Assembly: GCA_009783025.1 (NCBI GenBank)
Contig: WRHY01000004.1
Span: 1 to 64,000, forward strand
DNA: 64,000 nt
Direction of reading: 5' to 3'
Source of the DNA: Desulfovibrionaceae bacterium
Lineage (GTDB): Bacteria; Desulfobacterota; Desulfovibrionia; Desulfovibrionales; Desulfovibrionaceae
Positions within the stretch are counted from its first letter, which is position 1. Each line of letters opens with the position of its first letter. Position numbers and translations under genes: made by a program. This document shows, in pieces, positions 1 through 64,000 of the stretch. Under the pieces are notes generated by a model. The model saw only the letters and a list, made by a program, of their open reading frames with translations, searched no databases and had not been told where the DNA came from.

Positions 1-340
1 CCGAGAAAGTCTATAACGACGCCGTGGATGCCCATGAAAGCGCCATAAAAGACCATAACGACGCCCTGACGGACTATGACCAGGCCGAGAAAGTCTATAA
101 CGACGCCGTGGATGCCCATGAAAGCGCCATAAAAGACCATAACGACGCCCTGACGGACTATGACCAGGCCGAGAAAGTCTATAACGACGCCGTGGATGCC
201 CATGAAAAGGCCATAAAAGACCATAACGACGCCCTGACGGACTATGACAAGGCCGAGCAAGCCTATAACGACGCCGTGGATGCCCATGAAAGCGCCATAG
301 AAGACCATAACGACGCCATGGATGCCCTGATGAAGGACGC
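1..340 (+). repeat. 84-bp tandem repeat inside the RTX-like gene
   Basis: Units starting at bases 1, 85, 169 and 253 are 84 bp apart and nearly identical at DNA level. The last unit decays after about base 310. Each unit encodes 28 residues, in phase with the frame. The near-identity of the copies implies recent expansion or ongoing homogenisation, so copy number may vary between strains, and the array probably continues left of the window. Confidence 0.9.
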
Positions 341-1370
341 CCAGGAAGCCTATGACGATGCCAAGGCAGACTATGACAAAGCTTTGGCAGCCTATGAAGC
401 CGCCAAGGATGCCTATGACGAAGCCCTGGCAGCCTATGAAGCCGAAGTCGGCAAGTCTTCTGGAGAAGAAGGGGATATCCACGCCGCTATGCTGGGCATC
501 GGCGCTATGCTGGGCATCAGCTCGGAGGTTAATGCCGAAAACGAAATCGCCTACACCATAGCCTTGCCTTTTGCGGGTCTGCTTGACCTGGATCATGCAG
601 CCCAGGCCATCGGTGAAAGCTTCTCGTTCAAGCTGGAACTGAGCAACATGACTGAAGCCCAGGTTGCTGCCATAGTTGACCAACTCAATGGTGCTGAACA
701 TGTTTCGGCAGCGTTGGCAGACGGTTATATCGATGTCACCCTGGACGGCAGCTATGTTCCCGCCGGTGACCTGACCTTCAAGCTGGCGCTTGACAGCTTC
801 GCTGATGATGTTCATGGCGCCACGGTGGGCATTGCGGGCGTCGAGCAGGATGTCGTTCCTGTCATTACCGCTACGGCTGACGGCGGCGAGTTGTATGGCA
901 CGGAAGGCAACGACATCATCATTGGCTCGGATTACGACGACATCATCTATGGCGGCCACGGCAGCGACATCTTCGCCTGGGAAGCCGACAGGCTTGGCGG
1001 CGATGACACTATTGTGGACTTCAGCTTCAACTACGAGTGGCACGACGGCAAGCTGGACGCTATTGTCGGCATGGATAACGACAAAATCCGGCTCGACTTC
1101 AAGGATTTGCTGGGCGACCCGGAAGGCAGCCTTGACGCTCTGCTGGCGAACCTGCACGAAGACGGCAACGGCCAGTTCAGCTCGGGCGACTTTATGGTCA
1201 GGTTTACGGAAACCAACCAGATGGAGATTGTCTTTACCGGCACGGCAAGCCATGTCGAGCAGCACATCACTGTGAACGCCGGGCACGATTTCATTGACCA
1301 TAGTGTCCAGCAAATAACCGCTGCGGAGGCTGCTGCCATCCTGCAACAGATCCTCATCAGCAACAGCTAA
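1..1370 (+). CDS. Type I secreted coiled-coil / RTX-like protein, C-terminal part (5' end outside window)
   Basis: The reading frame is open at the left edge, so this is only the C-terminal ~455 residues. It begins with near-identical 28-residue units (Val-Asp-Ala-His-Glu-x-Ala-Ile, then Asp-His-Asn-Asp-Ala-Leu, then Tyr-Asn-Asp-Ala) that should form a long charged coiled coil, decaying into Ala/Lys/Asp-rich helices. A globular beta part follows. Near residues 290-320 (from base 24) there is a short RTX-like calcium-binding stretch with GTEGNDIIIGS and GGHGSDIF, and then a C-terminal block ending in hydrophobic and small residues (ILQQILISNS) as in type I secretion targets. The protein is likely secreted uncleaved through an ABC/HlyD/TolC channel and acts as an adhesin or surface protein. 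A strong terminator follows directly. The function of the missing N-terminus cannot be seen. Confidence 0.8.
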   Translation, partial: EKVYNDAVDAHESAIKDHNDALTDYDQAEKVYNDAVDAHESAIKDHNDALTDYDQAEKVYNDAVDAHEKAIKDHNDALTDYDKAEQAYNDAVDAHESAIEDHNDAMDALMKDAQEAYDDAKADYDKALAAYEAAKDAYDEALAAYEAEVGKSSGEEGDIHAAMLGIGAMLGISSEVNAENEIAYTIALPFAGLLDLDHAAQAIGESFSFKLELSNMTEAQVAAIVDQLNGAEHVSAALADGYIDVTLDGSYVPAGDLTFKLALDSFADDVHGATVGIAGVEQDVVPVITATADGGELYGTEGNDIIIGSDYDDIIYGGHGSDIFAWEADRLGGDDTIVDFSFNYEWHDGKLDAIVGMDNDKIRLDFKDLLGDPEGSLDALLANLHEDGNGQFSSGDFMVRFTETNQMEIVFTGTASHVEQHITVNAGHDFIDHSVQQITAAEAAAILQQILISNS

Positions 1371-1409
1371 ACCATAACCGCTCCCGCTCCGGCGGGAAGA
1401 CGCGACACC

Positions 1410-1440
1410 GAGCCCCCCGCATGCGGGGGGCTCTCTATTT
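1410..1440 (+). terminator. Rho-independent terminator of the RTX-like gene
   Basis: A perfect GC-rich hairpin (gagccccccgc / gcggggggctc around a two-base centre) is followed by a T-rich tract. It lies 40 bases after the stop codon. Confidence 0.9.
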
Positions 1441-1495
1441 TTTCATGGCCATACCTGCCGAAACGATGCTGGCGGATTTCGGTGAACACTCGTTC

Positions 1496-1524
1496 TTGAC
1501 AGTGTGTATAAAAATGTGTATATA
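1496..1524 (+). promoter_or_regulatory. Promoter of hicAB with candidate operator
   Basis: A perfect -35 box TTGACA (1496-1501) is followed after 17 bases by TATATA (1519-1524). Two direct copies of TGTGTATA (1503-1510 and 1515-1522) lie in the spacer and over the -10, 12 bp apart. This is the position expected for an operator bound by the HicB C-terminal DNA-binding domain. The operator role is inferred. Confidence 0.7.
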
Positions 1525-1553
1525 GTGATCAGGAAATCGGGCAAGGAGACTGC

Positions 1554-1742
1554 ATGAAACCCCGCGAAGTTTTGGAAAAGCTGAAAAAAGCCGGCTGGAC
1601 GGAAAGTCAGGGGCGAGAGCATGCGATCGAGGCCATCAGCCCTACGGGACTAAGGGTACCTATCTCCAACCACCCGTCAAAAGATATCCCCATTGGTACG
1701 CTGAAAAAAATTGAGCGGCTGACAGGGGTAAAATTACGATGA
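1554..1742 (+). CDS. hicA: HicA-family mRNA interferase toxin
   Basis: This 62-residue protein has the HicA (YcfA-like) double-stranded-RNA-binding fold signature: an N-terminal helix (KPREVLEKLKKAGW), a conserved Gly-x-x-His in the position of the catalytic histidine (G20, H23), the beta strand with ISPTGLRVPISNH, and the C-terminal helix ending IPIGTLKKIERLTGVKL. HicA toxins cleave mRNA independently of ribosomes and stop growth unless bound by HicB. A good ribosome site AAGGAG (1543-1548) precedes the ATG. The stop overlaps the next start as ATGA, so the pair is translationally coupled. The usual GSHHH motif is reduced to a single His, so activity should not be assumed. Confidence 0.9.
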   Translation: MKPREVLEKLKKAGWTESQGREHAIEAISPTGLRVPISNHPSKDIPIGTLKKIERLTGVKLR

Positions 1743-2206
1743 GAGGCGCGGATATGCAAAAATTCTACATTGCCGGAATCGTGCCGGAAGACGTGAAATC
1801 CGGGGGCGGTTACTCCGTCTATTTCCCGGACGTGCCAACGATCGCTGCCGGTGGCGAAACTATTGAAGAGGCCATCAGCAACGCCGCTGACGGCTTATAT
1901 GTGGCCTTGCGCGGCATTGCGGAGCAAAATGGAGAAATGCCCGCCTCGTCCTCCCTGGATGAGGTCAAGGCCAAGGTGAAAGCGGAACGGGAGCAGGATG
2001 AATTGCCCTATCCGGAAGACACGTTGTATCAATACATCATGGCTCCTTCTCTGGATATGGTCCCGGTGCGCGTCAACGTGACTATCCCCAAGGCTTCTCT
2101 GGAAGTGATAGACGCCAAAGCTAAAAAATATGGGTATACCCGTAGCGGGTTTCTGGCACATGCGGCTTTAGAATATGCGACGGCAAGTTTCCACCAGCCG
2201 TCTTAA
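1739..2206 (+). CDS. hicB: HicB-family antitoxin
   Basis: This is the partner of the preceding toxin. The N-terminal ~70 residues have the HicB degraded RNase-H-like fold (YSVYFPDVPTIAAGG followed by the helix EEAISNAADGLYVAL). The last ~45 residues (VRVNVTIPKASLEVIDAKAK, then YTRSGFLAHAALE) look like a ribbon-helix-helix DNA-binding domain, so the protein should both neutralise HicA and repress the promoter at 1496-1524. The first ATG overlaps the toxin stop. A second in-frame ATG at 1754 (MQKFYIAG) fits the family start better, so the true start is uncertain by five codons. Confidence 0.9.
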   Translation: MRGADMQKFYIAGIVPEDVKSGGGYSVYFPDVPTIAAGGETIEEAISNAADGLYVALRGIAEQNGEMPASSSLDEVKAKVKAEREQDELPYPEDTLYQYIMAPSLDMVPVRVNVTIPKASLEVIDAKAKKYGYTRSGFLAHAALEYATASFHQPS

Positions 2207-2244
2207 AGTTAATTTGCTCTCATAACCCGGCACAGCCGGGGAGA

Positions 2245-2296
2245 CACAACGAACACAACCGGGAAGACAGATGTCCTCCCGGTTGTGTTCGTTGTG
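2245..2296. repeat. 20-bp perfect inverted repeat
   Basis: The arms 2245-2264 and 2277-2296 are exact reverse complements around a 12-base loop. There is no T-run on either side, so it is not a textbook terminator. It could stabilise or end the hicAB transcript. The remaining bases between 2207 and 2457 show no gene. Confidence 0.8.
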
Positions 2297-2457
2297 CGCG
2301 CGGGCATGGCATATAGGAAGCGTTTTTTTTCAAAGAGGTGTTCGGCTTCTCTTTCTTTTGGTCCGGAAAAGCCAAATAAAATTGTTGTTGCAAAATATCG
2401 CAAAAATCAGGCATAGATAATGATACAAATCCCGAGCGAGGAATGGAGGGAAGGCTT

Positions 2458-3348
2458 ATGAAAGTGTTCAAATACAGTGAATGGAGCGAAACAGCGAAAA
2501 CACTGCACATGATTCTGCAGATGATTGGAAAGGTCAAGTTGTCGTTGATGCCCGCGCAGCCGGAATGGCGGCAGGTGCTGCTGTATCCGACCGCGCGCGG
2601 TTTTACCAGCGGGCTCATGCCGGACGGGGACGTCAGTGTCGATATTTCGGTCGACTTATTGTCATCCATGGTGGAAGCCCGCTCCATTGACGGCAAATCA
2701 GCAGGCTTTCCCCTGCGTAACGGCGCCTCGGTCAGCGAGTATCACGGGGAGTTCATGCGTATGCTGGAGAACGTCAGTTGTAGGGCGACAATCTTCACTG
2801 TTCCGCAGGAGGTCGAATACACCACGCCTTTTGAAGAACAGACCCAAAAGCGGGACTATGATGTGGAAGCTGTAAAGGCGTATTTTGAAAACAGCGTGCT
2901 CGCCTACCGCGCCCTGCTCGGCTTCGCCGCTCCCTATCGCGGCAAAAAGACACTGCCGGGGCTGTTCTGGGGTACGTTCGATGTCACGACGGTGCTGTTT
3001 TCAGGGCTTGAGAAGCCATTCTCCGGCAGCGGAAAAATCGAAAAAGTGGCCTTTGCTGAACAGCTTGTGGAGTTCGGTTTCTGGCCGGGCGGTCCCGAGG
3101 TGGACGACCCCAGCTTCTTTGTGCTGCCCTATCCCTTTGTGGAGAGAGATTTGGGAGGCGCGGGCACGCTGTCGCCAAAAGAAGCGTTTTACAACACGGC
3201 GGGCAGCCAGTTCCGCCTGACGCTTAAGGACGCCCTGCGCTATGACAACCCGGAGGCGGTTATACGGCAGTTTTGCACTGATGCGTTTCGCATTGTTACT
3301 AAAGAAGAAAAATGGGCAAACCTGGAATGGCTCACAAAGCCTTTTTAA
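2458..3348 (+). CDS. DUF5996 family protein
   Basis: This ~296-residue soluble protein has the DUF5996 pattern: an early tryptophan-containing helix (SEWSETAKTLHMILQMIGKV), the segment PEWRQVLLYPTARGFTSG, a phenylalanine/proline-rich middle with PFEEQ, and the later segment GLFWGTFDVTTVLFSG. The family has no established biochemical role. I chose the ATG at 2458 because GGAGGGAAGG sits just upstream; the earlier in-frame ATG at 2443 lacks this spacing. The gene ends 24 bases before the ABC-transporter lipoprotein and could be co-transcribed with it, although no functional link is evident. Confidence 0.8.
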   Translation: MKVFKYSEWSETAKTLHMILQMIGKVKLSLMPAQPEWRQVLLYPTARGFTSGLMPDGDVSVDISVDLLSSMVEARSIDGKSAGFPLRNGASVSEYHGEFMRMLENVSCRATIFTVPQEVEYTTPFEEQTQKRDYDVEAVKAYFENSVLAYRALLGFAAPYRGKKTLPGLFWGTFDVTTVLFSGLEKPFSGSGKIEKVAFAEQLVEFGFWPGGPEVDDPSFFVLPYPFVERDLGGAGTLSPKEAFYNTAGSQFRLTLKDALRYDNPEAVIRQFCTDAFRIVTKEEKWANLEWLTKPF

Positions 3349-3372
3349 ATCTGAGAAATACGAGCGAAACAA

Positions 3373-4929
3373 ATGAAAAAACGGTATTTTCCCCTGGCGG
3401 CGGCTTTGAGCGTCATCCTGCTTGCCTGTTTGGCTTTGACGTCATGCGGCGGCGGCGAACAGGCCAATACTTCCAATATACTGCGAGTAAGGCTTATAGA
3501 TGACATCAGCAATCTTGATCCGGCCTTTATCGGCAGCGGGATTGACGATACGGTCAGCCGCGCTGTCATGGAGGGGCTGGTTCGCTACAAGCCCGGCACC
3601 AACGAACTGCAAAAAGTGCTTGCCGAATCGTACAGCGTTTCCGAAGACGGCCGTGTCATTGACGTTACGCTACGGCAAGGCGTGCAATGGCAGAAAGGAT
3701 ACGGCGAGCTTACAGCAGGTGACGTAAAGTTTTCCTTTGAACGCTTCAAGGACCCGGAATTGGCGTCGAGCTACGCGGATGACTTTGCAGCCCTGGATCG
3801 TGTTGATGTTACCGGTAAATACGAATTCAAGATCATTCTGCAAGAGCCCCAGGCAACTCTGTGGACAACAACGTTGCCGTTGACCTCAGGGCTTATTATT
3901 TGCCAAAAGTATTATGAAGAGGTCGGCAAGGACAAATTCGCAACCACGATCATCGGCACAGGGCCTTATATCCTTGACAACTGGCAGCCTGGAACACGAG
4001 TGACGCTCAAGAAAAATCCGGATTACTGGGGAGACAAGGCTGTCTATGACGAAATTCAGTTGAAAGCGATCAGCAATGACTCCGCGGCCGCGGTCGCCCT
4101 GGAAGCCGGTGAAGTCGATTTTGGCCTGGTTGCGTTAAATTCCGTTGATCGCTTTGAACGCAATACCAATTTTGCGGTGCTGACCGTTCCAAGCAACAGA
4201 TATTGCTGGATCGGAATAAATGTGGAGAACCCCAAATTGCAGGATATAAATGTGCGTCAAGCTATCCGTTACGGGATTGACGTGCCTTCCATTCTGAAAG
4301 CCGCCTACGCCGGTAAGGCGGAGCAGGCAAGGGCCATTCTCCCGCGCCATATCCTGGGGCACTGGCCGGACGCGCCCCTCTACCAACGCGATACAGCCAA
4401 AGCGCGCGAGTATCTGGCAAAGGCCGGTCTCAGTTCACTGGATCTGACGCTGACCGCCCCAAACAGCATCGAATACCGCACTTGGGCGGAGATTATTCAA
4501 CAAAACCTGGCGGAGGCCGGGATCAACGTCACCATTGCCGTGTTGGACCCCGGTTCCTTTTATGAGGCCGGCAAGGGAGACAAGGGCAAAGATATCCAAT
4601 TGTTTGCCATGAACTACGGAGCGATGTCGGACCCCGCCTGGTTCACCATGTGGTTCACCAGTGATAACGTCGGCACATGGAACTGGATGCGCTGGGCCAG
4701 CCACGAGTTTGACGCTTTGCATAAACAGGGGCTTGCCACACTGGATCCCGCGCAGCGCGCGCAGATCTATATCCAAATGCAGAAACTGTGGGATGAGAAC
4801 GTAAACGCGGTATGGGTCACTGCTCAGCCAATGTCGTATGTCCATACACTGAATGTCGTACCGGTTATGGACAGCAACGGGATCATTCCGATGTTGCGGG
4901 ATTTTACGCCAGGGGCTGTCTCCAAATAG
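3373..4929 (+). CDS. ABC transporter substrate-binding lipoprotein (peptide/nickel family 5)
   Basis: The 518-residue protein has a lipoprotein signal peptide: positive MKKR, a hydrophobic stretch and the lipobox L-T-S-C with Cys25 as acylation site. The mature part has the SBP_bac_5 pattern (ISNLDPAF near the N-terminus, DVKFSFERFKDP, GTGPYILDNWQPG, LKKNPDYWG). It should be anchored in the inner membrane facing the periplasm and deliver a di/oligopeptide or similar ligand to the permeases downstream. The exact ligand cannot be read from sequence. The last codons and the TAG stop lie inside the left arm of a large palindrome (4911-5061) that separates this gene from its permeases. Confidence 0.93.
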   Translation: MKKRYFPLAAALSVILLACLALTSCGGGEQANTSNILRVRLIDDISNLDPAFIGSGIDDTVSRAVMEGLVRYKPGTNELQKVLAESYSVSEDGRVIDVTLRQGVQWQKGYGELTAGDVKFSFERFKDPELASSYADDFAALDRVDVTGKYEFKIILQEPQATLWTTTLPLTSGLIICQKYYEEVGKDKFATTIIGTGPYILDNWQPGTRVTLKKNPDYWGDKAVYDEIQLKAISNDSAAAVALEAGEVDFGLVALNSVDRFERNTNFAVLTVPSNRYCWIGINVENPKLQDINVRQAIRYGIDVPSILKAAYAGKAEQARAILPRHILGHWPDAPLYQRDTAKAREYLAKAGLSSLDLTLTAPNSIEYRTWAEIIQQNLAEAGINVTIAVLDPGSFYEAGKGDKGKDIQLFAMNYGAMSDPAWFTMWFTSDNVGTWNWMRWASHEFDALHKQGLATLDPAQRAQIYIQMQKLWDENVNAVWVTAQPMSYVHTLNVVPVMDSNGIIPMLRDFTPGAVSK

Positions 4930-5061
4930 TTCTTTTGTCCAAATAGCTTCGTCATCCGGCCCTTTTTTCTCCGGTCGAGTACCATAAGAGTACACTCCCT
5001 TCGCAAAAAGGGCCGGATTCCTTGCTCTTGGAGCAAAACTCCTTATTTGGAGACAGCCCCT
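4911..5061. repeat. Nested palindromic element, copy 1 (between binding protein and permease)
   Basis: Perfect 18-bp outer arms 4911-4928 and 5044-5061 enclose a second 14-bp stem (4954-4967 with 5005-5018) capped by a small hairpin around CCATAAG. The conserved words CTTCGTCA and CCTTG lie between the stems. The apical part (about 4969-5009) is almost identical to copy 2 at 20521-20669. It sits inside an operon just after the lipoprotein gene, where such structures commonly protect the upstream mRNA from 3' decay. Confidence 0.85.
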
Positions 5062-5132
5062 AATTGGAGCGGATTAATTTTATTGGGGCTGGGGCAGCGC
5101 CCCTCCAATTCATCCAAAAAAGGTGCTTTCCA

Positions 5133-6086
5133 TTGCTGAAATACTTGGCAAATCGCCTGGCAATGTCTCTGATTGTCCTGCTCGTGGTTGTCGTCATTCT
5201 GGCCTTATTGATCCAGATCGTGCCCGGTGACCCGGCTGTAATGATCCTGGGGCCACGGGCTTCGCCGGAGTTGATCAACAAGGTACGGGCGGCAATGGGG
5301 TTGGACAAGCCCGTGCTGGTTCAAATCGGGAACTTTGCCTGGAACGCGCTGCACGGCAATTTCGGAACGGATATTTTTTCCGGGCGTTCCATAAACACGA
5401 TGATTGCCGGGGCCTTGCCCCACACGCTCGCGCTGTCATTGTCGGGCCTTGCCCTGGCCGTGATTCTGGGCGTCCCTTTGGGTATTTATTCCGCCTATCA
5501 CACCGGTTCATGGATGGATCGTTTCATCGCCTTTTTTTCCGTTTCATTGACAACGATTCCCACCTATGTGACCGGGCTGCTGCTGTTGATTATATTTGCG
5601 GTGGAACTCAAGGTCATGCCTGCCATGGGTATCGGCAGGACGGGCAATGCTCTTGATTATGTATGGCATTTGATATTGCCTGCCGTTGCTTTGGCAATCT
5701 CCTGGATAGGATACCTTGCCCGTCTGGTTCGCGCGAGCCTGCTGGAGGTGATGCACGAAAACTATATTCAGGCGGCGAGAGCCGGAGGCCTTTCCGAGCG
5801 GCTGATCCGTTACAAGTACGCGCTGAAGAATGCCCTGATTCCTATCGTTGCCGTTCTGGGAAACGGTATGGGGAGCCTCATGGGCGGGGCTGTATTTTTA
5901 GAAATCATTTTTGCGCGCCCCGGAATGGGAACGCTCATTTTAAACGCAATTGCGGATCGCAACTACCCGGTGGTCCAAGCCAGCGTTTTGGTGGTAACGA
6001 TCCTTTTTGTGGCGGTTAATTTGCTCGCGGACGTGGTGTATACCGCGCTTGACAGGCGGATTCAGCTTGGCAAGGACAGGGGATGA
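5133..6086 (+). CDS. ABC transporter permease, DppB/OppB type
   Basis: This integral inner-membrane permease of the peptide/nickel importer family has about six transmembrane segments, the first at residues ~8-30. The typical cytoplasmic EAA loop reads AARAGGLSERLIRYKYALKN, followed by the FLEIIFARPGMGTL segment of the family. It pairs with the next gene to form the channel. I place the start at the TTG at 5133 (LKYLANRLAMS), with AAGGTG seven bases upstream, because this gives the usual family length of ~317. A longer form from the TTG at 5064 would begin right at the palindrome end and adds an unsupported 23-residue extension. Confidence 0.9.
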   Translation: MLKYLANRLAMSLIVLLVVVVILALLIQIVPGDPAVMILGPRASPELINKVRAAMGLDKPVLVQIGNFAWNALHGNFGTDIFSGRSINTMIAGALPHTLALSLSGLALAVILGVPLGIYSAYHTGSWMDRFIAFFSVSLTTIPTYVTGLLLLIIFAVELKVMPAMGIGRTGNALDYVWHLILPAVALAISWIGYLARLVRASLLEVMHENYIQAARAGGLSERLIRYKYALKNALIPIVAVLGNGMGSLMGGAVFLEIIFARPGMGTLILNAIADRNYPVVQASVLVVTILFVAVNLLADVVYTALDRRIQLGKDRG

Positions 6087-6931
6087 CAAAAGTATTTTGG
6101 CTGCTGGATGCATTGAGGCGTCCGTCGGGCTTGACCGGCTTTCTTATCATACTCCTTTTTTTGACAATGGCGGTCCTTGCCCCGTTTATCGCGCCGTACA
6201 GCTTTGTTCAGCAGGACATTGCCAACAAATTGCAGGGGCCGTCATGGGATTACCTGTTCGGTACCGATCATCTGGGGCGGGACATCTTATCCCGTTTGAT
6301 CTATGGCTCCCGTATCGCCTTCGGCACAGCGATTCCCGCCGTATCCGTTGCGCTCACGCTTGGCATCATGCTGGGACTGGCAGCGGGCTATGTAGGTGGG
6401 ATTGTTGATAATATCATCGTGGTTATCATCAACTCCCTGCAATCCTTTCCCTCCGTGATCCTGGCTTTGGCGATTCTGGCTTTGCTCGGGCCCTCCCTGG
6501 TGAATGTCGTCATTGTGATCGGCATCACCTGGGCTCCCGGCTATGCCCGCGTCATCCGCGCCCAAACGCTCGCCGCCAGAGAGAAAGCCTACGTGCAGGC
6601 TGAACGCTCTCTGGGAGCGGGTGACGTGCGCGTTCTTTTTTCCCACATCCTGCCCAATATCATTGCTCCGGTGCTGATTCTTGTGGCTATGGATCTGCCT
6701 TGGGTCATCACCTTTGAGGCGGGGCTGTCTTTCCTTGGTTTGGGCGTGAGGCCGCCCACTCCGTCATGGGGAGTGATCCTGTCAGACGGCTTCCAGGTCA
6801 TTTGGCAATCGCCTTGGCCGATCCTCTGGTCAGGACTGTTCCTCTGCCTGCCCGCTCTTGGCTTTACTCTTTTTGGAGAGGCGCTTCGGGACGCACTGGA
6901 CCCGAAGATGTCTGAAAAAGGGGCAGGATAA
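6083..6931 (+). CDS. ABC transporter permease, DppC/OppC type
   Basis: Second permease of the importer, 282 residues. It shows the N-terminal segment common to DppC (a hydrophobic helix, then FGTDHLGRDILSRLIYGSR), several membrane segments, and an EAA loop (ERSLGAGDVRVLFSHILPN) for contact with the ATPase. It also has the family C-terminal stretch GLSFLGLGVRPPTPSWG. The ATG overlaps the previous stop by four bases and its own stop overlaps the ATPase start, so these genes are translationally coupled. Confidence 0.93.
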   Translation: MTKVFWLLDALRRPSGLTGFLIILLFLTMAVLAPFIAPYSFVQQDIANKLQGPSWDYLFGTDHLGRDILSRLIYGSRIAFGTAIPAVSVALTLGIMLGLAAGYVGGIVDNIIVVIINSLQSFPSVILALAILALLGPSLVNVVIVIGITWAPGYARVIRAQTLAAREKAYVQAERSLGAGDVRVLFSHILPNIIAPVLILVAMDLPWVITFEAGLSFLGLGVRPPTPSWGVILSDGFQVIWQSPWPILWSGLFLCLPALGFTLFGEALRDALDPKMSEKGAG

Positions 6932-8970
6932 TGGAACCTGTTCTGCGTGTTTCAGATCTGGAGGTAAGCTATCATACCCAGAGCGGAACGCTGGCGGCTG
7001 TCCGCAATGCTGGTTTTCAGATCAATCCCGCGGAGATCGTCGGCATCGTGGGTGAATCCGGCAGCGGTAAAAGTACGCTTGCCTTGGCCTTGATGCGGCT
7101 TTTGCCGCAAGAGGCTGAAATCACATCCGGTGAGATGGTACTGAAGGGCCGCGATCTCCGCGGATTGCAAGAGGAGCAGATGCGCCGGATACGGAGCGCG
7201 GAGATGGCGATGGTCTTTCAGGATTCCATGACCAGCTTAAATCCCGTGTTTTCGATTGGAGAGCAGATGATGGACGTGGCTTTGGCGCACCGCGTCCACG
7301 GTATCGGGCGTATCGGGGGACGCAAGGAGGCGAAAGACCAGGTGATCGCCATGCTTGACCGGGTTGGGATCCCGAGCGCCGCGCGCCGTTTTTCGGATTT
7401 TCCGCACCAGTTTTCCGGCGGAATGCGCCAGCGGATCATGATCGCCACCGCTTTGCTCTCCGGCCCCTCGCTGCTGATCGCCGACGAGCCGACCTCCGCC
7501 CTGGATGTGGTGCTGGAGGCGCAGATCAATGACCTGATTCTTGCGCTTCGGGACGAAAGCCGGATGGCGGTGCTGTACATCACGCATAACCTGGGTGTTG
7601 CCGCCCAGGTTTGCGATCGTATGCTGGTGATGTACGCGGGAAATATTGTGGAAGCGGGTGAGGTGCGTCAGATCTTCAAAGAGCCGCTGCATCCCTATAC
7701 CAAAGCGCTGTTGGGCGCACACCCGAAGCACGTAGTCCGGCGTGCCCGCGTGTCCGCAGTCAACGGGCTGGTGCCTGATCTGAAAGCCGCTCCTGCCGGG
7801 TGCAGGTTTGCCGTCTGGTGCGAGGCGTCCCAAACGCTCTGTCTGGAGCGGGAACCGAAGCTGCACCATATTTGCGGACGGGACGTATTATGCCACTTGT
7901 ACGATCCGTCCTGGCGCAAGGACACGGCATTTCCCCAACCCTTGGCCCGGTATGACGGCGAGTCGGCCAATGTCCGGCGGCAACCGAAAGAGCCTTTGGT
8001 CAGCATCCGGAATGTATCAACCTATTTCAACAATTCAAGCGGCTTGCTGAGTCGTATTCTTGGAAAACCATCCGCGGTAGTGCGGGCTGTGGACGGTGTC
8101 AGCCTTGATGTGCGCCGGGGTGAAACGCTGGCGCTGGTCGGCGAAAGCGGCTCCGGAAAGACAACGCTCGGCCGGACGATCCTGCGCCTGGAAGACCCCA
8201 CTGACGGGGAAATCATAATAGAGGGAAAGGATATCACCCGCATGGCGCAGTCCAAAATCCGCCCCATGCGCAAGATCATGCAGATGATTTTTCAAGACCC
8301 CATCTCCAGCTTAAGCCCGCGCAAAATCGTTTCCGAGCTGCTCCTGGAGCCTTTTACCATTCACGGCATTGCCGTGGACGGCCCGGCAAAGGCCCGTGAA
8401 ATGCTTGAAATGGTGGGCCTGTCCCCGGCGCAGTTGGAAAAATATCCGCACCAGCTTTCCGGCGGCCAGGCGCGGCGCGTGGGCATTGCGCGGTCGCTCG
8501 CGCTGAACCCGCACCTGCTCATCGCGGACGAACCGACAGCCGGTCTGGATGTTTCGGTAGCGGCGGGAATCCTGAATTTGCTGAAAGATCTTCGTGACAG
8601 GCTCAGCCTGACCTATATCATCATCACGCACAATCTGGATATAACCAGCGCCGTCGCCGACCAGGTGGCCGTGATGTATTTGGGAAGAATCGTGGAAATG
8701 GCCGACGGCGCCGCCTTGTTCGACCATTCCAGGCACCCTTATACCAAAGCGCTGCTCTCCTCTGTCGCCATCCCGGATCCGGAAGAACGCAACCACCGGC
8801 AGCGCATCATTCTGGAAGGGGAAGTGCCCAGCCCGACCAACGTGCCCTCCGGTTGCCCCTTCCACCCTCGCTGCCGGTACAGGCAGGCCCGCTGCTCGTC
8901 TGAAACTCCTTCCTTAAGCCATGTAGCGGGAGACGCTTCCCGCCTGGTGGCCTGCCATTTTCCTCTATAG
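6931..8970 (+). CDS. Fused double ATPase of peptide/nickel ABC importer (DppD-DppF fusion)
   Basis: A single 679-residue polypeptide carries both nucleotide-binding domains that are usually separate DppD and DppF proteins. Domain 1 (~1-320) has Walker A GESGSGKST, the signature FSGGMRQR, Walker B LLIADEPTSALD and the C-terminal oligopeptide-transporter cap with HPYTKALLGAHP. Domain 2 (~350-679) has GESGSGKTT, the signature LSGGQARR, Walker B LLIADEPTAGLD and a second cap with HPYTKALLSSV. Each cap carries several cysteines as in OppD/OppF C-termini, where they can hold an iron-sulfur cluster. All catalytic motifs look intact in both halves. It powers uptake through the two permeases upstream. 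Confidence 0.93.
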   Translation: MEPVLRVSDLEVSYHTQSGTLAAVRNAGFQINPAEIVGIVGESGSGKSTLALALMRLLPQEAEITSGEMVLKGRDLRGLQEEQMRRIRSAEMAMVFQDSMTSLNPVFSIGEQMMDVALAHRVHGIGRIGGRKEAKDQVIAMLDRVGIPSAARRFSDFPHQFSGGMRQRIMIATALLSGPSLLIADEPTSALDVVLEAQINDLILALRDESRMAVLYITHNLGVAAQVCDRMLVMYAGNIVEAGEVRQIFKEPLHPYTKALLGAHPKHVVRRARVSAVNGLVPDLKAAPAGCRFAVWCEASQTLCLEREPKLHHICGRDVLCHLYDPSWRKDTAFPQPLARYDGESANVRRQPKEPLVSIRNVSTYFNNSSGLLSRILGKPSAVVRAVDGVSLDVRRGETLALVGESGSGKTTLGRTILRLEDPTDGEIIIEGKDITRMAQSKIRPMRKIMQMIFQDPISSLSPRKIVSELLLEPFTIHGIAVDGPAKAREMLEMVGLSPAQLEKYPHQLSGGQARRVGIARSLALNPHLLIADEPTAGLDVSVAAGILNLLKDLRDRLSLTYIIITHNLDITSAVADQVAVMYLGRIVEMADGAALFDHSRHPYTKALLSSVAIPDPEERNHRQRIILEGEVPSPTNVPSGCPFHPRCRYRQARCSSETPSLSHVAGDASRLVACHFPL

Positions 8971-9064
8971 CAAACCAAACTCTTGGCTGAGAAGTAAAAA
9001 TAATGCTAAACTCAGGCAAAAGGTGCTTTGCTCGTTTTGCGCCAAAGCCAATGGAGGGAGTTAC

Positions 9065-10411
9065 ATGAAAATCATCATTGTCGGAGCCGTGGCCGCAGGA
9101 ACGTCCGCCGGCGCCAAAGCAAGCAGAAACGACAGGCAGGCTGCAATCGTCATTTATGAAAAGGATACCGATATCTCTTATGCCGGCTGCGGGCTAGCCT
9201 ATTATATCGGCGGAAAAGTAGACGCTTTGGAACAGCTTGCGCCCAGAGACCCCGCGTATTTCAAAAAGAAGTACAACATCGACATTTTTACGGAGCACGA
9301 GGTGCTTGCCATCAATGCCGAGGCAAAAAATGTCCTCGTAAAAAACCTGCGTTCCGGAGAAGTTTTTACCGACCCCTATGACAAGCTGGTGCTGGCCACC
9401 GGCGCTTCCCCTTTTATACCGAAAATTGAAGGGATCACCGACAATCGCGTGTTCTTTTTAAGGAATATGAACGATGCGCGGATGATAAAAACCTTTATTG
9501 AAACACATCATCCCAAAACTGCGCTAGTCGCGGGGACCGGCCCCCTCGGCCTGGAAATTCTGGAGAATTTGACCGCGCGTAAAATGGATGTAACGATCGT
9601 TGAACTGGCAAATCAAATCACACAGAACCTGGACCGCGACATGGCGGCTGACTTGGAAAATATCCTCGTTAACAAGGGGGTTAAGCTCATAAAATCAGCG
9701 GGCGTAACAAACATTACACCCGCTGCCGCCGTGCTTTCAAACGGACAGGAAGTACACGCGGATTTGATTATTATGGCCACCGGCGTTCGTCCGAACGTAT
9801 CACTCGCGCAAAAAGCCGGCGTTGCAACCGGCGTAACCGGAGCCATCCGGACAAACCTGAAGCTGCAAACAAATATAGCGGATATTTATGCTTGCGGAGA
9901 TTGCGTGGAAACCTATTCGGCCATAACCGGAAAACCGGTTTTTCGGCCTTTGGGCAGCACCGCGAACAAGTTGGGCAGAATCGCGGGCCATAACGTGACG
10001 GGCGGAACACTGGAGTATAAGGGAAATCTCTCCACCAGCATCGTGAAGTTTTTTGACTTCACGATCGCCAGCACGGGCCTCTCGGAAAAAGAAGCGCTTG
10101 CGGAAGGCTTTGCCGTGGCAACCTGCCGTATTGTTACGCCGGATAAACCGGCCTATATGCACGGAGAAGATTTGATCATCAAAGGCATAGCCGACAAAGC
10201 GACCGGTCGGTTCCTGGGCGCGCAAATTATCGGAAAAAGTGGCGTGGATAAACGCATCGACGTTTTTGCCACGCTCATCACTTACAAGGCAAACGCCGAT
10301 GAACTGTTTCATCTGGACCTGGCTTACGCGCCGCAGTATTCAACGCCAAAAGACGCCGTGCATTATACGGGTATGGTATTGGACAGCGTGCTCCATCATG
10401 GCGGAGATTGA
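9065..10411 (+). CDS. FAD-dependent CoA-disulfide reductase / NADH oxidase family protein
   Basis: The 448-residue flavoprotein has the pyridine nucleotide-disulfide oxidoreductase class architecture: an N-terminal FAD-binding strand (KIIIVGAVAAGTSAG), the single redox cysteine in SYAGCGLAYYIGG (Cys42), a second nucleotide-binding fold (VAGTGPLGLEILENL), the FAD-binding IYACGDCVETY, and the C-terminal dimerisation domain. Cys42 matches the active Cys of NADH oxidases (Cys-sulfenic acid) and of CoA-disulfide reductases, and sequence alone does not separate the two. No rhodanese domain is attached. It probably protects against oxygen or keeps thiols reduced. I start at ATG 9065 because GGAGGG precedes it; the frame opens earlier at 9023. 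Confidence 0.88.
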   Translation: MKIIIVGAVAAGTSAGAKASRNDRQAAIVIYEKDTDISYAGCGLAYYIGGKVDALEQLAPRDPAYFKKKYNIDIFTEHEVLAINAEAKNVLVKNLRSGEVFTDPYDKLVLATGASPFIPKIEGITDNRVFFLRNMNDARMIKTFIETHHPKTALVAGTGPLGLEILENLTARKMDVTIVELANQITQNLDRDMAADLENILVNKGVKLIKSAGVTNITPAAAVLSNGQEVHADLIIMATGVRPNVSLAQKAGVATGVTGAIRTNLKLQTNIADIYACGDCVETYSAITGKPVFRPLGSTANKLGRIAGHNVTGGTLEYKGNLSTSIVKFFDFTIASTGLSEKEALAEGFAVATCRIVTPDKPAYMHGEDLIIKGIADKATGRFLGAQIIGKSGVDKRIDVFATLITYKANADELFHLDLAYAPQYSTPKDAVHYTGMVLDSVLHHGGD

Positions 10412-10436
10412 AAATTCGCAGCCTCCTCTTGCAAAA

Positions 10437-10472
10437 AAGAAATGGCTACAGCGAGCGAGCTATAGCCATTTT
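10437..10472 (-). terminator. Terminator of tRNA-Leu (minus strand)
   Basis: Read on the minus strand, a hairpin with arms aatggcta and tagccatt is followed by TCTTTTTTG. It ends the leftward tRNA-Leu transcript and meets the rightward flavoprotein gene convergently. Confidence 0.75.
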
Positions 10473-10478
10473 GAAAAA

Positions 10479-10565
10479 TGGTGCCGAAGAAAGGACTCGA
10501 ACCTTCACACCCTTGCGGGCACCAGACCCTGAACCTGGCGTGTCTACCAATTCCACCACTTCGGC
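10479..10565 (-). tRNA. tRNA-Leu (anticodon CAG)
   Basis: On the minus strand the sequence folds as a class II tRNA: acceptor GCCGAAG pairing with CTTCGGC, D-loop with GGTAGAC, anticodon arm CCAGG-TTCAGGG-TCTGG giving anticodon CAG, a long variable arm (TGCCCGCAAGGGTGT), a T-arm with TTCGAGT, and encoded ACCA at the end. The long variable arm and anticodon identify leucine. Confidence 0.95.
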
Positions 10566-10575
10566 GTGGAAAGTT

Positions 10576-10604
10576 TATTTACGCGGTGTCCTGGTAATTG
10601 GCAA
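10576..10604 (-). promoter_or_regulatory. Possible promoter of tRNA-Leu
   Basis: On the minus strand, TTGCCA (10604-10599) and TAAATA (10581-10576) are separated by 17 bases just upstream of the tRNA. The -10 match is poor. Bases 10605-10796 otherwise show no gene. Confidence 0.35.
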
Positions 10605-10796
10605 GGCTTTTTTGAGCTTGACGCAATTTTTTCCTTGGCAAACATCTCCCTGGGTAGGTTCTCCCGTTGTGGTTAGGGGTGTATTTTGCTCGACTCCGCA
10701 CTTCTGATGCGGCATAGTCAGACCGCGTGAGCCGGTTCGCCATCAACGCCGGACGGAATGTTTCAAAGATAACCTGATGTAAGAAGGAAAAACGCT

Positions 10797-11981
10797 ATGA
10801 GTATCGCCACTCCCAAAGGGTTTCGCCTGGCCGTCGCTTCGGCGGGATTCAAGAAGCCGGGCCGTAAGGATCTGGCGCTTGCCGTGAGCGACTTTCCGGC
10901 TTCGTCTGCCGGGGTCTTTACCACCAACCTTTTCAAGGCCGCTCCCGTTCTTGCGGGGCAGGACGCAGTGCGTCAGAAAGCGACGGCCCGCGCCGTGCTG
11001 ATTAACACCGGCCAGGCCAACGCCTGTACCGGAAGCAAAGGCATGGATAACTGCAAGGCTTCCATGACCCTTGTGGGCGCGGCCGCCAAGGTGGATCCCG
11101 GCGGCATTCTGCCCGCTTCCACGGGCGTGATCGGCGCGCAGTTTGATATGGCCCTGTGGGAAAAGGCCGCGCCGATCCTTGCCGCCAACCTCGGCACAGC
11201 CTCTATAGAAGATTTTGCCACGGCCATCATGACCACGGATGCTTTCCCTAAATACGCGGGCGAGGTGCTCGAACTTGGCGGCGGGAGCGTCATCCTGGCG
11301 GGTGTGGCCAAGGGCGCGGGCATGATCTGCCCGAACATGGCCACCATGCTTTCCATGGTGCTGTGCGACGCGGCCGTTGAACCGGCGGAATGGCGGGCTA
11401 TGTTCCGCCGCGCCGTGGAGGTGACCTTTAACCGGGCCACTGTGGACGGCGATACCAGCACCAATGATACCTTGTACGGGCTGGCCAACGGCGCTTCCGG
11501 CGTCAAGGCGGCCGGAAAGGATCTGGAAGTGCTGGAAGCCGCTCTGATCCGCGTGCTGGCCGATCTGGCCTACAAGCTGGTACAAGACGGCGAAGGGGCA
11601 ACCAAGGTCATGCACATCTCGGTGACGGGCGCGGCCTCGGACAAGGACGCCGACTTGGCCGCGCGCACCGTGGGCCACTCTCCGCTGGTCAAAACGGCCA
11701 TGTACGGCAAGGACGCCAACTGGGGCCGCATTGTCTGCGCTCTCGGCCGCTCCGGGGCGGTGTTCAACCCGGACGACGTAGACGTGGCGCTTTGCGGCGT
11801 GGACCTGTTCAAAAACGGGCAGCCCACGGATCTGGACTTTGACGCTCTGCTCAAGGAGCCGCTGGAACAGCGCGATCTGCGCATCGACATTTCCCTGGGC
11901 GCGGGGCCGGGCAAGTACACGCTGCTGGCCTCGGACCTGACCCACGAGTACATATCCATCAACGCGGACTACAGAAGCTGA
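10797..11981 (+). CDS. argJ: Bifunctional ornithine acetyltransferase / N-acetylglutamate synthase
   Basis: ArgJ, 394 residues, the usual length. It transfers acetyl from N-acetylornithine to glutamate in the cyclic arginine pathway, and also makes N-acetylglutamate from acetyl-CoA in bifunctional forms. Seen here: N-terminal GVFTTNLFKAAPV, the substrate loop INTGQANACTG, the oxyanion STGVIG, and the self-cleavage site M-A-T-M-L (Thr is the N-terminal nucleophile after cleavage into alpha and beta chains). The C-terminus ends in SINADYRS, as is typical. It is cytoplasmic and stands alone, with no other arg genes visible nearby. Confidence 0.96.
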   Translation: MSIATPKGFRLAVASAGFKKPGRKDLALAVSDFPASSAGVFTTNLFKAAPVLAGQDAVRQKATARAVLINTGQANACTGSKGMDNCKASMTLVGAAAKVDPGGILPASTGVIGAQFDMALWEKAAPILAANLGTASIEDFATAIMTTDAFPKYAGEVLELGGGSVILAGVAKGAGMICPNMATMLSMVLCDAAVEPAEWRAMFRRAVEVTFNRATVDGDTSTNDTLYGLANGASGVKAAGKDLEVLEAALIRVLADLAYKLVQDGEGATKVMHISVTGAASDKDADLAARTVGHSPLVKTAMYGKDANWGRIVCALGRSGAVFNPDDVDVALCGVDLFKNGQPTDLDFDALLKEPLEQRDLRIDISLGAGPGKYTLLASDLTHEYISINADYRS

Positions 11982-12018
11982 CAATTCTCCGGGTTGCCGC
12001 GCAGGCCGGACTTTTCCC

Positions 12019-12047
12019 TTGCTTCTCCCGGCCCGTTATTTTATAGC
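12019..12047 (+). promoter_or_regulatory. Promoter of tRNA-Pro
   Basis: TTGCTT (12019-12024) and TATAGC (12042-12047) are separated by 17 bases, 36 bases before the mature tRNA. Confidence 0.55.
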
Positions 12048-12082
12048 CTTTTACGCTTTAGCGCGTAAGCATTCGGGATTGT

Positions 12083-12159
12083 CGGAGCGTGGCGCAGATT
12101 GGTAGCGCGCCTGCTTTGGGAGCAGGATGTCGCAGGTTCAAATCCTGTCGCTCCGACCA
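12083..12159 (+). tRNA. tRNA-Pro (anticodon TGG)
   Basis: The cloverleaf is complete: acceptor CGGAGCG pairs with CGCTCCG, the D-loop contains GGTAGCGC, the anticodon stem CCTGC/GCAGG holds the loop TTTGGGA giving anticodon TGG, and the T-arm loop reads TTCAAAT. ACCA is encoded. It borders the accessory patch that follows. Confidence 0.95.
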
Positions 12160-12167
12160 GAAAATAC

Positions 12168-12208
12168 AAGGGCTTTAAGGTAGAGTACCTTAGAGCCCTT
12201 TACTCTCC
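12168..12208. terminator. Bidirectional terminator between tRNA-Pro and the DUF6765 gene
   Basis: A long hairpin with arms AAGGGCT..AAGGTA and TACCTT..AGCCCTT is followed by TTACTCT on the plus strand and by a T-rich stretch on the minus strand. It suits both converging transcripts. Confidence 0.7.
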
Positions 12209-12210
12209 CC

Positions 12211-13281
12211 TCAGTATACGGCGATCCCGTGGGCTGGCAGCAGGTCTTTCAGCACATAATAGCGATGGTAGGCGGCTGCCTGGTGGAAACGGTAAAGATG
12301 AGAACTGATGCTATCTTGTGATTTTGCTTTATTCACGAACAGAGCTCTTTCATTTTCCCAGGCGCGGGGGTCATAATGGGGAATTCCTTGAGTCAGATCC
12401 GATTCCCTCCATTGAGAAATCCGTTCATCCTCTTGCCCCTCGAAGTCCAAAATTTCATACACAGTGCCTCTTATATTATCAAAAGGTACTTGCGCACTGT
12501 GCGTATACCATATCTTGGCAAAGCGAGAGAAAAAGCTATGCAGCTTCTCGCAGGCTTCGAGAAATGTTTCTAAATTGTTTCTTTGGTTTGTAGTACCGTT
12601 CCCATACCTTCCTCTCTCAAAATTAAACTCCCAATTTAAATACGGCCTATCAGGCATTGTTGCTACAGAGCCATGTCCGAGAGCCAGCACATGAGCTTTA
12701 GAGGCAAAGAATTTATTCCACTTGTCTTGGATGTATGTCTTGATTGTCGGATTCGGTTCTTCAATAAACTTAAATGATGTTTTTACTATTTTATTGTAAT
12801 CAGAGCTCATGCCGGAAAAACCGTAATGCGAAAATGTATCCGTATAAACATGGGCGCATATACCCATAAGTTCAAGCGCGTAAGCTTTCTTCTTCTCCCT
12901 ACCCTGATCATCCTTGATCGCAACCACGGCTAGGTGGTTGTCCAGCATTTCATTGACTATTGGGCCATCTTTAAGGCACAGAAGCTTTTCATGAAATGTC
13001 TCGCCAGCGCCGCCAGGAAAGAAGTGAAATGGAACCCACATTTTTCGCTGATCTTCATATTTACATAAAAAATCTATCGGCGCGTTTCTCGCCACCTGAT
13101 CCGGATGGTGTGCTGTGGTTATACCCCAAAGCATCCCGCCATCTTGGTGTACGCCGCTGTTGTCATTTGTCGCGTCATCAACAAATTGCGCGGCATACGC
13201 AATAACAGCCGCATCATTTTTGGGGATACCTGCTGCCACGGCCATAGCGTAAGTGCCATAATAGTGCATATCTTTTTGCAT
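12211..13281 (-). CDS. DUF6765 family protein
   Basis: 356 residues, cytoplasmic, no signal peptide. The N-terminus MQKDMHYYGTYAMAVAAGIP with IAYAAQFVDDAT, a central HVYTDTFSHYGFSG, and several spaced His/Asp residues (HHPDQVA, HGSV) match the DUF6765 group. These residues resemble the metal-binding pattern of the zinc-dependent phospholipase C-like fold. A hydrolase is therefore possible but unproven. A strong ribosome site (GGAGGAA) precedes the ATG. It lies between tRNA-Pro and the phage-type lysozyme, all genes here running leftward. Confidence 0.7.
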   Translation of the reverse strand: MQKDMHYYGTYAMAVAAGIPKNDAAVIAYAAQFVDDATNDNSGVHQDGGMLWGITTAHHPDQVARNAPIDFLCKYEDQRKMWVPFHFFPGGAGETFHEKLLCLKDGPIVNEMLDNHLAVVAIKDDQGREKKKAYALELMGICAHVYTDTFSHYGFSGMSSDYNKIVKTSFKFIEEPNPTIKTYIQDKWNKFFASKAHVLALGHGSVATMPDRPYLNWEFNFERGRYGNGTTNQRNNLETFLEACEKLHSFFSRFAKIWYTHSAQVPFDNIRGTVYEILDFEGQEDERISQWRESDLTQGIPHYDPRAWENERALFVNKAKSQDSISSHLYRFHQAAAYHRYYVLKDLLPAHGIAVY

Positions 13282-13407
13282 AACTTCCTCCAGAGTGGCG
13301 GATTATTATTTGAAGCATAGCGCAATGTTACAGCGGATTCTGACGCTATAGCAGATAGTGTCTGGGGAGGCGAGAGCCGCCTCCGCCAGAATCGTTTTTT
13401 TCCAGGC

Positions 13408-13896
13408 TCAAATCAGTTGCCATTCTCCGGTGTCCATCTGGCGGGCGAGCTTTTTTGCCCGCTCGCAGGTCTGCGCGGCCCATGTGGAGGCCAGCATGCT
13501 GCGCGCGGCGGCCGGATAATTGCCGCTCTGTATGAATTTCAAGGTGCCGCGGAGAGAAAGCAGTCCGGAGGCGCCGGACAGGCCAAGGCCCATGCTGTAG
13601 GCCATCTCATACAATACGGCTTGGCGGGGCGGAGAAAGTTTCGTGACCCAGGGCAGAGCCTTGCGCACCCGCCAGAGCGCGTCCGAGAGGTCCAGGGCAA
13701 ACAGGCGTTCCGCTTCTTCGCGGGTGACGCGATCTCCGGCACGAGAAACGCCGTGTACCGGAGTGGCGTTGCAGTTGTGCCCAAAACCCACTGTCAGCGC
13801 GCCGGAGGAACGGCGGTACGCGGCAGGGTGAAAGCCCTCGGCTTGCTTGATCTGTTGTTCAAGCTTGCAGGCATCGGCGGCGGTAAACACGGTCAT
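13408..13896 (-). CDS. GH24 phage-type lysozyme (endolysin)
   Basis: A ~162-residue T4-lysozyme-like muramidase that would cut the MurNAc-GlcNAc bond of peptidoglycan. The catalytic Glu is E20 in EQQIKQAEGFHPAAYR, followed by GALTVGFGH with the conserved Thr (T35). Where T4 lysozyme has its catalytic Asp (nine residues after Glu) this protein has Arg, so the E-8-D-5-T triad is incomplete. No signal or SAR anchor is seen, so it would need a holin or lysis for release. GGGAG stands six bases before the ATG chosen; a TTG two codons upstream is also possible. Confidence 0.85.
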   Translation of the reverse strand: MTVFTAADACKLEQQIKQAEGFHPAAYRRSSGALTVGFGHNCNATPVHGVSRAGDRVTREEAERLFALDLSDALWRVRKALPWVTKLSPPRQAVLYEMAYSMGLGLSGASGLLSLRGTLKFIQSGNYPAAARSMLASTWAAQTCERAKKLARQMDTGEWQLI

Positions 13897-13906
13897 GATC
13901 AACTCC

Positions 13907-14143
13907 CTACCAGCCGTAAGCTTCCTTGTGCATATTCGGGGCGGTTTTGTAGAGAGCGCTCATGGCTTCTGGAAGCTGCCCGTCGGCCGGGTATTCGCGA
14001 ATAACGGCCACAACCTTGCATGATACGCCTTCTCTAGCCACGTCAGCCGCAAAGGCTTCGGCCTCGGCCAAGGTGTTGTGATCGGCGTACTCCGGAAAAC
14101 CGTCGATCATGCTGATTGTGCAGTACATATGCGGCGTCCCCAT
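13907..14143 (-). CDS. Small hypothetical protein in phage-like patch
   Basis: About 78 residues, no recognised family. The conserved-looking core (YCTISMIDGFPEYADHNTLA, then AEAFAADVAREGVSCKVVAV, then IREYPADGQLPEAM) resembles a small alpha/beta protein. The frame is open further upstream to 14284, but that part is rich in Arg/Gly and reads like untranslated sequence. Starts at 14143 (MGTPHMYC) or 14128 (MYCTIS) are both plausible. It ends 10 bases before the lysozyme start, so the two are likely one transcript from the promoter at 14407-14434. Confidence 0.5.
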   Translation of the reverse strand: MGTPHMYCTISMIDGFPEYADHNTLAEAEAFAADVAREGVSCKVVAVIREYPADGQLPEAMSALYKTAPNMHKEAYGW

Positions 14144-14406
14144 CTTCCTTGTCTGCTTGCTGCCGGGCCGGCATGTGGAAAAGAAGGCGGCGGGTTCTTC
14201 TTGTCTCATGCGGCCCGGTTTTCTATGGATTCCGCCGCCTTCAGCCTGTCGCCCGTATGTGGTTCCGCCGCTTATGCGGGGCATTCTCCACTGGGCCGCT
14301 TCAGGAGTGCGGAATACGCGGACGCGTTCCTTTCCACGCGGCTGCCGGCTTGCTTCATACGATGCCGGGGTACGGGCGGATGGACATATACGTCGTTGTT
14401 GAGGAG

Positions 14407-14434
14407 ATTATATCTCAAATAGAGATTAAGTCAA
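14407..14434 (-). promoter_or_regulatory. Leftward promoter with operator-like repeats
   Basis: On the minus strand TTGACT (14434-14429) and a perfect TATAAT (14412-14407) are 16 bases apart. The spacer and -10 carry ATCTC-tattt-GAGAT-ata-ATCTC, an inverted repeat with an additional direct copy. This is a plausible site for the nearby S24 repressor. Bases 14144-14594 otherwise hold no convincing gene. Confidence 0.65.
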
Positions 14435-14594
14435 TGGCGTTTTGCGATTTTTAAGGTAATATAAAAAGCTCTGGGAGATAAAAGGCATAAGGCGAGCGCC
14501 TAAACCGGCTCAAGAGGCGGGACGTGGTGTGGAGCGAAAAAATATCGCTATAAGCATGATTGGCAATAATAAAGAGTATGCCGGGCGTGGCCGG

Positions 14595-15236
14595 TTAGTA
14601 TTCGCGACAGCTCCAGACCATGCGTCCGAAAATCTGCATGTCCAGATGTTCGTCGTTGCGACTGACGGTGATGGTCTCATAATCGGGATTGTCGGAACGG
14701 ATAAGAATGATGCCGCCAGGCCGCGTTTCCAAACGTTTGACGAGCAGTTCGTCTTCAATGCGCAACAGATAAATATGGCCGGTGCGAACGTCCGCCTCCT
14801 TCATATTGATCATGATCAGATCGCTGTCGCCAAGGGTGGGGCTCATGCTGTCGCCGGAAACCTCGAAAATTTTCATACTGTCGGGAGTGCCGCGTTTTCT
14901 GGCGATAAACGAGCTATGGAAGGAGTAGTACCCGGCATGTTCGGAGTCGGTTTCAAGGCTGCCGGAGCCCGCGCTTGGCCTGGCTTTGACCTTTTGCACA
15001 TAGACAAGTTCCGGCAGCGAGGCGTCCTTGCGGGCAAAAAACTCCGGCAGGGAGAGGTCGAGCGCGTCCGCGATTTTTTGCAACGCCTCTATGGAGCCGT
15101 AACGGGACCCTGTTTTGATCTGTGAAATATAGTTTTGGGCCAGATCTGTTTTTTCGGCAAGCTGGGCCTGGGTCATGCCCCGTTTCTTGATCCAGTAGTC
15201 CAGCGCTTCCGCCGTGGTTTTCCGTCCGTCTGTCAT
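14595..15236 (-). CDS. XRE-family repressor with S24 (LexA/CI-like) self-cleaving domain
   Basis: 213 residues. The N-terminal helix-turn-helix (residues ~12-66, MTQAQLAEKTDLAQNYISQI) should bind operator DNA. The C-terminal S24 domain has the catalytic Ser130 in VSGDSMSPTLGDSD and Lys167 in DELLVKRLE, plus an Ala-Gly pair (101-102) at about the right distance for LexA-type self-cleavage. This is the architecture of prophage CI-type repressors that are inactivated during the SOS response. It shares orientation with the lysozyme and small gene. No integrase, excisionase or structural phage genes are visible, so it is probably a remnant or a domesticated control gene. Confidence 0.92.
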   Translation of the reverse strand: MTDGRKTTAEALDYWIKKRGMTQAQLAEKTDLAQNYISQIKTGSRYGSIEALQKIADALDLSLPEFFARKDASLPELVYVQKVKARPSAGSGSLETDSEHAGYYSFHSSFIARKRGTPDSMKIFEVSGDSMSPTLGDSDLIMINMKEADVRTGHIYLLRIEDELLVKRLETRPGGIILIRSDNPDYETITVSRNDEHLDMQIFGRMVWSCREY

Positions 15237-15282
15237 GGCATTTTCCTCTTTATGCAGTGCTCTGCCGTATGGCAGTCTTTAG

Positions 15283-15311
15283 AGTATTGCTAAAAGAGAT
15301 GAAATTTGCAA
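15283..15311 (-). promoter_or_regulatory. Possible promoter of the S24 repressor gene
   Basis: On the minus strand TTGCAA (15311-15306) and AATACT (15288-15283) are separated by 17 bases, upstream of an AAAGAGGAAA ribosome site. Confidence 0.45.
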
Positions 15312-15409
15312 CCAGTAATTTACTATAGCCTGTTCTGTTCCGGCTACCGGGTGACAGCAAGATTTTTTCTCGCATGTTATATTAAATAAATTCAACATGA
15401 TATCCTGCT

Positions 15410-15438
15410 TTGAAAAACGCGCCGTTTTAAGGTATGGT
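15410..15438 (+). promoter_or_regulatory. Possible promoter of the M23 peptidase operon
   Basis: TTGAAA (15410-15415) and TATGGT (15433-15438) are 17 bases apart. A CATGTT/AACATG inverted repeat (15373-15399) lies just upstream in an AT-rich patch and could bind a regulator. Confidence 0.45.
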
Positions 15439-15496
15439 CCGCAAAGAGGTATGGTTATTCGGAGCAACCGCGTGTAAACGACATCATTTGTAATTC

Positions 15497-16858
15497 ATGG
15501 CAAGAAATATATACCGCCGTCCCGGTCGCCGTCCTGCGCGCCACTGGATTGAACGCGCCAGCTATCTTGGCGCGGGCCTCGGCATCATGCTGATCGCCCT
15601 TGTTTGTTACTTCGAGTTTTTCGCGCCTGAGGCCATTCCGCCTGTGCCTTTGCCGGAGGCGGCGGATATGCGGGGCCGGGATGAGCTCGCGTATCCGGCG
15701 CCTGTGGCGCCTGTGGAAGAGGCTCAACCCGAAGAGGACCCGAACCTCTTCCAAGGCGAGATCGCCGCGGGAGATACGGCCGGCGTGCTCCTGCAGGAGT
15801 GGCTCGGACAATCCGAGATCCACGCCATGGCTGAAGCCTGCAAAAATGTGTATGCGCTCGGCAGGTTGCGGGCCGGGCAGCCCTATTCCGTGCACCTGGA
15901 AGACGGACGTTTCCTGCGCTTCGAATATGAGGCGGATACCGAGCGCAAGCTTATTGTGACCCGGGAGCAGGACGGTGAAAATGCCAACTGGCAGGCCCGG
16001 CTTGAAAAGATAGAATATGAAATCCGCCTGATCAGGGTGGAGGGGGAAATCACCTCCAATCTTTTCGAGGCCATGTCCGCGGCGGGAGAAGCCCCGGCAC
16101 TGGCGGTGCGGCTTGCGGAAATCTTTGCCTGGGAAATTAACTTCATCCGCGATATACGGGAAGGCGACAGCTTCAGTCTGCTGGTGGAAAAGCGCTACCG
16201 GGATGGAGAGCTCAAGGGATACGGCGCCATGCCCGCGGCGGAATTCGTCAACCGGAACAGCAAGTTCGAAGCCTATGTCTACAAAGACAGCTTTGGCAAC
16301 AACAGCTACTTTAATGCCTCGGGGGAGAGCCTGAAGCGCGCCTTTCTCAAAGCCCCTCTCTCTTTCACCCGCATTAGTTCGCGCTTTGACATGCAGCGGC
16401 TGCATCCGATCCACAACACCGTGCGCGCACATCCCGCTGTGGACTATGCCGCGCCCTCGGGCACGCCGGTCAAGGCCATCGGTAGCGGTGAAGTAACGTT
16501 TCGCGGTTTCAATAAAGGCGCGGGCAACTATATTACGCTGAAGCACGCTAACGGCTATGAATCCATGTACCTGCACCTGAGCGGATTTGCCAAAAACCTG
16601 AAACAGGGAGGCAAGGTGCGCCAGGGCGAGATTATCGGCTATGTGGGCAGTACCGGCTACTCCACCGGACCGCACTTGGATTTTCGCATGAAAAAGAACG
16701 GGCAGTTCCTTAATCCGGAAAAGGTCCTGTCCCCGAGGGATGAATCCGTCCCGCAAAAGCATCTTGCCGCCTTCAAGACCGGCCGTGACAGATGGCGCAG
16801 TTACCTGAAAGGGGAAATCGCTTTGAGCGAGTACAGCCGCGAAAAGGAAAATCTGTAA
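15497..16858 (+). CDS. M23 (LytM-type) peptidoglycan endopeptidase, membrane-anchored
   Basis: 453 residues. An N-terminal basic segment is followed by one membrane helix (~22-42, YLGAGLGIMLIALVCYFEFF), a Pro/Glu-rich linker, a middle domain as in MepM-type enzymes, and a C-terminal M23 domain (~300-430) with HPAVDYA (His and Asp zinc ligands), YMYLHLSGF-like core and GPHLDFRMK. The last motif is normally H-x-H; here it is H-x-D, so the third zinc ligand would be Asp. It probably cleaves cross-links in the periplasm during cell-wall growth. Its stop overlaps the next gene start (TAATG), indicating an operon with the HTH protein. Confidence 0.9.
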   Translation: MARNIYRRPGRRPARHWIERASYLGAGLGIMLIALVCYFEFFAPEAIPPVPLPEAADMRGRDELAYPAPVAPVEEAQPEEDPNLFQGEIAAGDTAGVLLQEWLGQSEIHAMAEACKNVYALGRLRAGQPYSVHLEDGRFLRFEYEADTERKLIVTREQDGENANWQARLEKIEYEIRLIRVEGEITSNLFEAMSAAGEAPALAVRLAEIFAWEINFIRDIREGDSFSLLVEKRYRDGELKGYGAMPAAEFVNRNSKFEAYVYKDSFGNNSYFNASGESLKRAFLKAPLSFTRISSRFDMQRLHPIHNTVRAHPAVDYAAPSGTPVKAIGSGEVTFRGFNKGAGNYITLKHANGYESMYLHLSGFAKNLKQGGKVRQGEIIGYVGSTGYSTGPHLDFRMKKNGQFLNPEKVLSPRDESVPQKHLAAFKTGRDRWRSYLKGEIALSEYSREKENL

Positions 16859-17994
16859 TGAGCGACACAACGTACACCCACAAAGACTTATCTTCCCTGC
16901 TCGGTGTTTCCGAAACAACGGTCAAGAGCTACCGGCGCAAGTTTCCCGGCTGTATTCCCGTGGCCAACAAAGGCAAACCCATCCGCTTCACGGATGAAGC
17001 CCTGGCCGTGGCGACCCGCATCCGGGATCTGTTTGAAACCGGTATGAGCGTGATCGATGTGCGCTCCCGTCTGACGGCTGAATTTGCCTTTATCGATGAA
17101 TCCGCCCCGCAGGAAGACGGGCAGCGTCCCGGCAAGGGCGATCCCTCGCCCGAACTTTCCCTCGGCGTGAGCAACATGGCCAAAAGCATGGTGGCCATGA
17201 CCCAGCAGCAGAAGGGCATCCTCTCGCGTATGCAGGGCATAGAGACCATGCTTGAGGAATTGGGCTTGCAAGGTGATCCCGGCCTGAACCCGCGTGCTGA
17301 AAAAATCCGCGAACGTGAGGCCCTTATTGAATCCCGCCTGGATACGCTTGATGCCAATACCAGGGAACTGGCCCGGACCGTGCAGGACCTGGCCGGTGAA
17401 CTTAATCGCTTTCTTGGCAGGCGCGAAAAAGCCGCTGAAGAATGGTCCGGCAGCAGCGCGCAAGCCTTGTCCGACGCCGCTCAATTGGCCGCGCGGACGG
17501 CTGTTCCGCAGGCCGGAGAAGCGCAAGCCCAGGAGCGGCAGAGCGCCCAGATCCTCCCGCTACGCCCGGATAAGAAGCCCGAGATACAGCGGCCCCAGCC
17601 CAACCTGGTACCAGGGCAGGCCGTGGTTCCGGAAGGGCCTTCCGAGCCTCCCCGGCAGTTTTTCGGGCTGCCGCTGGTGGCGCGCACCGAGCAGGGGCAG
17701 TATATCAGCGCGGGCGGCAAGAGCCGCGGACGCTTCTCCTTGAATGATCTCAAGGCCATGCTCATTTACGGTTTCACCCCGCCCAATCACTTCACCCTGC
17801 GCTGGGAGCGGCACGGGCAAGGCTGGTGGTTGTACTTGGAGCAGGAGAATTCCGACCGGACAATTCATCTCCTGCTTATGGAACTGCCCACGCAGAAGGG
17901 TGGCAGCGTGGCGGAAATTCTACAGATCCGGCAGGGCGACGAGACCCGTCACCCGGCGGAAATCTGTACGATCATTGATTCCTTCGGAGCCTAG
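16858..17994 (+). CDS. MerR-type helix-turn-helix protein with coiled coil and C-terminal domain
   Basis: 378 residues. The N-terminal winged helix (TYTHKDLSSLLGVSETTVKS, then YRRKFPGCIPVANKGKPIRF) resembles MerR DNA-binding domains. A central coiled coil (~90-200) follows, then an Ala/Gln/Pro-rich linker, and a C-terminal domain (~255-378) of unknown kind with a Trp-rich segment (RWERHGQGWWLYLEQENSDR). No effector-binding cysteine cluster is seen. It is translationally coupled to the M23 peptidase, so it may control or scaffold cell-wall functions; this is inference. The start at 16858 is chosen over an upstream in-frame ATG (16792) that lies within the peptidase gene. Confidence 0.8.
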   Translation: MSDTTYTHKDLSSLLGVSETTVKSYRRKFPGCIPVANKGKPIRFTDEALAVATRIRDLFETGMSVIDVRSRLTAEFAFIDESAPQEDGQRPGKGDPSPELSLGVSNMAKSMVAMTQQQKGILSRMQGIETMLEELGLQGDPGLNPRAEKIREREALIESRLDTLDANTRELARTVQDLAGELNRFLGRREKAAEEWSGSSAQALSDAAQLAARTAVPQAGEAQAQERQSAQILPLRPDKKPEIQRPQPNLVPGQAVVPEGPSEPPRQFFGLPLVARTEQGQYISAGGKSRGRFSLNDLKAMLIYGFTPPNHFTLRWERHGQGWWLYLEQENSDRTIHLLLMELPTQKGGSVAEILQIRQGDETRHPAEICTIIDSFGA

Positions 17995-17997
17995 CGC

Positions 17998-18339
17998 ATG
18001 GCAGTAAAGTCTTCACGCGGCCAACGCCTGCTCAGGCGCTATCCGATTCTGGCCCCGGCGTCCGAAAACGAACGGTCCTCCATTGTCGGCGCCTCCCTGC
18101 GCAATCCCCTGGTACTGCTTCTGGTCTTGGGTGGAGGCCTGTTGCTGTTGCCCCCGTATTTTCACTTCGCCTTTGCCTTTCTGCGCGTCGAGCAGGAACC
18201 CGACACCATCTTCAAGATGGCCAAGCTTGGGGCCGCGGTTTTGCTGCCGCTGTGCATTGCTGTGCCGCTGCTCTCCCGCTTTGTGTTACCCTTTTTCATC
18301 CGTCGCGAGATGGAAAAAAGAGGGTACTCCGCCCGCTAG
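17998..18339 (+). CDS. Small two-helix membrane protein
   Basis: 113 residues with no recognised family. Two hydrophobic segments (~37-60, PLVLLLVLGGGLLLLPPYFHFAF, and ~75-100, LGAAVLLPLCIAVPLLSRFVLPFF) flank a short charged loop, and the C-terminus is basic (RREMEKRGYSAR). It begins four bases after the HTH gene, so it is the third gene of the peptidase operon. A five-hairpin repeat element follows it. Confidence 0.75.
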   Translation: MAVKSSRGQRLLRRYPILAPASENERSSIVGASLRNPLVLLLVLGGGLLLLPPYFHFAFAFLRVEQEPDTIFKMAKLGAAVLLPLCIAVPLLSRFVLPFFIRREMEKRGYSAR

Positions 18340-18354
18340 GGCCAGGACTCATTT

Positions 18355-18499
18355 GGAGGGGCTCCGCCCCTCCACCCCGCCAGGGCCTAGCCGGCCCTGG
18401 ACCCGGCATTCCTGAAAACAGCGAAGCTGTTTTCAGGGTATGAGGGGTCAAGGGGGTTCAACCCCCTTGCAGGGTGACTTGGAGGGACAGCGTCCCTCC
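18355..18499 (+). repeat. Five-hairpin repeat element, copy A
   Basis: Five successive hairpins with perfect or near-perfect stems: 18355-18373, 18380-18400, 18411-18437, 18449-18469 and 18481-18499, joined by short pyrimidine-rich linkers such as ACCCCGCC. The same order of hairpins occurs in reverse orientation at 31448-31584. Stem 2 is identical in both copies, whereas stems 1, 3, 4 and 5 differ in sequence but keep their pairing. It fills most of the gap between the membrane protein and the ABC-F gene. No T-run follows, so it is not a simple terminator. Confidence 0.85.
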
Positions 18500-18522
18500 A
18501 AAAAAGATATAACTCTAACGCC

Positions 18523-20520
18523 ATGAACCTCAATATACAGAACATCTCCAAATCCTTTGGCGGGCGTGACATCCTCAGCGACTTCTCTCTGGAGATCCAG
18601 TCCGGCGTGCGCTTGTGCGTCTGCGGTCCCAACGGCGGCGGCAAATCCACTCTGATCAGAATTCTGGCGGGCAGGGAAGCCCCGGACGCGGGCAAGGTGC
18701 TCCTGCCCCGCGAGGCCCGGCTCGGCTATGTGGAGCAGGAGTTGGACGAGGCCCGTCTGGATACGCCTCTGCTGAACTTCGTGCTCGACGTGCTGCCTGA
18801 CTGGAACGACTTTTGGGAAGAATGGGAACAGGCGACCACAGGCCAGGATCAGGCGGCCATGCAACGCCTTTCCACCCGCCAGCATGAGTTGGAACTGAAG
18901 TACGGCTATAACCCGGAACACCGGGCCAAGGCCGTGCTCTCCGGCCTCGGGTTTGCCGAGCATAAATGGCACAACACGCTGCGGGAGTTGTCCGGCGGCT
19001 GGCGCGAACGAGCCAAACTGGCCCGGGTGCTTACCGCCGGTTCCGATATTCTGCTGCTGGACGAACCCACCAACCATCTTGACCTTGAGGCTGTGGAATG
19101 GCTGGAATCCTTTCTGCTGGAGTACCGGGGCGTGCTGGTTTTCGTGGCCCACGACCGGATGTTCATGGACAGGGTGGGCACGCATATCCTTTATATGGGC
19201 GGCAACGGCAAGGCCGTATTTCGCAAGGGAACGTTCACCAAGTTCCTGGATACTCAGGAGGAACTGGAAGAGCAGCGCGCCCGTGAGGCGGCGCGTATCC
19301 AGGATGAGATCGAGCGCAAGATGGATTTTGTGCGCCGCTTTAAGGCCAAGGCCACCAAGGCGCGGCAGGCCGGGTCGCGCCAAAAGATGGCCAAGAAGCT
19401 GGAAAAAGAATTGGAAGGCTTGCAGGCCGAGCCCAAGCGCAAGGAACTCGGTTTCAAGTGGCCCGCCCCGCCGCAGTCGGATCGTACAGTACTTTCCGTG
19501 GCTGATCTGGCTTTCTCCTTTCCGGACGGCAGAAAGATGTGGGACAAGCTCTCCTTCACCCTCTACCGGGGCCAGAAAATCGCCCTGGCCGGGCCCAACG
19601 GCTGCGGCAAGTCCACCCTGCTCAAGCTCATTGTGGGTAAAGCGGAAAAGACGGGCGGCAGCATTGTCCTGGGGCAGCAAGTCAAGCTCGGCTATTTTTC
19701 CCAGCACCAGTTGGACACCTTGAACCCGGCAGGTACGGTGCTGGGAGAAATCCGCCGCCTCTCGGACCCGCGCACCACGGAAGAGGAACTGATGAGCGTG
19801 CTCGGCCTTTTCCTGCTCGGGCAGAACTATTTTGAGCGCGGCGTGAGCGGTCTTTCCGGCGGCGAAAAAAGCCGCCTTATTCTGGCCACCCTGTTTCTGG
19901 CCCGCTGTAACTTCCTGGTCCTGGACGAACCGACCAACCACCTGGATCTGGAAAGCCGGGAAGCGCTTATCGAGGCCCTGGCCGCTTTTGAGGGCACTCT
20001 ACTCATGGTGGCGCACGACCGGCATCTTTTGACTGAGGCGGCCGACCAGATCTGGGCTCTTTCGCCCAAGGGCTTCACTCTGTACGAGCGGGGCTTTGAA
20101 GAATACGCCGAGGCCCGCCGCAAAGAACGTCTGCTGGAAACCACGGCCGCCCTTGAGGCCAGACGCGCCGAGGCAAGCCGGATCAGCGGCTTGACCCGTG
20201 ACGATATGAAGCGTCGCAAGCGCGAACAGGCCGAAGCCCGCAAGACGTTATATAAGAATATGAAACCCTTGCAGGACCGCTATGCCGCTCTTGAGGCCGA
20301 ATTAGAGGCGGTGTTCGCCAGGCAGTCGGAAACCGAGGCCCTGCTGGCCGATCCTGAGGTGTATGCGGATTCGGCGCGGGCGACGCAACTGCTTAAAGAT
20401 TTCCATGTCTTGCAGACACAGAGTGAAGAACTGCTGGAGAAAATGGCCGGAGTTGAGACGGAACTCGCGCCCTATGAAGCGCGGAAAGCGGCCTTGCAGG
20501 ATGATGACGGAATAGAGTAA
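18523..20520 (+). CDS. ABC-F family ATPase
   Basis: 665 residues, two ATP-binding cassettes and no membrane segments. Cassette 1 has GPNGGGKST (35-43), signature LSGGWRER and Walker B ILLLDEPTNHLD. Cassette 2 has GPNGCGKST (~356), signature LSGGEKSR and FLVLDEPTNHLD. The linker between them is a charged helical stretch (residues ~245-310), and a long coiled coil closes the C-terminus, as in the Uup-type branch. ABC-F proteins act on the ribosome, where ATP-driven binding near the E site relieves stalling. Which subfamily it belongs to is not certain. A palindromic element starts one base after its stop. Confidence 0.9.
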   Translation: MNLNIQNISKSFGGRDILSDFSLEIQSGVRLCVCGPNGGGKSTLIRILAGREAPDAGKVLLPREARLGYVEQELDEARLDTPLLNFVLDVLPDWNDFWEEWEQATTGQDQAAMQRLSTRQHELELKYGYNPEHRAKAVLSGLGFAEHKWHNTLRELSGGWRERAKLARVLTAGSDILLLDEPTNHLDLEAVEWLESFLLEYRGVLVFVAHDRMFMDRVGTHILYMGGNGKAVFRKGTFTKFLDTQEELEEQRAREAARIQDEIERKMDFVRRFKAKATKARQAGSRQKMAKKLEKELEGLQAEPKRKELGFKWPAPPQSDRTVLSVADLAFSFPDGRKMWDKLSFTLYRGQKIALAGPNGCGKSTLLKLIVGKAEKTGGSIVLGQQVKLGYFSQHQLDTLNPAGTVLGEIRRLSDPRTTEEELMSVLGLFLLGQNYFERGVSGLSGGEKSRLILATLFLARCNFLVLDEPTNHLDLESREALIEALAAFEGTLLMVAHDRHLLTEAADQIWALSPKGFTLYERGFEEYAEARRKERLLETTAALEARRAEASRISGLTRDDMKRRKREQAEARKTLYKNMKPLQDRYAALEAELEAVFARQSETEALLADPEVYADSARATQLLKDFHVLQTQSEELLEKMAGVETELAPYEARKAALQDDDGIE

Positions 20521-20669
20521 GGGCTTGTCCATACATACGCGTTTCGCGGTCGCATACTTCGTCAAAGGCGTTTTTTGCTCCGGTCGAGTACCATAAGAGT
20601 ACACTCCCTCCGCAAAAAACACCTTTTCCTTGTCTTCGCCGCGCGCTCCACGTATTTATGGACAAGCCC
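20521..20669. repeat. Nested palindromic element, copy 2
   Basis: Outer arms GGGCTTGTCCATA (20521-20533) and TATGGACAAGCCC (20657-20669) are exact complements. An inner stem (AAAGGCGTTTTTTGC with GCAAAAAACACCTTT) surrounds an apical hairpin almost identical to copy 1. The words CTTCGTCA and CCTTGTCT lie at the same places as in copies 1 and 3. It directly follows the ABC-F stop codon. Confidence 0.85.
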
Positions 20670-20730
20670 CAAATACGCAGGTAGCTTATGCCGGAACTGC
20701 ATGCATCGCAAGACACAAGGGAGAGGGCAG

Positions 20731-21687
20731 GTGCGGATATTACTACGGCCATATATGTTACGGGTAGCCGCAACGGTTCTTTTCCTGGTTTTTGCATCAG
20801 TGGCCATGGCCGACACTCCCCAGAAGCAAAAGCCGGAAAACCGCATTCCCGGCCCCATGGTGCTGCCCTTGGCCAGACCGGGCGGAGAAACTCTTCCCGC
20901 AGGCCTTTTTGCCCTCATGAACCATTTCAGTGTCGCGCACTATACGCCGTACAAACATTCCTCGCCCCACACCATGCGTGTCAAAACGCCCGCGGGAGAG
21001 ATGAAGGTCGGCCCCAAAAGCGCGGAACAGTTCGTGAGCGTCTTCAAAATCCGCTACGGCATCACGGATCGGTGGGAATTCAGCACAGCCACGCCCTTCG
21101 TTGATCTGCAACTCAAGAATCACAACGCGCACGGCGCCTGGAAGGGCGGCCTGGGCGACACCACCCTGATGCTGCGCTACGGCCTGAAAAAGCGCACGGA
21201 AAACTCCCCCTTTTCCGTAGCCCTCGACGCGGGCGTGACCCTGCCCACGGGAGAGGTGGGCGACAAAGACAAGTACCTTGCCACCAACGCCTTTTCCGTC
21301 CTCTTCGGCGCGGGAGTCAGTTGGGTGGATCATAATCAGCGCGTGGACCTTGACGGCCGCTACGCCGCCTATGCGGAAGGCGCGCACGGCATCCGGCCCG
21401 GCGACTTCACCCTGTTTCACGCTCATTACGCCTGGGCTTTGTCCCGCAATTTCGACATCGGGGCCGAAGCATATTATCGTATCGAACAGCAAAGCTACGT
21501 ACATGGCAGAGGCCGGGGTGACGGCTTTTCCGAAGCCTATGCCGGTCCGAAAATTCAGATCAAGATACCGGAACTGGCCTACCTGATGGTGGGCGCGGCG
21601 GCGCTCTTTCCTGTCCATCGCAACTACGACGCCATGCGCCTTTCCACGGATACCCGTTGGGAGTTCAGTGTACTTGTGGCTTTTTGA
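20731..21687 (+). CDS. Outer-membrane beta-barrel 'transporter' protein (phenol-degradation MetA-like family)
   Basis: About 318 residues with a signal peptide (MLRVAATVLFLVFASVAMA cleaved before DTPQ). The mature part consists of alternating amphipathic strands with aromatic ends, ending in Phe (VLVAF) as outer-membrane barrels do. The segments RYGITDRWEFSTATPFVD, GGLGDTTLMLRYGL and LDAGVTLPTGEVG match the MetA-type putative transporter family (PF13557-like). The substrate is unknown. Starts at GTG 20731 (RBS GGAGAGGG), ATG 20755 or ATG 20701 are possible; 20731 gives the best basic n-region. It is separated by only a few bases from the LuxR regulator, suggesting co-transcription. Confidence 0.75.
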   Translation: MRILLRPYMLRVAATVLFLVFASVAMADTPQKQKPENRIPGPMVLPLARPGGETLPAGLFALMNHFSVAHYTPYKHSSPHTMRVKTPAGEMKVGPKSAEQFVSVFKIRYGITDRWEFSTATPFVDLQLKNHNAHGAWKGGLGDTTLMLRYGLKKRTENSPFSVALDAGVTLPTGEVGDKDKYLATNAFSVLFGAGVSWVDHNQRVDLDGRYAAYAEGAHGIRPGDFTLFHAHYAWALSRNFDIGAEAYYRIEQQSYVHGRGRGDGFSEAYAGPKIQIKIPELAYLMVGAAALFPVHRNYDAMRLSTDTRWEFSVLVAF

Positions 21688-21696
21688 GGAAGCGTG

Positions 21697-24324
21697 ATGG
21701 CCAGGAAAACATCCGTTGGCGGAACCGCCAATACCGCCGCCTTGTATTTCACCCCCAGGCTGCGCGAGGCCTTCGGCGTTATTCACGCCCGGCCTCTGAC
21801 CGTAGTGGAAGCGCCCATGGGTTACGGCAAGACATCGGCCGCGCGGGAGTTTCTGCGCAAGGCCCGGCTGCGTGTGGTCTGGACGCCCATTCTTGGACCC
21901 TCGGCCGAAGCCTGCTGGAAAAGCTTCTGCATTGAACTGAAACGCGTCGCGCCTGCATTGGATAAGGGCACGGAAGCTCTGCTGAGGCTGGGATTTCCCC
22001 ATGACGCCGTACAGGCGGAAGCCGCGCGTCAGATAATGCTGGAGATGACCTTCACTCAGCCCACGATTTTTGTTTTTGACGACACGCACTTTCTCCCGGA
22101 GCAAAAAGGCGGCCGAGCCTTTGCCTTTTTCTGCGAACTCCTGGCCCAGAGCGGTATTCCCGACTTGCGGCTCCTGTGCATCACCCGCGATGCCTGGGCC
22201 GGGGAACGGCGGGAGTTTTTGAGCCTCAAAGGCATACTCTCCATCATCGGGCGGGAGGCTTTTACGCTTGGCCCGGAGGAAATTCGGGAATATTACGCCC
22301 GTTGCGGCTTTTCCCTAAGCCCGGACCATGCCCGGGAGCTGCACGCCGCCACCGGCGGCTGGATCAGCGCCCTGCATCTGTATCTGCTGCATTATTCCAA
22401 GGGCTTGGAGCAAGGGGCCGCGCCCCCCTGGTCTCGTTTGACGCAGCCCGGCGGCGCTCTGGTCGGACCGGAACACATCACCGGGCCGCTGATGCGTTCC
22501 CTGGTGGAAAAAGAGATCTATGCGCCGCTTTCCCCGGCGCTCAAAGATTTGCTCTTCGCCCTGGAGCCGCTGGGCAGAGTCACGGTCGAACAGGCTGATT
22601 TTCTGTACGGCGGCGACACGCGTGATCTCCTGGCCGAACTGGCGCGAAAAAATGCCTTTATCTTTTTTGACCCGGAAAGCGGCGTCTATTCTCCGCACAG
22701 CATTTTCAGACAGTACATCACGGAACAATTCAGCCGCCTGCCGGAAGAGCGGCAGCGGATGATATATCGTAAATGCGGCGACTGGTTCATGCGGACCGGA
22801 GAAATCGCCGCCGGCATTGAAGCGTATTGCGCGACCAGAGATTACGAGCATGCCCTCTCGGCTCTGGAAAGCGACATGGGCCGCCATTTGGTCACGGAAA
22901 AGGCAAACTTTTTCAACGAGATGTTCAAGGCCTGCCCGGAAGAAATTTTAGAGCGCCACATGGGCGCGGCCTTTAAATACGCCATTGCCGCCTTCAGCGC
23001 CGGGGATTTTCCGGCCTTTGGAGCGCAAATCGCCTGGCTGTCCAAGCGCTGCGCGGCCCTGCCGCCGGGGCAGGAGGGCGATACCTGGCGCGGGGAGTTG
23101 GAGGTTCTCCTTTCCCTGGCGGCCTTTAATACCATTGAAACCATGAGCATTCATCATCGCCGGGCCAACGTCCTGTTGGGCAGGCCCACGGGACTGGTTG
23201 GACAGGGTTCGCCCTGGACCCTGGGCTCGCCTTCCGTGCTGTTCATGTTTCACCGCGAGAGCGGCAAGCTTGGTGAAGAAGTGCGGCGGATGTATGATTG
23301 CCTGCCCCATTATTATGAACTGGCCTCGCATCACGGCGCGGGCGGCGAATTTATGATGGAGGCCGAAGCCTTGTACAACGCCGGGCGTTTCGCTGAGGCG
23401 GAAATTCTCTGCCATCGGGCCGAAGCTAAATCCAGCCACCATGCGCAGCTTGCCAACGTGCTCTGCGCCGTGTTTTTGCGCATGCGCCTCGCCCTTGTGG
23501 CCGGTGAAGCGGAAAAGGCGCAAGGACTCGTCGCGGCTATGCGTTCTCTGATTACCATGAGCCGGGATTACTTTTTGCTGTACACCGTGGATCTCTGCGA
23601 AGGCTGGCTGCATGCCGCCCTGGGACAGCCGGAAAAAATGCCTGCCTGGGTGCGATCGGAACTTGTCGAAGGAAGCCGCCTGTATACGTTTGCCAGGGGC
23701 TGGTATTACATTGTGCATGGCCGCGCGCTCCTGCTGGAGAAGGAGTATGCGCGTATTCTGGGACTGTTCGGGCATCTGCTGGAAAGCGGGCTGTTCCGGA
23801 AACACCTGCTTTTCACTGTGTATGCTTACATCTATATGGCGGCGGCGGAGCATGCTCTGGGCGATACGGCCGTCGCTCTCGCCACGCTGCGCAAGGCTCT
23901 GGCCCTGGCTCTGCCGGACGATGTATACATGCCTTTTGTGGAGAACAGTGATGTGTTGTCCCCGGTATTGCGGGCGCTTTCCCGCAACCGGCCGCGCAAG
24001 GGCACGGAGCATGTTTTCGCGCTCATCAAAACCTGGGAACAGGCCTTGAAAAGCATGGGAGCCGGAAGGGCCGAAGCCGCTGCGCAAAGTCCGCAGCTTG
24101 CGGAACGGCTCACGCCGCGGGAGTTGGAACTGGCCCGTCTGAGCGCCATGGGCGGGAGTTTTCCACAAATCGCCGCCAAGCTGGGACTCGCCCCCTCCAC
24201 AGTCAAACGAGCTTTTGCCGCCATGTATAAAAAGCTGGGCGTGAACAGCCGCGACGCCCTGCGCGATCTGCTTATCCGGCAAAACCTTGTGGCTGCTTCA
24301 CCGCTGCCCGGAAAAAAATTATAA
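21697..24324 (+). CDS. MalT-like LuxR-family transcriptional regulator (STAND ATPase)
   Basis: 875 residues. The N-terminal NTPase has Walker A APMGYGKTS (39-47) and Walker B FVFDDTHFL. A winged-helix part and a long helical-repeat (TPR-like) sensor region (~400-780) follow, and the C-terminal LuxR HTH (~805-865) reads LTPRELELARLSAMGG, then PQIAAKLGLAPSTVKRAF. MalT relatives oligomerise with ATP and inducer and activate promoters. The gene lies directly before the export locus and after an outer-membrane protein gene, so it is a strong candidate activator for one or both. RBS GAGGAAG sits six bases before the ATG. A second LuxR-type HTH protein is encoded at 33623-34264. Confidence 0.88.
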   Translation: MARKTSVGGTANTAALYFTPRLREAFGVIHARPLTVVEAPMGYGKTSAAREFLRKARLRVVWTPILGPSAEACWKSFCIELKRVAPALDKGTEALLRLGFPHDAVQAEAARQIMLEMTFTQPTIFVFDDTHFLPEQKGGRAFAFFCELLAQSGIPDLRLLCITRDAWAGERREFLSLKGILSIIGREAFTLGPEEIREYYARCGFSLSPDHARELHAATGGWISALHLYLLHYSKGLEQGAAPPWSRLTQPGGALVGPEHITGPLMRSLVEKEIYAPLSPALKDLLFALEPLGRVTVEQADFLYGGDTRDLLAELARKNAFIFFDPESGVYSPHSIFRQYITEQFSRLPEERQRMIYRKCGDWFMRTGEIAAGIEAYCATRDYEHALSALESDMGRHLVTEKANFFNEMFKACPEEILERHMGAAFKYAIAAFSAGDFPAFGAQIAWLSKRCAALPPGQEGDTWRGELEVLLSLAAFNTIETMSIHHRRANVLLGRPTGLVGQGSPWTLGSPSVLFMFHRESGKLGEEVRRMYDCLPHYYELASHHGAGGEFMMEAEALYNAGRFAEAEILCHRAEAKSSHHAQLANVLCAVFLRMRLALVAGEAEKAQGLVAAMRSLITMSRDYFLLYTVDLCEGWLHAALGQPEKMPAWVRSELVEGSRLYTFARGWYYIVHGRALLLEKEYARILGLFGHLLESGLFRKHLLFTVYAYIYMAAAEHALGDTAVALATLRKALALALPDDVYMPFVENSDVLSPVLRALSRNRPRKGTEHVFALIKTWEQALKSMGAGRAEAAAQSPQLAERLTPRELELARLSAMGGSFPQIAAKLGLAPSTVKRAFAAMYKKLGVNSRDALRDLLIRQNLVAASPLPGKKL

Positions 24325-24399
24325 GTTTTTTTCGGGTGGATGCGCGTATTTTTCCTCCGCACCGGTCCTCATAATTCTTCACAAAATTTTTTAAATTAA

Positions 24400-24414
24400 C
24401 ACACCCTGGGTGTG
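24400..24414. promoter_or_regulatory. 15-bp palindrome upstream of the export operon (candidate operator)
   Basis: CACACCC-T-GGGTGTG is a perfect 7-1-7 palindrome located 90 bases before the TolC-like gene and 76 bases after the MalT-like regulator gene. It could be an operator. No clear sigma-70 boxes are seen beside it. Confidence 0.4.
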
Positions 24415-24427
24415 ATTGCAAAAAAAT

Positions 24428-24464
24428 AATTCCCTGTACTACATATGGCGCAGGGAATTTTTTT
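24428..24464 (+). terminator. Terminator or attenuator ahead of the tolC-like gene
   Basis: A hairpin AATTCCCTG / CAGGGAATT with a 14-base loop is followed by TTTTTTTG. It either ends the MalT-like gene transcript or, if transcription starts upstream, acts as an attenuator in the leader of the export operon, whose first ATG lies 27 bases further on. Confidence 0.7.
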
Positions 24465-24490
24465 GCGTCTGTCCGAACAGGAGGTAACCG

Positions 24491-26050
24491 ATGCGTCCAT
24501 TGCCGTTTCTTTTGCCGAAAAAACTCATCGGGGCTTTGTGTGGACTCCTGTTTTTCGGCCTGGCGATTTTTCCGGCTTCAGCCCCGGCCAAAGTCATTGC
24601 GGAAACTTCTTCGGCCAAGTTCCTTCGCATGACCCTGGCCGAAGCCATTGCCACCGCTCTTGAGCATAATGAGGACATCAAGGAAAGCTACCGCCGGATC
24701 AGCGCTGCCGAAGCCGCGGTGATGACCGCGGAAGGCGCGTATGACGTGAATGTGTTCAACACATCCCGCTACGGGCGCTTTGACTCTCTGACCACAGCCG
24801 ACTATGCGCCTACCGCCGTGACCAACGCGGCGCGCGGCTACCTGCGCACGGATACCGGCTTCAGGCAACGCATTCCCACGGGCGGCAGCCTTTCAACCTA
24901 TTATACCTATTCCCATGAACGGATGCTCGGCGCGTTCAACCAGCGCCGCAGGGCCGACAAGAATTATCTGACTGTCGAACTTGCCCAAAGCCTGCTCAAA
25001 GGCATAGGGGATAAAGAGGCCAGGGGCGCTATCCAGAATGCCGTGCTTGCCGTGCAGGATAGCGAGGAAGGCAGAAGCATGGTCGTCTCGCAGGTCGTGC
25101 TGGAAGTGATCCGCGCCTATTGGATGCTGGAGATGGCGCACAACAACTTGCAGGTGTCCAAAAAAACCTTGGGCATGGCCCAGGAAGTGCTGCGGCGTGA
25201 AGGCGTGCGTTTCAACCAGGGCATTTCCCAGGGGGTGGACGTGGACCGGGCCGGCATGGCCGTGAAGCAGCGCGAATACACCATGCTGCAATACGAACGT
25301 GATGTGGCTGTGGCGCAGGAACATCTGCTGCTGCTGATCAATTATCCCGGCTACTCCAGGGGCACCGTTATTCTTCCCTCTTCTTCTCCCAATAAATCTA
25401 TGGCGCCGCTGCCTGACGAGCAACAATCCTTCACCACGGCCCTGAGCAATCGCTATGAACTGAAGCAATTGGCCATCCTGCTGAAACAACTGGACATCGA
25501 GTACGATGTCAACTCCAACAAGCTCCTGCCCGTGCTCGATGTGAGCGGCGGGTACACGACCTCCAACGGTAACGATCATTTACGTTCGGCGGAAAACTTC
25601 AAGGATACCAGTAACAAAGGCAGTTGGTTTGTGGGAGCCACCTTTGCCTTCCCTTTGCAGAACAGGGAAGCCAGGGGCGCGCGCGACAGGACCTCGCAAA
25701 TCATCCGCATCGCCCACGAGCGGTTGAGCAAGACGCGGCGCAGTGTTGAAACGGAAATCAGGGATGCGTTGCATAATCTTGTCCTGGCCAAACACGGCAT
25801 ACCGGTGGCGCAAAGCGCTTATGAAAAGGCGCGCAAGACGATGAACGGCGAAATGGAGCGCTTCGAGATGGGCGGCGTGAACAACCGGGACCTGCTCGCA
25901 TCGCATGATGCGCTCGGCCGGGAGGAAATAAATCTTCATGCGGCCATTGTGAACTACAACGTGACCCTGGCCGAATACAATTACGCTTGCGCCCTGCTTA
26001 TTGAAAAATGTCAGATTGCGGTAGGCCATAACTCGGCCCGTATGCGCTGA
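24491..26050 (+). CDS. TolC-family outer-membrane factor
   Basis: 519 residues with a signal peptide (basic MRPLPFLLPKK, hydrophobic core, cleavage near PASAPA). The mature protein has the duplicated outer-membrane-efflux-protein pattern: LRMTLAEAIATALEHNEDIK at the first repeat, long amphipathic helices, a central strand region, and a second repeat beginning near TTALSNRYELKQLAILLKQL. It should form the trimeric beta-barrel/alpha-tunnel exit channel. It is the first gene of the export operon with GGAGGT upstream, and the adaptors for it follow directly. Exit-channel proteins alone do not determine the cargo; the neighbours point to the giant protein. Confidence 0.92.
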   Translation: MRPLPFLLPKKLIGALCGLLFFGLAIFPASAPAKVIAETSSAKFLRMTLAEAIATALEHNEDIKESYRRISAAEAAVMTAEGAYDVNVFNTSRYGRFDSLTTADYAPTAVTNAARGYLRTDTGFRQRIPTGGSLSTYYTYSHERMLGAFNQRRRADKNYLTVELAQSLLKGIGDKEARGAIQNAVLAVQDSEEGRSMVVSQVVLEVIRAYWMLEMAHNNLQVSKKTLGMAQEVLRREGVRFNQGISQGVDVDRAGMAVKQREYTMLQYERDVAVAQEHLLLLINYPGYSRGTVILPSSSPNKSMAPLPDEQQSFTTALSNRYELKQLAILLKQLDIEYDVNSNKLLPVLDVSGGYTTSNGNDHLRSAENFKDTSNKGSWFVGATFAFPLQNREARGARDRTSQIIRIAHERLSKTRRSVETEIRDALHNLVLAKHGIPVAQSAYEKARKTMNGEMERFEMGGVNNRDLLASHDALGREEINLHAAIVNYNVTLAEYNYACALLIEKCQIAVGHNSARMR

Positions 26051-26067
26051 AACAGCGGCTGTACCCG

Positions 26068-26976
26068 ATGATCGCCATCAGCAAAGCCTGCGGATGCAGG
26101 GCGGTTTTTTTCTTTGCGCTTTGTCTTGGGCTGCTTGTCTGCCCGGAAGGACGGGCAGCGGAACAGGCCCTGGAAGTGCAGGGCGTTTCCCGCCCCATGT
26201 ACAACGCGCAACTCAGTTTTGCCGTGCCCGGCAGTATTTTCGCCATTCCCGTGCAACCTGGGCAGGCTGTCAAAGAGGGCGATCTGCTCATGCATCTTGA
26301 CTCACGCGCCGAGGACAGCCGCCTGGCTCTTTTGGACAGTGAGATCGCCAGCACCATCAAAATCCGCACCCTGACCACCAGGATAGAACAGGCCCTTCTG
26401 GATATGGAGCGTTATGCCGGGGCGCTGCGCAAACAAGCCGCAACGCTCATGGAATACCAGCACGCGAAGCTTGCGCACAGCCTGAGCATCCTCGCGCTGG
26501 AGGAGGAAGAGTTCCGCATCGAGCAGCTCAAGCGCAGCAAGCAGGAGTTGCTTGCCCAACGCGAGCGCATGTATCTCTACGCGCCCTGCGACGGGTATGT
26601 GGAAGAAATCCTGGTCGAACGCGGCATGGCCGTGGATAGAAACGTGCTTGCCCTGCGTCTGGTATCCATAAACCCCATCCTGGTGGAACTGACCCTGCCG
26701 GTGGACAAGGCCCTGTTGCTGCAACCGGGTGATACGGTCGAAGTGACCCAGCCCGGCTCGGATACCATATTTCCGGGTGTTGTCGCCCATGTGGCGAAAA
26801 TAGCCGTTCTCTCCAACCGCACGTTAAAGGTGCGCGTCCATGTGTCCAACCCCGGCGGCATGCCTGTCGGCCTGATGGTTAATGTTCGTTTTCCTCATAT
26901 CGAGGCCGGCGGGATTCCTGCCGGAAGCGCCGGCCCAAATAACAATCAAGGAGCATCCAATGAGTCAGAAAAGTGA
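26068..26976 (+). CDS. HlyD/RND-type periplasmic adaptor protein
   Basis: 302 residues with a signal peptide (ACGCRAVFFFALCLGLLVC, cleavage near EGRAAEQ). A lipoyl/barrel-sandwich half motif (AVPGSIFAIPVQPGQAVKEG, then DLLMHLDSRAED) precedes a short coiled-coil hairpin (~75-165). The second half motif (LYAPCDGYVEEILVERGMAV) and a beta-barrel domain (ITLPVDKALLLQPGDTVEV-like) complete the adaptor. It should bridge the inner-membrane component and the TolC-like channel. It has no N-terminal membrane anchor beyond the signal peptide. Its 3' end overlaps the DUF3467 gene by 17 bases. Confidence 0.88.
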   Translation: MIAISKACGCRAVFFFALCLGLLVCPEGRAAEQALEVQGVSRPMYNAQLSFAVPGSIFAIPVQPGQAVKEGDLLMHLDSRAEDSRLALLDSEIASTIKIRTLTTRIEQALLDMERYAGALRKQAATLMEYQHAKLAHSLSILALEEEEFRIEQLKRSKQELLAQRERMYLYAPCDGYVEEILVERGMAVDRNVLALRLVSINPILVELTLPVDKALLLQPGDTVEVTQPGSDTIFPGVVAHVAKIAVLSNRTLKVRVHVSNPGGMPVGLMVNVRFPHIEAGGIPAGSAGPNNNQGASNESEK

Positions 26977-27313
26977 AAGCCAGCAGATCCGCCTCAACGT
27001 CAACGCGGATCAGATGAAAACCTCTTACGCCAATGCGTTTCAGACCCACTCCACGCCCGAGGAACTGCTGCTTTCCTTCGGCATCAACCAGACGCTGCCC
27101 TCGCAAGAAGAAGGCGTGACCGCGGACATGATTCTGCAGTTCTCCGACCGCATCATCATGAATCACTACACGGCCAAGCGCCTGACCCTTTCCCTGCTGC
27201 AAAGCGTGCGCGAGCATGAGGAGCGCTTTGGCGTGATCGAGCTGGATGTTTCCAAACGGCTGCAACAGGCGCACACCGCTGAAGTGAATGAAGCTCCTGA
27301 AACCAAACAGTGA
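26960..27313 (+). CDS. DUF3467 family protein
   Basis: 117 residues, cytoplasmic, with RBS AAGGAG. The core YANAFQTHSTPEELLLSFG, then the hydrophilic stretch, then FSDRIIMNHYTAKRLTLSLL fits DUF3467, a small widespread family of unknown biochemical role. The gene overlaps its neighbours at both ends (17 and 26 bases), so it is embedded in the export operon and is likely to be made in step with the adaptors. It may be a chaperone-like or assembly factor; this is inferred only from position. Confidence 0.8.
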   Translation: MSQKSESQQIRLNVNADQMKTSYANAFQTHSTPEELLLSFGINQTLPSQEEGVTADMILQFSDRIIMNHYTAKRLTLSLLQSVREHEERFGVIELDVSKRLQQAHTAEVNEAPETKQ

Positions 27314-29210
27314 CGCGACAACGGGCCGGGGGGCCTCCCATCGTTTGGATGCCCTGATCGGCTCGCTGTTTACCGCCGGCTCCCACGAGGAGCTTTTCCA
27401 GGCCATCTGCGGCCTGGGCTGTGAGACCGCGGGCGCTGTCGGCGTGGCCGTGCTCGCCCGGCATCAGGGCAATGTCAGGGTTATCACGGCATCTCCCCCG
27501 GCTTCTCCTGAAGCGGGGGAGATGCCGTCCTGGCTGCTGGACCTGGCTAAAAGCTACGGCCAGATGCTGGCGGAAAACTGCCAGACCGTAGCGCTCAGCC
27601 CCGGCCCCGGAGGCGCTCATGGCGTGTTCGTGCCGCTACTGACCAATGAGCACGGCAGTCTTGTTCTGGCGGCCTATGTGCTGGGCGGGCGGCAGATCCG
27701 CCTGCAAAGCGTCAGCGATATCCTGCAACTGGTGCGGGCCAGCCTGTTTCTCGTGGAACGGGCTTCGCAGAACGGCGCGGAAGCGAAAAACGACCTTGCC
27801 AGGGACGCGGCCGAAGCCGGTCTGCCTGACGTTGTGGATATTGTCAGCGAAGTGCAGACCTGTACCCGTTTCTTTGAAGCGGCTTCCACGCTTTGCGTGG
27901 AAGCCTCCGCCAAATTCGAATGTCGGCGGGTGGCCCTGGGCATTGTCCGCGAAGGGCATGTCAAGGCCGTGGCCCTGGACCAGATGGAAAGTTTCTCCAG
28001 GGGCACGCGCAGCGTCCGCCAGATGGAAGAAGTCATGCAGGAGGCTCTGGATCAGGACCGCATGATTCTCTATTCGTCGCTGGAAGGTGAGAGCGCCGAG
28101 CCTGGCGTCATCACCCGTGCCGCCCGTGAACTCGCGGCCACGTCCAATACGCGCCGCATCCTGAGCATTCCTCTGCGCACCCAGGAAGATATCAGCTTCA
28201 TCATGCTTTTCATGCTGGAGGGTGAAAGCTTTACCGATCATAAGTTGAGCGCTCTCAGCCTTGTCTGCCGCCTGGCCGCGCCGCGCCTGCGCGATCTGCA
28301 ACTGGCCGAGGAACTCCCCCTGAAAAAAGCCTGGCGCTATTTCGTGCTGCGCTCCGCCGACATTTTCGGTCCCCGGCGCACAGTGCTCAAGCTGGCCGCG
28401 TCCCTGATCGGAATAGGCCTGACCCTTTCCCTGCTCGTTTCCGGCGACATCGTGGTTTCCGCCCCACTGACCATAGAGGGTGTGCACAGTTATACCCATA
28501 CCGCGCCCATGGACAGCTATCTCTACGAGGTCCTGGCCCGTCCGGGTGACCAGGTGAAGGCGGGCGACATTCTGGGGCGGCTTGACGCCACGGAAATCGG
28601 CCTGGAAATGGCGGCCCTTGAAGCGCAGCAAAATATCCATGAAAGCCAGGCTGATCAGTACCTTCAGGAAGGCAAAGACGCTGAGGCCGCTATCGCCCGC
28701 CTGGAAGCCGACCGCACGGCGGCTAACCTGGCCTGGGCGCGCCAGCGCCTGGCCATGACCGAACTCAAGTCCAGCGTGGACGGTTTTCTCGTGTCCGAGG
28801 ATATGTTCCCGCGCCTCGGCCAGCCGGTCCGGCGCGGCCAGGAACTGTTCGAAGTCACGGATACCGCGTCCTTGCGCGTCATCGTGCACGTGGACGAAAG
28901 CGACATCAGCGACATCAACCGCACCATGGCCAAAGGCAAAGTGCGGGGCAAATTTACCCTGACCGCTTACCCGGACGTGCGGATTCCCTTTACCGTTGAA
29001 CGCATCCACCCCTTTGCCGCGGTCGCGGGCGCCAGCAACGGTTTTGAAGTGCGGGGCCATATCGATATCGACGCCGTTCCCGGTTCCCTGGTGCTGCGCC
29101 CCGGCATGGAAGGGCACGCCCGTATCATTGCCGGGGAAACACCTTTGCTCGCCCTCTGGACGCGCAAGCTGGTGAACAAAGTTCGCCTGATCATGTGGCG
29201 GTGGCTGTAG
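27288..29210 (+). CDS. GAF-domain / HlyD chimeric adaptor
   Basis: 640 residues. The cytoplasmic N-terminal ~360 residues look like two GAF-type sensor domains (LDALIGSLFTAGSHEELFQA... and TRFFEAASTLCVEASAKFE...). A single membrane helix follows at ~368-390 (LAASLIGIGLTLSLLVSGDI). The periplasmic part has the HlyD architecture: half lipoyl motif (YLYEVLARPGDQVKAGDILG), coiled-coil hairpin (~440-490), second half motif (MTELKSSVDGFLVSEDMF) and a beta-barrel ending in VLRPGMEGHARII. A normal HlyD has only a short cytoplasmic tail, so this one may gate export in response to a small ligand or interact with the ATPase. It overlaps the DUF3467 gene by 26 bases. Confidence 0.85.
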   Translation: MKLLKPNSDATTGRGASHRLDALIGSLFTAGSHEELFQAICGLGCETAGAVGVAVLARHQGNVRVITASPPASPEAGEMPSWLLDLAKSYGQMLAENCQTVALSPGPGGAHGVFVPLLTNEHGSLVLAAYVLGGRQIRLQSVSDILQLVRASLFLVERASQNGAEAKNDLARDAAEAGLPDVVDIVSEVQTCTRFFEAASTLCVEASAKFECRRVALGIVREGHVKAVALDQMESFSRGTRSVRQMEEVMQEALDQDRMILYSSLEGESAEPGVITRAARELAATSNTRRILSIPLRTQEDISFIMLFMLEGESFTDHKLSALSLVCRLAAPRLRDLQLAEELPLKKAWRYFVLRSADIFGPRRTVLKLAASLIGIGLTLSLLVSGDIVVSAPLTIEGVHSYTHTAPMDSYLYEVLARPGDQVKAGDILGRLDATEIGLEMAALEAQQNIHESQADQYLQEGKDAEAAIARLEADRTAANLAWARQRLAMTELKSSVDGFLVSEDMFPRLGQPVRRGQELFEVTDTASLRVIVHVDESDISDINRTMAKGKVRGKFTLTAYPDVRIPFTVERIHPFAAVAGASNGFEVRGHIDIDAVPGSLVLRPGMEGHARIIAGETPLLALWTRKLVNKVRLIMWRWL

Positions 29211-29219
29211 GGCAACATC

Positions 29220-31421
29220 ATGGACACCCGGCAGGAACGACACAGCACCTATCACGATCAGTGGTATCTGGTGGAAAGCCTCACCCCGGCCCTGCGCCCT
29301 GATGTGAACATCCGCCGGCAGACATACTGGGGCACTCCCTGGTATATTCTGAGCGAGCCGGACAACAACGCGCACTTCCGGCTGGCCCGTGGGGGATACG
29401 CCTTTGTATCCATGTTGGACGGCTCCCGCACCGTGCAGGAAATATGGGAAACCTGCCAGGATGCGGACGAGGATGAAGCCCTGACCCAAGGGGAAGTGAT
29501 CGCCCTGCTGGGCAGACTGCACACTTCCGGCCTCCTGCTTCTGGACATGCCGGCGGACACGGATACCCTCCTGCGCCGCAAGCAGGAACGCCGGTTGAAA
29601 AAACTCGGCAGCACGCTTTCCTCCTTTCTGTTTCTGCGCATTCCCCTCTGGGCGCCGGACGCCTTTTTCACCCGTTTCCAACATATCGGCGGCCTTGCGT
29701 TCAGGCCCCTCGGGTTTCTGCTCTGGCTTGTCCTTCTGTTCCTTGCCGCGCACGCCCTGATCGTCAACTGGGACATCTTTGTGGCCGAGGCCCGCCAGAC
29801 CCTGAACCCGGCCAACCTGATCTGGATTTACGCGGTCATCATCCTGGCCAAGATCGTGCACGAATGCGGCCATGCCTTTGCCTGCAAATACTTCACCGCC
29901 AGAGACGGCCTGACGGGCGACGTGCACAGCATGGGAATCATGCTCCTGCTGTTCGCGCCCGTGCCCTATATTGACGTAAGCAGCAGCGTGCAGATCCGTT
30001 CACGTTGGGCCAGGGCGGCCATCGGCCTGGCCGGAGTGTACTGCGAACTCTTTCTCGCTTTTCTGGCCACCCTTGTTTGGGCCAATACGGCCGAGGGCAC
30101 CAGTCTGCATCTGCTGGCGCGCAACTGCGTGCTGATCACCTCGGTCACCACCCTGCTTTTCAATATCAACCCGCTCCTGCGTTTTGACGGCTATTTCGTG
30201 TTCTCGGACCTCCTGGACATGCCCAATCTGTACCAGCGGTCCCAAGCCTATATGGTCTATCTTTTCAAACGCTGGCTGCTCGGTGTGGCCAAGGCCGTCA
30301 CCGTGGTGCATAAGCGAAACGAGAAGATTTTCTACCCCGTATACGCCACGGCCGCGTTTTTGTATCGTATCGTGATCACGGTGAGCATTTTCCTGATCCT
30401 GGAAGAAAATTTCGCAACCCTGGGCACGCTGCTCGCCGTCAGCCTGTTCCTGCTCTGGTTCGGGCTGCCGGCGCTTAAAGGTCTGGTCTACCTTTTCACC
30501 GGAACCGAGCTTGCCGGTATGCGGGAACAGGCCCTGCTGCGCTTTTCCCTGTTTGTCGGTGTGCTGGGCGTGCTGTTGCTCGGTATCCCCGTGGAAAGCG
30601 CGGTGGTGGTCGAAGGCGTGGTGGAGAGCCGGGAACAGAACGCTATTTTTGCCGAAGTTGAAGGCACCCTGACCGGTTTCGCGCTCACGGACACGTCCGT
30701 GAGCAAGGGTGTGACTCGAGTAATCACCATAGACAATCCCGGCTTGATGGCGGAACTGGAGCGCATGGCCCTTTCCGCGGCTGTGGTTCTGGCCAAGCTC
30801 GAACATGCCCACCACAAAGGAGATACCAATGCCGCGGGCATGTACGCTCTGGAACTTCAGGCAACGGTTCGGCAACTGGATATCCTGCGCATCCAGGCCG
30901 CGAAGCAGGCCATCAACGCGCCTGTCAACGGCGTGTGGGTGGCTCCGGATCTTACCCGCAGGCATGGCAAATGGATTGGCAAGGGCGATATGCTGGGCAG
31001 CATTTATTCTCCGGACAACCTGCGGCTGCGCGCCGCTGTGGATCAGTTCGACGCGGCCCGCCTGTTTGCCGAGCCGCTGGTCCGGGCCGAGTTCACCGTG
31101 TCCCGGCGCGCGGACATCAGGGACCGCGACGGGAAGCTGTTCAGCGCCCGGCCGGAAAACGATCCGGTACCGGCCGGGCGGCGTCAACTGTTTCATCCTT
31201 CCCTGGCCATGCAAGCCGGAGGGGATACAGCGACCGTGCAGGGGCCGCGTGGGGAAGTACTGACGGCCAGCCACTTTTTTGAACTGCGGCTGTTGCCGGA
31301 AGAGGAAGCCGTACCGCACCTCGCGCCGGGCCAGAAGGTCCTGGTGCGCCTGGTGTTCGGCAAACAGTCCTTGGGCGAACAGTGGATGCGCCGCATCCAG
31401 CAGTTTTTCAGGAACAGGTGA
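29220..31421 (+). CDS. M50 site-2-protease-like / HlyD chimera with PqqD-like N-terminus
   Basis: 733 residues. N-terminal ~40-110 is a PqqD-like winged helix (FRLARGGYAFVSMLDGSRTV, then EVIALLGRLHTSGLL). A polytopic membrane part follows with an M50 zinc site, HECGH (214-218), and a second site NPLLRFDG (317-324) supplying the Asp ligand, so both motifs of a site-2 protease are present. Further membrane helices lie at ~365-460. The C-terminal ~260 residues form a HlyD-like periplasmic arm (VVVEGVVESREQNAIFAEVE, a short hairpin, INAPVNGVWVAPDL). The protein probably sits in the inner membrane and joins the TolC-like channel, with intramembrane cleavage or cargo binding as possible roles. Ends just before a five-hairpin element. 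Confidence 0.87.
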   Translation: MDTRQERHSTYHDQWYLVESLTPALRPDVNIRRQTYWGTPWYILSEPDNNAHFRLARGGYAFVSMLDGSRTVQEIWETCQDADEDEALTQGEVIALLGRLHTSGLLLLDMPADTDTLLRRKQERRLKKLGSTLSSFLFLRIPLWAPDAFFTRFQHIGGLAFRPLGFLLWLVLLFLAAHALIVNWDIFVAEARQTLNPANLIWIYAVIILAKIVHECGHAFACKYFTARDGLTGDVHSMGIMLLLFAPVPYIDVSSSVQIRSRWARAAIGLAGVYCELFLAFLATLVWANTAEGTSLHLLARNCVLITSVTTLLFNINPLLRFDGYFVFSDLLDMPNLYQRSQAYMVYLFKRWLLGVAKAVTVVHKRNEKIFYPVYATAAFLYRIVITVSIFLILEENFATLGTLLAVSLFLLWFGLPALKGLVYLFTGTELAGMREQALLRFSLFVGVLGVLLLGIPVESAVVVEGVVESREQNAIFAEVEGTLTGFALTDTSVSKGVTRVITIDNPGLMAELERMALSAAVVLAKLEHAHHKGDTNAAGMYALELQATVRQLDILRIQAAKQAINAPVNGVWVAPDLTRRHGKWIGKGDMLGSIYSPDNLRLRAAVDQFDAARLFAEPLVRAEFTVSRRADIRDRDGKLFSARPENDPVPAGRRQLFHPSLAMQAGGDTATVQGPRGEVLTASHFFELRLLPEEEAVPHLAPGQKVLVRLVFGKQSLGEQWMRRIQQFFRNR

Positions 31422-31447
31422 GGTGAAATGATGGTTTCTGGCTATAT

Positions 31448-31584
31448 GCGGGGCTCCGCCCCGCACCCCGGCAGGGGCATCATGCCCCTGCACCCCCACA
31501 CCCGGAAAACGGCTCTGCCGTTTTCCGGAATGCCGGGTCCAGGGCCGGCTAGGCCCTGGCGGGGTGGAGGGGTGGAACCCCTCC
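31448..31584 (-). repeat. Five-hairpin repeat element, copy B (reverse orientation)
   Basis: Five hairpins at 31448-31464, 31472-31490, 31502-31528, 31539-31559 and 31566-31584. Read on the minus strand they appear in the same order as copy A (18355-18499). The central stem CCAGGGCCTAGCCGGCCC is the same in both, whereas the others keep pairing with different bases. It occupies nearly the whole gap between the M50/HlyD gene and the SecA-like gene. Confidence 0.85.
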
Positions 31585-31600
31585 TCCTACGGAGCCGAAC

Positions 31601-33583
31601 ATGAGTCTTGCTGACGGTTTCACATACGATCAAGTCTTTGCCGGACGCGATAAACCGCGCCGGGTTCCTCTCGGCTGGGACTGGGCTGTGGCGCGTTGCG
31701 AGCTTTTGTTCGCCGCCAAACCCAAAGCCTCGCGCCTCCTCGAGCAGGCGCGGAATGTGCTGGGCATGGAAGCGGAATGCGCCGCTCTGGCCGAGGAAGA
31801 ATTGTATGGTCAGTTAGACGAGGCGCGGATTATCTTCCGCCTGGGGCGTGAAACTGAAACAGACCTTGTACGCGCCATGGCCCTGGTGCGTGAAACGGCC
31901 TTCCGGGTGCGCTGTGAGAGACCCTATCTCCCCCAGGTGGCGGGCGCTCTCGGCATTCTTCAGAACTGCATCGTGGAAATGGCGACCGGGGAGGGCAAAA
32001 CTCTGACAGCGGCGCTGGCGGCCGTCATCGCGGGTTGGCGCGGCAAGGGCTGCCACGTGGTGACTTCCAACGATTATTTGGCCGCGCGCGACGGGGAAAT
32101 CATGGCCGCATTCTACCGGGCCTGCTTCCTTTCTTCAGCCTCGGTCACTCAGGACAATACTCCGGAAGAACGCAAGGCCGCCTATGCCTGCGACATCACC
32201 TACCTGACCAGCAAGGAGGTGACCGCGGACTTCCTGCGCGACCAGATGGCGCTCGGCAAGGTGAACACGCACGCGCGCATACTCACCCGGACCTTGACCG
32301 GACAAGATGTGCCGCGACTGGTGCAGCGGGGTCTTGCCTCTGCCATCGTGGACGAAGCGGACTCCGTGCTTTGTGACGGGGGCAGCACGCCGTTGATTAT
32401 TTCCGTGCCCAAGGATAACGCGCCGAGCGTAGAGCAGTATCTGACCGCTTCCCAAATAGCGGACAGCATGCAGGCCGGGCGCGATTTCCGCGTGAATCAT
32501 AAGTATCGTGAAGCCAGGCTGACGGACATGGGCCGCAAGAAAGTCATGGACAGCCAGAAGAATCCGCGCACCGCCTGGGCGCGGCGCACGCGGGCTCTGG
32601 AATTGGTGCTCCAGGCCGTGGAAGCGCGCGAATTTTTTCAGCCTTCCGTGCATTACGTGGTGCGGGAGGGCAAGGTGGTTATCGTGGATGAAGCCACCGG
32701 CCGCATCATGCCCGACCATGAATGGCGCGACGGCATCCATCAGGCCGTGTCGGCGAAAGAAGGGGTGGAGGTTGTGCCGCCGCGCGCCACCAGCGCCCAG
32801 TCCACCTTCCAGGACTTTTTCCTGCGCTACAGGATTCTCGGCGGCATGACCGGCACGGCTTGGGAAGCGCGCAGGGAGTTTCTGCAATTTTACCGGCTGG
32901 CCGTGGTGCGCATCCCCACCCACCGGCCTTGCATCCGCTACCGCTGCTACCATGCCTTTCACGTGACCCATGAAGAAAAAATCCGCGATATTGTGAATGA
33001 GGCGGCGCGGGAGCACGCCAAGGGCCGCCCCGTGCTCGTGGGCACAAAATCCATTGAAGCGTCCGAACACGTTTCAGCGGCACTGACCAAAGCGGGCATT
33101 GTTCATGAAGTGCTGAACGCCGTGCAGCACGAGCGTGAGGCGGAAATCATCACCCTGGCCGGGCGGAAAAATGCCGTGACCGTGGCCACGAACATGGCCG
33201 GGCGCGGCACGGACATCAAGCTTGAGGACTCGGTTCGCGAGCACGGCGGGCTCCATGTGATTCTGACCGAACTGCACAGCTCGGTTCGCGTGGACAGACA
33301 GTTGCACGGCCGGGCCGGACGCCAGGGCGACCCCGGCACGGTGGCGGAAATTATTGCCATGGAAGACGATCTGTTTGCAACCATTCCCGCCTGGGTTCGC
33401 CGTTTGCTGAAGGAACTGCTCAGGACGACCGTTGCCGGAGTCCGGGCGCGTAAAATAGCCTGGAAAATAGCCGCGTTGTGCCAGTGGTTTGGCGACCGCA
33501 GGGCTTTTCGCATGCGCAAGCAGATGATCCAGAGCAACCGCCATTTCGCGGATATGATCAGCTATAGCGGCAAGCAGACCTGA
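31601..33583 (+). CDS. SecA-like preprotein translocase ATPase lacking the C-terminal domains
   Basis: 660 residues, compared with about 830-900 for housekeeping SecA. Motor motifs are intact: Walker A MATGEGKT (127-134), TSNDYLAARD (155-164), Walker B VDEADSVL (DEAD 251-254), NMAGRGTDIKL (531-541), and GRAGRQGDPG (570-579). A preprotein cross-linking domain is present (~220-390, HYVVREGKVVIVDEATGRIM). After ~residue 595 only a short helical tail remains, so the helical scaffold/wing part and the zinc-binding SecB tail are missing or much shortened. Such a protein is probably a specialised paralogue that handles particular cargo, here likely the LEPR-XLL giant protein. RBS GGAG is seen upstream. 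Confidence 0.9.
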   Translation: MSLADGFTYDQVFAGRDKPRRVPLGWDWAVARCELLFAAKPKASRLLEQARNVLGMEAECAALAEEELYGQLDEARIIFRLGRETETDLVRAMALVRETAFRVRCERPYLPQVAGALGILQNCIVEMATGEGKTLTAALAAVIAGWRGKGCHVVTSNDYLAARDGEIMAAFYRACFLSSASVTQDNTPEERKAAYACDITYLTSKEVTADFLRDQMALGKVNTHARILTRTLTGQDVPRLVQRGLASAIVDEADSVLCDGGSTPLIISVPKDNAPSVEQYLTASQIADSMQAGRDFRVNHKYREARLTDMGRKKVMDSQKNPRTAWARRTRALELVLQAVEAREFFQPSVHYVVREGKVVIVDEATGRIMPDHEWRDGIHQAVSAKEGVEVVPPRATSAQSTFQDFFLRYRILGGMTGTAWEARREFLQFYRLAVVRIPTHRPCIRYRCYHAFHVTHEEKIRDIVNEAAREHAKGRPVLVGTKSIEASEHVSAALTKAGIVHEVLNAVQHEREAEIITLAGRKNAVTVATNMAGRGTDIKLEDSVREHGGLHVILTELHSSVRVDRQLHGRAGRQGDPGTVAEIIAMEDDLFATIPAWVRRLLKELLRTTVAGVRARKIAWKIAALCQWFGDRRAFRMRKQMIQSNRHFADMISYSGKQT

Positions 33584-33622
33584 AAGCGCTCAACGTCGCG
33601 GCATGCCGCGCGGGAGGGGACT

Positions 33623-34264
33623 ATGGGTAATGAATGGAAGAGAAAAAAAGGGCAGAGCGAACTGGCCAGCGACCTCGGCATCAGCACCTGCATCTATCCC
33701 CCGCAGGCAACAAAGTCCGGCCTGCCGGAATACGCGGCGGACTCTTTACCGAGCGCGCCCGTCGCCGCTCAGGGCGGGCCTGTGGCCTCGCGGCCCGTGC
33801 TCCCTTTTGATTTTTCTTTGGCCGCGGACTGGCAGGCGTTACTGGAATCCGCTCTCGGAAGCGGGCAGCAGCCTTTCCAAAAACATTCCCTCCAGGACGC
33901 CGAAGAGGAAAACAAGCTCGAAGCCCTGCTCCAGGCCATCGTGGAGCACGGGCAGGAGATGCTGCCCTTGCTGCGTCTGCTGCGGGAAAAGGCTGAAACC
34001 GACAACCGCCTTGCCGAACTGGTGGACCTGCTGCAAAGCCGCCTGAACCTGAGCATTAGCGCGGCCTGCTCCCTGGCCCCGCGCGAAATGGAAGTGCTGG
34101 AACGCGCCGCCAGTGGAGAAAGTAATCCGCAGATTGCGCACAGCTTGAATTTACAGACAATAACGGTTGCAAAAGCCCTTTCCCGGGCCTACCGGAAACT
34201 GGGCGCCAGGAACCGCACCGACGCCGTGCATAAATGGCTTCTTCTCCGGGGTCGGCGCTCTTGA
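33623..34264 (+). CDS. LuxR-type HTH protein bearing the giant protein's N-terminal leader signature
   Basis: 213 residues. The C-terminus (~145-210) is a LuxR/GerE-type helix-turn-helix (LAPREMEVLERAASGESNPQ, then IAHSLNLQTITVAKALSR). A middle helical region (~80-140) may dimerise. The first 37 residues match the giant protein N-terminus at the same residue numbers: D17, G19, I20, T22, C23, Y25, P27, Q28, A29, K31, P35 and Y37 are identical (GISTCIYPPQATKSGLPEY here, GINTCYYTPQARKNRIPAY there). The LEPR-XLL motif itself is absent. It follows the SecA-like gene by 39 bases and precedes the giant gene, so it is a probable cargo-coupled regulator. RBS GGAGGGGA precedes the ATG. Confidence 0.85.
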   Translation: MGNEWKRKKGQSELASDLGISTCIYPPQATKSGLPEYAADSLPSAPVAAQGGPVASRPVLPFDFSLAADWQALLESALGSGQQPFQKHSLQDAEEENKLEALLQAIVEHGQEMLPLLRLLREKAETDNRLAELVDLLQSRLNLSISAACSLAPREMEVLERAASGESNPQIAHSLNLQTITVAKALSRAYRKLGARNRTDAVHKWLLLRGRRS

Positions 34265-34375
34265 GCAAGGACTAAAGCAGGCAACGTTTCCTTGCTGATC
34301 CCTCTTCTTTTTCCCTGCCGGAAAATAAAATTTTTTCATCTTTTTTTATCAAAATACCAAGTTATTTCATTGTAA

Positions 34376-34433
34376 TACGACTGATGTATCCGGTCGTATA
34401 CCTTGATTTATGGCCGGATATTTTCTCTATAGT
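34376..34433 (+). promoter_or_regulatory. Promoter/operator region of the giant-protein gene
   Basis: Inverted repeats TACGAC/GTCGTA (34376-34381, 34393-34398) and TATCCGG/CCGGATA (34387-34393, 34414-34420) lie in an AT-rich stretch. TTGATT (34403-34408) and TATAGT (34428-34433) are possible -35/-10 boxes, but their spacing of 19 bases is long. The inverted repeats could be operators for a LuxR-type activator. Bases 34265-34375 are AT-rich, with T-runs and no gene. Confidence 0.4.
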
Positions 34434-34440
34434 GGACCTG

Positions 34441-34472
34441 AATGCCTTTGCAGGGCATTTGGGTATTTTTTT
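34441..34472 (+). terminator. Terminator-like hairpin in the giant-gene leader
   Basis: AATGCC / GGCATT with a seven-base loop is followed by TTTTTTTG, 66 bases before the giant-gene start codon. If the promoter above is right, this is close to the transcript start and would act as an attenuator; otherwise it ends transcription from the HTH gene. Confidence 0.5.
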
Positions 34473-34537
34473 GTTCATAAGACCGTACTGTTGTCGGCAT
34501 GACCGGCAAAGGACGGGTTACCATACGGGAGGCCGTT

Positions 34538-37500
34538 ATGTCCGATATCCGCAAACTCTGGAAAGAAGCCGCGCAAGTCATTACCGATTCCGGCATCAAT
34601 ACCTGCTACTACACGCCACAGGCGCGGAAAAACAGAATTCCCGCCTACTTCGAGCAGTTGGAGCCGCGCCAGCTCCTCTCGGCCACCCAGGTCGATCCGG
34701 AGGTCAATGCCAACAACGCTCCGGTAGTGGCGGAAAACTTCAACGCCACGGATTCCAACCCCCTGGCGAATATCGCGGACCTGGCGGAGTTGCTCAAGCA
34801 GGCGGCCTTGCCGGACTTTTCCGGCCTGAACCTGTCCACGGTGCTCAGCGGCATTCCGGGACTGGACACGCTGACGGACCTCGCCAATCTGGACCTTGCC
34901 ACTCTCGGGCAGGACATTCTCAATCTTTTCCCCAAAGGCGGAGTGATCAGCGGCGACACGCTTACCGGCGAGACTCTTGGAGACCAGAACGGCCTCTGGC
35001 TCTCCCTCTGGGCAGGCACGCTGACCATTTCCGGCGACTTTACCGGCGGTCCGGGCACGAGCACCATGCTGGTCATGGCTTCCGGCGACGTGGTTCTTTC
35101 CGACGTGAGCTTCACGGGTATCGAATCCATTATCATCCGGGCCAAGTCCGTCACCTTTGGCACGGGCGATCAGGCGCGCACCATCAATATTGAAGGCGGC
35201 GAACTGATCATCTCCGCCCTGGGCGAGGTGGTGTTCAAGGAAAACGTCACCGTGACGGGCGACAACACGGCCAGCCTGACCATCACGGCTACGGACACCA
35301 TCACCGTAACGGCCGGAGCCACGATCAACGGCTTGAACAACGTGTCCATGACCGCGACGAACATCTACATCGGCAAAGCCACTGTGAATATCGGCGGTGA
35401 TTTCACGGCCCATGCCACCACCAGCGCCCACGTGCACCCCTTGCTCGGCCTGCTGCCTCTGAAGATCGCTCAGGGCCAGGCCAGCATCACCATTGACGGC
35501 GCGACCATCAGCGCGAAAAACGTGACCATCAAGGCGGAAGCCAAGGCCGAAACCACAGTCGAAATGCCCTCCCTCGGCGAATTGACCGGCAACCAGTACA
35601 TGGCGCTTGTCGATACCTTCATGGCCGCCAACCTGGGCGAACTCTTCAAAACCTATCTTGGTATTGATCTGCAACAGCTCGGGGGCGCGGGCGAAGGTCT
35701 CGGCTTCTTGCCGGCCAATACCGGCGGCGAGTATCTCGACACTCTGTCCAAACCGCTGGCCGACATGTTCATGGAGCTTTACAAAAGCCTGGCCCTCGGC
35801 GGCCCTATTCTGATCACCTACGGTTCGGCGGAAGCCAACGTCAGTATCAAGGGCGGCAGCATCACGGCGAGGGACGGCGATGTGAGCATAACCGCCTCAA
35901 GCACGGTCACCAACAAGCAGGAACACGAAACCGACCTTTTCGGCTTTGTGCTGGCCATCAACCAGGCCAACGCCGAGGTGAGCATCACCGACGGCACGAA
36001 GATTTCCGCCACGCGGGACATCATTATCGGCGCCACGACCGAAAACACCAACACGGTTTCCCTGACCAGCACCTACAAGGACAGAAAAGAAACCGCCGAG
36101 CAGGGCGGCGGGGCTCAGGGCAACACCCAGAACGAGTCCGACGCCAAGAAGGACACCTATGCCATGGCGCTGGCCATCGGCATCAACGAAGCGGTTGCCA
36201 GCACGGTGATCGGCCGGAACGTCACCCTGAACGCGGGCCGCGACATCGTTATCTCGGCCAAGACCACGGAAGACATCAGCCTCACGGCCACGGCCAACGC
36301 CACGGATGCCGGTAACCTGGCAGTGGCGCTGGCGCTGAATTTCGGTTCCGCCAAGAGCTATACCACGGTCAATGCCGTGCTGACGGCGGACGCATCCGTT
36401 TCCGTGACCGCTGAAACGGACGCCAAGGCCACCACGGCCAGCCACACCAACGACGATGAGAAGAAGGACGACAAGAAAGACGATAAAAAAGACGACGACA
36501 AAAAGGGAGCGCTGGCCGGTGTTTCCGAGAAGGTCAGCGATAAGTTGACGGATCTGGTGCTGGCCCTGCTGCCTTTGGGAGCCATCACCTCCAAACTTCA
36601 GGAAGCCAACATGGGCCTTGGGCTCGCCCTGGGTTTTGTCCTGCATGACGCCGTGGCGGAAACCGTTATCGGCGAGTCTGCCCTGATCACAGCCTTGGGC
36701 AAGACGGCCTCCAACCTGCCGCAAGGCTCCGGCGCGGTCATCCTGAACGCCGTGTCCAACACCACCCCGGTCATCCAGGTCAGCGCCTCCTCAAGCATGG
36801 ATTCGGCTTCTGCGTCCCCGAACAAGTCCCCGGACGAAATAACGAAGCCAGACACTCCCGACAACCCGGACCCCGGCCAGCAGCCCGGTCCGAATCCCGG
36901 CCAGAAATATGACCCCGCTGTGGTCGAGAAACTTACGGAAGTCGGCGTAATCACCTCGAAAGATCCGCACGGCTTCAAAACCGGCGACAAGGTCGTCTAC
37001 ACCTGCTCCGATCCGTCCAAGGCCCTGCCCGGCCTGGTCAGCGGCCAGACCTATATTGTCACCGTCTATCACGACGAGCCCAACCAGTTCGTGCTGCTCA
37101 ACGCGGACGGCAGCCATGTCCAGCATTTCCGGGATTTCAAAAAGACCGACTGGGATCAGTATACCCATACCTTCACCAAGGTAGGGGCTGACCAGCCCGC
37201 CCCGGATAACGGCGTGGTGTCCACCAGCCAGGACGCCGCGACCGTCAAGGGCGGCAACCTTAAAAACGCCGCCGTGTACTGCGACGATCACAGCTTCCGC
37301 GTGGGCGATGTGGTCAAGTATACCTCCTCAAGCCCGGTCAGCGGCCTGGTCAGCGGCCAGACCTACAAGATTTACGAAGTGGGCAAGGGACAGTTCGTCC
37401 TTGCTGACATGAACGGCAACAAAATTTTCATCGGCAACGGGGCGGCCAATTCCCAGCATACCTTCACCAAGTATGAAGAGCCCGTGACCCCGGGCCAGGT

Positions 37501-40500
37501 TGTGGCCAACAACAACGACATCAAGGAAGGCCAGGTCAACAAGGCCAGCGATTTTGCCGTGGGCGACAGCGTGACGTATACCTGCTCCGATCCCTCAGCG
37601 GCCATCAAGGGCCTGGTCAGCGGGCAAACGTACACTGTGGCCGCCAAGGGCGCGGACTTCTTTACCCTGAAAGACGCCGACGGCAAGATCATCGATCTTA
37701 TCCGGGGCAATGACGACGACGCGACCCACACCTTTGCCAAGGCGGCCCCGGCTGTCAGCGCCACCAAGGTCGTGGTGCCCGGCTCCAAGATTGAAGCCAA
37801 CAATAAATTCATGGCGGACAAGATTCCCTTCAAGGAAGGCGACAAGGTCACCTACAGCGTGGCTGAAGGCGGCACGGCGCTCTCCGGTCTGGTTGTCGGC
37901 AAAACCTATACGGTGCGCTCCGTGGGCGAGGGTTATTTCCAACTCACTGACGATGACGGCAACCTGGTCAACGTTGCCCCTTCGGGCGCGGCTCTGACCA
38001 GCGACCATGTGTTCACCCTGGACGGCACCGGCGCAGAGGTTCAGGAAAAAGACAAGGGCGTGAGCATTGCCGCGGGCGTGACCGTGTTTACCAACACGGC
38101 CAATGTGGTAGTGCAGAGCGGCGCGAAGATCGTCTACAACTCCCTGGTGGAAGTCACTGCCGACGCCAATTACCTGGCGGTGGAGAACAAGCATTCCACC
38201 TTGGGGCTCGCGGACAAGGTGAACTCCAAGTTGGACAGCGCCGGAAGCGCTGTTTCCATGATCCCGCTGGATTTCCTCAGCAAAGCCCTTGACGGCGTGA
38301 AGGATCTCACCACCTCCATCGACGATCTGTATTTGGACGCCCAGAAAAACCTGGGGCAGCTTTTCGGCGTTGACGCGGTCAACTTCGCCAACAAAGATTC
38401 CGCGTTCTTTGTGCCCAATTCGTATATTTACGCCGTCACCGCCGGGGCCAAGGAGTTGTCCACCGCGGCCAGCATTTCCTACATCGGCCAGGAGAACAAC
38501 GCCTCCGCCGTTATCCAAGGCAATGTGGACATCGTCAGGGCCGGGGCAATCACGGACGCCGCTGTCAGCGGCAATACCGTCACCCTTGATCAGGCCTACA
38601 GGGGTTATGAAGGCTATGTGACCTACGAAGTCAGCGCAGGCGCGCCCGCGCTTGCCGGTCTTGTTTCCGGGCAGACCTATTGGGGCACTGTGGACAGCCA
38701 GGGCAGGCTGACGCTGCGCCTCGCTCCGGGCGGCTCGAGCATCACTGTGGGCAGGAGCAACGGCACGGGAGAACATCACTTTCTGTTCCAGCAGCAAGCC
38801 ACGCCAACGCCCGACAAGATCGATCTGAATTACGATTCCACCGCAAGCGACAGCACGGTGCTTTCCTTTACCGAGCCGCACGGTCTTAAGGACGGCGACA
38901 TCGTGCGGGCGAGCGGCAACCTGGGCCTGGACAGCGATGCGCTGTACATGGTCTTTGTGCGCAGCCTCACGGACATCTCCCTCAAAAAAATTGAAAACGG
39001 CACGGTAGCGGACGATTTCGCGGCAATCACGCCCACGGCCGGTGGCTACTATTTCCTGGTCATGGCCACGGACGCGGAAAAGCGGGACGCCGGGCTTTCC
39101 TTCTCCATGACCACGGCCGAATACAAAAAGGATAATGCCGGCGCCTACAATCCCTTTGCGGGTTTCGCCACCGGGGATACGGTGACTTACAACAGCAGCG
39201 GCGCGGCCATTGACGGTCTTGTCAACGGCGGGTCCTATACCCTGGTCCTCCTGGGCGGCGGCAGCTTTGCCCTGAGAGACGCCGGCGGCGCGATCATCAC
39301 CCTTTCCATGAACGATGCGGCCGTGTCGGCCAACCACACCTTCAGCACGGCGGGCGCGACAACGGTCATCAATGGCGCGGACCTCAGCGTTTCCACCACT
39401 CTTGACGGCAACACCGTGGCCACGGCCGCGACCAGAGGGACGACCATCAACGCGGGCGATGACGTGGCCCGCGCCTTGCGCGACGGCGACGTGGTGACCT
39501 ACAGCAGCGACGGCAAGGTCATTGACGGCCTTGAAAACGGCAAGCAGTACGTGGTCTCCCTGACCGCGAGCGGTGGCTTTGCCCTGCGGGCCTATGAAAA
39601 CGGCCGGGCTGTCGGCGGCTACATCAGCCTTGACCGTCTGTGCAAAGACGGCAACAGCGCGACACTGCATACCTTCACCCTGACCGCCCCGGCTTCCCAG
39701 GCTCCGCTGGTGGTTGACGCGACCACGACCGTCACGGATGCGAACGCGCTTTTCATCGGCAAGCACGACTTCCAGAGCGGCGACAAGGTGACGCTGTCCG
39801 CCATAGCCACCAACGCCAACGGCGCGATACTGCTCAATGCCGACGGCAGCCCGATGTACAACAGCGTGGGCGTCTTTACGGTGGTGCGCCTTTCCGCCAC
39901 CAGCATCAAGCTGATTGACGCGCGCGGCAACGAATACCGGCCCCCGGTCGGCGCAAGCAGCGGCTACAACGACTACAAGCTGACCGTGGCGGACGGCCCC
40001 GCGCTCACCTTGGGTATAACGGCGAACGGCGGGCTCACGGTTAGTGACGCCACCGGTTTGTACAACGGCCAGCAAGTGCGTTTCGCGGGCAGCGGCACGC
40101 TGACCCTGGCCGACGGCTCCACCTACACCCTGGTCAACGGGGCGGAATTCTTCATCCGGTTGCAGGCGGACGGCAGCATCCTGCTGGCCGAGAATTATGA
40201 ACAGTACCTGGCGGGCAAGTTCCTGACGGTTGCCGCCGCCAATAATCTGAACGGCACGCTGACCGTTATCGGCGCCGAGCATGGGTTCAACCAGAACACC
40301 GTGGCCCTCGGCAAGTATATCATCACCCAGGATACGCCGCACGGCCTGGAAAACGGCAGCATTGTGACCATAGAACGGGGCGGCGAGCTGGAATACTACA
40401 CGGTCACCACTTACGGCGCTTACAGCTTCACCCTGACGGATCTGGAAAGCGGCATCAGGGCCACTCTGGACTTCCTGTTCGCCGGTGATGCGTCCATCAC

Positions 40501-43500
40501 CCTGAACCGGCCGCTGGATTCCATCAGCTTCAGTGCGGCCAACATGGCGCAACATCCGTCCTATATTCAGAAAAACAACCACGGCTTTGTCACGGGTCAG
40601 GCGGTTGAACTCGTTGACAAGGACAACACGGTCATTGCCACCTATTATGTGGTGAAACGCGACGACAATTCTTTCTATCTGGCGGAAACCCTCCAGGATG
40701 CCCTGAAAGGCGCCATCCTGACCGGAGAAATTTCCTTTACCGTGGCCGACGGACAGACCGCGGCCGATTACAAGCTGCGGCAGAAGACGCAAAACCTGGG
40801 CATTTACGTCGCGGCCAAGAGTTCGGACAAGACCGTGAACCTCACGGGCAAAATGGGCACCGGCCAGGGGAGCCTGAAGACGAGCACCGCGTCCGACGGC
40901 AAGACGGGCCTTGTTGATAAAGTCAGCGGGGCGATCAAGGACAAAATATCTCCCCCGCGCAACCCCGACTCCGGCTCGGCAGCGGGCGCGGCCGTGCAGG
41001 TGCTCAACCTGCAACATAACACCTCGGCCAAGGTGGGCGCGGATAACAGCACGGCCCTGATCATGGGACAGAGCCTGTCGGTCACCGCCAACGCCAACAA
41101 CGGCATCATCGGCCTGACCCAGGCCGGTTCCAGCGGCTCGCTCAAAGGACTTTCCGGCACCTTGGGCTTCCTCCATCTGGCTGACGTGACCACGGCGGAA
41201 CTCAACGTGGGCAAGGGCCGCGTGACCCTGGGCAACGCCCTTGGCGCGGACGGCAAGAACAGTCTGCTTATTGAAGCCAAAAACAACAGCATTTACACCC
41301 AGCTCTCCGCCACCATGTCCAGCGGCGAAACAGCCATGGGCGGCACGGCTTTTGTCCAGATAGTGGACCGCGAGACCACCGCGACCCTGACCGGCTCCCC
41401 GGATATGGGCGGGCGCGTTTCCGTGCTCGGACTGGCCGAAGTGAACGCCCTGAACACCGGGCGCGGCATGGCCGTGCTGATTGGCGGCAGCAAGGCTTCT
41501 CCGGCGCAGCAGCAGGCCGCGCAGGAAGAAAAGAAGGACGACAAAAAGCCCGACGAAAAGCCGGGCCAGGGCGACACGGGCGGCGACAGCAAACTTTCCG
41601 GCATCACCTCGGGCCTGTCCAAACTCGGTTCCGTGGCCCAGGCGCTGCAAAGCCTGTTCCCGGACAATTCCAATGACGCGAATCTGACCGAGGAAGAGAA
41701 GAAAGCGCGCGAAGAGCAGCAGAAGGACGGCAATTTCTTCAGCCTGATCACGGGCAACGCGGACAAGGCCAAATCCATCATGGACAGCTTGTCCGGCGCT
41801 CTCGGGCAGGTGGACAAGACCGTATCCGACCTGATCAAAGGCACCCCGTCCGAGGACAACAAGCCCGGAGGCGGCTCAGGGGATCAGGAAAAGGGTGACG
41901 ATACGCCGTCAGTGAATACCGCCGGAACAGCCGAGATCTTTGTCGGCTACAGTTCCGAAGAAACCAGGGCCGTGGTCCAGAATCTGTCCAGCCTGGTGGT
42001 GGCCGGGTTCGTGGCCCGCGCCTTGAACGACACCAAACAGATTACCGCTGCCGGAGCCCTGGCCCTGACCACCGGCGGCTCCTCCGGATCGGGCAAGGAC
42101 GGGAAAAATCAGGACAAGCAGAGCTCCAGCGATTCCAAGGCCGGAGCGGGTACCTTCAGTCTGACCATCACGGACCGCGATACCGAAGCCTCGGTCAACA
42201 ACGTTGCGAACATGCGCGTGACCGGGCCTTCCGGCATGAGCGTCAGCGCAAAGGACGAGGGCTTTGTGGTTAACGTGGGCGCGGGCCTTGCAGGCAGCAC
42301 CTCGGGCGCGGGCTACGGCGGCACCCTGCTCATCAACGCGCGTCTTACGGATGTCAAAGCCTTTGTGGCCAACAGCAACCTGACCGTGGAACAGGGCGCT
42401 CTCAGCGTTGAGGCCCTGAACGATGTGAAAATGATCACGGTCGCGGGCGGCGGCGGCTACGGCGACGCCAAGGGCGTGGGTCTTTCCCTCGGCGTGAACG
42501 TGCTCTCGGGCGACACCCTGGCCTATATTTCCGGCAGCACAATCACCGCACGGGATGTTTCCGTTTCCGCCATGAGCGGCACAGGCACGGACCGGCAGGG
42601 CATCGACCTTGGCGACAACCCGGAAGAAGCGGTTTCCGGCATTGACTCCATTGATGGCGGCTACAACCTCATCGCCATTGGCGCGAGCGCGGGGATTGCC
42701 AAGGGCGGCAACTCCCTGGCCGGAACTCTGGTGGTGAATACAATCATCAGTAATACCGAAGCCGGTATCAGCGATTCCACCGTTATTGCGGATGGATCGG
42801 TTTCCGTGCTGGCGGCGGATCAGTTCGGCGTGCTGTCCATCGGCGGCTCCCTCGGCCTGTCCGGCAAGGCAAAACAGGATGATTCCAACAAGGATTCGGA
42901 CGGACAGAAATCCACTTCCGTGGGCGCGGTGCTGGCCGTGAACGTCATCAATTCCACCAGCAACGCCTATGCGCGTGATATTGAAATCGGCAAGCCTCTG
43001 AGTACGGAGGGCGCGGATATTTCCGTCACCTCCCTGTCCAAACAGCAGATCCTGTCCATTGCCGGGGCTGCGGCCGCCGCCCAGGGCGACGCCTATGCCG
43101 TGACTCTGGCCGCCAACGTCATCGCGGCCGGGGCGGCCGCTTCCCTCGACCGCGCGAACATCACGGGCAAAACCCTGTCCGTGGTCAGCGGCAACGAATC
43201 CACCATCCTGTCCATTGCGGGCGGGGTCAGTCTGTCCACGGGCAACAACGCGGCGGCGGCCATCGCGGCCAACGTCATTGCCGGAGCAAACATTCCGGCG
43301 CTCGGACCGGATTCCGATCCCAAAGACTTCGAAGCTTCTCAAGGCGGCGGCACAGGCAACCTGGACGTGAGCGCCACCATCGACAATTCCACGATTGTCC
43401 TCAGCGGCGACTCCGAGGATTGCCTGCAGGTGCTGGCCGAAACTTCCAGTTCCATCCTGTCCATTGCGGCGGGCATCAGCGTGTCCACCGGTTCCGAAGA

Positions 43501-46500
43501 TGGCGCGTCCGACAAGACCAACCTGGCCGGTTCGGCCACGGTGAACGTGATCGCGCGTAACGTATACGCGGGCGTGTCCAATACCAGCATCACCAGCGCG
43601 GGCAAGGCCAGCATTGTGGCCCGCGATTATATCATCAAAGCTGACGGCTCACAGCAGGGCAGCCGCATTCTGGCCATTGCGGGCCAGGTGGGCGCGAGCA
43701 AGGGCAAGCAGGCGGGCGCGGCCCTCGGCGTAAACGTGATCAGCAACGACGTGACCGCGGGCCTGATCAATTCGGACCTGGCCCAGAGCGGCGTAAACGG
43801 CGGCCTGGATGTGCTGGCCGACTCCATTGCGGAAATTCTGAGCGTGACCGCGAGTGTAGCGGTTTCCATCAAATCCGGCGGGGCTGACGCCAAAAGCGCC
43901 TCCATCGCCGTGAACGTCATTGACAAGGATGTCAGGGCCACCATTGAGGGCGCGAAAACTTCGGGCAAAGAAAAGACCGTCACAGGCCCCATTCAAGTAC
44001 GGGCGACGGACAGTTCGCAGATCCTGGGCCTTGCGGCTTCCGTGGCCGTGGCCGTCGGCGCTGACGCCAGTTCCATGGGCGGCGCCGTGGCGGTCAACGT
44101 GGTCAACAGCAAACAGCTCGCGGGCGTGTACAACGCTTCCATCACGGCTACCGGCTCCATCAGCGTCCTGGCGGAAGGCTCGGGCAGCATCCATGCCGTC
44201 AACCTTGGCGTGGCCGGGGCGGGTCTTGTGCTCAACCCCAACGTGATCGTCAACAGCACTGCGGCGGAAGTGAAAAACAGCACGCTGATCTCCTCGCTGG
44301 ACAATATTGACGTGTCCGCCTGGCAGAGCGCTCCCGGATCCACTTTCACCGAACGCTGGATCGATAAAACCAGCAACAATGACGCCGATATCACGGCGTA
44401 CCTGGGCACCGCCGGCATTGATTTCAGGACCAACATCCTGTCCGTGAACCTGAACGTGGCCGTGAACGTGGGCGGCGATAAGGTCAGCTTCAGCGGCGCG
44501 GTAGCCGTGAACGTGATCGCCTCCGAAGTCAATGCCCTGGTTGAAAACTCCACCTTGAGCGCGAGCGGTAATGTTACTCTGAACGCGGTGAACAGCGCGG
44601 TCATCAAGTCCATAACCGTGGGCGCGGCAGTCTCCGCCGGATCCGGCGCGGCCATTTCCGGCGGCATCGCCTCCAACACCGTCGTGGGCGGAGCCTACGC
44701 CCAAGCGCTGAACAGTAACCTCAGCGCGGGCGGCAATCTGGCCGTGACCTCCCTGACCAACGCCGACATTCTGGCCCTGGCCGTGAACGCGGCGGTTTCC
44801 ACCGGCGGTACGGCCGGCGGGCTGTTCCTGGGCGTGAACGTGATCAGCATGGATAGCATTGCGAGCATCAGCGGGGATCGGGCCATTACCGAAATCGCGG
44901 CCGGCGGCGACCTGTCCGTCACCGCAAGGGACAGGTCCAAAATCTGGGCCTTTACCGTGGCCGCGGCAGTGGCTGCGGGCAGTTCCGCCGCAGCGGGCCT
45001 GGCCAACAACACCTCGGTGATCGTGGGCAACGTGTATGCCGGGATCACGGATGTCAACACCATCCGCGTGGGCGGCGACCTCAAGGTGGAAGCCCTGTCC
45101 TCCATCCAGATTGTGAACGTCGCCATCGGCGTGGCCGTTGGCGCGGGCGGGGGCGCGGCCGTGCAGGCCACCCTGAGCGAAAACATCATCGTGCGCGACG
45201 TGTATGCGGAACTGGCCCATATCAATGAAGTCACCGTGGGCGGCGATCTGGTGGTGCGCGCGCTGGAAGCCAAGCCCGACGACATCGGCGACTGGCGCAA
45301 CGCGAGCTATATGCAAGGCGTGGGACTCAACGACGTGGATACCGGCGCGCTCAACTCGGGCGAGACCGATGAAGCCGGAGTGAGCGTCGGCAGCAGTTCC
45401 GATCCCAATGCCGACCCCGAACACAACTATGATCCTAACGCAGCCCTGTTCAACCCGGACAGCGGCATCTTCTCCCTGGTCGTTTCCGTGGCCGCCTCCG
45501 CCTCGGGCGCATCGGTTTCCGGCGCGCTGAACTTCAACTGGCTGCAACGTTCCGTGAACGCCGTGGTCGACGATGTGAACGAGATCAGGTTCACCAGCGC
45601 GGGCAAACAGAATGGTGAAAAAAGCGCCATGATTGTGGAAGCCATGTCCTCGGCAGCAGCCTTTGGCGGCGTGCTCTCCGTGGCTGCCAGCGGTGGCGGC
45701 GTAGGCGTGGGCGCGGCCATTGCCGTGAACGTGCTCGACAACAAGACACGGGCCATCATTAATGACTGCACCATCGGCGGCTGGAACGGCTCAGACTGGG
45801 ATACCTCCAAGCTGGGCGCGGTGAGCGTGAACGCGGAAAATACCTCCGGGGCCGTGGCCTTGGCGGTGGGCGTGGGCGCGAGCGGCGGATCCGTGGGCGT
45901 GGGCGCATCCTTTACCCTGAACCTGGGCATGAGCGGTTCGAGCAAGCTGGACCTTTCCGGCAAGTCCGAACAGGAACGCAAGGACACGGCCCGTTCGCTG
46001 AGCCAGGCGTATTCCAAGGATCTGGAAAAAGACGGCGCCAGCGCCTATACTCATGACAGCAGCTACGACGGGGATGCGCCGAGCCTTGGCGGCGAAGTTG
46101 CCGAAGCGGGCATTATCGGCACAACCATCCACTCCAGCGGCGCGCTGGTGGTGGAAGCCGTGCAGAACAGCGCTCTTATGTCCGTTGACCTTGCGGTTGG
46201 GGCAAGCTCCTCTGTGGGCGTTTCCGGCGCAATCGCCCTCAACCTTCTGCGGGCCAATTCCTCGGCCTATGTTCTCGGCAGCACCTTGACCAGCGGTTCC
46301 GCCAGCGTAAAAGCCACCACAGCGGGCAAGGCCTGGGCCTTCCTGATCGCCGTGGGCGCGGGCGGCACCGTGGGGGCCTCGGGCGTGTTCAGTTTGAGCC
46401 GTGTTGCGGGCAACGCCCAAGCCTACGTTGAAGGCGGCAGCATCACGACGACGAACGGCGGTCTGACCGTCAGCGCGGGCGGTCTGACCGACATGCTGAC

Positions 46501-49500
46501 CGTGGGCGTCGCGGTGGGCGCGGGCGGTACAGCCGCAGGCGCGGGCGCTGTGGCCCTAGCCTTTGCGGGCAATACCGTCAGTGCTGATGTGCAGGGCACA
46601 ACCCTGGCGCTCGCGGGTGATCTCAAGGTACATGCCGAAAACTCCACTCAAGTGATCACCACGGCCCTCGGCGTTGCCGGCAGCGGCACGGCCGCGGGTG
46701 CGGGCGCGGTAGCCATCAACCTTTCCACCTGGGGCGACGCGGCGGCCTTTGATCCCGCTTCCTCCAGCAGCGCCGGAGGCAAGAGCACGGACGGCATGCT
46801 TGACCACCTGGGCGGCAAAACCACGAGTTACGGCTTCACCACCAGGGCTTCGGTCGAGTCCGCCTCCATCACCACAACGGGTGATATCAGCATCAGCGCC
46901 GACAACAAGTCCGCCTATGTCGCTGCCCTGCTCCTGGTGGCCGGTTCCGGCACGGCCTCGGGCGCGGGCGGTTTTGTCTTTAACCTGATGGACTCCCTGT
47001 CCACGGCCTATCTGAACATTACTAACAACGGCAGCTTGCAGGCAGGCGGCGCGGTAACGGTTGAGGCCAGGAACACCACCAAGATGTGGGCCACCGTCGC
47101 CGCCATCGCGGCTTCGGGCGCCGCCGCGGGCGCGGGCACTCTGGCCCTGAACCTTGCGGACGTCAGCAGCAAGGCGGCCATCAACGGCGGTGAAGGGGCC
47201 TCTTTCTCGGCCGACTCCGTTGCTGTTTCCGCGTACTCCGGCGCTGACCTGTACGCGCTGGCCCTGTCCATCGCGGCTTCGGGCGCTGCCGCCGGCGCGG
47301 GCAGCTTTGCCGTCAACGCGGTGGAAAACGCGACCACGGCCTCCATTTCCGGAGCGACCACCACCAGTCCCATGACCATGAACGTGAACGGCAACGTGGC
47401 CGTGACCTCAAGCAACGAGTCGCAGATCGTGGCCGGAACCGTGGGAGTCGCGGCTTCCGGCGCGGCCGCTGGCGGACTGTCCGTATCGGTGAACGTATCT
47501 TCCAAGGGCGGCGATCAACTGCGCAGCATCGCCAAGACCCACCGGAATACCGAAGCGAAAAGCGACACCCTCAAGGGCCTTGAGGAAAACGCCAACTACG
47601 GCGCGGAAATCGTGGGCGATGCGCTCTTCCTGGTAAAATACGACGCAAAGGGCAACGGCAAGCGGGTTTCCATCGGCACGAACGGCGTGACCCAGGAAAC
47701 GCAATACCTGCTCTACAGGGACGAATTCGGGAACGAAACCCTTTACTCCTTCCTGCTTTCGGACGTGAACGCGGACGGCAGCATAGCCAAATCCGCCCTG
47801 ACCAATGTGCAAACCGGCTTGAAGGATTTCGCATTCATGGGCAAGGATGCGGCCTTCACTTACCGCAGCAACCGCTACGGCGCGCCGACCTATGTTTCCG
47901 ACCAGGTGGCGGAAGTGGCTTCCTCCACGGCCCTGGTCGAAAACGTGACCATGACCGCCGCCAGCCTTGACGTGAAGGCCGAATCCTCGCGTCTCTCCGT
48001 AACGGTCGCTTCCGGCGTGGCAGCTTCCGGCGCCGGATCAGGCTACGGCTCGGTAGGCGTCTCGGTCAGCAACAATCTGACCCAGGCCGTGGTGCAGAAC
48101 TCCAGCCTGCACATGAACGCGGGCAACGTGAACGTCCAGGCCCTTAACACCGGTAATTCCTACACCATTGCCGTGGCCCTGGCTTTCTCGGGCGGGGGCG
48201 CGGGCGGCGCAGGCGTAGGCGTGAGCGTGGATTCCGGCTCAACCATCGCCAAACTGGCCGGTGTGAACATTTCCGGCGCAAAGGATGTGGCGGTACAAGC
48301 CTTCACTTCCATGAACGCTTTCACCCTGACCTTTGCCGCGGCAGGCGCTATCGGCGCGGTTGCCGGCAGCGCCGCCGTCACCGTGATGCAGGGCTCGACC
48401 CTGGCGCACATCCTGAACGCCGACATCAATGCGACAGGAACGGTCAGCGCGCTGGCCACCTTTGCCAAACCAACAGGCAATATAAACCTCAACTCCTTGA
48501 GCGCGAATGGCAAGGATGGCTTGAGCAGCGCTCTTGGCCGCGCCCAGAATCAGTTGGACGCCTCTGTGGCGGACGCCAACAAGAGCAACAATGAAAACCG
48601 TTATGACGGCGACGAAAAATCCACCGCGAATGCCTTCAACAATGCGCTCACTCCCAGTGGCATTCTGTCCATAGCGGCCTCCCTGGCCGTGGGCGGCGTG
48701 GGCGGTGCGGGCGCGGTGTCGGTGAACTACCTCTCCGGCAACGTGCGGACCATAGTGGAAAACAGCAATATCGCCGCTGACTCGGCCTTTTTCCTGGCTT
48801 CCATGAAAGGCGATGTGCAGTCTTACGTGGTCGCCGCGGCCGGTGGCCTGGTTGGACTGGCCGGAGCCATCAGCGTGAACAACATTTCCGGCGCGACCAC
48901 GACGGATGTGATTTCCACGAATCTCTCGCTTGCCAGCAAGGGCGAAGTTGACGCCACCCAGAATCTCAAGATCACGGGCGTGGTCGGCACCCTGTCCGTG
49001 GGCGCGGTAGCCGGCGGCTTCGGCCTGGTGGTGAACACCATTTCCGGCGCTGTGGGCGCGCGGGTCAGCGGCGGCAGCATCAGAGAAAAGGACAACCTGC
49101 TCACGCGCGGCGCCTTCAGCGTGACTGCCAACCGCTCCAGCACAATCAACGCCTATGCCATTGGCGCGTCCGTCGGCATGGCCGGGGCTTTTAGCGGCGG
49201 CGTGGCCGTAAACACCCTTTCGGGCAGCGCCGAAGCTTTCCTGGGCGATGGCGTTGTTGTGGAAAGAAGCGGCGCGATTACAGTCAAAGCGCTGGAAAGC
49301 ACCACCTCCACCACCCTGGGCGTGCAGGCGGCCGTAGGCATCGGCCTGTCCCTGGCCGCGGGCGTGGCCGTAACCACGGCCACGGGCACCGTGTCCGCGG
49401 GGATCGATCATGCCACTTTCAGAGACGTGACCTCGGTCAACGTGGACGCCACGTCCAGGGCCGACCTGACCATCAAGGGCATAGGCGCGGCCGTCGGCGC

Positions 49501-52500
49501 TATGGGCGTGGGCATTGTGGTTTCCGACATCACCTTGCGCAACAATATCACCGCGTCCATTGCCAACAGCGTGTTTGAAAACGTGAACAGCGTCCAGGTG
49601 ACCGGCACGGGTGACTGGAACATCTATACCTTCAGCCTGGCCGGGGCGGGCGGCATCATCGCGGGTAGCGGTTCTTACGCGGGCGCGCATTTGTACAGCA
49701 AGGTGGACGCCTATATGTCCGACGTCTCCCTGTACAACGTAGGCACGGTAAACATCACGGCCCAAGGCACGCCCAGAGTGCGCGCCATCTCGGCGGCTCC
49801 GGCGATCTCCATCCTCGGCTCCATAGGCGTGGCCGTGGCCGAAGCGAACATCACGCCGACCATCAATGCCTATGCCGAAGGACTTAACGCCACCTACAAC
49901 GCGATGGTCGCCAATCCCACGGACTTCAGCGTGCAGGCCCTCCTGAAAACGCCAGGCAGCGGCTATAGCGCCGAAGCCAAGGGCTTTGCCCTTGCGGCCG
50001 GTCTGCTTCTGGGTATTTCCGGCACCAGCGCCACAGCGACCAACAACGCGGCGGTGCGGGCCTATGTGGGTTCGATCAGCACGGGCAGCCAGTTCAAATC
50101 CCTGACCGTACATGCCGACAACTCCGCTTCCCTCAACGCCCATGCCACAGGTATCGGCATCGGCGGCATCGCGGGCGTGGGCGTGGCCGGAGGCGCCATC
50201 AACTCCAATACCTTTACCGAAGCCTATGTCAGCGGCGCGACAAACAACACGGTCGTCAACATCCTTGACAAGCTGAACGTGCATGCCCAGTCCTCGGTTT
50301 ATACCGACCAGCGCTCCCTGGCCGGGGCCGGGGCGCTCGGTTTTGCCGGCGCGGCCACCTGGGCCAAGCAGAATCTCAACGCGACCACCAGAAGCGGCAT
50401 CGATAAGGGCGTGTTTACCGCGGGAACCATCGCCCTGCGCGCGGACAGCAATTTCTACGCCAACCAGAGCATGGAAGCGGACGCCTTCGCCCTGGTCAGC
50501 GGCGCGGGCGGCGACGGCATTATCAACATGATCGCCAACACCAGCGCGGAAGTGGGCAATGGCGTGGAACTGACGGCCAGGGATATCGACATCCTCAGCC
50601 AGAACATTCTCCTGCGCGGCATCGCGGGCCATAAAAACGGATCGGACGGCACCAGCATCGGGGCCGTCACCGTGCAGGCCGGGTCCACCTTGACCTCCAT
50701 TGTGGCCAACAGCAATGTGATCATCGGGGCCAACGCAAAGCTTACCGGCACCGGGGTTTCCCACACGGACGATGAAACCCGGTCTTCTTACGGCGAACGC
50801 GTGAGCCTGCAAGCCTTCAACATCATGGACGTCTATGACTCCCTGGCTTTCACCTCCGGGTCCGTGATCGGCCTGCCCTTTGTTTCCGCAGCCATCGAGG
50901 CCACCCTCAAGGCCACGGTCACCATTTGCAGCAATGCTGAAGTCAGGACTGTCAACTCTCTCGGCTCTGACATCATCATGCACGCGGGCAGCTACGAAGG
51001 CGCAAATCTGGAAGCCGGGGCCAGTTTGTACGGCCTTGCCAGCGCCGGTGTGCTCAAGGCGCGCATTGACATTGATTCCACCAACCTGGTTCATGTGCAG
51101 GGGGGCGCGCTGGTGTACAGCTCGCGGGATCTGGCCCTGGCCGCCGGGTACATCGGCTACAAGTACGCGACAGCGGCAAATTCCAACCTGACCAATCTCC
51201 CGGCTCACATGGCGGAAGCGTTCCGCCACATCGGCGACGCCAGAATCTACCTGGCCGGGGACATTTACGACAGGACCGTGATTCCGGCCTCGACCGCCAA
51301 AGACAGCGGCCTGTACTGGAACCAGAAAAACCTGATCCAGGCGGATCTGAACGCCGTTCTGAAAGCGCGCGGCGACGCGGAACTGTATGCCCGGCAGGGG
51401 TCTTACGATAACAAGAGCCATAGCTTTGCCCACAACTGGACTTCCGAGCTGTTCGGCAAAACGGATCATTCCACCAAGGTGCAGAACTTCACCAACCAGG
51501 TGACCATGAACGGCAACCTGACCGCCGGCGTGGACAATGTGATCGAAGCCAATATCCACAAGCTCGATCTCCAGTCGGAAGCGCAATGGAATGCGCTCCG
51601 CAACAGCGGCACGCTCAGCGCGGGGGAAATCGAACGCATTGAAAAAGCCCTGGCTGTTTTTGAACAGTTCTTTGGCTACAACTATTTCTACTACCTTGCC
51701 AACGCGGAAGCGGTGCAAAAGGCGCGCTTCCAGGCGGGCCTGGAGGCGGCGCAACTCCTTACCGATGATCAGTGGAGGGATTTTCTCAGCACGCTGACCA
51801 CTTCGGAACAGAGCTCCTATGGCCTGAATGCGACTATCCGGGCCATATTCACCCAGTTGTGCAATTCCAGCATGAACACCCTGCAAGCGATGGGCGATGC
51901 GCTTGCCGAGGGCATGGCGGAGCTTTTTGCCAAGCTGGACTGGACGGAAGCGGAAGCCCTGCACCAGAACCTCGCGCAGTTTCTCATGAGCCGCGGCAAT
52001 CTGGAGCAGCAGCAGGCGGATCTGGAACTCCTGAAAAACCGCAATTATAATTTGAGCAGCTTGCAGTCTGGTTCCTCCGCCGAAAGAGCCGCGTATACTC
52101 GCCTGGTGGCCCTGGCAGCGGACCTGTATCAAAACGGCCTGGCCACCCGCAGGGACCCCAATGCCCGGGAATGGGAAAACCTGTACGACTCCCTTTACAG
52201 CTACACTTTTGGTGAGGATTTCTTGCAGTTCCTCAGTGACCGTGAAGGGGTGTCGCTGGAACAGCAACTGGCGGCTCTGGATCTCTTGAAAAACTACGAT
52301 TATCAGTTGGGGAGCCTGTTCAATTTCGACTCCACCAGGGCCGCATACTACATCCTGAACACCATGCAAGCGGACCTCTTGAGCGCCGGCTGGACCAACA
52401 GTGCCAGCCTCTCGCGGGACCAATGGAAAACCTTGCTCACCTCCGACTCCGCCTCCATTCGCACCTTCAATATGGACGGGAGTTTCTGGCAGTCCTTCCT

Positions 52501-55500
52501 GGTCCGGGAGGCGGAACTGGCCCAACAGTTGGCGGACATGGAGGTTCTGAAGAATGCCGGCTATAACCTGAATGCCCTGAATAGCGCCACAGAAACATAC
52601 TGGCGTCTGCGGGACATGCAGGACAACGTCAGGAACATAGTGGGCGGCGCTCTCACGGCGCAGGAATGGGAAAACCTGCATAACGCCCTGCTCGACCAGA
52701 CAGCCCGACTGACGGACGCGCAAAAAGACGCCATCAACCTGCTCCTCAAGCACTTCACCGGCAGCTACGCGGCAGCCGAAGCCGCCTACGCGGAAAACCA
52801 AGCCGCCCAGGAGCATTACGCGGATCTTACAACAGAGGAGAACGCCGGGAACGCGGACTATCTGACGGAAGACGGCTGGGAGGCCGTGATTGCCAAGTAT
52901 CGGGACATTACCGAAACCGAAACCACTGACGATCAGGGCGTTGTTACCACTACTACTACTTACGGCGACAACTGGAACGCAGAACGCGAAGCCGCCCATC
53001 AGGCCCTGATTGCCGCAGGGTACAACTATAGCGATCCTTCTCTGACGAACGACCACCGGACCATTCTCTCGGGTCTCCTCTCCGACTATGTGACCGAGGA
53101 ATTCGGGAACTACAGCATGGATACCTGGAGCGCCATGTACCAGACCGGGTTGATCGGTACCGGCTCCGGCGCCGCGCGGGTGACCCTGGATAAGGTCATC
53201 GCGAAACTGGAGGCCTTCGCCGCCACCGGGCTGGAAGCGGCGCACTTTACCGTGCTCGAAAGCCTGAAAAGCAGCCCGGAATTGTTCAGCCGCAACTTTT
53301 TGGAAAAAGTGCAATCTATGACTGCCGCGCAGGCCCAACGCCTGTTCGGAGGATACGCCCCCACAGGCAATGACGGGGCCATGCTTTCCTTGTTCCGGTC
53401 CAGCCTCGGGGTTTACGGGGCTTCGAACATCGTCGGCGCGAGAATCCGGAACCTCTATCTCACTGCCTACGCCTATGACAGCATGAGCGAGAAACACATC
53501 GGGGACGCGCTGAAGAACGCGGCCGGGCAGCTCAGTTTCTATGTGACCGGCCAAAACGCCCATCTGCTCTCCTACGAAATGGGGCAATCAACCATCGGCA
53601 GCAACGTGGTCAACGAATACCTCACTCTGCAGAACGTGGTCCGCGTTTACGGCAAGGACGACCCGGCAGGCAGGACAGCCTGGGCGCGGATGGCGGAGAT
53701 GGAGGACGAACTCATCTCCTATGGCTACGGTACGCGCCACCCGTCTACGGGCGAGTTCATCCTCACCGTGGATATCGATCAGAACGGCAACATCCGCGCT
53801 TCCACGATTCTGGTGAAAGATAGCCTGGTCAGCAGGGGCAACGTGCGCGTCTACGCCGATACCGTAACCGGCGCCGGCACGCTGAAGGCGGAGGGTAACG
53901 CTTCTCTGAACATAACCAACAACATAGCAGGCGCCACCCTGCATGTGAAAAACCTGACCATCAGCTCCAAGGAAGGCGGCAGGGTGCAGATTTTCGGGGC
54001 CACGCCGAGCGGCGGCCTGAGAATCACTGAAAATACCAATACCCAAGGGGTAATGACCATCACCCAGGCCTTCAAGCAAGGCATTCTGATCGCCGAGAGC
54101 CTGTATAACCTTTCCGGCACGACCACCCTGACCAGCAAAGGGGACCTCAGCATCGTCGGCACGGTCTTCGCCAAAACGTTGAACGTGACGGCCGAGGGCA
54201 TGCTCACCGTAAACCTCAAGGAAGACGGCTCCTTCTACAACGTGGGCGGCAACCCGGTGAATATCGGGGGCAATGAGTCTTACTACAGCGTATCCGGCTC
54301 CGCGGGCGGCTCCCTGATCGCGTTGGGCGACATCAACATCAAGGCCGACTACATCAATGCCAACGGGCTGATCCAGTCGGGCGTGAAGAGCTATACCATC
54401 ACTATCGGCGCAACCCAGACAGCGGGCGGCACACTGTATCTCAATGATGACGGCACAATCACCAGCTCCCGCTTGAACTCACGCAGCGTGGCCTTCCAAA
54501 CGTACAGCTACGATTCCCGTACCCACACCTACACGATTGACGACTTCTACGCGGGCGGCGGCAACATCTACATCACCGGCGTATTGCTCAACACCAACAT
54601 CGGCAGAGGCGCCATAGCCGTCTACAGCAACCCGGACATCTCGATTACCAATAACTCCACGGCCACTCTGGTACTCGGGAGCCTGAACACGGGCAGCACG
54701 GCAGCGGGCCTCATCCGGCATCGCGCGCAAGCGACACAGGGCTGGAACGTATTGAGCGGCTCCACCTATACTCCCCAGACCCAGGATATCAAGTTCAACT
54801 ACCTGGCCGGCAACGTCACCGGAAAGATCTACACCTACGAGTACACCCAAAAAAATCTTTGGGGCGTCAGTTGGTTGGATTGGGTAGTGCCGGATACCAG
54901 CGCCTTCTCGCTGGTGAACACAAGAATCACCAACAATGAACCCCTGGATGAAACGGGCGGGTTCATGTCGAAAAACTTCAACAGCCTGGCGGGTCACGTA
55001 AACCTGGTGCTGGCTTCCGGCAGGATGGCCACCGGCGCCGGCTACCTGAACCAACTGGGCACCGCAGGGCACGCCAACGGCTGGGCTTCCTCGGAGGTCA
55101 GCGGCACCTATGTCACCTATTCCTATACGCTCGACTCCGTGACCCGGGACGACCCGACAAAGGTATGGGGCTCGGGCTGGGGACCCTGGTATGTTGAGCA
55201 TATCTACAAGAAGAGAACCGTCAGCGATACCATCCAGAACGTGATCTGGGTCGCCATAGACACGCACCAGACCATCAATCTGCGGCAAGGACAAGGCGCC
55301 GGCGCCATCACCATCACCAGCGCGGGTTCCGTGGTGCTTGACGGCGGTCTGACGGCGAGCGGCAACATCACGCTTTCCAGCAGCCAGGGCAACGTGGCGG
55401 ATGCCAATGAAAGCTGGATCAATTCCGCCGCGGGCACGGTCAGCATAACAACGGCCAATGGCAGCATCGGCACGGAAAACAACCGGGTCAAGATCTTTGC

Positions 55501-58500
55501 CACCGGGAACAGGCCCGTGAACCTGACGGCCGGAAAGATGATGTACACCCAGTTTGCCGGCGGCAACGTGACGGTTGACGCCAGAGCCGGCGACACCATC
55601 AACATCGCGGCCAGCCATATCCTTTCCGGCAGGGTAAGCGCGCCCAATCTCGTGCTGGCTTCCGAAAGCGGCATGGGCACAAGCGCGAGCTTCCTGAATG
55701 TGGCCAACCATGTGGACCCGAGCGCCGGGGTTACAATAACCGCCACCATCACCGGCGCCACGGGCAACATTTACCTGAACAGCGGCAGCACGGATATGAA
55801 GCTGGTGCAGATCAGCACCCCCGGCGATGTGCACCTGACCACCGGTGGAGCCATACTGGACGCCAATGATGCGCAGACCCTGGACGAGCGGGATATGGAA
55901 CGCATGCAAGGCATGTGGGAACGGTTGGGCATTCTGGCCTCCGACGACCCGGTGGTGTACGAACAGCAGGTCATGGCCAAGGTGGACACGCACTGCAACC
56001 AGTTGACCTCCATGTACCACAGCTACCATGAGCTCAAGGGCGCGGTGAACAGCATGGGACGCGACGCTTACCTGGCCATGCTGGCGGCTGACGACGCCTA
56101 TGGATTCAGAGACAACCCCACCGGCCTTGGTCTGGACGAACTGGACGCCCTGGCCCTGGAACGGGCGGCAGCTTGGCTCGATGCGACCCTGGGCTACTGG
56201 GAAAAGCAACTGGCCGAGTTCGACCCGGCCCTCTTGAGCGGCGTGTATAATCCAAATCTGGTGATTGCGGCCGGCAGTCTCAGCGCCGGGCAGCTTGCGC
56301 GGCTCAGAGAACTGGCCGCCACCTCCCTGTGGGACAAGGCATCGTTAACAACCAAGCTGACCGAGGCCCTGTTCCATGGTACCACCACCACCCTGGTCAC
56401 GGAAACGGCCAACATCGTGGCCAGGAACGCTGTCCTGCAAGCCCGTGAAATCGGTGCGTACTACAGCGACAGGCCTTTCATCATTACGGATTACTATAAG
56501 AAACTGGCGGACGACAGCTTCACTGATGAAGAACGGTCCTACCTCGCCCAGTCCGGCGCCACGGGATACGTGGGCCTGAAACTTGATCAGCTTACCGGCG
56601 TCTATCACAGCTATAAAGAGCTGAAGAACGCCGTGGCCGATGCCGGCGGCTATAACGCCTACATCGCGCTGCTGGCGGGCGACGCGGCCTTCAGGGGCAT
56701 ACTCAGCGAAGCCGAACTTGACGACCTGGCCCTCAAGCGGGCCGCGGAGTTCCTGGACGTGACACTCGAGGCCTGGCGCAGTATCCTGGAGGGTCATGCC
56801 CCGGCCTTGCTGACCGATCCCTATGACAGCGATTTTGTTGACCCCGACGACGCAACGCTTACCGGCATGTATCACGACTACTTCGCGCACGCGATCGCTA
56901 TGGAAGGCAAGAGCCGCGAGGAATACCTGGAGGAACTGGCGCAGGGTCTCCGGTTCGCTCCCGATGAGGACGAACTCACCTCCTACGCCCTCAATCGGGC
57001 CGCCGTGTGGTTGGACGAGCGCCTCAGTTCCTGGGAAGAAGAGTTGAAGGCCTTTGATCCCTCCCTGCTGACCAAGCCTTACGACGCGAACCTGAAGTTC
57101 AGCATCGGCAGCCTCAGCGCATCCCAATGGGCCTACCTCGAGGCGCAGGCCGGGACATCCCTGTGGAGTTACAACGCGGCCACAGACACCCTCACCATCC
57201 GTTTGCAAGAGTATGTGGTGCAGGACTACGAAAAGAAGATGAGGGGCGAAGCCGAATTCTCCGAGTATGACAAGTTCTACATCTGGACTTCCGAGGCCCC
57301 GGATCGCGTGTACGACGCGGCCACGGACACCCTCACCATCCGCCTGAGCGACGACGTGAACGTGCTGCTCACAGGCACCCTGTCCCTGTATGCGGAAGAA
57401 CATGCCCTGATCGGCACCGGGGTCAAGAACCTGAACGTTGCCAGCAAGCAGGATCTGACCATTGATGCGGCGGTGGTCAAGAATGGCGAGTTGCGGATCA
57501 AGGCTGATGGCAACCTGTACACCAGCGGCAAGAGCGTGACCTTCAACGGGACAGCCTATACCGGCCTGCACGCGGGCACGTATCTGGTGGCGGAAGCCAG
57601 CAACGGCGACCTGGGCCAGAAGGACAACCCCCTGTTGATCGGCGCGCACCAGATGCTGCGGCTGCGGGCTTTCGGCAACATGTACGTCCACAGCGCGGGC
57701 GATCTTTTCCTTGACGGCATCAACAAGGAAGAGAGCAAGGAAGCTTACATCAGCAGCGACAAAAACATCACCTTCACCAATAACCTGGTGATCGTGCCCA
57801 TGAACACCCACCTCCTTGCGGGCGAAAATGTGTTCCTCATTGGCACGACTATTGAGACCAGGGAAGGCTCAAGCATCACGGCCGGTATCGATGTCATTGT
57901 GGACGGCGTGACTGTCAGTCTGAATGGAGCGATCGTTGCCGGCAACAATATCGATATCACCGGCACAGAGACGATCACCCTGCTCGGCAAGGCTGATTTG
58001 AGCGCGGGCGAGACAGTGTTCCTCACAGGCACGGTCATCGAGACCAGAGAAGGCTCAAGCATTGCGGCCAACACCAATGTCATTGTGGACGGCGTGACCG
58101 TCAGTCTGAATGGAGCGATGGCCGCAGGCAAGAATATCGATATTACCGGTACCGAGGCGATCACCCTGCTTGGCAAGGCGGATTTGAGCGCGGGCGAGAC
58201 AGTGTTCCTCACAGGCACGGTCATCGAGACCAGAGAAGGCTCAAGCATTGCGGCCAACACCAATGTCACTTTGGACGGCGTGACCGTCAGTCTGAATGGA
58301 GCGATGGTCGCAGGCAACAATATCGACGTTACCGGCAAAGAGACGATCTCCATCCTGGGCAAGGCTGATTTGAGCGCGGGCAACCTTTTTGCCCTGACAG
58401 GTTCCAATGTGACCTTCCTTGGTGATGCGCGGATCGCATACAGCGATCTCACAATCACTCTGGCAAGCTTTATCCGGAGTGACGGCGGCTTGAGCAATAA

Positions 58501-59608
58501 TGTGCTGACCATCGACGACAGCGTTACGTTCATCCAGAACAACGCCGCTCCGGGCGCGCAACCTGTGCTGAAGCTCACCGGGCTTGGCCACAATGACCTC
58601 ATTAATATGAGCAACAGTAAACTGGCCGGCACGTGGGTGCTTAACAGCGAAAACGGCGGTTACCTGGAACGCGCCGGGTTGCATCTGGACTTCTCGGGCA
58701 TGAAAAACTTCATCGCCGGTACTGGTAACGATATCCTGTACATCCTGTCCGGCGGCGGCATCCAGCAGGCCGACATGGGCAAGGGCTACAACACGGCGAT
58801 CAACGCGACGAACGCGTCCGCCACATGGGAGCTCAATGGTCAGAACCACCTGATCTTCAGCTCTGGCGGCAAGACGAGCATCCCCAGCCTGCTCAATGTG
58901 TCGGAAATCGTCGGTTCCGCCCAGGGCGACACCCTGATCTACCGGGACACTTCCCTGCCGGGCTTCTGGGTTGTCAGCCAGGATAACAAGGGCACCCTGA
59001 ACAACCTGGTGTTCAGCAACATTATCACCAGCATCCATGACGCGCCCGGCGGTACTTATGACCTCTACGCGCGCATGGACAATCTTGACCTCAGAGGCGC
59101 GCCTTTCACGCTGACCATCTACCCCGGCGGCTACTTCCACAGCATCAAGCTGGCCAGGGGCGTGACCGTGCTGGATCTCAGGCCCTACAACAGGTACAGA
59201 CCGGGAGAAGACGCTGCGGAAGAATCCCGGAGCGCGGCGGAACTCCTGGCCTTGCTCAGCACGAGAGATTCCCTGAACAGCCAGACGTTCACGCCGAGCA
59301 CGGCCAGCATTGCGGACTATCTGGCCAAGATCCAGGATTCCTCAACCGAGAGCTTCACGGAAATAGTCACCGGAGAAGGACCTGAAGACCAGACCCCGCA
59401 GGATGACGCGGCAGCGCCGCTCGGCGACGGTGATTCGAGCAACGCGGACCAAGAAGCGAAGAAGAAAAAGGCTGAAGACGAAGACGAAGAGGAAGAAGGC
59501 ACGGCCGAAGCCACGGAAGAAAAGCCTGCTGGCCAGGACAAGAAGGCACGGCAGGGCGAAGCTGCGGAACAAGGCGCGGCAAAGGGCAAGGAGCAGCCCA
59601 AGAAATAG
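34538..59608 (+). CDS. Giant LEPR-XLL surface protein (8356 residues)
   Basis: One uninterrupted 25-kb gene. Start at ATG 34538 with GGGAGG five bases upstream; this also aligns its leader with the upstream regulator. The N-terminus has the signature GINTCYYTPQARKNRIPAY (19-37) and the LEPR-XLL motif LEPRQLL (41-47), found near the start of very large surface proteins; no Sec signal peptide is visible. Approximate map: beta-rich 148-640; Asp/Lys-rich spacer 640-660; Pro/Gly linker ~776-790; about twelve GD-x-V-x-Y modules 810-2075; acidic spacers ~2330-2540; a long run of Gly/Ala-rich beta repeats with GAxAAGAG-type turns to ~5490; helical repeats ~5670-6320; beta 6390-7105; triplicated helical modules ~7150-7550; three 62-residue repeats 7759-7944; acidic Lys/Glu tail to 8356. 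Few Cys. It is presumably a filamentous adhesin or coat protein exported by the neighbouring genes. Confidence 0.92.
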   Translation: MSDIRKLWKEAAQVITDSGINTCYYTPQARKNRIPAYFEQLEPRQLLSATQVDPEVNANNAPVVAENFNATDSNPLANIADLAELLKQAALPDFSGLNLSTVLSGIPGLDTLTDLANLDLATLGQDILNLFPKGGVISGDTLTGETLGDQNGLWLSLWAGTLTISGDFTGGPGTSTMLVMASGDVVLSDVSFTGIESIIIRAKSVTFGTGDQARTINIEGGELIISALGEVVFKENVTVTGDNTASLTITATDTITVTAGATINGLNNVSMTATNIYIGKATVNIGGDFTAHATTSAHVHPLLGLLPLKIAQGQASITIDGATISAKNVTIKAEAKAETTVEMPSLGELTGNQYMALVDTFMAANLGELFKTYLGIDLQQLGGAGEGLGFLPANTGGEYLDTLSKPLADMFMELYKSLALGGPILITYGSAEANVSIKGGSITARDGDVSITASSTVTNKQEHETDLFGFVLAINQANAEVSITDGTKISATRDIIIGATTENTNTVSLTSTYKDRKETAEQGGGAQGNTQNESDAKKDTYAMALAIGINEAVASTVIGRNVTLNAGRDIVISAKTTEDISLTATANATDAGNLAVALALNFGSAKSYTTVNAVLTADASVSVTAETDAKATTASHTNDDEKKDDKKDDKKDDDKKGALAGVSEKVSDKLTDLVLALLPLGAITSKLQEANMGLGLALGFVLHDAVAETVIGESALITALGKTASNLPQGSGAVILNAVSNTTPVIQVSASSSMDSASASPNKSPDEITKPDTPDNPDPGQQPGPNPGQKYDPAVVEKLTEVGVITSKDPHGFKTGDKVVYTCSDPSKALPGLVSGQTYIVTVYHDEPNQFVLLNADGSHVQHFRDFKKTDWDQYTHTFTKVGADQPAPDNGVVSTSQDAATVKGGNLKNAAVYCDDHSFRVGDVVKYTSSSPVSGLVSGQTYKIYEVGKGQFVLADMNGNKIFIGNGAANSQHTFTKYEEPVTPGQVVANNNDIKEGQVNKASDFAVGDSVTYTCSDPSAAIKGLVSGQTYTVAAKGADFFTLKDADGKIIDLIRGNDDDATHTFAKAAPAVSATKVVVPGSKIEANNKFMADKIPFKEGDKVTYSVAEGGTALSGLVVGKTYTVRSVGEGYFQLTDDDGNLVNVAPSGAALTSDHVFTLDGTGAEVQEKDKGVSIAAGVTVFTNTANVVVQSGAKIVYNSLVEVTADANYLAVENKHSTLGLADKVNSKLDSAGSAVSMIPLDFLSKALDGVKDLTTSIDDLYLDAQKNLGQLFGVDAVNFANKDSAFFVPNSYIYAVTAGAKELSTAASISYIGQENNASAVIQGNVDIVRAGAITDAAVSGNTVTLDQAYRGYEGYVTYEVSAGAPALAGLVSGQTYWGTVDSQGRLTLRLAPGGSSITVGRSNGTGEHHFLFQQQATPTPDKIDLNYDSTASDSTVLSFTEPHGLKDGDIVRASGNLGLDSDALYMVFVRSLTDISLKKIENGTVADDFAAITPTAGGYYFLVMATDAEKRDAGLSFSMTTAEYKKDNAGAYNPFAGFATGDTVTYNSSGAAIDGLVNGGSYTLVLLGGGSFALRDAGGAIITLSMNDAAVSANHTFSTAGATTVINGADLSVSTTLDGNTVATAATRGTTINAGDDVARALRDGDVVTYSSDGKVIDGLENGKQYVVSLTASGGFALRAYENGRAVGGYISLDRLCKDGNSATLHTFTLTAPASQAPLVVDATTTVTDANALFIGKHDFQSGDKVTLSAIATNANGAILLNADGSPMYNSVGVFTVVRLSATSIKLIDARGNEYRPPVGASSGYNDYKLTVADGPALTLGITANGGLTVSDATGLYNGQQVRFAGSGTLTLADGSTYTLVNGAEFFIRLQADGSILLAENYEQYLAGKFLTVAAANNLNGTLTVIGAEHGFNQNTVALGKYIITQDTPHGLENGSIVTIERGGELEYYTVTTYGAYSFTLTDLESGIRATLDFLFAGDASITLNRPLDSISFSAANMAQHPSYIQKNNHGFVTGQAVELVDKDNTVIATYYVVKRDDNSFYLAETLQDALKGAILTGEISFTVADGQTAADYKLRQKTQNLGIYVAAKSSDKTVNLTGKMGTGQGSLKTSTASDGKTGLVDKVSGAIKDKISPPRNPDSGSAAGAAVQVLNLQHNTSAKVGADNSTALIMGQSLSVTANANNGIIGLTQAGSSGSLKGLSGTLGFLHLADVTTAELNVGKGRVTLGNALGADGKNSLLIEAKNNSIYTQLSATMSSGETAMGGTAFVQIVDRETTATLTGSPDMGGRVSVLGLAEVNALNTGRGMAVLIGGSKASPAQQQAAQEEKKDDKKPDEKPGQGDTGGDSKLSGITSGLSKLGSVAQALQSLFPDNSNDANLTEEEKKAREEQQKDGNFFSLITGNADKAKSIMDSLSGALGQVDKTVSDLIKGTPSEDNKPGGGSGDQEKGDDTPSVNTAGTAEIFVGYSSEETRAVVQNLSSLVVAGFVARALNDTKQITAAGALALTTGGSSGSGKDGKNQDKQSSSDSKAGAGTFSLTITDRDTEASVNNVANMRVTGPSGMSVSAKDEGFVVNVGAGLAGSTSGAGYGGTLLINARLTDVKAFVANSNLTVEQGALSVEALNDVKMITVAGGGGYGDAKGVGLSLGVNVLSGDTLAYISGSTITARDVSVSAMSGTGTDRQGIDLGDNPEEAVSGIDSIDGGYNLIAIGASAGIAKGGNSLAGTLVVNTIISNTEAGISDSTVIADGSVSVLAADQFGVLSIGGSLGLSGKAKQDDSNKDSDGQKSTSVGAVLAVNVINSTSNAYARDIEIGKPLSTEGADISVTSLSKQQILSIAGAAAAAQGDAYAVTLAANVIAAGAAASLDRANITGKTLSVVSGNESTILSIAGGVSLSTGNNAAAAIAANVIAGANIPALGPDSDPKDFEASQGGGTGNLDVSATIDNSTIVLSGDSEDCLQVLAETSSSILSIAAGISVSTGSEDGASDKTNLAGSATVNVIARNVYAGVSNTSITSAGKASIVARDYIIKADGSQQGSRILAIAGQVGASKGKQAGAALGVNVISNDVTAGLINSDLAQSGVNGGLDVLADSIAEILSVTASVAVSIKSGGADAKSASIAVNVIDKDVRATIEGAKTSGKEKTVTGPIQVRATDSSQILGLAASVAVAVGADASSMGGAVAVNVVNSKQLAGVYNASITATGSISVLAEGSGSIHAVNLGVAGAGLVLNPNVIVNSTAAEVKNSTLISSLDNIDVSAWQSAPGSTFTERWIDKTSNNDADITAYLGTAGIDFRTNILSVNLNVAVNVGGDKVSFSGAVAVNVIASEVNALVENSTLSASGNVTLNAVNSAVIKSITVGAAVSAGSGAAISGGIASNTVVGGAYAQALNSNLSAGGNLAVTSLTNADILALAVNAAVSTGGTAGGLFLGVNVISMDSIASISGDRAITEIAAGGDLSVTARDRSKIWAFTVAAAVAAGSSAAAGLANNTSVIVGNVYAGITDVNTIRVGGDLKVEALSSIQIVNVAIGVAVGAGGGAAVQATLSENIIVRDVYAELAHINEVTVGGDLVVRALEAKPDDIGDWRNASYMQGVGLNDVDTGALNSGETDEAGVSVGSSSDPNADPEHNYDPNAALFNPDSGIFSLVVSVAASASGASVSGALNFNWLQRSVNAVVDDVNEIRFTSAGKQNGEKSAMIVEAMSSAAAFGGVLSVAASGGGVGVGAAIAVNVLDNKTRAIINDCTIGGWNGSDWDTSKLGAVSVNAENTSGAVALAVGVGASGGSVGVGASFTLNLGMSGSSKLDLSGKSEQERKDTARSLSQAYSKDLEKDGASAYTHDSSYDGDAPSLGGEVAEAGIIGTTIHSSGALVVEAVQNSALMSVDLAVGASSSVGVSGAIALNLLRANSSAYVLGSTLTSGSASVKATTAGKAWAFLIAVGAGGTVGASGVFSLSRVAGNAQAYVEGGSITTTNGGLTVSAGGLTDMLTVGVAVGAGGTAAGAGAVALAFAGNTVSADVQGTTLALAGDLKVHAENSTQVITTALGVAGSGTAAGAGAVAINLSTWGDAAAFDPASSSSAGGKSTDGMLDHLGGKTTSYGFTTRASVESASITTTGDISISADNKSAYVAALLLVAGSGTASGAGGFVFNLMDSLSTAYLNITNNGSLQAGGAVTVEARNTTKMWATVAAIAASGAAAGAGTLALNLADVSSKAAINGGEGASFSADSVAVSAYSGADLYALALSIAASGAAAGAGSFAVNAVENATTASISGATTTSPMTMNVNGNVAVTSSNESQIVAGTVGVAASGAAAGGLSVSVNVSSKGGDQLRSIAKTHRNTEAKSDTLKGLEENANYGAEIVGDALFLVKYDAKGNGKRVSIGTNGVTQETQYLLYRDEFGNETLYSFLLSDVNADGSIAKSALTNVQTGLKDFAFMGKDAAFTYRSNRYGAPTYVSDQVAEVASSTALVENVTMTAASLDVKAESSRLSVTVASGVAASGAGSGYGSVGVSVSNNLTQAVVQNSSLHMNAGNVNVQALNTGNSYTIAVALAFSGGGAGGAGVGVSVDSGSTIAKLAGVNISGAKDVAVQAFTSMNAFTLTFAAAGAIGAVAGSAAVTVMQGSTLAHILNADINATGTVSALATFAKPTGNINLNSLSANGKDGLSSALGRAQNQLDASVADANKSNNENRYDGDEKSTANAFNNALTPSGILSIAASLAVGGVGGAGAVSVNYLSGNVRTIVENSNIAADSAFFLASMKGDVQSYVVAAAGGLVGLAGAISVNNISGATTTDVISTNLSLASKGEVDATQNLKITGVVGTLSVGAVAGGFGLVVNTISGAVGARVSGGSIREKDNLLTRGAFSVTANRSSTINAYAIGASVGMAGAFSGGVAVNTLSGSAEAFLGDGVVVERSGAITVKALESTTSTTLGVQAAVGIGLSLAAGVAVTTATGTVSAGIDHATFRDVTSVNVDATSRADLTIKGIGAAVGAMGVGIVVSDITLRNNITASIANSVFENVNSVQVTGTGDWNIYTFSLAGAGGIIAGSGSYAGAHLYSKVDAYMSDVSLYNVGTVNITAQGTPRVRAISAAPAISILGSIGVAVAEANITPTINAYAEGLNATYNAMVANPTDFSVQALLKTPGSGYSAEAKGFALAAGLLLGISGTSATATNNAAVRAYVGSISTGSQFKSLTVHADNSASLNAHATGIGIGGIAGVGVAGGAINSNTFTEAYVSGATNNTVVNILDKLNVHAQSSVYTDQRSLAGAGALGFAGAATWAKQNLNATTRSGIDKGVFTAGTIALRADSNFYANQSMEADAFALVSGAGGDGIINMIANTSAEVGNGVELTARDIDILSQNILLRGIAGHKNGSDGTSIGAVTVQAGSTLTSIVANSNVIIGANAKLTGTGVSHTDDETRSSYGERVSLQAFNIMDVYDSLAFTSGSVIGLPFVSAAIEATLKATVTICSNAEVRTVNSLGSDIIMHAGSYEGANLEAGASLYGLASAGVLKARIDIDSTNLVHVQGGALVYSSRDLALAAGYIGYKYATAANSNLTNLPAHMAEAFRHIGDARIYLAGDIYDRTVIPASTAKDSGLYWNQKNLIQADLNAVLKARGDAELYARQGSYDNKSHSFAHNWTSELFGKTDHSTKVQNFTNQVTMNGNLTAGVDNVIEANIHKLDLQSEAQWNALRNSGTLSAGEIERIEKALAVFEQFFGYNYFYYLANAEAVQKARFQAGLEAAQLLTDDQWRDFLSTLTTSEQSSYGLNATIRAIFTQLCNSSMNTLQAMGDALAEGMAELFAKLDWTEAEALHQNLAQFLMSRGNLEQQQADLELLKNRNYNLSSLQSGSSAERAAYTRLVALAADLYQNGLATRRDPNAREWENLYDSLYSYTFGEDFLQFLSDREGVSLEQQLAALDLLKNYDYQLGSLFNFDSTRAAYYILNTMQADLLSAGWTNSASLSRDQWKTLLTSDSASIRTFNMDGSFWQSFLVREAELAQQLADMEVLKNAGYNLNALNSATETYWRLRDMQDNVRNIVGGALTAQEWENLHNALLDQTARLTDAQKDAINLLLKHFTGSYAAAEAAYAENQAAQEHYADLTTEENAGNADYLTEDGWEAVIAKYRDITETETTDDQGVVTTTTTYGDNWNAEREAAHQALIAAGYNYSDPSLTNDHRTILSGLLSDYVTEEFGNYSMDTWSAMYQTGLIGTGSGAARVTLDKVIAKLEAFAATGLEAAHFTVLESLKSSPELFSRNFLEKVQSMTAAQAQRLFGGYAPTGNDGAMLSLFRSSLGVYGASNIVGARIRNLYLTAYAYDSMSEKHIGDALKNAAGQLSFYVTGQNAHLLSYEMGQSTIGSNVVNEYLTLQNVVRVYGKDDPAGRTAWARMAEMEDELISYGYGTRHPSTGEFILTVDIDQNGNIRASTILVKDSLVSRGNVRVYADTVTGAGTLKAEGNASLNITNNIAGATLHVKNLTISSKEGGRVQIFGATPSGGLRITENTNTQGVMTITQAFKQGILIAESLYNLSGTTTLTSKGDLSIVGTVFAKTLNVTAEGMLTVNLKEDGSFYNVGGNPVNIGGNESYYSVSGSAGGSLIALGDINIKADYINANGLIQSGVKSYTITIGATQTAGGTLYLNDDGTITSSRLNSRSVAFQTYSYDSRTHTYTIDDFYAGGGNIYITGVLLNTNIGRGAIAVYSNPDISITNNSTATLVLGSLNTGSTAAGLIRHRAQATQGWNVLSGSTYTPQTQDIKFNYLAGNVTGKIYTYEYTQKNLWGVSWLDWVVPDTSAFSLVNTRITNNEPLDETGGFMSKNFNSLAGHVNLVLASGRMATGAGYLNQLGTAGHANGWASSEVSGTYVTYSYTLDSVTRDDPTKVWGSGWGPWYVEHIYKKRTVSDTIQNVIWVAIDTHQTINLRQGQGAGAITITSAGSVVLDGGLTASGNITLSSSQGNVADANESWINSAAGTVSITTANGSIGTENNRVKIFATGNRPVNLTAGKMMYTQFAGGNVTVDARAGDTINIAASHILSGRVSAPNLVLASESGMGTSASFLNVANHVDPSAGVTITATITGATGNIYLNSGSTDMKLVQISTPGDVHLTTGGAILDANDAQTLDERDMERMQGMWERLGILASDDPVVYEQQVMAKVDTHCNQLTSMYHSYHELKGAVNSMGRDAYLAMLAADDAYGFRDNPTGLGLDELDALALERAAAWLDATLGYWEKQLAEFDPALLSGVYNPNLVIAAGSLSAGQLARLRELAATSLWDKASLTTKLTEALFHGTTTTLVTETANIVARNAVLQAREIGAYYSDRPFIITDYYKKLADDSFTDEERSYLAQSGATGYVGLKLDQLTGVYHSYKELKNAVADAGGYNAYIALLAGDAAFRGILSEAELDDLALKRAAEFLDVTLEAWRSILEGHAPALLTDPYDSDFVDPDDATLTGMYHDYFAHAIAMEGKSREEYLEELAQGLRFAPDEDELTSYALNRAAVWLDERLSSWEEELKAFDPSLLTKPYDANLKFSIGSLSASQWAYLEAQAGTSLWSYNAATDTLTIRLQEYVVQDYEKKMRGEAEFSEYDKFYIWTSEAPDRVYDAATDTLTIRLSDDVNVLLTGTLSLYAEEHALIGTGVKNLNVASKQDLTIDAAVVKNGELRIKADGNLYTSGKSVTFNGTAYTGLHAGTYLVAEASNGDLGQKDNPLLIGAHQMLRLRAFGNMYVHSAGDLFLDGINKEESKEAYISSDKNITFTNNLVIVPMNTHLLAGENVFLIGTTIETREGSSITAGIDVIVDGVTVSLNGAIVAGNNIDITGTETITLLGKADLSAGETVFLTGTVIETREGSSIAANTNVIVDGVTVSLNGAMAAGKNIDITGTEAITLLGKADLSAGETVFLTGTVIETREGSSIAANTNVTLDGVTVSLNGAMVAGNNIDVTGKETISILGKADLSAGNLFALTGSNVTFLGDARIAYSDLTITLASFIRSDGGLSNNVLTIDDSVTFIQNNAAPGAQPVLKLTGLGHNDLINMSNSKLAGTWVLNSENGGYLERAGLHLDFSGMKNFIAGTGNDILYILSGGGIQQADMGKGYNTAINATNASATWELNGQNHLIFSSGGKTSIPSLLNVSEIVGSAQGDTLIYRDTSLPGFWVVSQDNKGTLNNLVFSNIITSIHDAPGGTYDLYARMDNLDLRGAPFTLTIYPGGYFHSIKLARGVTVLDLRPYNRYRPGEDAAEESRSAAELLALLSTRDSLNSQTFTPSTASIADYLAKIQDSSTESFTEIVTGEGPEDQTPQDDAAAPLGDGDSSNADQEAKKKKAEDEDEEEEGTAEATEEKPAGQDKKARQGEAAEQGAAKGKEQPKK
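36960..40760 (+). repeat. About twelve diverged GD-x-V-x-Y modules in the giant gene
   Basis: Modules of ~65-100 residues share [HF]xFxxGDxVxY, then GLxxGxxY, then FxLxDxxGxxI, then HTF. The anchor residues lie near bases 36970, 37291, 37552, 37828, 38600, 38880, 39160, 39477, 39767, 40060, 40340 and 40580. Copies are diverged at DNA level and each probably forms a small beta domain, like beads on a string. Confidence 0.75.
52001..52770 (+). repeat. Three helical repeats with LxQQLAxxxxLKN in the giant gene
   Basis: Units start at 52001, 52256 and 52517 (85-87 residues apart), each opening LEQQQADLELLKN, LEQQLAALDLLKN or LAQQLADMEVLKN, followed by Y-x-L. They interrupt an otherwise beta-rich protein. 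Confidence 0.75.
56003..57175 (+). repeat. Triplicated helical module in the giant gene
   Basis: Modules start near 56003, 56591 and 56858. Each reads LT-x-x-YHxY, then YLxxLA, then ELDxLALxRAAxWLDxxLxxWExxL, then FDPxLLxxPYD. Copies 1 and 3 also share a trailing SLSAxQ...TSLW segment. Confidence 0.8.
57812..58369 (+). repeat. Three tandem 186-bp repeats in the giant gene
   Basis: Copies 57812-57997, 57998-58183 and 58184-58369 each encode 62 residues (AGExVFLTGTxIETREGSS, then VDGVTVSLNGA, then TITLLGKAD). Copies 2 and 3 are nearly identical, indicating recent duplication. Confidence 0.9.
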
Positions 59609-59635
59609 CTTCTTCACGCTTTCCCTATGCAAACA

Positions 59636-59670
59636 AAAACGCGGACCGTTTCCGGTCCGCGTTTTGCATT
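59636..59670. terminator. Bidirectional terminator after the giant gene
   Basis: A perfect hairpin AAAACGCGGACC / GGTCCGCGTTTT (59636-59665) with a six-base loop is flanked by A- and T-runs. It serves both the giant gene and the converging minus-strand protease gene. Confidence 0.9.
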
Positions 59671-59688
59671 TCATTGCTCCTCACGGGC

Positions 59689-60993
59689 TCACTGGGCGTG
59701 CACTTCGGATATCCTGGGCAGGCCGCGCACGAGTTGCAGGGCCATGCGCAGTTGGTTGTCCCTTTCCAGGATTTTCCTGGTTTCGTCTTCCAGCAGCTTG
59801 GGCGTATCCTTTTTCTTGTCAGCCTCGTCCTTTTTCGCGCCGTTTTCAAGATGGCGTGAAAGATCTTTCTCGCGCGGACCAAAAAAACGCGGGCTTTTCG
59901 CGGCGTCGCCGTCCCGAGGGGGTTCAAAGGCGATTGTAATGTCAGGCACAATGCCTTCGGCCTGGATGGAGCGGCCCTTGGGCGTATAATAGCGGGCAAT
60001 GGTCATTTTGATGGCCGTGCCGTCACCCAGGGGCTCGATTTTCTGAACCGATCCCTTGCCAAAGGTAGGTTCGCCGATAATCACGGCCCGGTCCTGATCC
60101 TGTAAAGCGCCGGCAACGATTTCGGAAGCTGAGGCTGTCCCCTGGTTCACAAGCACCACCAGAGGGACGGTCACGTCCGAAGGGGCGTTTTTGGCGCTGT
60201 GGCTCTCAAGTACCTGGCCGCCCCGGCCGCGCATGCTGACAATGGTGCCTTTTTTCAGGAACACATCGGATACGGTCACGGACTGTTTAAGCAGACCGCC
60301 GGGATTATTGCGCAGATCCAGTACGATGCCTTTTATTTCGGCCTTTTTGCCTTGTTCGCGCAGCGCTTCGAGCAACTCGGCGGTGGTCTTGTCGTTAAAG
60401 CGGGTCAGGCGCACCCAGAGATAGCCGTCATCATCAAGGAAGCGGGCTTTGACGCTGATCAGCGGGATGGCGTCACGCACGATCTTCACGGCTCTGGGCG
60501 TCTTGTCTTCCTTGCCGAGAATGAGCAGTTCAACTTCCGTGCCTTTGGGGCCGCGAATTTTGGAAACAGCTTCCTGGGTGCTCATGTCCTGCGTGGACAA
60601 TCCGTCAACAGCCAGAATAATGTCGCCCGCCTTGAGCCCCGCCTTGTCCGCGGGAGTATCATCTATGGGCGAGACCACGATAAGCTGGTTGTTTTCCGTG
60701 GAAATTTCAATGCCCACGCCAAAGAACTCGCCGGAGGTAGCCTCCTGCATTTCTTTGAAGTCTTCCTTGCTCAGGAAGGTGGAGTGGGGGTCAAGGCCTT
60801 CGAGCATGCCTTTGATGGCTCCGCTCATCAGTTCGTCGTCGTCCACATCGCGCACGTAGCCTTTGCGGATGATATCATAGGCCTTGCTTAACCGCTTTTT
60901 CCCGTCATACTTGTCGTTGTCCGCGCCCAGTGCCGGGAGCGCAAAGGCGATAATAAGACAAAACACAAGCAGGGGTTGCATGAAACGTCGCAT
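59689..60993 (-). CDS. ctpA: C-terminal processing peptidase (S41) with PDZ domain
   Basis: 434 residues. A signal peptide (QPLLVFCLIIAFALPALGA) sends it to the periplasm. A helical N-part is followed by a PDZ domain (~85-170, GVGIEISTENNQLIVVSPID, GLKAGDIILAVDG). The tail-specific protease domain has the catalytic Ser in NQGTASASEIVAGAL and Lys in PTFGKGSVQ, the Ser-Lys dyad of this family. It cuts near the C-terminus of selected envelope proteins. I choose ATG 60993, with TGAGGA six bases upstream, rather than a TTG four codons earlier. The gene follows the EnvC-like gene by 48 bases, a pairing common in Gram-negative bacteria. Confidence 0.94.
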   Translation of the reverse strand: MRRFMQPLLVFCLIIAFALPALGADNDKYDGKKRLSKAYDIIRKGYVRDVDDDELMSGAIKGMLEGLDPHSTFLSKEDFKEMQEATSGEFFGVGIEISTENNQLIVVSPIDDTPADKAGLKAGDIILAVDGLSTQDMSTQEAVSKIRGPKGTEVELLILGKEDKTPRAVKIVRDAIPLISVKARFLDDDGYLWVRLTRFNDKTTAELLEALREQGKKAEIKGIVLDLRNNPGGLLKQSVTVSDVFLKKGTIVSMRGRGGQVLESHSAKNAPSDVTVPLVVLVNQGTASASEIVAGALQDQDRAVIIGEPTFGKGSVQKIEPLGDGTAIKMTIARYYTPKGRSIQAEGIVPDITIAFEPPRDGDAAKSPRFFGPREKDLSRHLENGAKKDEADKKKDTPKLLEDETRKILERDNQLRMALQLVRGLPRISEVHAQ

Positions 60994-61041
60994 GAGAGTC
61001 CTCAATGTAAGATGCTAAAAGAAGCTAACGGCCAGCGCAGC

Positions 61042-62181
61042 CTATGACGCGAACCATGCCTCAGGGTTAATGGCTTTTTGCTTAAAACGCAATTCAAAAT
61101 ACAGTCCCGATCCTTTTATAGCCGGATAATAGCCTGCGGTGCCAATGGCCTGCCGCCCCGCCACATCCTGCCCCACCTTCAACGGACTGCTGCCGAGAAA
61201 GGCATACAGAGAATAATATTCCTCACCGTGTTGAAGAATAAGCACTGTTCCGAAGCCGCGCAAGACATCGTTGTGCACGACGGTTCCACCGGCCACGGCC
61301 TTGACCTCGGCCCCGTCGGCCGTGGAAAACCCCAGCCCGCGCGATGCCGGGTCGCTCTGGGGAGCATAGCGCACCCGGACCTTGCCGGAAACCGGCCAGG
61401 GGAGCTTCCCTTTCATGGAAGCGATATCCCCTTTGGATCGCTGCGCAATTTCAAGGTTCAGGCTGTCCACCAGCTTCAGGATATTTTGCAGTTCCGCTTC
61501 CGTACTGCCGCGCTGCCTGCGCAGTTCCGCCAGTTTTTTGTCGTATTCGATACGGGCTTTGAGCAGCTTGCTTTTCTCCTCATTGACCGTTTGCATGCCG
61601 CTCTGTACGTCGCGGGAAATTTTATCCCGCCTGCCGAGCACCTGGGCCAGCTTTGCCTCTTGCTGGTCCAGTTGTTTGCGATATTTCTCAAGCGAGGCGT
61701 AGAGTTCACGGGACCAGGCGTATTCGCGGTCCGTTTCCGCCCAGTCCGGCAGATCCCGGCTGCCCACGGCAATGCGTTTTCCCGTGGCTTCCCACAGCAG
61801 GCGCAGGGCCTGGGCTTGGGCCTCTTCGGTCTTGGCTTGCTCCGCCAGCAAGGTTTCGTATTCGATCCGGAGTTTGTTGTCCGCGCCGCCCAGTTCCCTG
61901 AGCTTGGTCTGTTGGGAAGCGAGGCCTTTCTCCAGTTCCAGAATGCGTTTTTCCGCGGCCGCGAGATCCGCGTTCAGCGTGCGTTCCTGTTCTGTCAGGC
62001 GTTGCAGGTTCTGTTTGCGCTCCGCCGCTTTTTTCTTTTCCCTGGCCAGATCCTTTTCCAGTTGTGAAACGGAAACCGGGGCCGCGGCAGAGGATGGAAC
62101 CGGAGCGGAAACAACAAGCATGAAGGCGCAGAATAAGATCAGGCCGGGCAGAACGATTCGGGATTTGCCGGAAAAGGGCAT
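61042..62181 (-). CDS. EnvC-like murein hydrolase activator (degenerate M23 domain)
   Basis: 379 residues with a signal peptide (IVLPGLILFCAFMLVVSAPV, cleavage near SSAAA). Two long coiled-coil stretches (~45-115 and ~160-265) precede a C-terminal LytM-like domain (~280-375). The zinc-ligand motifs are lost: the HxxxD site reads FSTADGAEV and the HxH site reads GLYFELRF. Degenerate LytM proteins such as EnvC do not cut peptidoglycan but switch on amidases at the division site, so that role is likely. The start at 62181 lies four bases after the upstream nth-like stop; an in-frame TTG at 62199 is an alternative. Confidence 0.9.
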   Translation of the reverse strand: MPFSGKSRIVLPGLILFCAFMLVVSAPVPSSAAAPVSVSQLEKDLAREKKKAAERKQNLQRLTEQERTLNADLAAAEKRILELEKGLASQQTKLRELGGADNKLRIEYETLLAEQAKTEEAQAQALRLLWEATGKRIAVGSRDLPDWAETDREYAWSRELYASLEKYRKQLDQQEAKLAQVLGRRDKISRDVQSGMQTVNEEKSKLLKARIEYDKKLAELRRQRGSTEAELQNILKLVDSLNLEIAQRSKGDIASMKGKLPWPVSGKVRVRYAPQSDPASRGLGFSTADGAEVKAVAGGTVVHNDVLRGFGTVLILQHGEEYYSLYAFLGSSPLKVGQDVAGRQAIGTAGYYPAIKGSGLYFELRFKQKAINPEAWFAS

Positions 62182-62185
62182 TGCG

Positions 62186-62884
62186 TCACATTGCAGCAAA
62201 GCTGCCGGGTTTCAAAAATTTGCCCAAAGGACATTCCGCGCACAGCGGTTTCCGATTTTTACAGAAGCGGTTACCAGTGCGTACCAGCAATGCATGATAC
62301 TCATTATAGAGGGACACGTCCACGGGCAAGGCGCGCATGAAAAATTCCCGCAGTTCCCCGTAGGGGACATCATCCGGGAAAAAGCCGTGGCGGCCGCATA
62401 TGCGCCGGGTATAGGCATCAATGACAAAAGACGGGCGGTCCAGGGCGTACAGCAAGATGCAGTCCGCTGTTTCCGGCCCGACGCCGTGCACATGCAGCAG
62501 AGCCTTGCGCAGTTCTTGCGTGGAAAGCGTCTGAAGAAAATCGAGGCGGCCTGCTTCCGGGTTCTGATTCCAGCCCGGAAAAGAGGAGAAAAACAGCAGC
62601 AGGTTGCGCAGCCTTTGGGCTTTGAGCCGGAAAAACCCGGATGGACGCAACGCTTCTTCCATCTCCTCCAGGGGCATGTTCAGCAGACTGTCCAGGCGCA
62701 AGGCATTTTTTCGGCGCAGGCGATCAAGAGCTTTTTCCACATTCTTCCAGGCCGTGTTCTGGGTCAGTACCGCGCCCACGGCAATTTCAAGCGGATGTTC
62801 TCCGGGCCACCAGCGAGAAGGGCCAAGGGACTCCAGCATAGCTTCGTAATAGGAGAGGAGTGTTTTACCGGAAGTCGTCATCAT
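62186..62884 (-). CDS. Endonuclease III-like DNA glycosylase (HhH-GPD superfamily)
   Basis: 232 residues. The helix-hairpin-helix and Gly/Pro-rich loop read LLHVHGVGPETADCILLYAL, followed by the conserved catalytic Asp (FVIDAYTRRICGRHGFF). The bifunctional lyase Lys of Nth is replaced (G-P-E-T), so it is probably a monofunctional base-excision glycosylase. The C-terminus has three Cys spaced C-x6-C-x2-C but lacks the fourth ligand of the usual 4Fe-4S loop. This resembles the Helicobacter 3-methyladenine glycosylase-like branch more than true Nth. It is the first gene of a three-gene minus-strand operon. Confidence 0.85.
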   Translation of the reverse strand: MMTTSGKTLLSYYEAMLESLGPSRWWPGEHPLEIAVGAVLTQNTAWKNVEKALDRLRRKNALRLDSLLNMPLEEMEEALRPSGFFRLKAQRLRNLLLFFSSFPGWNQNPEAGRLDFLQTLSTQELRKALLHVHGVGPETADCILLYALDRPSFVIDAYTRRICGRHGFFPDDVPYGELREFFMRALPVDVSLYNEYHALLVRTGNRFCKNRKPLCAECPLGKFLKPGSFAAM

Positions 62885-62907
62885 GTGGGTTCAAGGATAG
62901 CACACCT

Positions 62908-63100
62908 TGCACCGGCAAGGCTACGTCTTGCGGTAGTGCCTCAGTTTGGCGCGATACTTCGTCAGACTGCGTTTTGGCTCGGGGGGCAGGACCGGAAGAG
63001 TCCAGCCCTCCCTCGCAAAAACTTGTCTTCCTTGTCTGACGCCAAACTGAGGCACTACCGGCATTGCTCAAACCACGCTACTACCCGTCTTGCCGGTGCA
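62908..63100. repeat. Outer 12-bp inverted repeat enclosing palindromic element copy 3
   Basis: TGCACCGGCAAG (62908-62919) and CTTGCCGGTGCA (63089-63100) are exact complements and lie outside the copy 3 arms, so the palindromic element appears to sit inside another inverted repeat. Confidence 0.6.
62931..63060. repeat. Nested palindromic element, copy 3
   Basis: Outer arms 62931-62951 and 63040-63060 are perfect 21-bp complements. Between them lie CTTCGTCA and CCTTGTCT in the same places as in copies 1 and 2, and an apical hairpin (GGGGGGCAGGAC...GTCCAGCCCTCCC) that differs in sequence from the others but keeps its pairing. Confidence 0.85.
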
Positions 63101-63170
63101 TTGCCTTGCCGTTGAATTCGCGGTACACACGCCTTTCCGGCGACAATGCCTTACCATAAGGAGCTTACGG

Positions 63171-64000
63171 ATGAGAGACGAGACAACGTGCCTGCACGCG
63201 GGATACACACCGAAAAATACCGAACCGCGTGTGATGCCCATAGTGCAGAGCACCACCTATGTGTACGATTCCACCGAGGCTGTGGGGGCCGTGTTTGACG
63301 AGCCCACGCACAGTCTGATCTATTCCCGCTTCGCCAACCCCACGGTCATGGCAGTGGAGGAAAAGATCGCCGCCCTGGAAGGCGGCGTCGGCGCGATGTG
63401 CACGACATCCGGCCATGCCGCGGTCCTGCTCTCGATCCTGAACCTGTGCAGCGCCGGAGACAGTATTGTCAGCACTACGCAGATTTACGGCGGCACCGTG
63501 AATCTCTTTTCTTTCACCTTGAAAAAGTTGGGCATCGAATGCATTTTCGTTTCGGCCGACGCGGGGGAAGAAACCATTGCCGCAGCCATCAAGCCGAATA
63601 CCAAGGCCATCTTTGGCGAAACCCTGGCCAACCCTGCCTTGGCCGTGCTGGATATCGAGCGCTTCGCCAAGGTGGCTCATGCGCATAACATACCGCTGAT
63701 TATAGACAACACCTTTGCCACGCCCGTGTTGTGCAAGCCCTTTGCGTTCGGGGCGGACATCGTTGTGCATTCCACCACCAAGTACATGGACGGCCACGCG
63801 GTTCAGGTCGGCGGGGTCATTGTGGACAGCGGTCGCTTTAACTGGGCAAACGGCAAATTCCCGGATCTGACCGAGCCGGATCCTTCCTATCGCGGCATTT
63901 CCTATACCGGCACTTACGGCAACATGGCCTATATCATCAAGGCCAGAATGCAGCTCATGCGCGACTTTGGCGTCTACCCGGCCGCGCATTCGGCTTTTCT
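63171..64000 (+). CDS. Cys/Met-metabolism PLP-dependent enzyme (O-acetylhomoserine sulfhydrylase-like), 5' part
   Basis: The first ~276 residues of a fold type I PLP enzyme; the gene runs off the window. Seen: TTCLHAGYTPKNTEPRVMP, the Tyr/Arg segment IYSRFANPTVMAVEEKIAAL (phosphate contact from the neighbouring subunit), SGHAAVLLSILNL, FGETLANPALAVLD, DNTFATPVLCKPF, and the PLP lysine in HSTTKYMDGHA. It most resembles O-acetylhomoserine sulfhydrylase or methionine gamma-lyase; the missing C-terminus prevents a firm choice. AAGGAG (63158-63163) supports the start. Confidence 0.9.
   Translation, partial: MRDETTCLHAGYTPKNTEPRVMPIVQSTTYVYDSTEAVGAVFDEPTHSLIYSRFANPTVMAVEEKIAALEGGVGAMCTTSGHAAVLLSILNLCSAGDSIVSTTQIYGGTVNLFSFTLKKLGIECIFVSADAGEETIAAAIKPNTKAIFGETLANPALAVLDIERFAKVAHAHNIPLIIDNTFATPVLCKPFAFGADIVVHSTTKYMDGHAVQVGGVIVDSGRFNWANGKFPDLTEPDPSYRGISYTGTYGNMAYIIKARMQLMRDFGVYPAAHSAF

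Follow-up and report, generated by a model that had tools for sequence, protein, structure and literature searches.

Why should a small DNA-binding regulator begin with the same segment as a giant protein, the presumed cargo of an export system encoded next to it? This question is raised by a locus in a stretch of 64,000 nucleotides, the whole of which was analysed and is referred to as the window, where a LuxR/GerE-type regulator and the giant protein share a segment at residues 17-37, hereafter the tag. From the MalT-like gene through the giant gene all genes of the locus lie on one strand, the regulator starting 39 bases past the end of the SecA-like gene and the giant starting 273 bases past the regulator. 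The features considered, including those in common with the related locus L001, are the following:

21694..24324, + strand: MalT-like regulator and candidate receptor of the tag, with a GerE domain and a weak match to MalT (66.3 bits, the cutoff being 537)
24491..26050, + strand: TolC-type outer membrane channel (domain search)
26068..26976, + strand: HlyD-type periplasmic adaptor (domain search)
26960..27313, + strand: DUF3467 protein, its start picked inside the ORF 26882-27313
27288..29210, + strand: GAF - HlyD adaptor (Pfam)
29220..31421, + strand: PqqD - M50 metalloprotease (HECGH) - HlyD membrane protein, with PqqD and M50 under the Pfam cutoffs
31601..33583, + strand: SecA-like ATPase of 660 residues, with DEAD, preprotein cross-linking and P-loop domains
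33623..34264, + strand: LuxR/GerE-type regulator of 213 residues, with the tag near its N-terminus
33671..33733, + strand: the regulator's copy of the tag, residues 17-37 (profile-profile match, conservation)
33758..33769, + strand: PVAA motif at regulator residues 46-49, kept across the regulator family and missing from the giant
34070..34231, + strand: helix-turn-helix (GerE) domain of the regulator (Pfam)
34385..34408, + strand: predicted operator/promoter block TGTATNCGNTCGTATANCTTGATT ahead of the giant gene, also present in L001, with a -35-like TTGATT at its end
34428..34433, + strand: -10-like TATAGT, 19 bases past TTGATT (TATTGT at equal spacing in L001); no hit in the promoter scan
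34538..59608, + strand: giant protein of 8356 residues, presumed cargo (ORF; GGAGG at 34528-34532)
34586..34648, + strand: the giant's copy of the tag, residues 17-37 (alignment of six giants)
34649..34684, + strand: LEPR-XLL motif of the giant, residues 38-49, which the regulator lacks (NF012209, 16.6 bits, curated cutoff 17)

The export genes match the composition of the secondary SecA_DEAD or type-I-related locus, namely SecA_DEAD, M50, GAF-HlyD and HlyD without an ABC transporter, where M50 is assigned from a match below the Pfam cutoff with HECGH present; the same core is found in relatives. For such loci, some of which also encode an OEP, it has been proposed that the SecA ATPase works with type-I-like parts and M50 (Kamneva, Poudel and Ward 2015, PMC4452313); the same study described the wider function of these loci as completely unknown. 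What is seen here differs in that neither a cargo tag nor a tagged regulator was seen in that paper, the main text of which does not mention DUF3467, LEPR, LuxR or Desulfovibrio. Relatives of the PqqD-M50 protein (E 1e-30 or better) were found in 35 of 348 genomes of the class of genome G001, 15 of them reaching 1e-87 or better, and in 21 of 395 genomes drawn from the phylum, both counts taking in G001, as well as on alphaproteobacterial plasmids; the weaker of these matches may represent HlyD-M50 proteins of another kind. Among 20 genome loci with a strong M50 match, tblastn recovered M50 and GAF-HlyD in all 20, the SecA-like gene in 19, the sole exception lying on a contig of merely 5046 bases, and DUF3467 in 16.

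The likeness between the regulator and the giant was borne out, as both reading frames translate as described in the original prediction and residues 17-37 align without gaps, 12 of the 21 positions being identical (D17, G19, I20, T22, C23, Y25, P27, Q28, A29, K31, P35 and Y37); outside the tag the two proteins also agree at M1, K6, K9, P43 and A49. The best ungapped score between their N-termini was 74, whereas 3000 shuffles of the two N-termini (60 residues each) never exceeded 39, and the pair ranked first among the 351 N-terminus pairs formed by 27 window ORFs hand-picked as likely genes, followed by a runner-up scoring 38. Furthermore, an hhalign comparison of the regulators (38 rows) with six giants gave a probability of 92.7 over 36 gapless columns, with an E value of 4.4e-7 that applies to one single comparison, and tblastn of the regulator against the loci of two relatives also recovered residues 6-50 of the L001 giant (E 4.6e-4 in this small set). 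A scan of the six frames of the window with regular expressions returned the two tags and two further strings that do not lie at likely gene starts; the expressions used for the regulator tag, for PVAA and LEPR-XLL and for the giant starts were composed after viewing the sequences. The emphasis that had been laid on identical residue numbers holds for the window pair and is otherwise partly accidental, since of 38 matching regulators 19 have the first position of the motif at residue 23 and the rest have it anywhere from 7 to 45, this position being Cys in 34 of the 38.

A search of 5.8 billion proteins yielded 41 homologues of the regulator, the window's own included. The check for family members without the tagged N-terminus, which had been named beforehand as a way to refute the shared segment, came out in its favour: the tag (motif [CYS]x[YH][PTS][PS][QEV]xx[KR], sought within the first 80 residues) is kept in 38 of the 41, and the three without a match comprise one sequence that begins within the protein (P0036), one with a decayed form (P0038) and one in which the tag is lost (P0039). 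Mean conservation amounts to 1.52 bits in residues 1-16, 2.89 in the tag, 2.45 in residues 38-60, 2.01 in 61-90, 2.69 in the helical middle (91-140) and 3.58 in the helix-turn-helix. In the AF2 model the tag lies between a short N-terminal helix and the helical middle, with a pLDDT of about 50-60, and conservation together with low model confidence is what a linear binding motif would be expected to show. A PVAA-type motif, P[VI][ATM][AGP], was found in 39 of the 40 regulators having an N-terminus, P46 being invariant in the regulator profile A1. LEPR-XLL occurs in none of the 40, and NF012209 gave no match for the window's regulator.

The C-terminal GerE domain scored 54.8 bits against a curated cutoff of 23.5, which places the protein among the LuxR/GerE helix-turn-helix regulators, and the lack of any ATPase or TPR match at E 0.01 in its 213 residues places it outside the MalT family. 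Pfam scans at E 0.01 found no receiver domain, disorder and helices being predicted ahead of the helix-turn-helix, and no ligand-binding or other known domain was found besides the latter; in a fold comparison, among the matches listed, all fell within residues 131-213. As the searches found no sensor domain, this regulator would most obviously take its input through the N-terminus. As a counterpoint, the helical middle comes close to the tag in conservation and could serve as the input instead. Elsewhere, profile A1 gave 35 pattern matches on viral contigs, none of them confirmed, and its matches in genomes G055 and G087 were rejected, as they start at profile position 69 at the earliest, in long MalT-like frames; the tag profile found nothing in these two genomes.

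On the side of the cargo, the tag is present in six giants, those of the window and L001 together with P0043-P0046, a figure of six out of six that is biased, as P0043-P0046 were recruited through similarity to the tagged N-terminus and the L001 giant is the only tagged relative recruited by another gene, the SecA-like one. Pairwise identity among the six is 57-95% over residues 17-37, 83-100% over residues 38-49, which hold LEPR-XLL, and 12-59% over residues 50-300. FEQLEPRQLL is invariant among them, and the window's giant reads FEQLEPRQLLSA at residues 38-49. A model of its first 300 residues has a pLDDT under 50 from residue 1 to 125 and a beta-rich part from about 133, and the tag is predicted to lie within flexible sequence in the regulator and in the giant alike. 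The contigs of P0043 and P0010, of P0044 and P0005, and of P0045 and P0028 are equal in size (31790, 40005 and 138700, respectively), and giants P0043, P0044 and P0045 probably share these contigs with regulators P0010, P0005 and P0028; for P0046, no listed regulator lies on a contig of matching size. A search for more truncated giants gave no result.

The shared segment had been taken for an export leader. Its conservation stands, and one shared binder is the best fit; the label of export leader is not supported, as the regulators lack LEPR-XLL, the element common to giants of this system, and as all 14 giants from other loci with a readable start (L017-L020, L067, L068, L075, L078, L080, L082, L084, L085, L088 and L093) carry LEPR-XLL and lack the tag. 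Among these 14, L075 and L082 as well as L078 and L080 are closely related, and the start codon of L067 is ambiguous. They begin with a short, often basic stretch followed by LEPR-XLL or by LEQRILL, LENRVLL or MEPRVLL, and LEPR-XLL giants of the export system were seen in Alphaproteobacteria as well as in the phylum to which G001 belongs. The role of a general export signal would thus fit LEPR-XLL, not the tag.

The distribution of the tag is narrow. The giant-leader profile A2 (E 0.01) matched one of the 348 genomes of the class, G001, and neither the tag profile A5 (E 0.05) nor the regulator profile A1 (E 1e-12) matched any of 21 further genomes in which PqqD-M50 has a strong relative, G001 being positive for both; the locus itself was fetched for 19 of the 21, and the completeness of the genomes searched is unstated. 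Searched at E up to 10, genome G001 gave just two matches to the tag profile, namely the adjacent regulator and giant. The PqqD-M50 gene closest to that of the window (76%) belongs to genome G002, that of locus L002, in which neither the tag nor a tagged regulator was found and whose contig ends inside the SecA-like gene; the tag profile reached only weak scores there (E 0.046 and 0.4), no tag was seen in the forward frames inspected, and the first 300 residues of the giant found no match in a search run without a control. Judged from these sequences, the tag is specific to the clade, accompanies the regulator, and is no general export signal.

A putative target of the regulator lies ahead of the giant gene, in the block TGTATNCGNTCGTATANCTTGATT, which the window and L001 have in common and which is followed after 19 bases by TATAGT and TATTGT, respectively. 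This predicted operator block, compared across these two related loci, occurs once in the window, with no further site at up to 6 mismatches, and once in G001 at up to 2 mismatches. A consensus promoter scan found nothing upstream of the giant; the TTGATT/TATAGT pair escapes it because its spacing limit is 18, against the 19 bases found here. The block looks like an activator site set against a weak promoter. An Rfam search of positions 33500-34700 returned no match.

The reading that we favour, with a probability of roughly 45%, is that the tag is a docking peptide for a partner common to the regulator and the giant, so that queued giant protein would compete for this partner and thereby adjust its own production. 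A single shared binder is suggested because a clade-specific peptide is kept in just two neighbouring proteins, in flexible sequence in both. One partner would bind the tags of both proteins, and the regulator would be a cargo mimic that docks and stays unexported because it lacks LEPR-XLL. A giant awaiting export would compete with the regulator for the partner, and the regulator would act on the conserved block ahead of the giant gene. A homeostatic loop would be the natural expectation, and the partner would be either the MalT-like protein or a part of the export system (the SecA-like protein or the PqqD domain). We advance more tentatively the specific form in which the regulator, mimicking the N-terminus of the cargo, docks and never leaves, reporting the queue of giants, with the MalT-like protein as the clade-specific receptor.

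The original prediction had named the SecA-like, DUF3467 and PqqD proteins as possible shared partners. The SecA-like protein and PqqD remain candidates because they are expected to handle the cargo; nevertheless, the core export parts need not be the receptor, because they also occur where the tag is absent. A clade-specific receptor insert within them was sought and discarded, the longest insert being of 11 residues, at the C-terminus of DUF3467. The MalT-like protein is a candidate because it accompanies the loci of the tagged clade: its gene is found ahead of tolC in the window, in L001 and in L002, a co-occurrence of three loci of which L002 stops before the regulator, and none was found in 49 pieces of 27 other loci, save for a weak helix-turn-helix hit in L010 (E 0.012).

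Other explanations may account for the shared segment. The tag might be read by the regulator itself, folding back to silence it until the tag of the giant displaces it, with no third partner involved. The two tag sites of G001 and the lack of any clade-specific insert longer than 11 residues in the core parts agree with such an arrangement, which we nonetheless consider unlikely, given that the short regulators P0040-P0042 (151-156 residues) retain the tag and GerE while most of the middle region is missing and that AF2 places the tag in low-confidence sequence. Similarly doubtful is a turnover or localisation signal, by which one protease adaptor or membrane anchor would act on the unexported giant and on the regulator; such a signal would look like what is seen here, a short conserved motif that in both proteins falls in predicted disorder, but the adaptor would also have to be clade-specific.

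Less probable still is that the regulator is itself exported through the SecA-like, M50, HlyD and TolC components in the manner of FlgM, secretion lowering its level inside the cell. It does have an N-terminal segment in common with the presumed cargo, and its gene follows closely that of the SecA-like protein (39 bases); on the other hand, LEPR-XLL, common to the giants of the system, is missing from all 40 regulators, and the 14 untagged giants indicate that the tag is dispensable for export in general. We grant as little weight to recombination between neighbours, which would have moved one 5' end onto the other gene and left a likeness without shared function. The adjacency of the genes and the restriction of the tag to one clade would suit such an event, whereas the tag is conserved in the regulators, and strongly so in the giants although their residues 50-300 fell to 12-59% identity. 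Nor is there a sign of a recent DNA copy, because the same codon is used at just 6 of the 12 identical residues, and recent gene conversion was rejected as the origin of the match on these grounds.

The docking-peptide reading has counterparts in known systems. Regulators of flagella and type III systems such as FlgM and LcrQ/YscM are coupled to secretion, and here too a regulator would be tied to the state of export by a recognition element in common with cargo; the proteins are nevertheless unrelated, and the present case involves a SecA-type route and a DNA-binding regulator without LEPR-XLL. In the MalT-MalK pair, a transport component restrains a LuxR-type regulator, and this locus likewise encodes a MalT-like protein, but here the shared peptide is carried by the cargo and by a small second regulator. 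The C-terminal GerE domain is like that of CsgD, VpsT and NarL, with the difference that a linear tag takes the place in which no receiver or ligand-binding domain was found. As to the LEPR-XLL proteins (NCBIfam NF012209, LEPR-8K), the giant of the window carries their motif and, ahead of it, the clade-specific tag; in the accessible portions of the open-access literature, LEPR-XLL appears in passing mentions only and nothing points to the tag.

The N-terminus of the giant splits into two parts, LEPR-XLL and a clade-specific tag in common with the regulator, and LEPR-XLL giants are now tied to the SecA/M50/HlyD locus. Organisms that make proteins of 8000 residues must not outpace their own export, and a cargo-tagged regulator would, if the proposal is true, constitute a direct sensor of the export queue outside flagellar and type III systems.

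One adaptor of the export system was a fusion protein, and a relative of it was encoded in all 20 of the 20 fetched genome loci. Separately, SapC family genes were found adjoining two loci of this system in Alphaproteobacteria (L012 and L019), and the corresponding features are as follows:

Window 27288-29210: fusion of a GAF domain and an HlyD adaptor, separated by a hydrophobic segment (residues 366-384)
L012 17254-18075: SapC family gene beside the alphaproteobacterial export locus
L019 7558-8355: SapC family gene beside the alphaproteobacterial export locus

At the window edge, positions 24-1370 encode the C-terminal portion of another large protein, containing repeats (YNDAVDAHESAIKDHNDALTDYDQAEKV) and an RTX-like stretch, whose start is probably not within the window.

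Upstream of the giant protein gene, a terminator-like hairpin that has a T run (window 34436-34464) is located between the predicted -10 element and the start codon, being a possible attenuator; no counterpart was found at the corresponding place of L001, the relative's locus, in its alignment with the window.

Among the regulator homologues, three short proteins of 151-156 aa (P0040-P0042) retained the tag and the GerE domain while missing most of the middle region, and P0042 may have its N-terminus cut off. Tag position 37, a Tyr in most sequences, was altered in the giant protein P0045 as well as in the regulator P0028, whose contigs have the same length (138700), a joint change that is possibly a sign of co-evolution in this single case. 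Regarding the origin of the small regulator, the C-terminal two thirds of its profile (A1) were matched by parts of MalT-like proteins (L005, L006 and L007; G055 and G087), with E-values of 1e-23 to 1e-32; these matches suggest that the small regulator may descend from a MalT-like ancestor.
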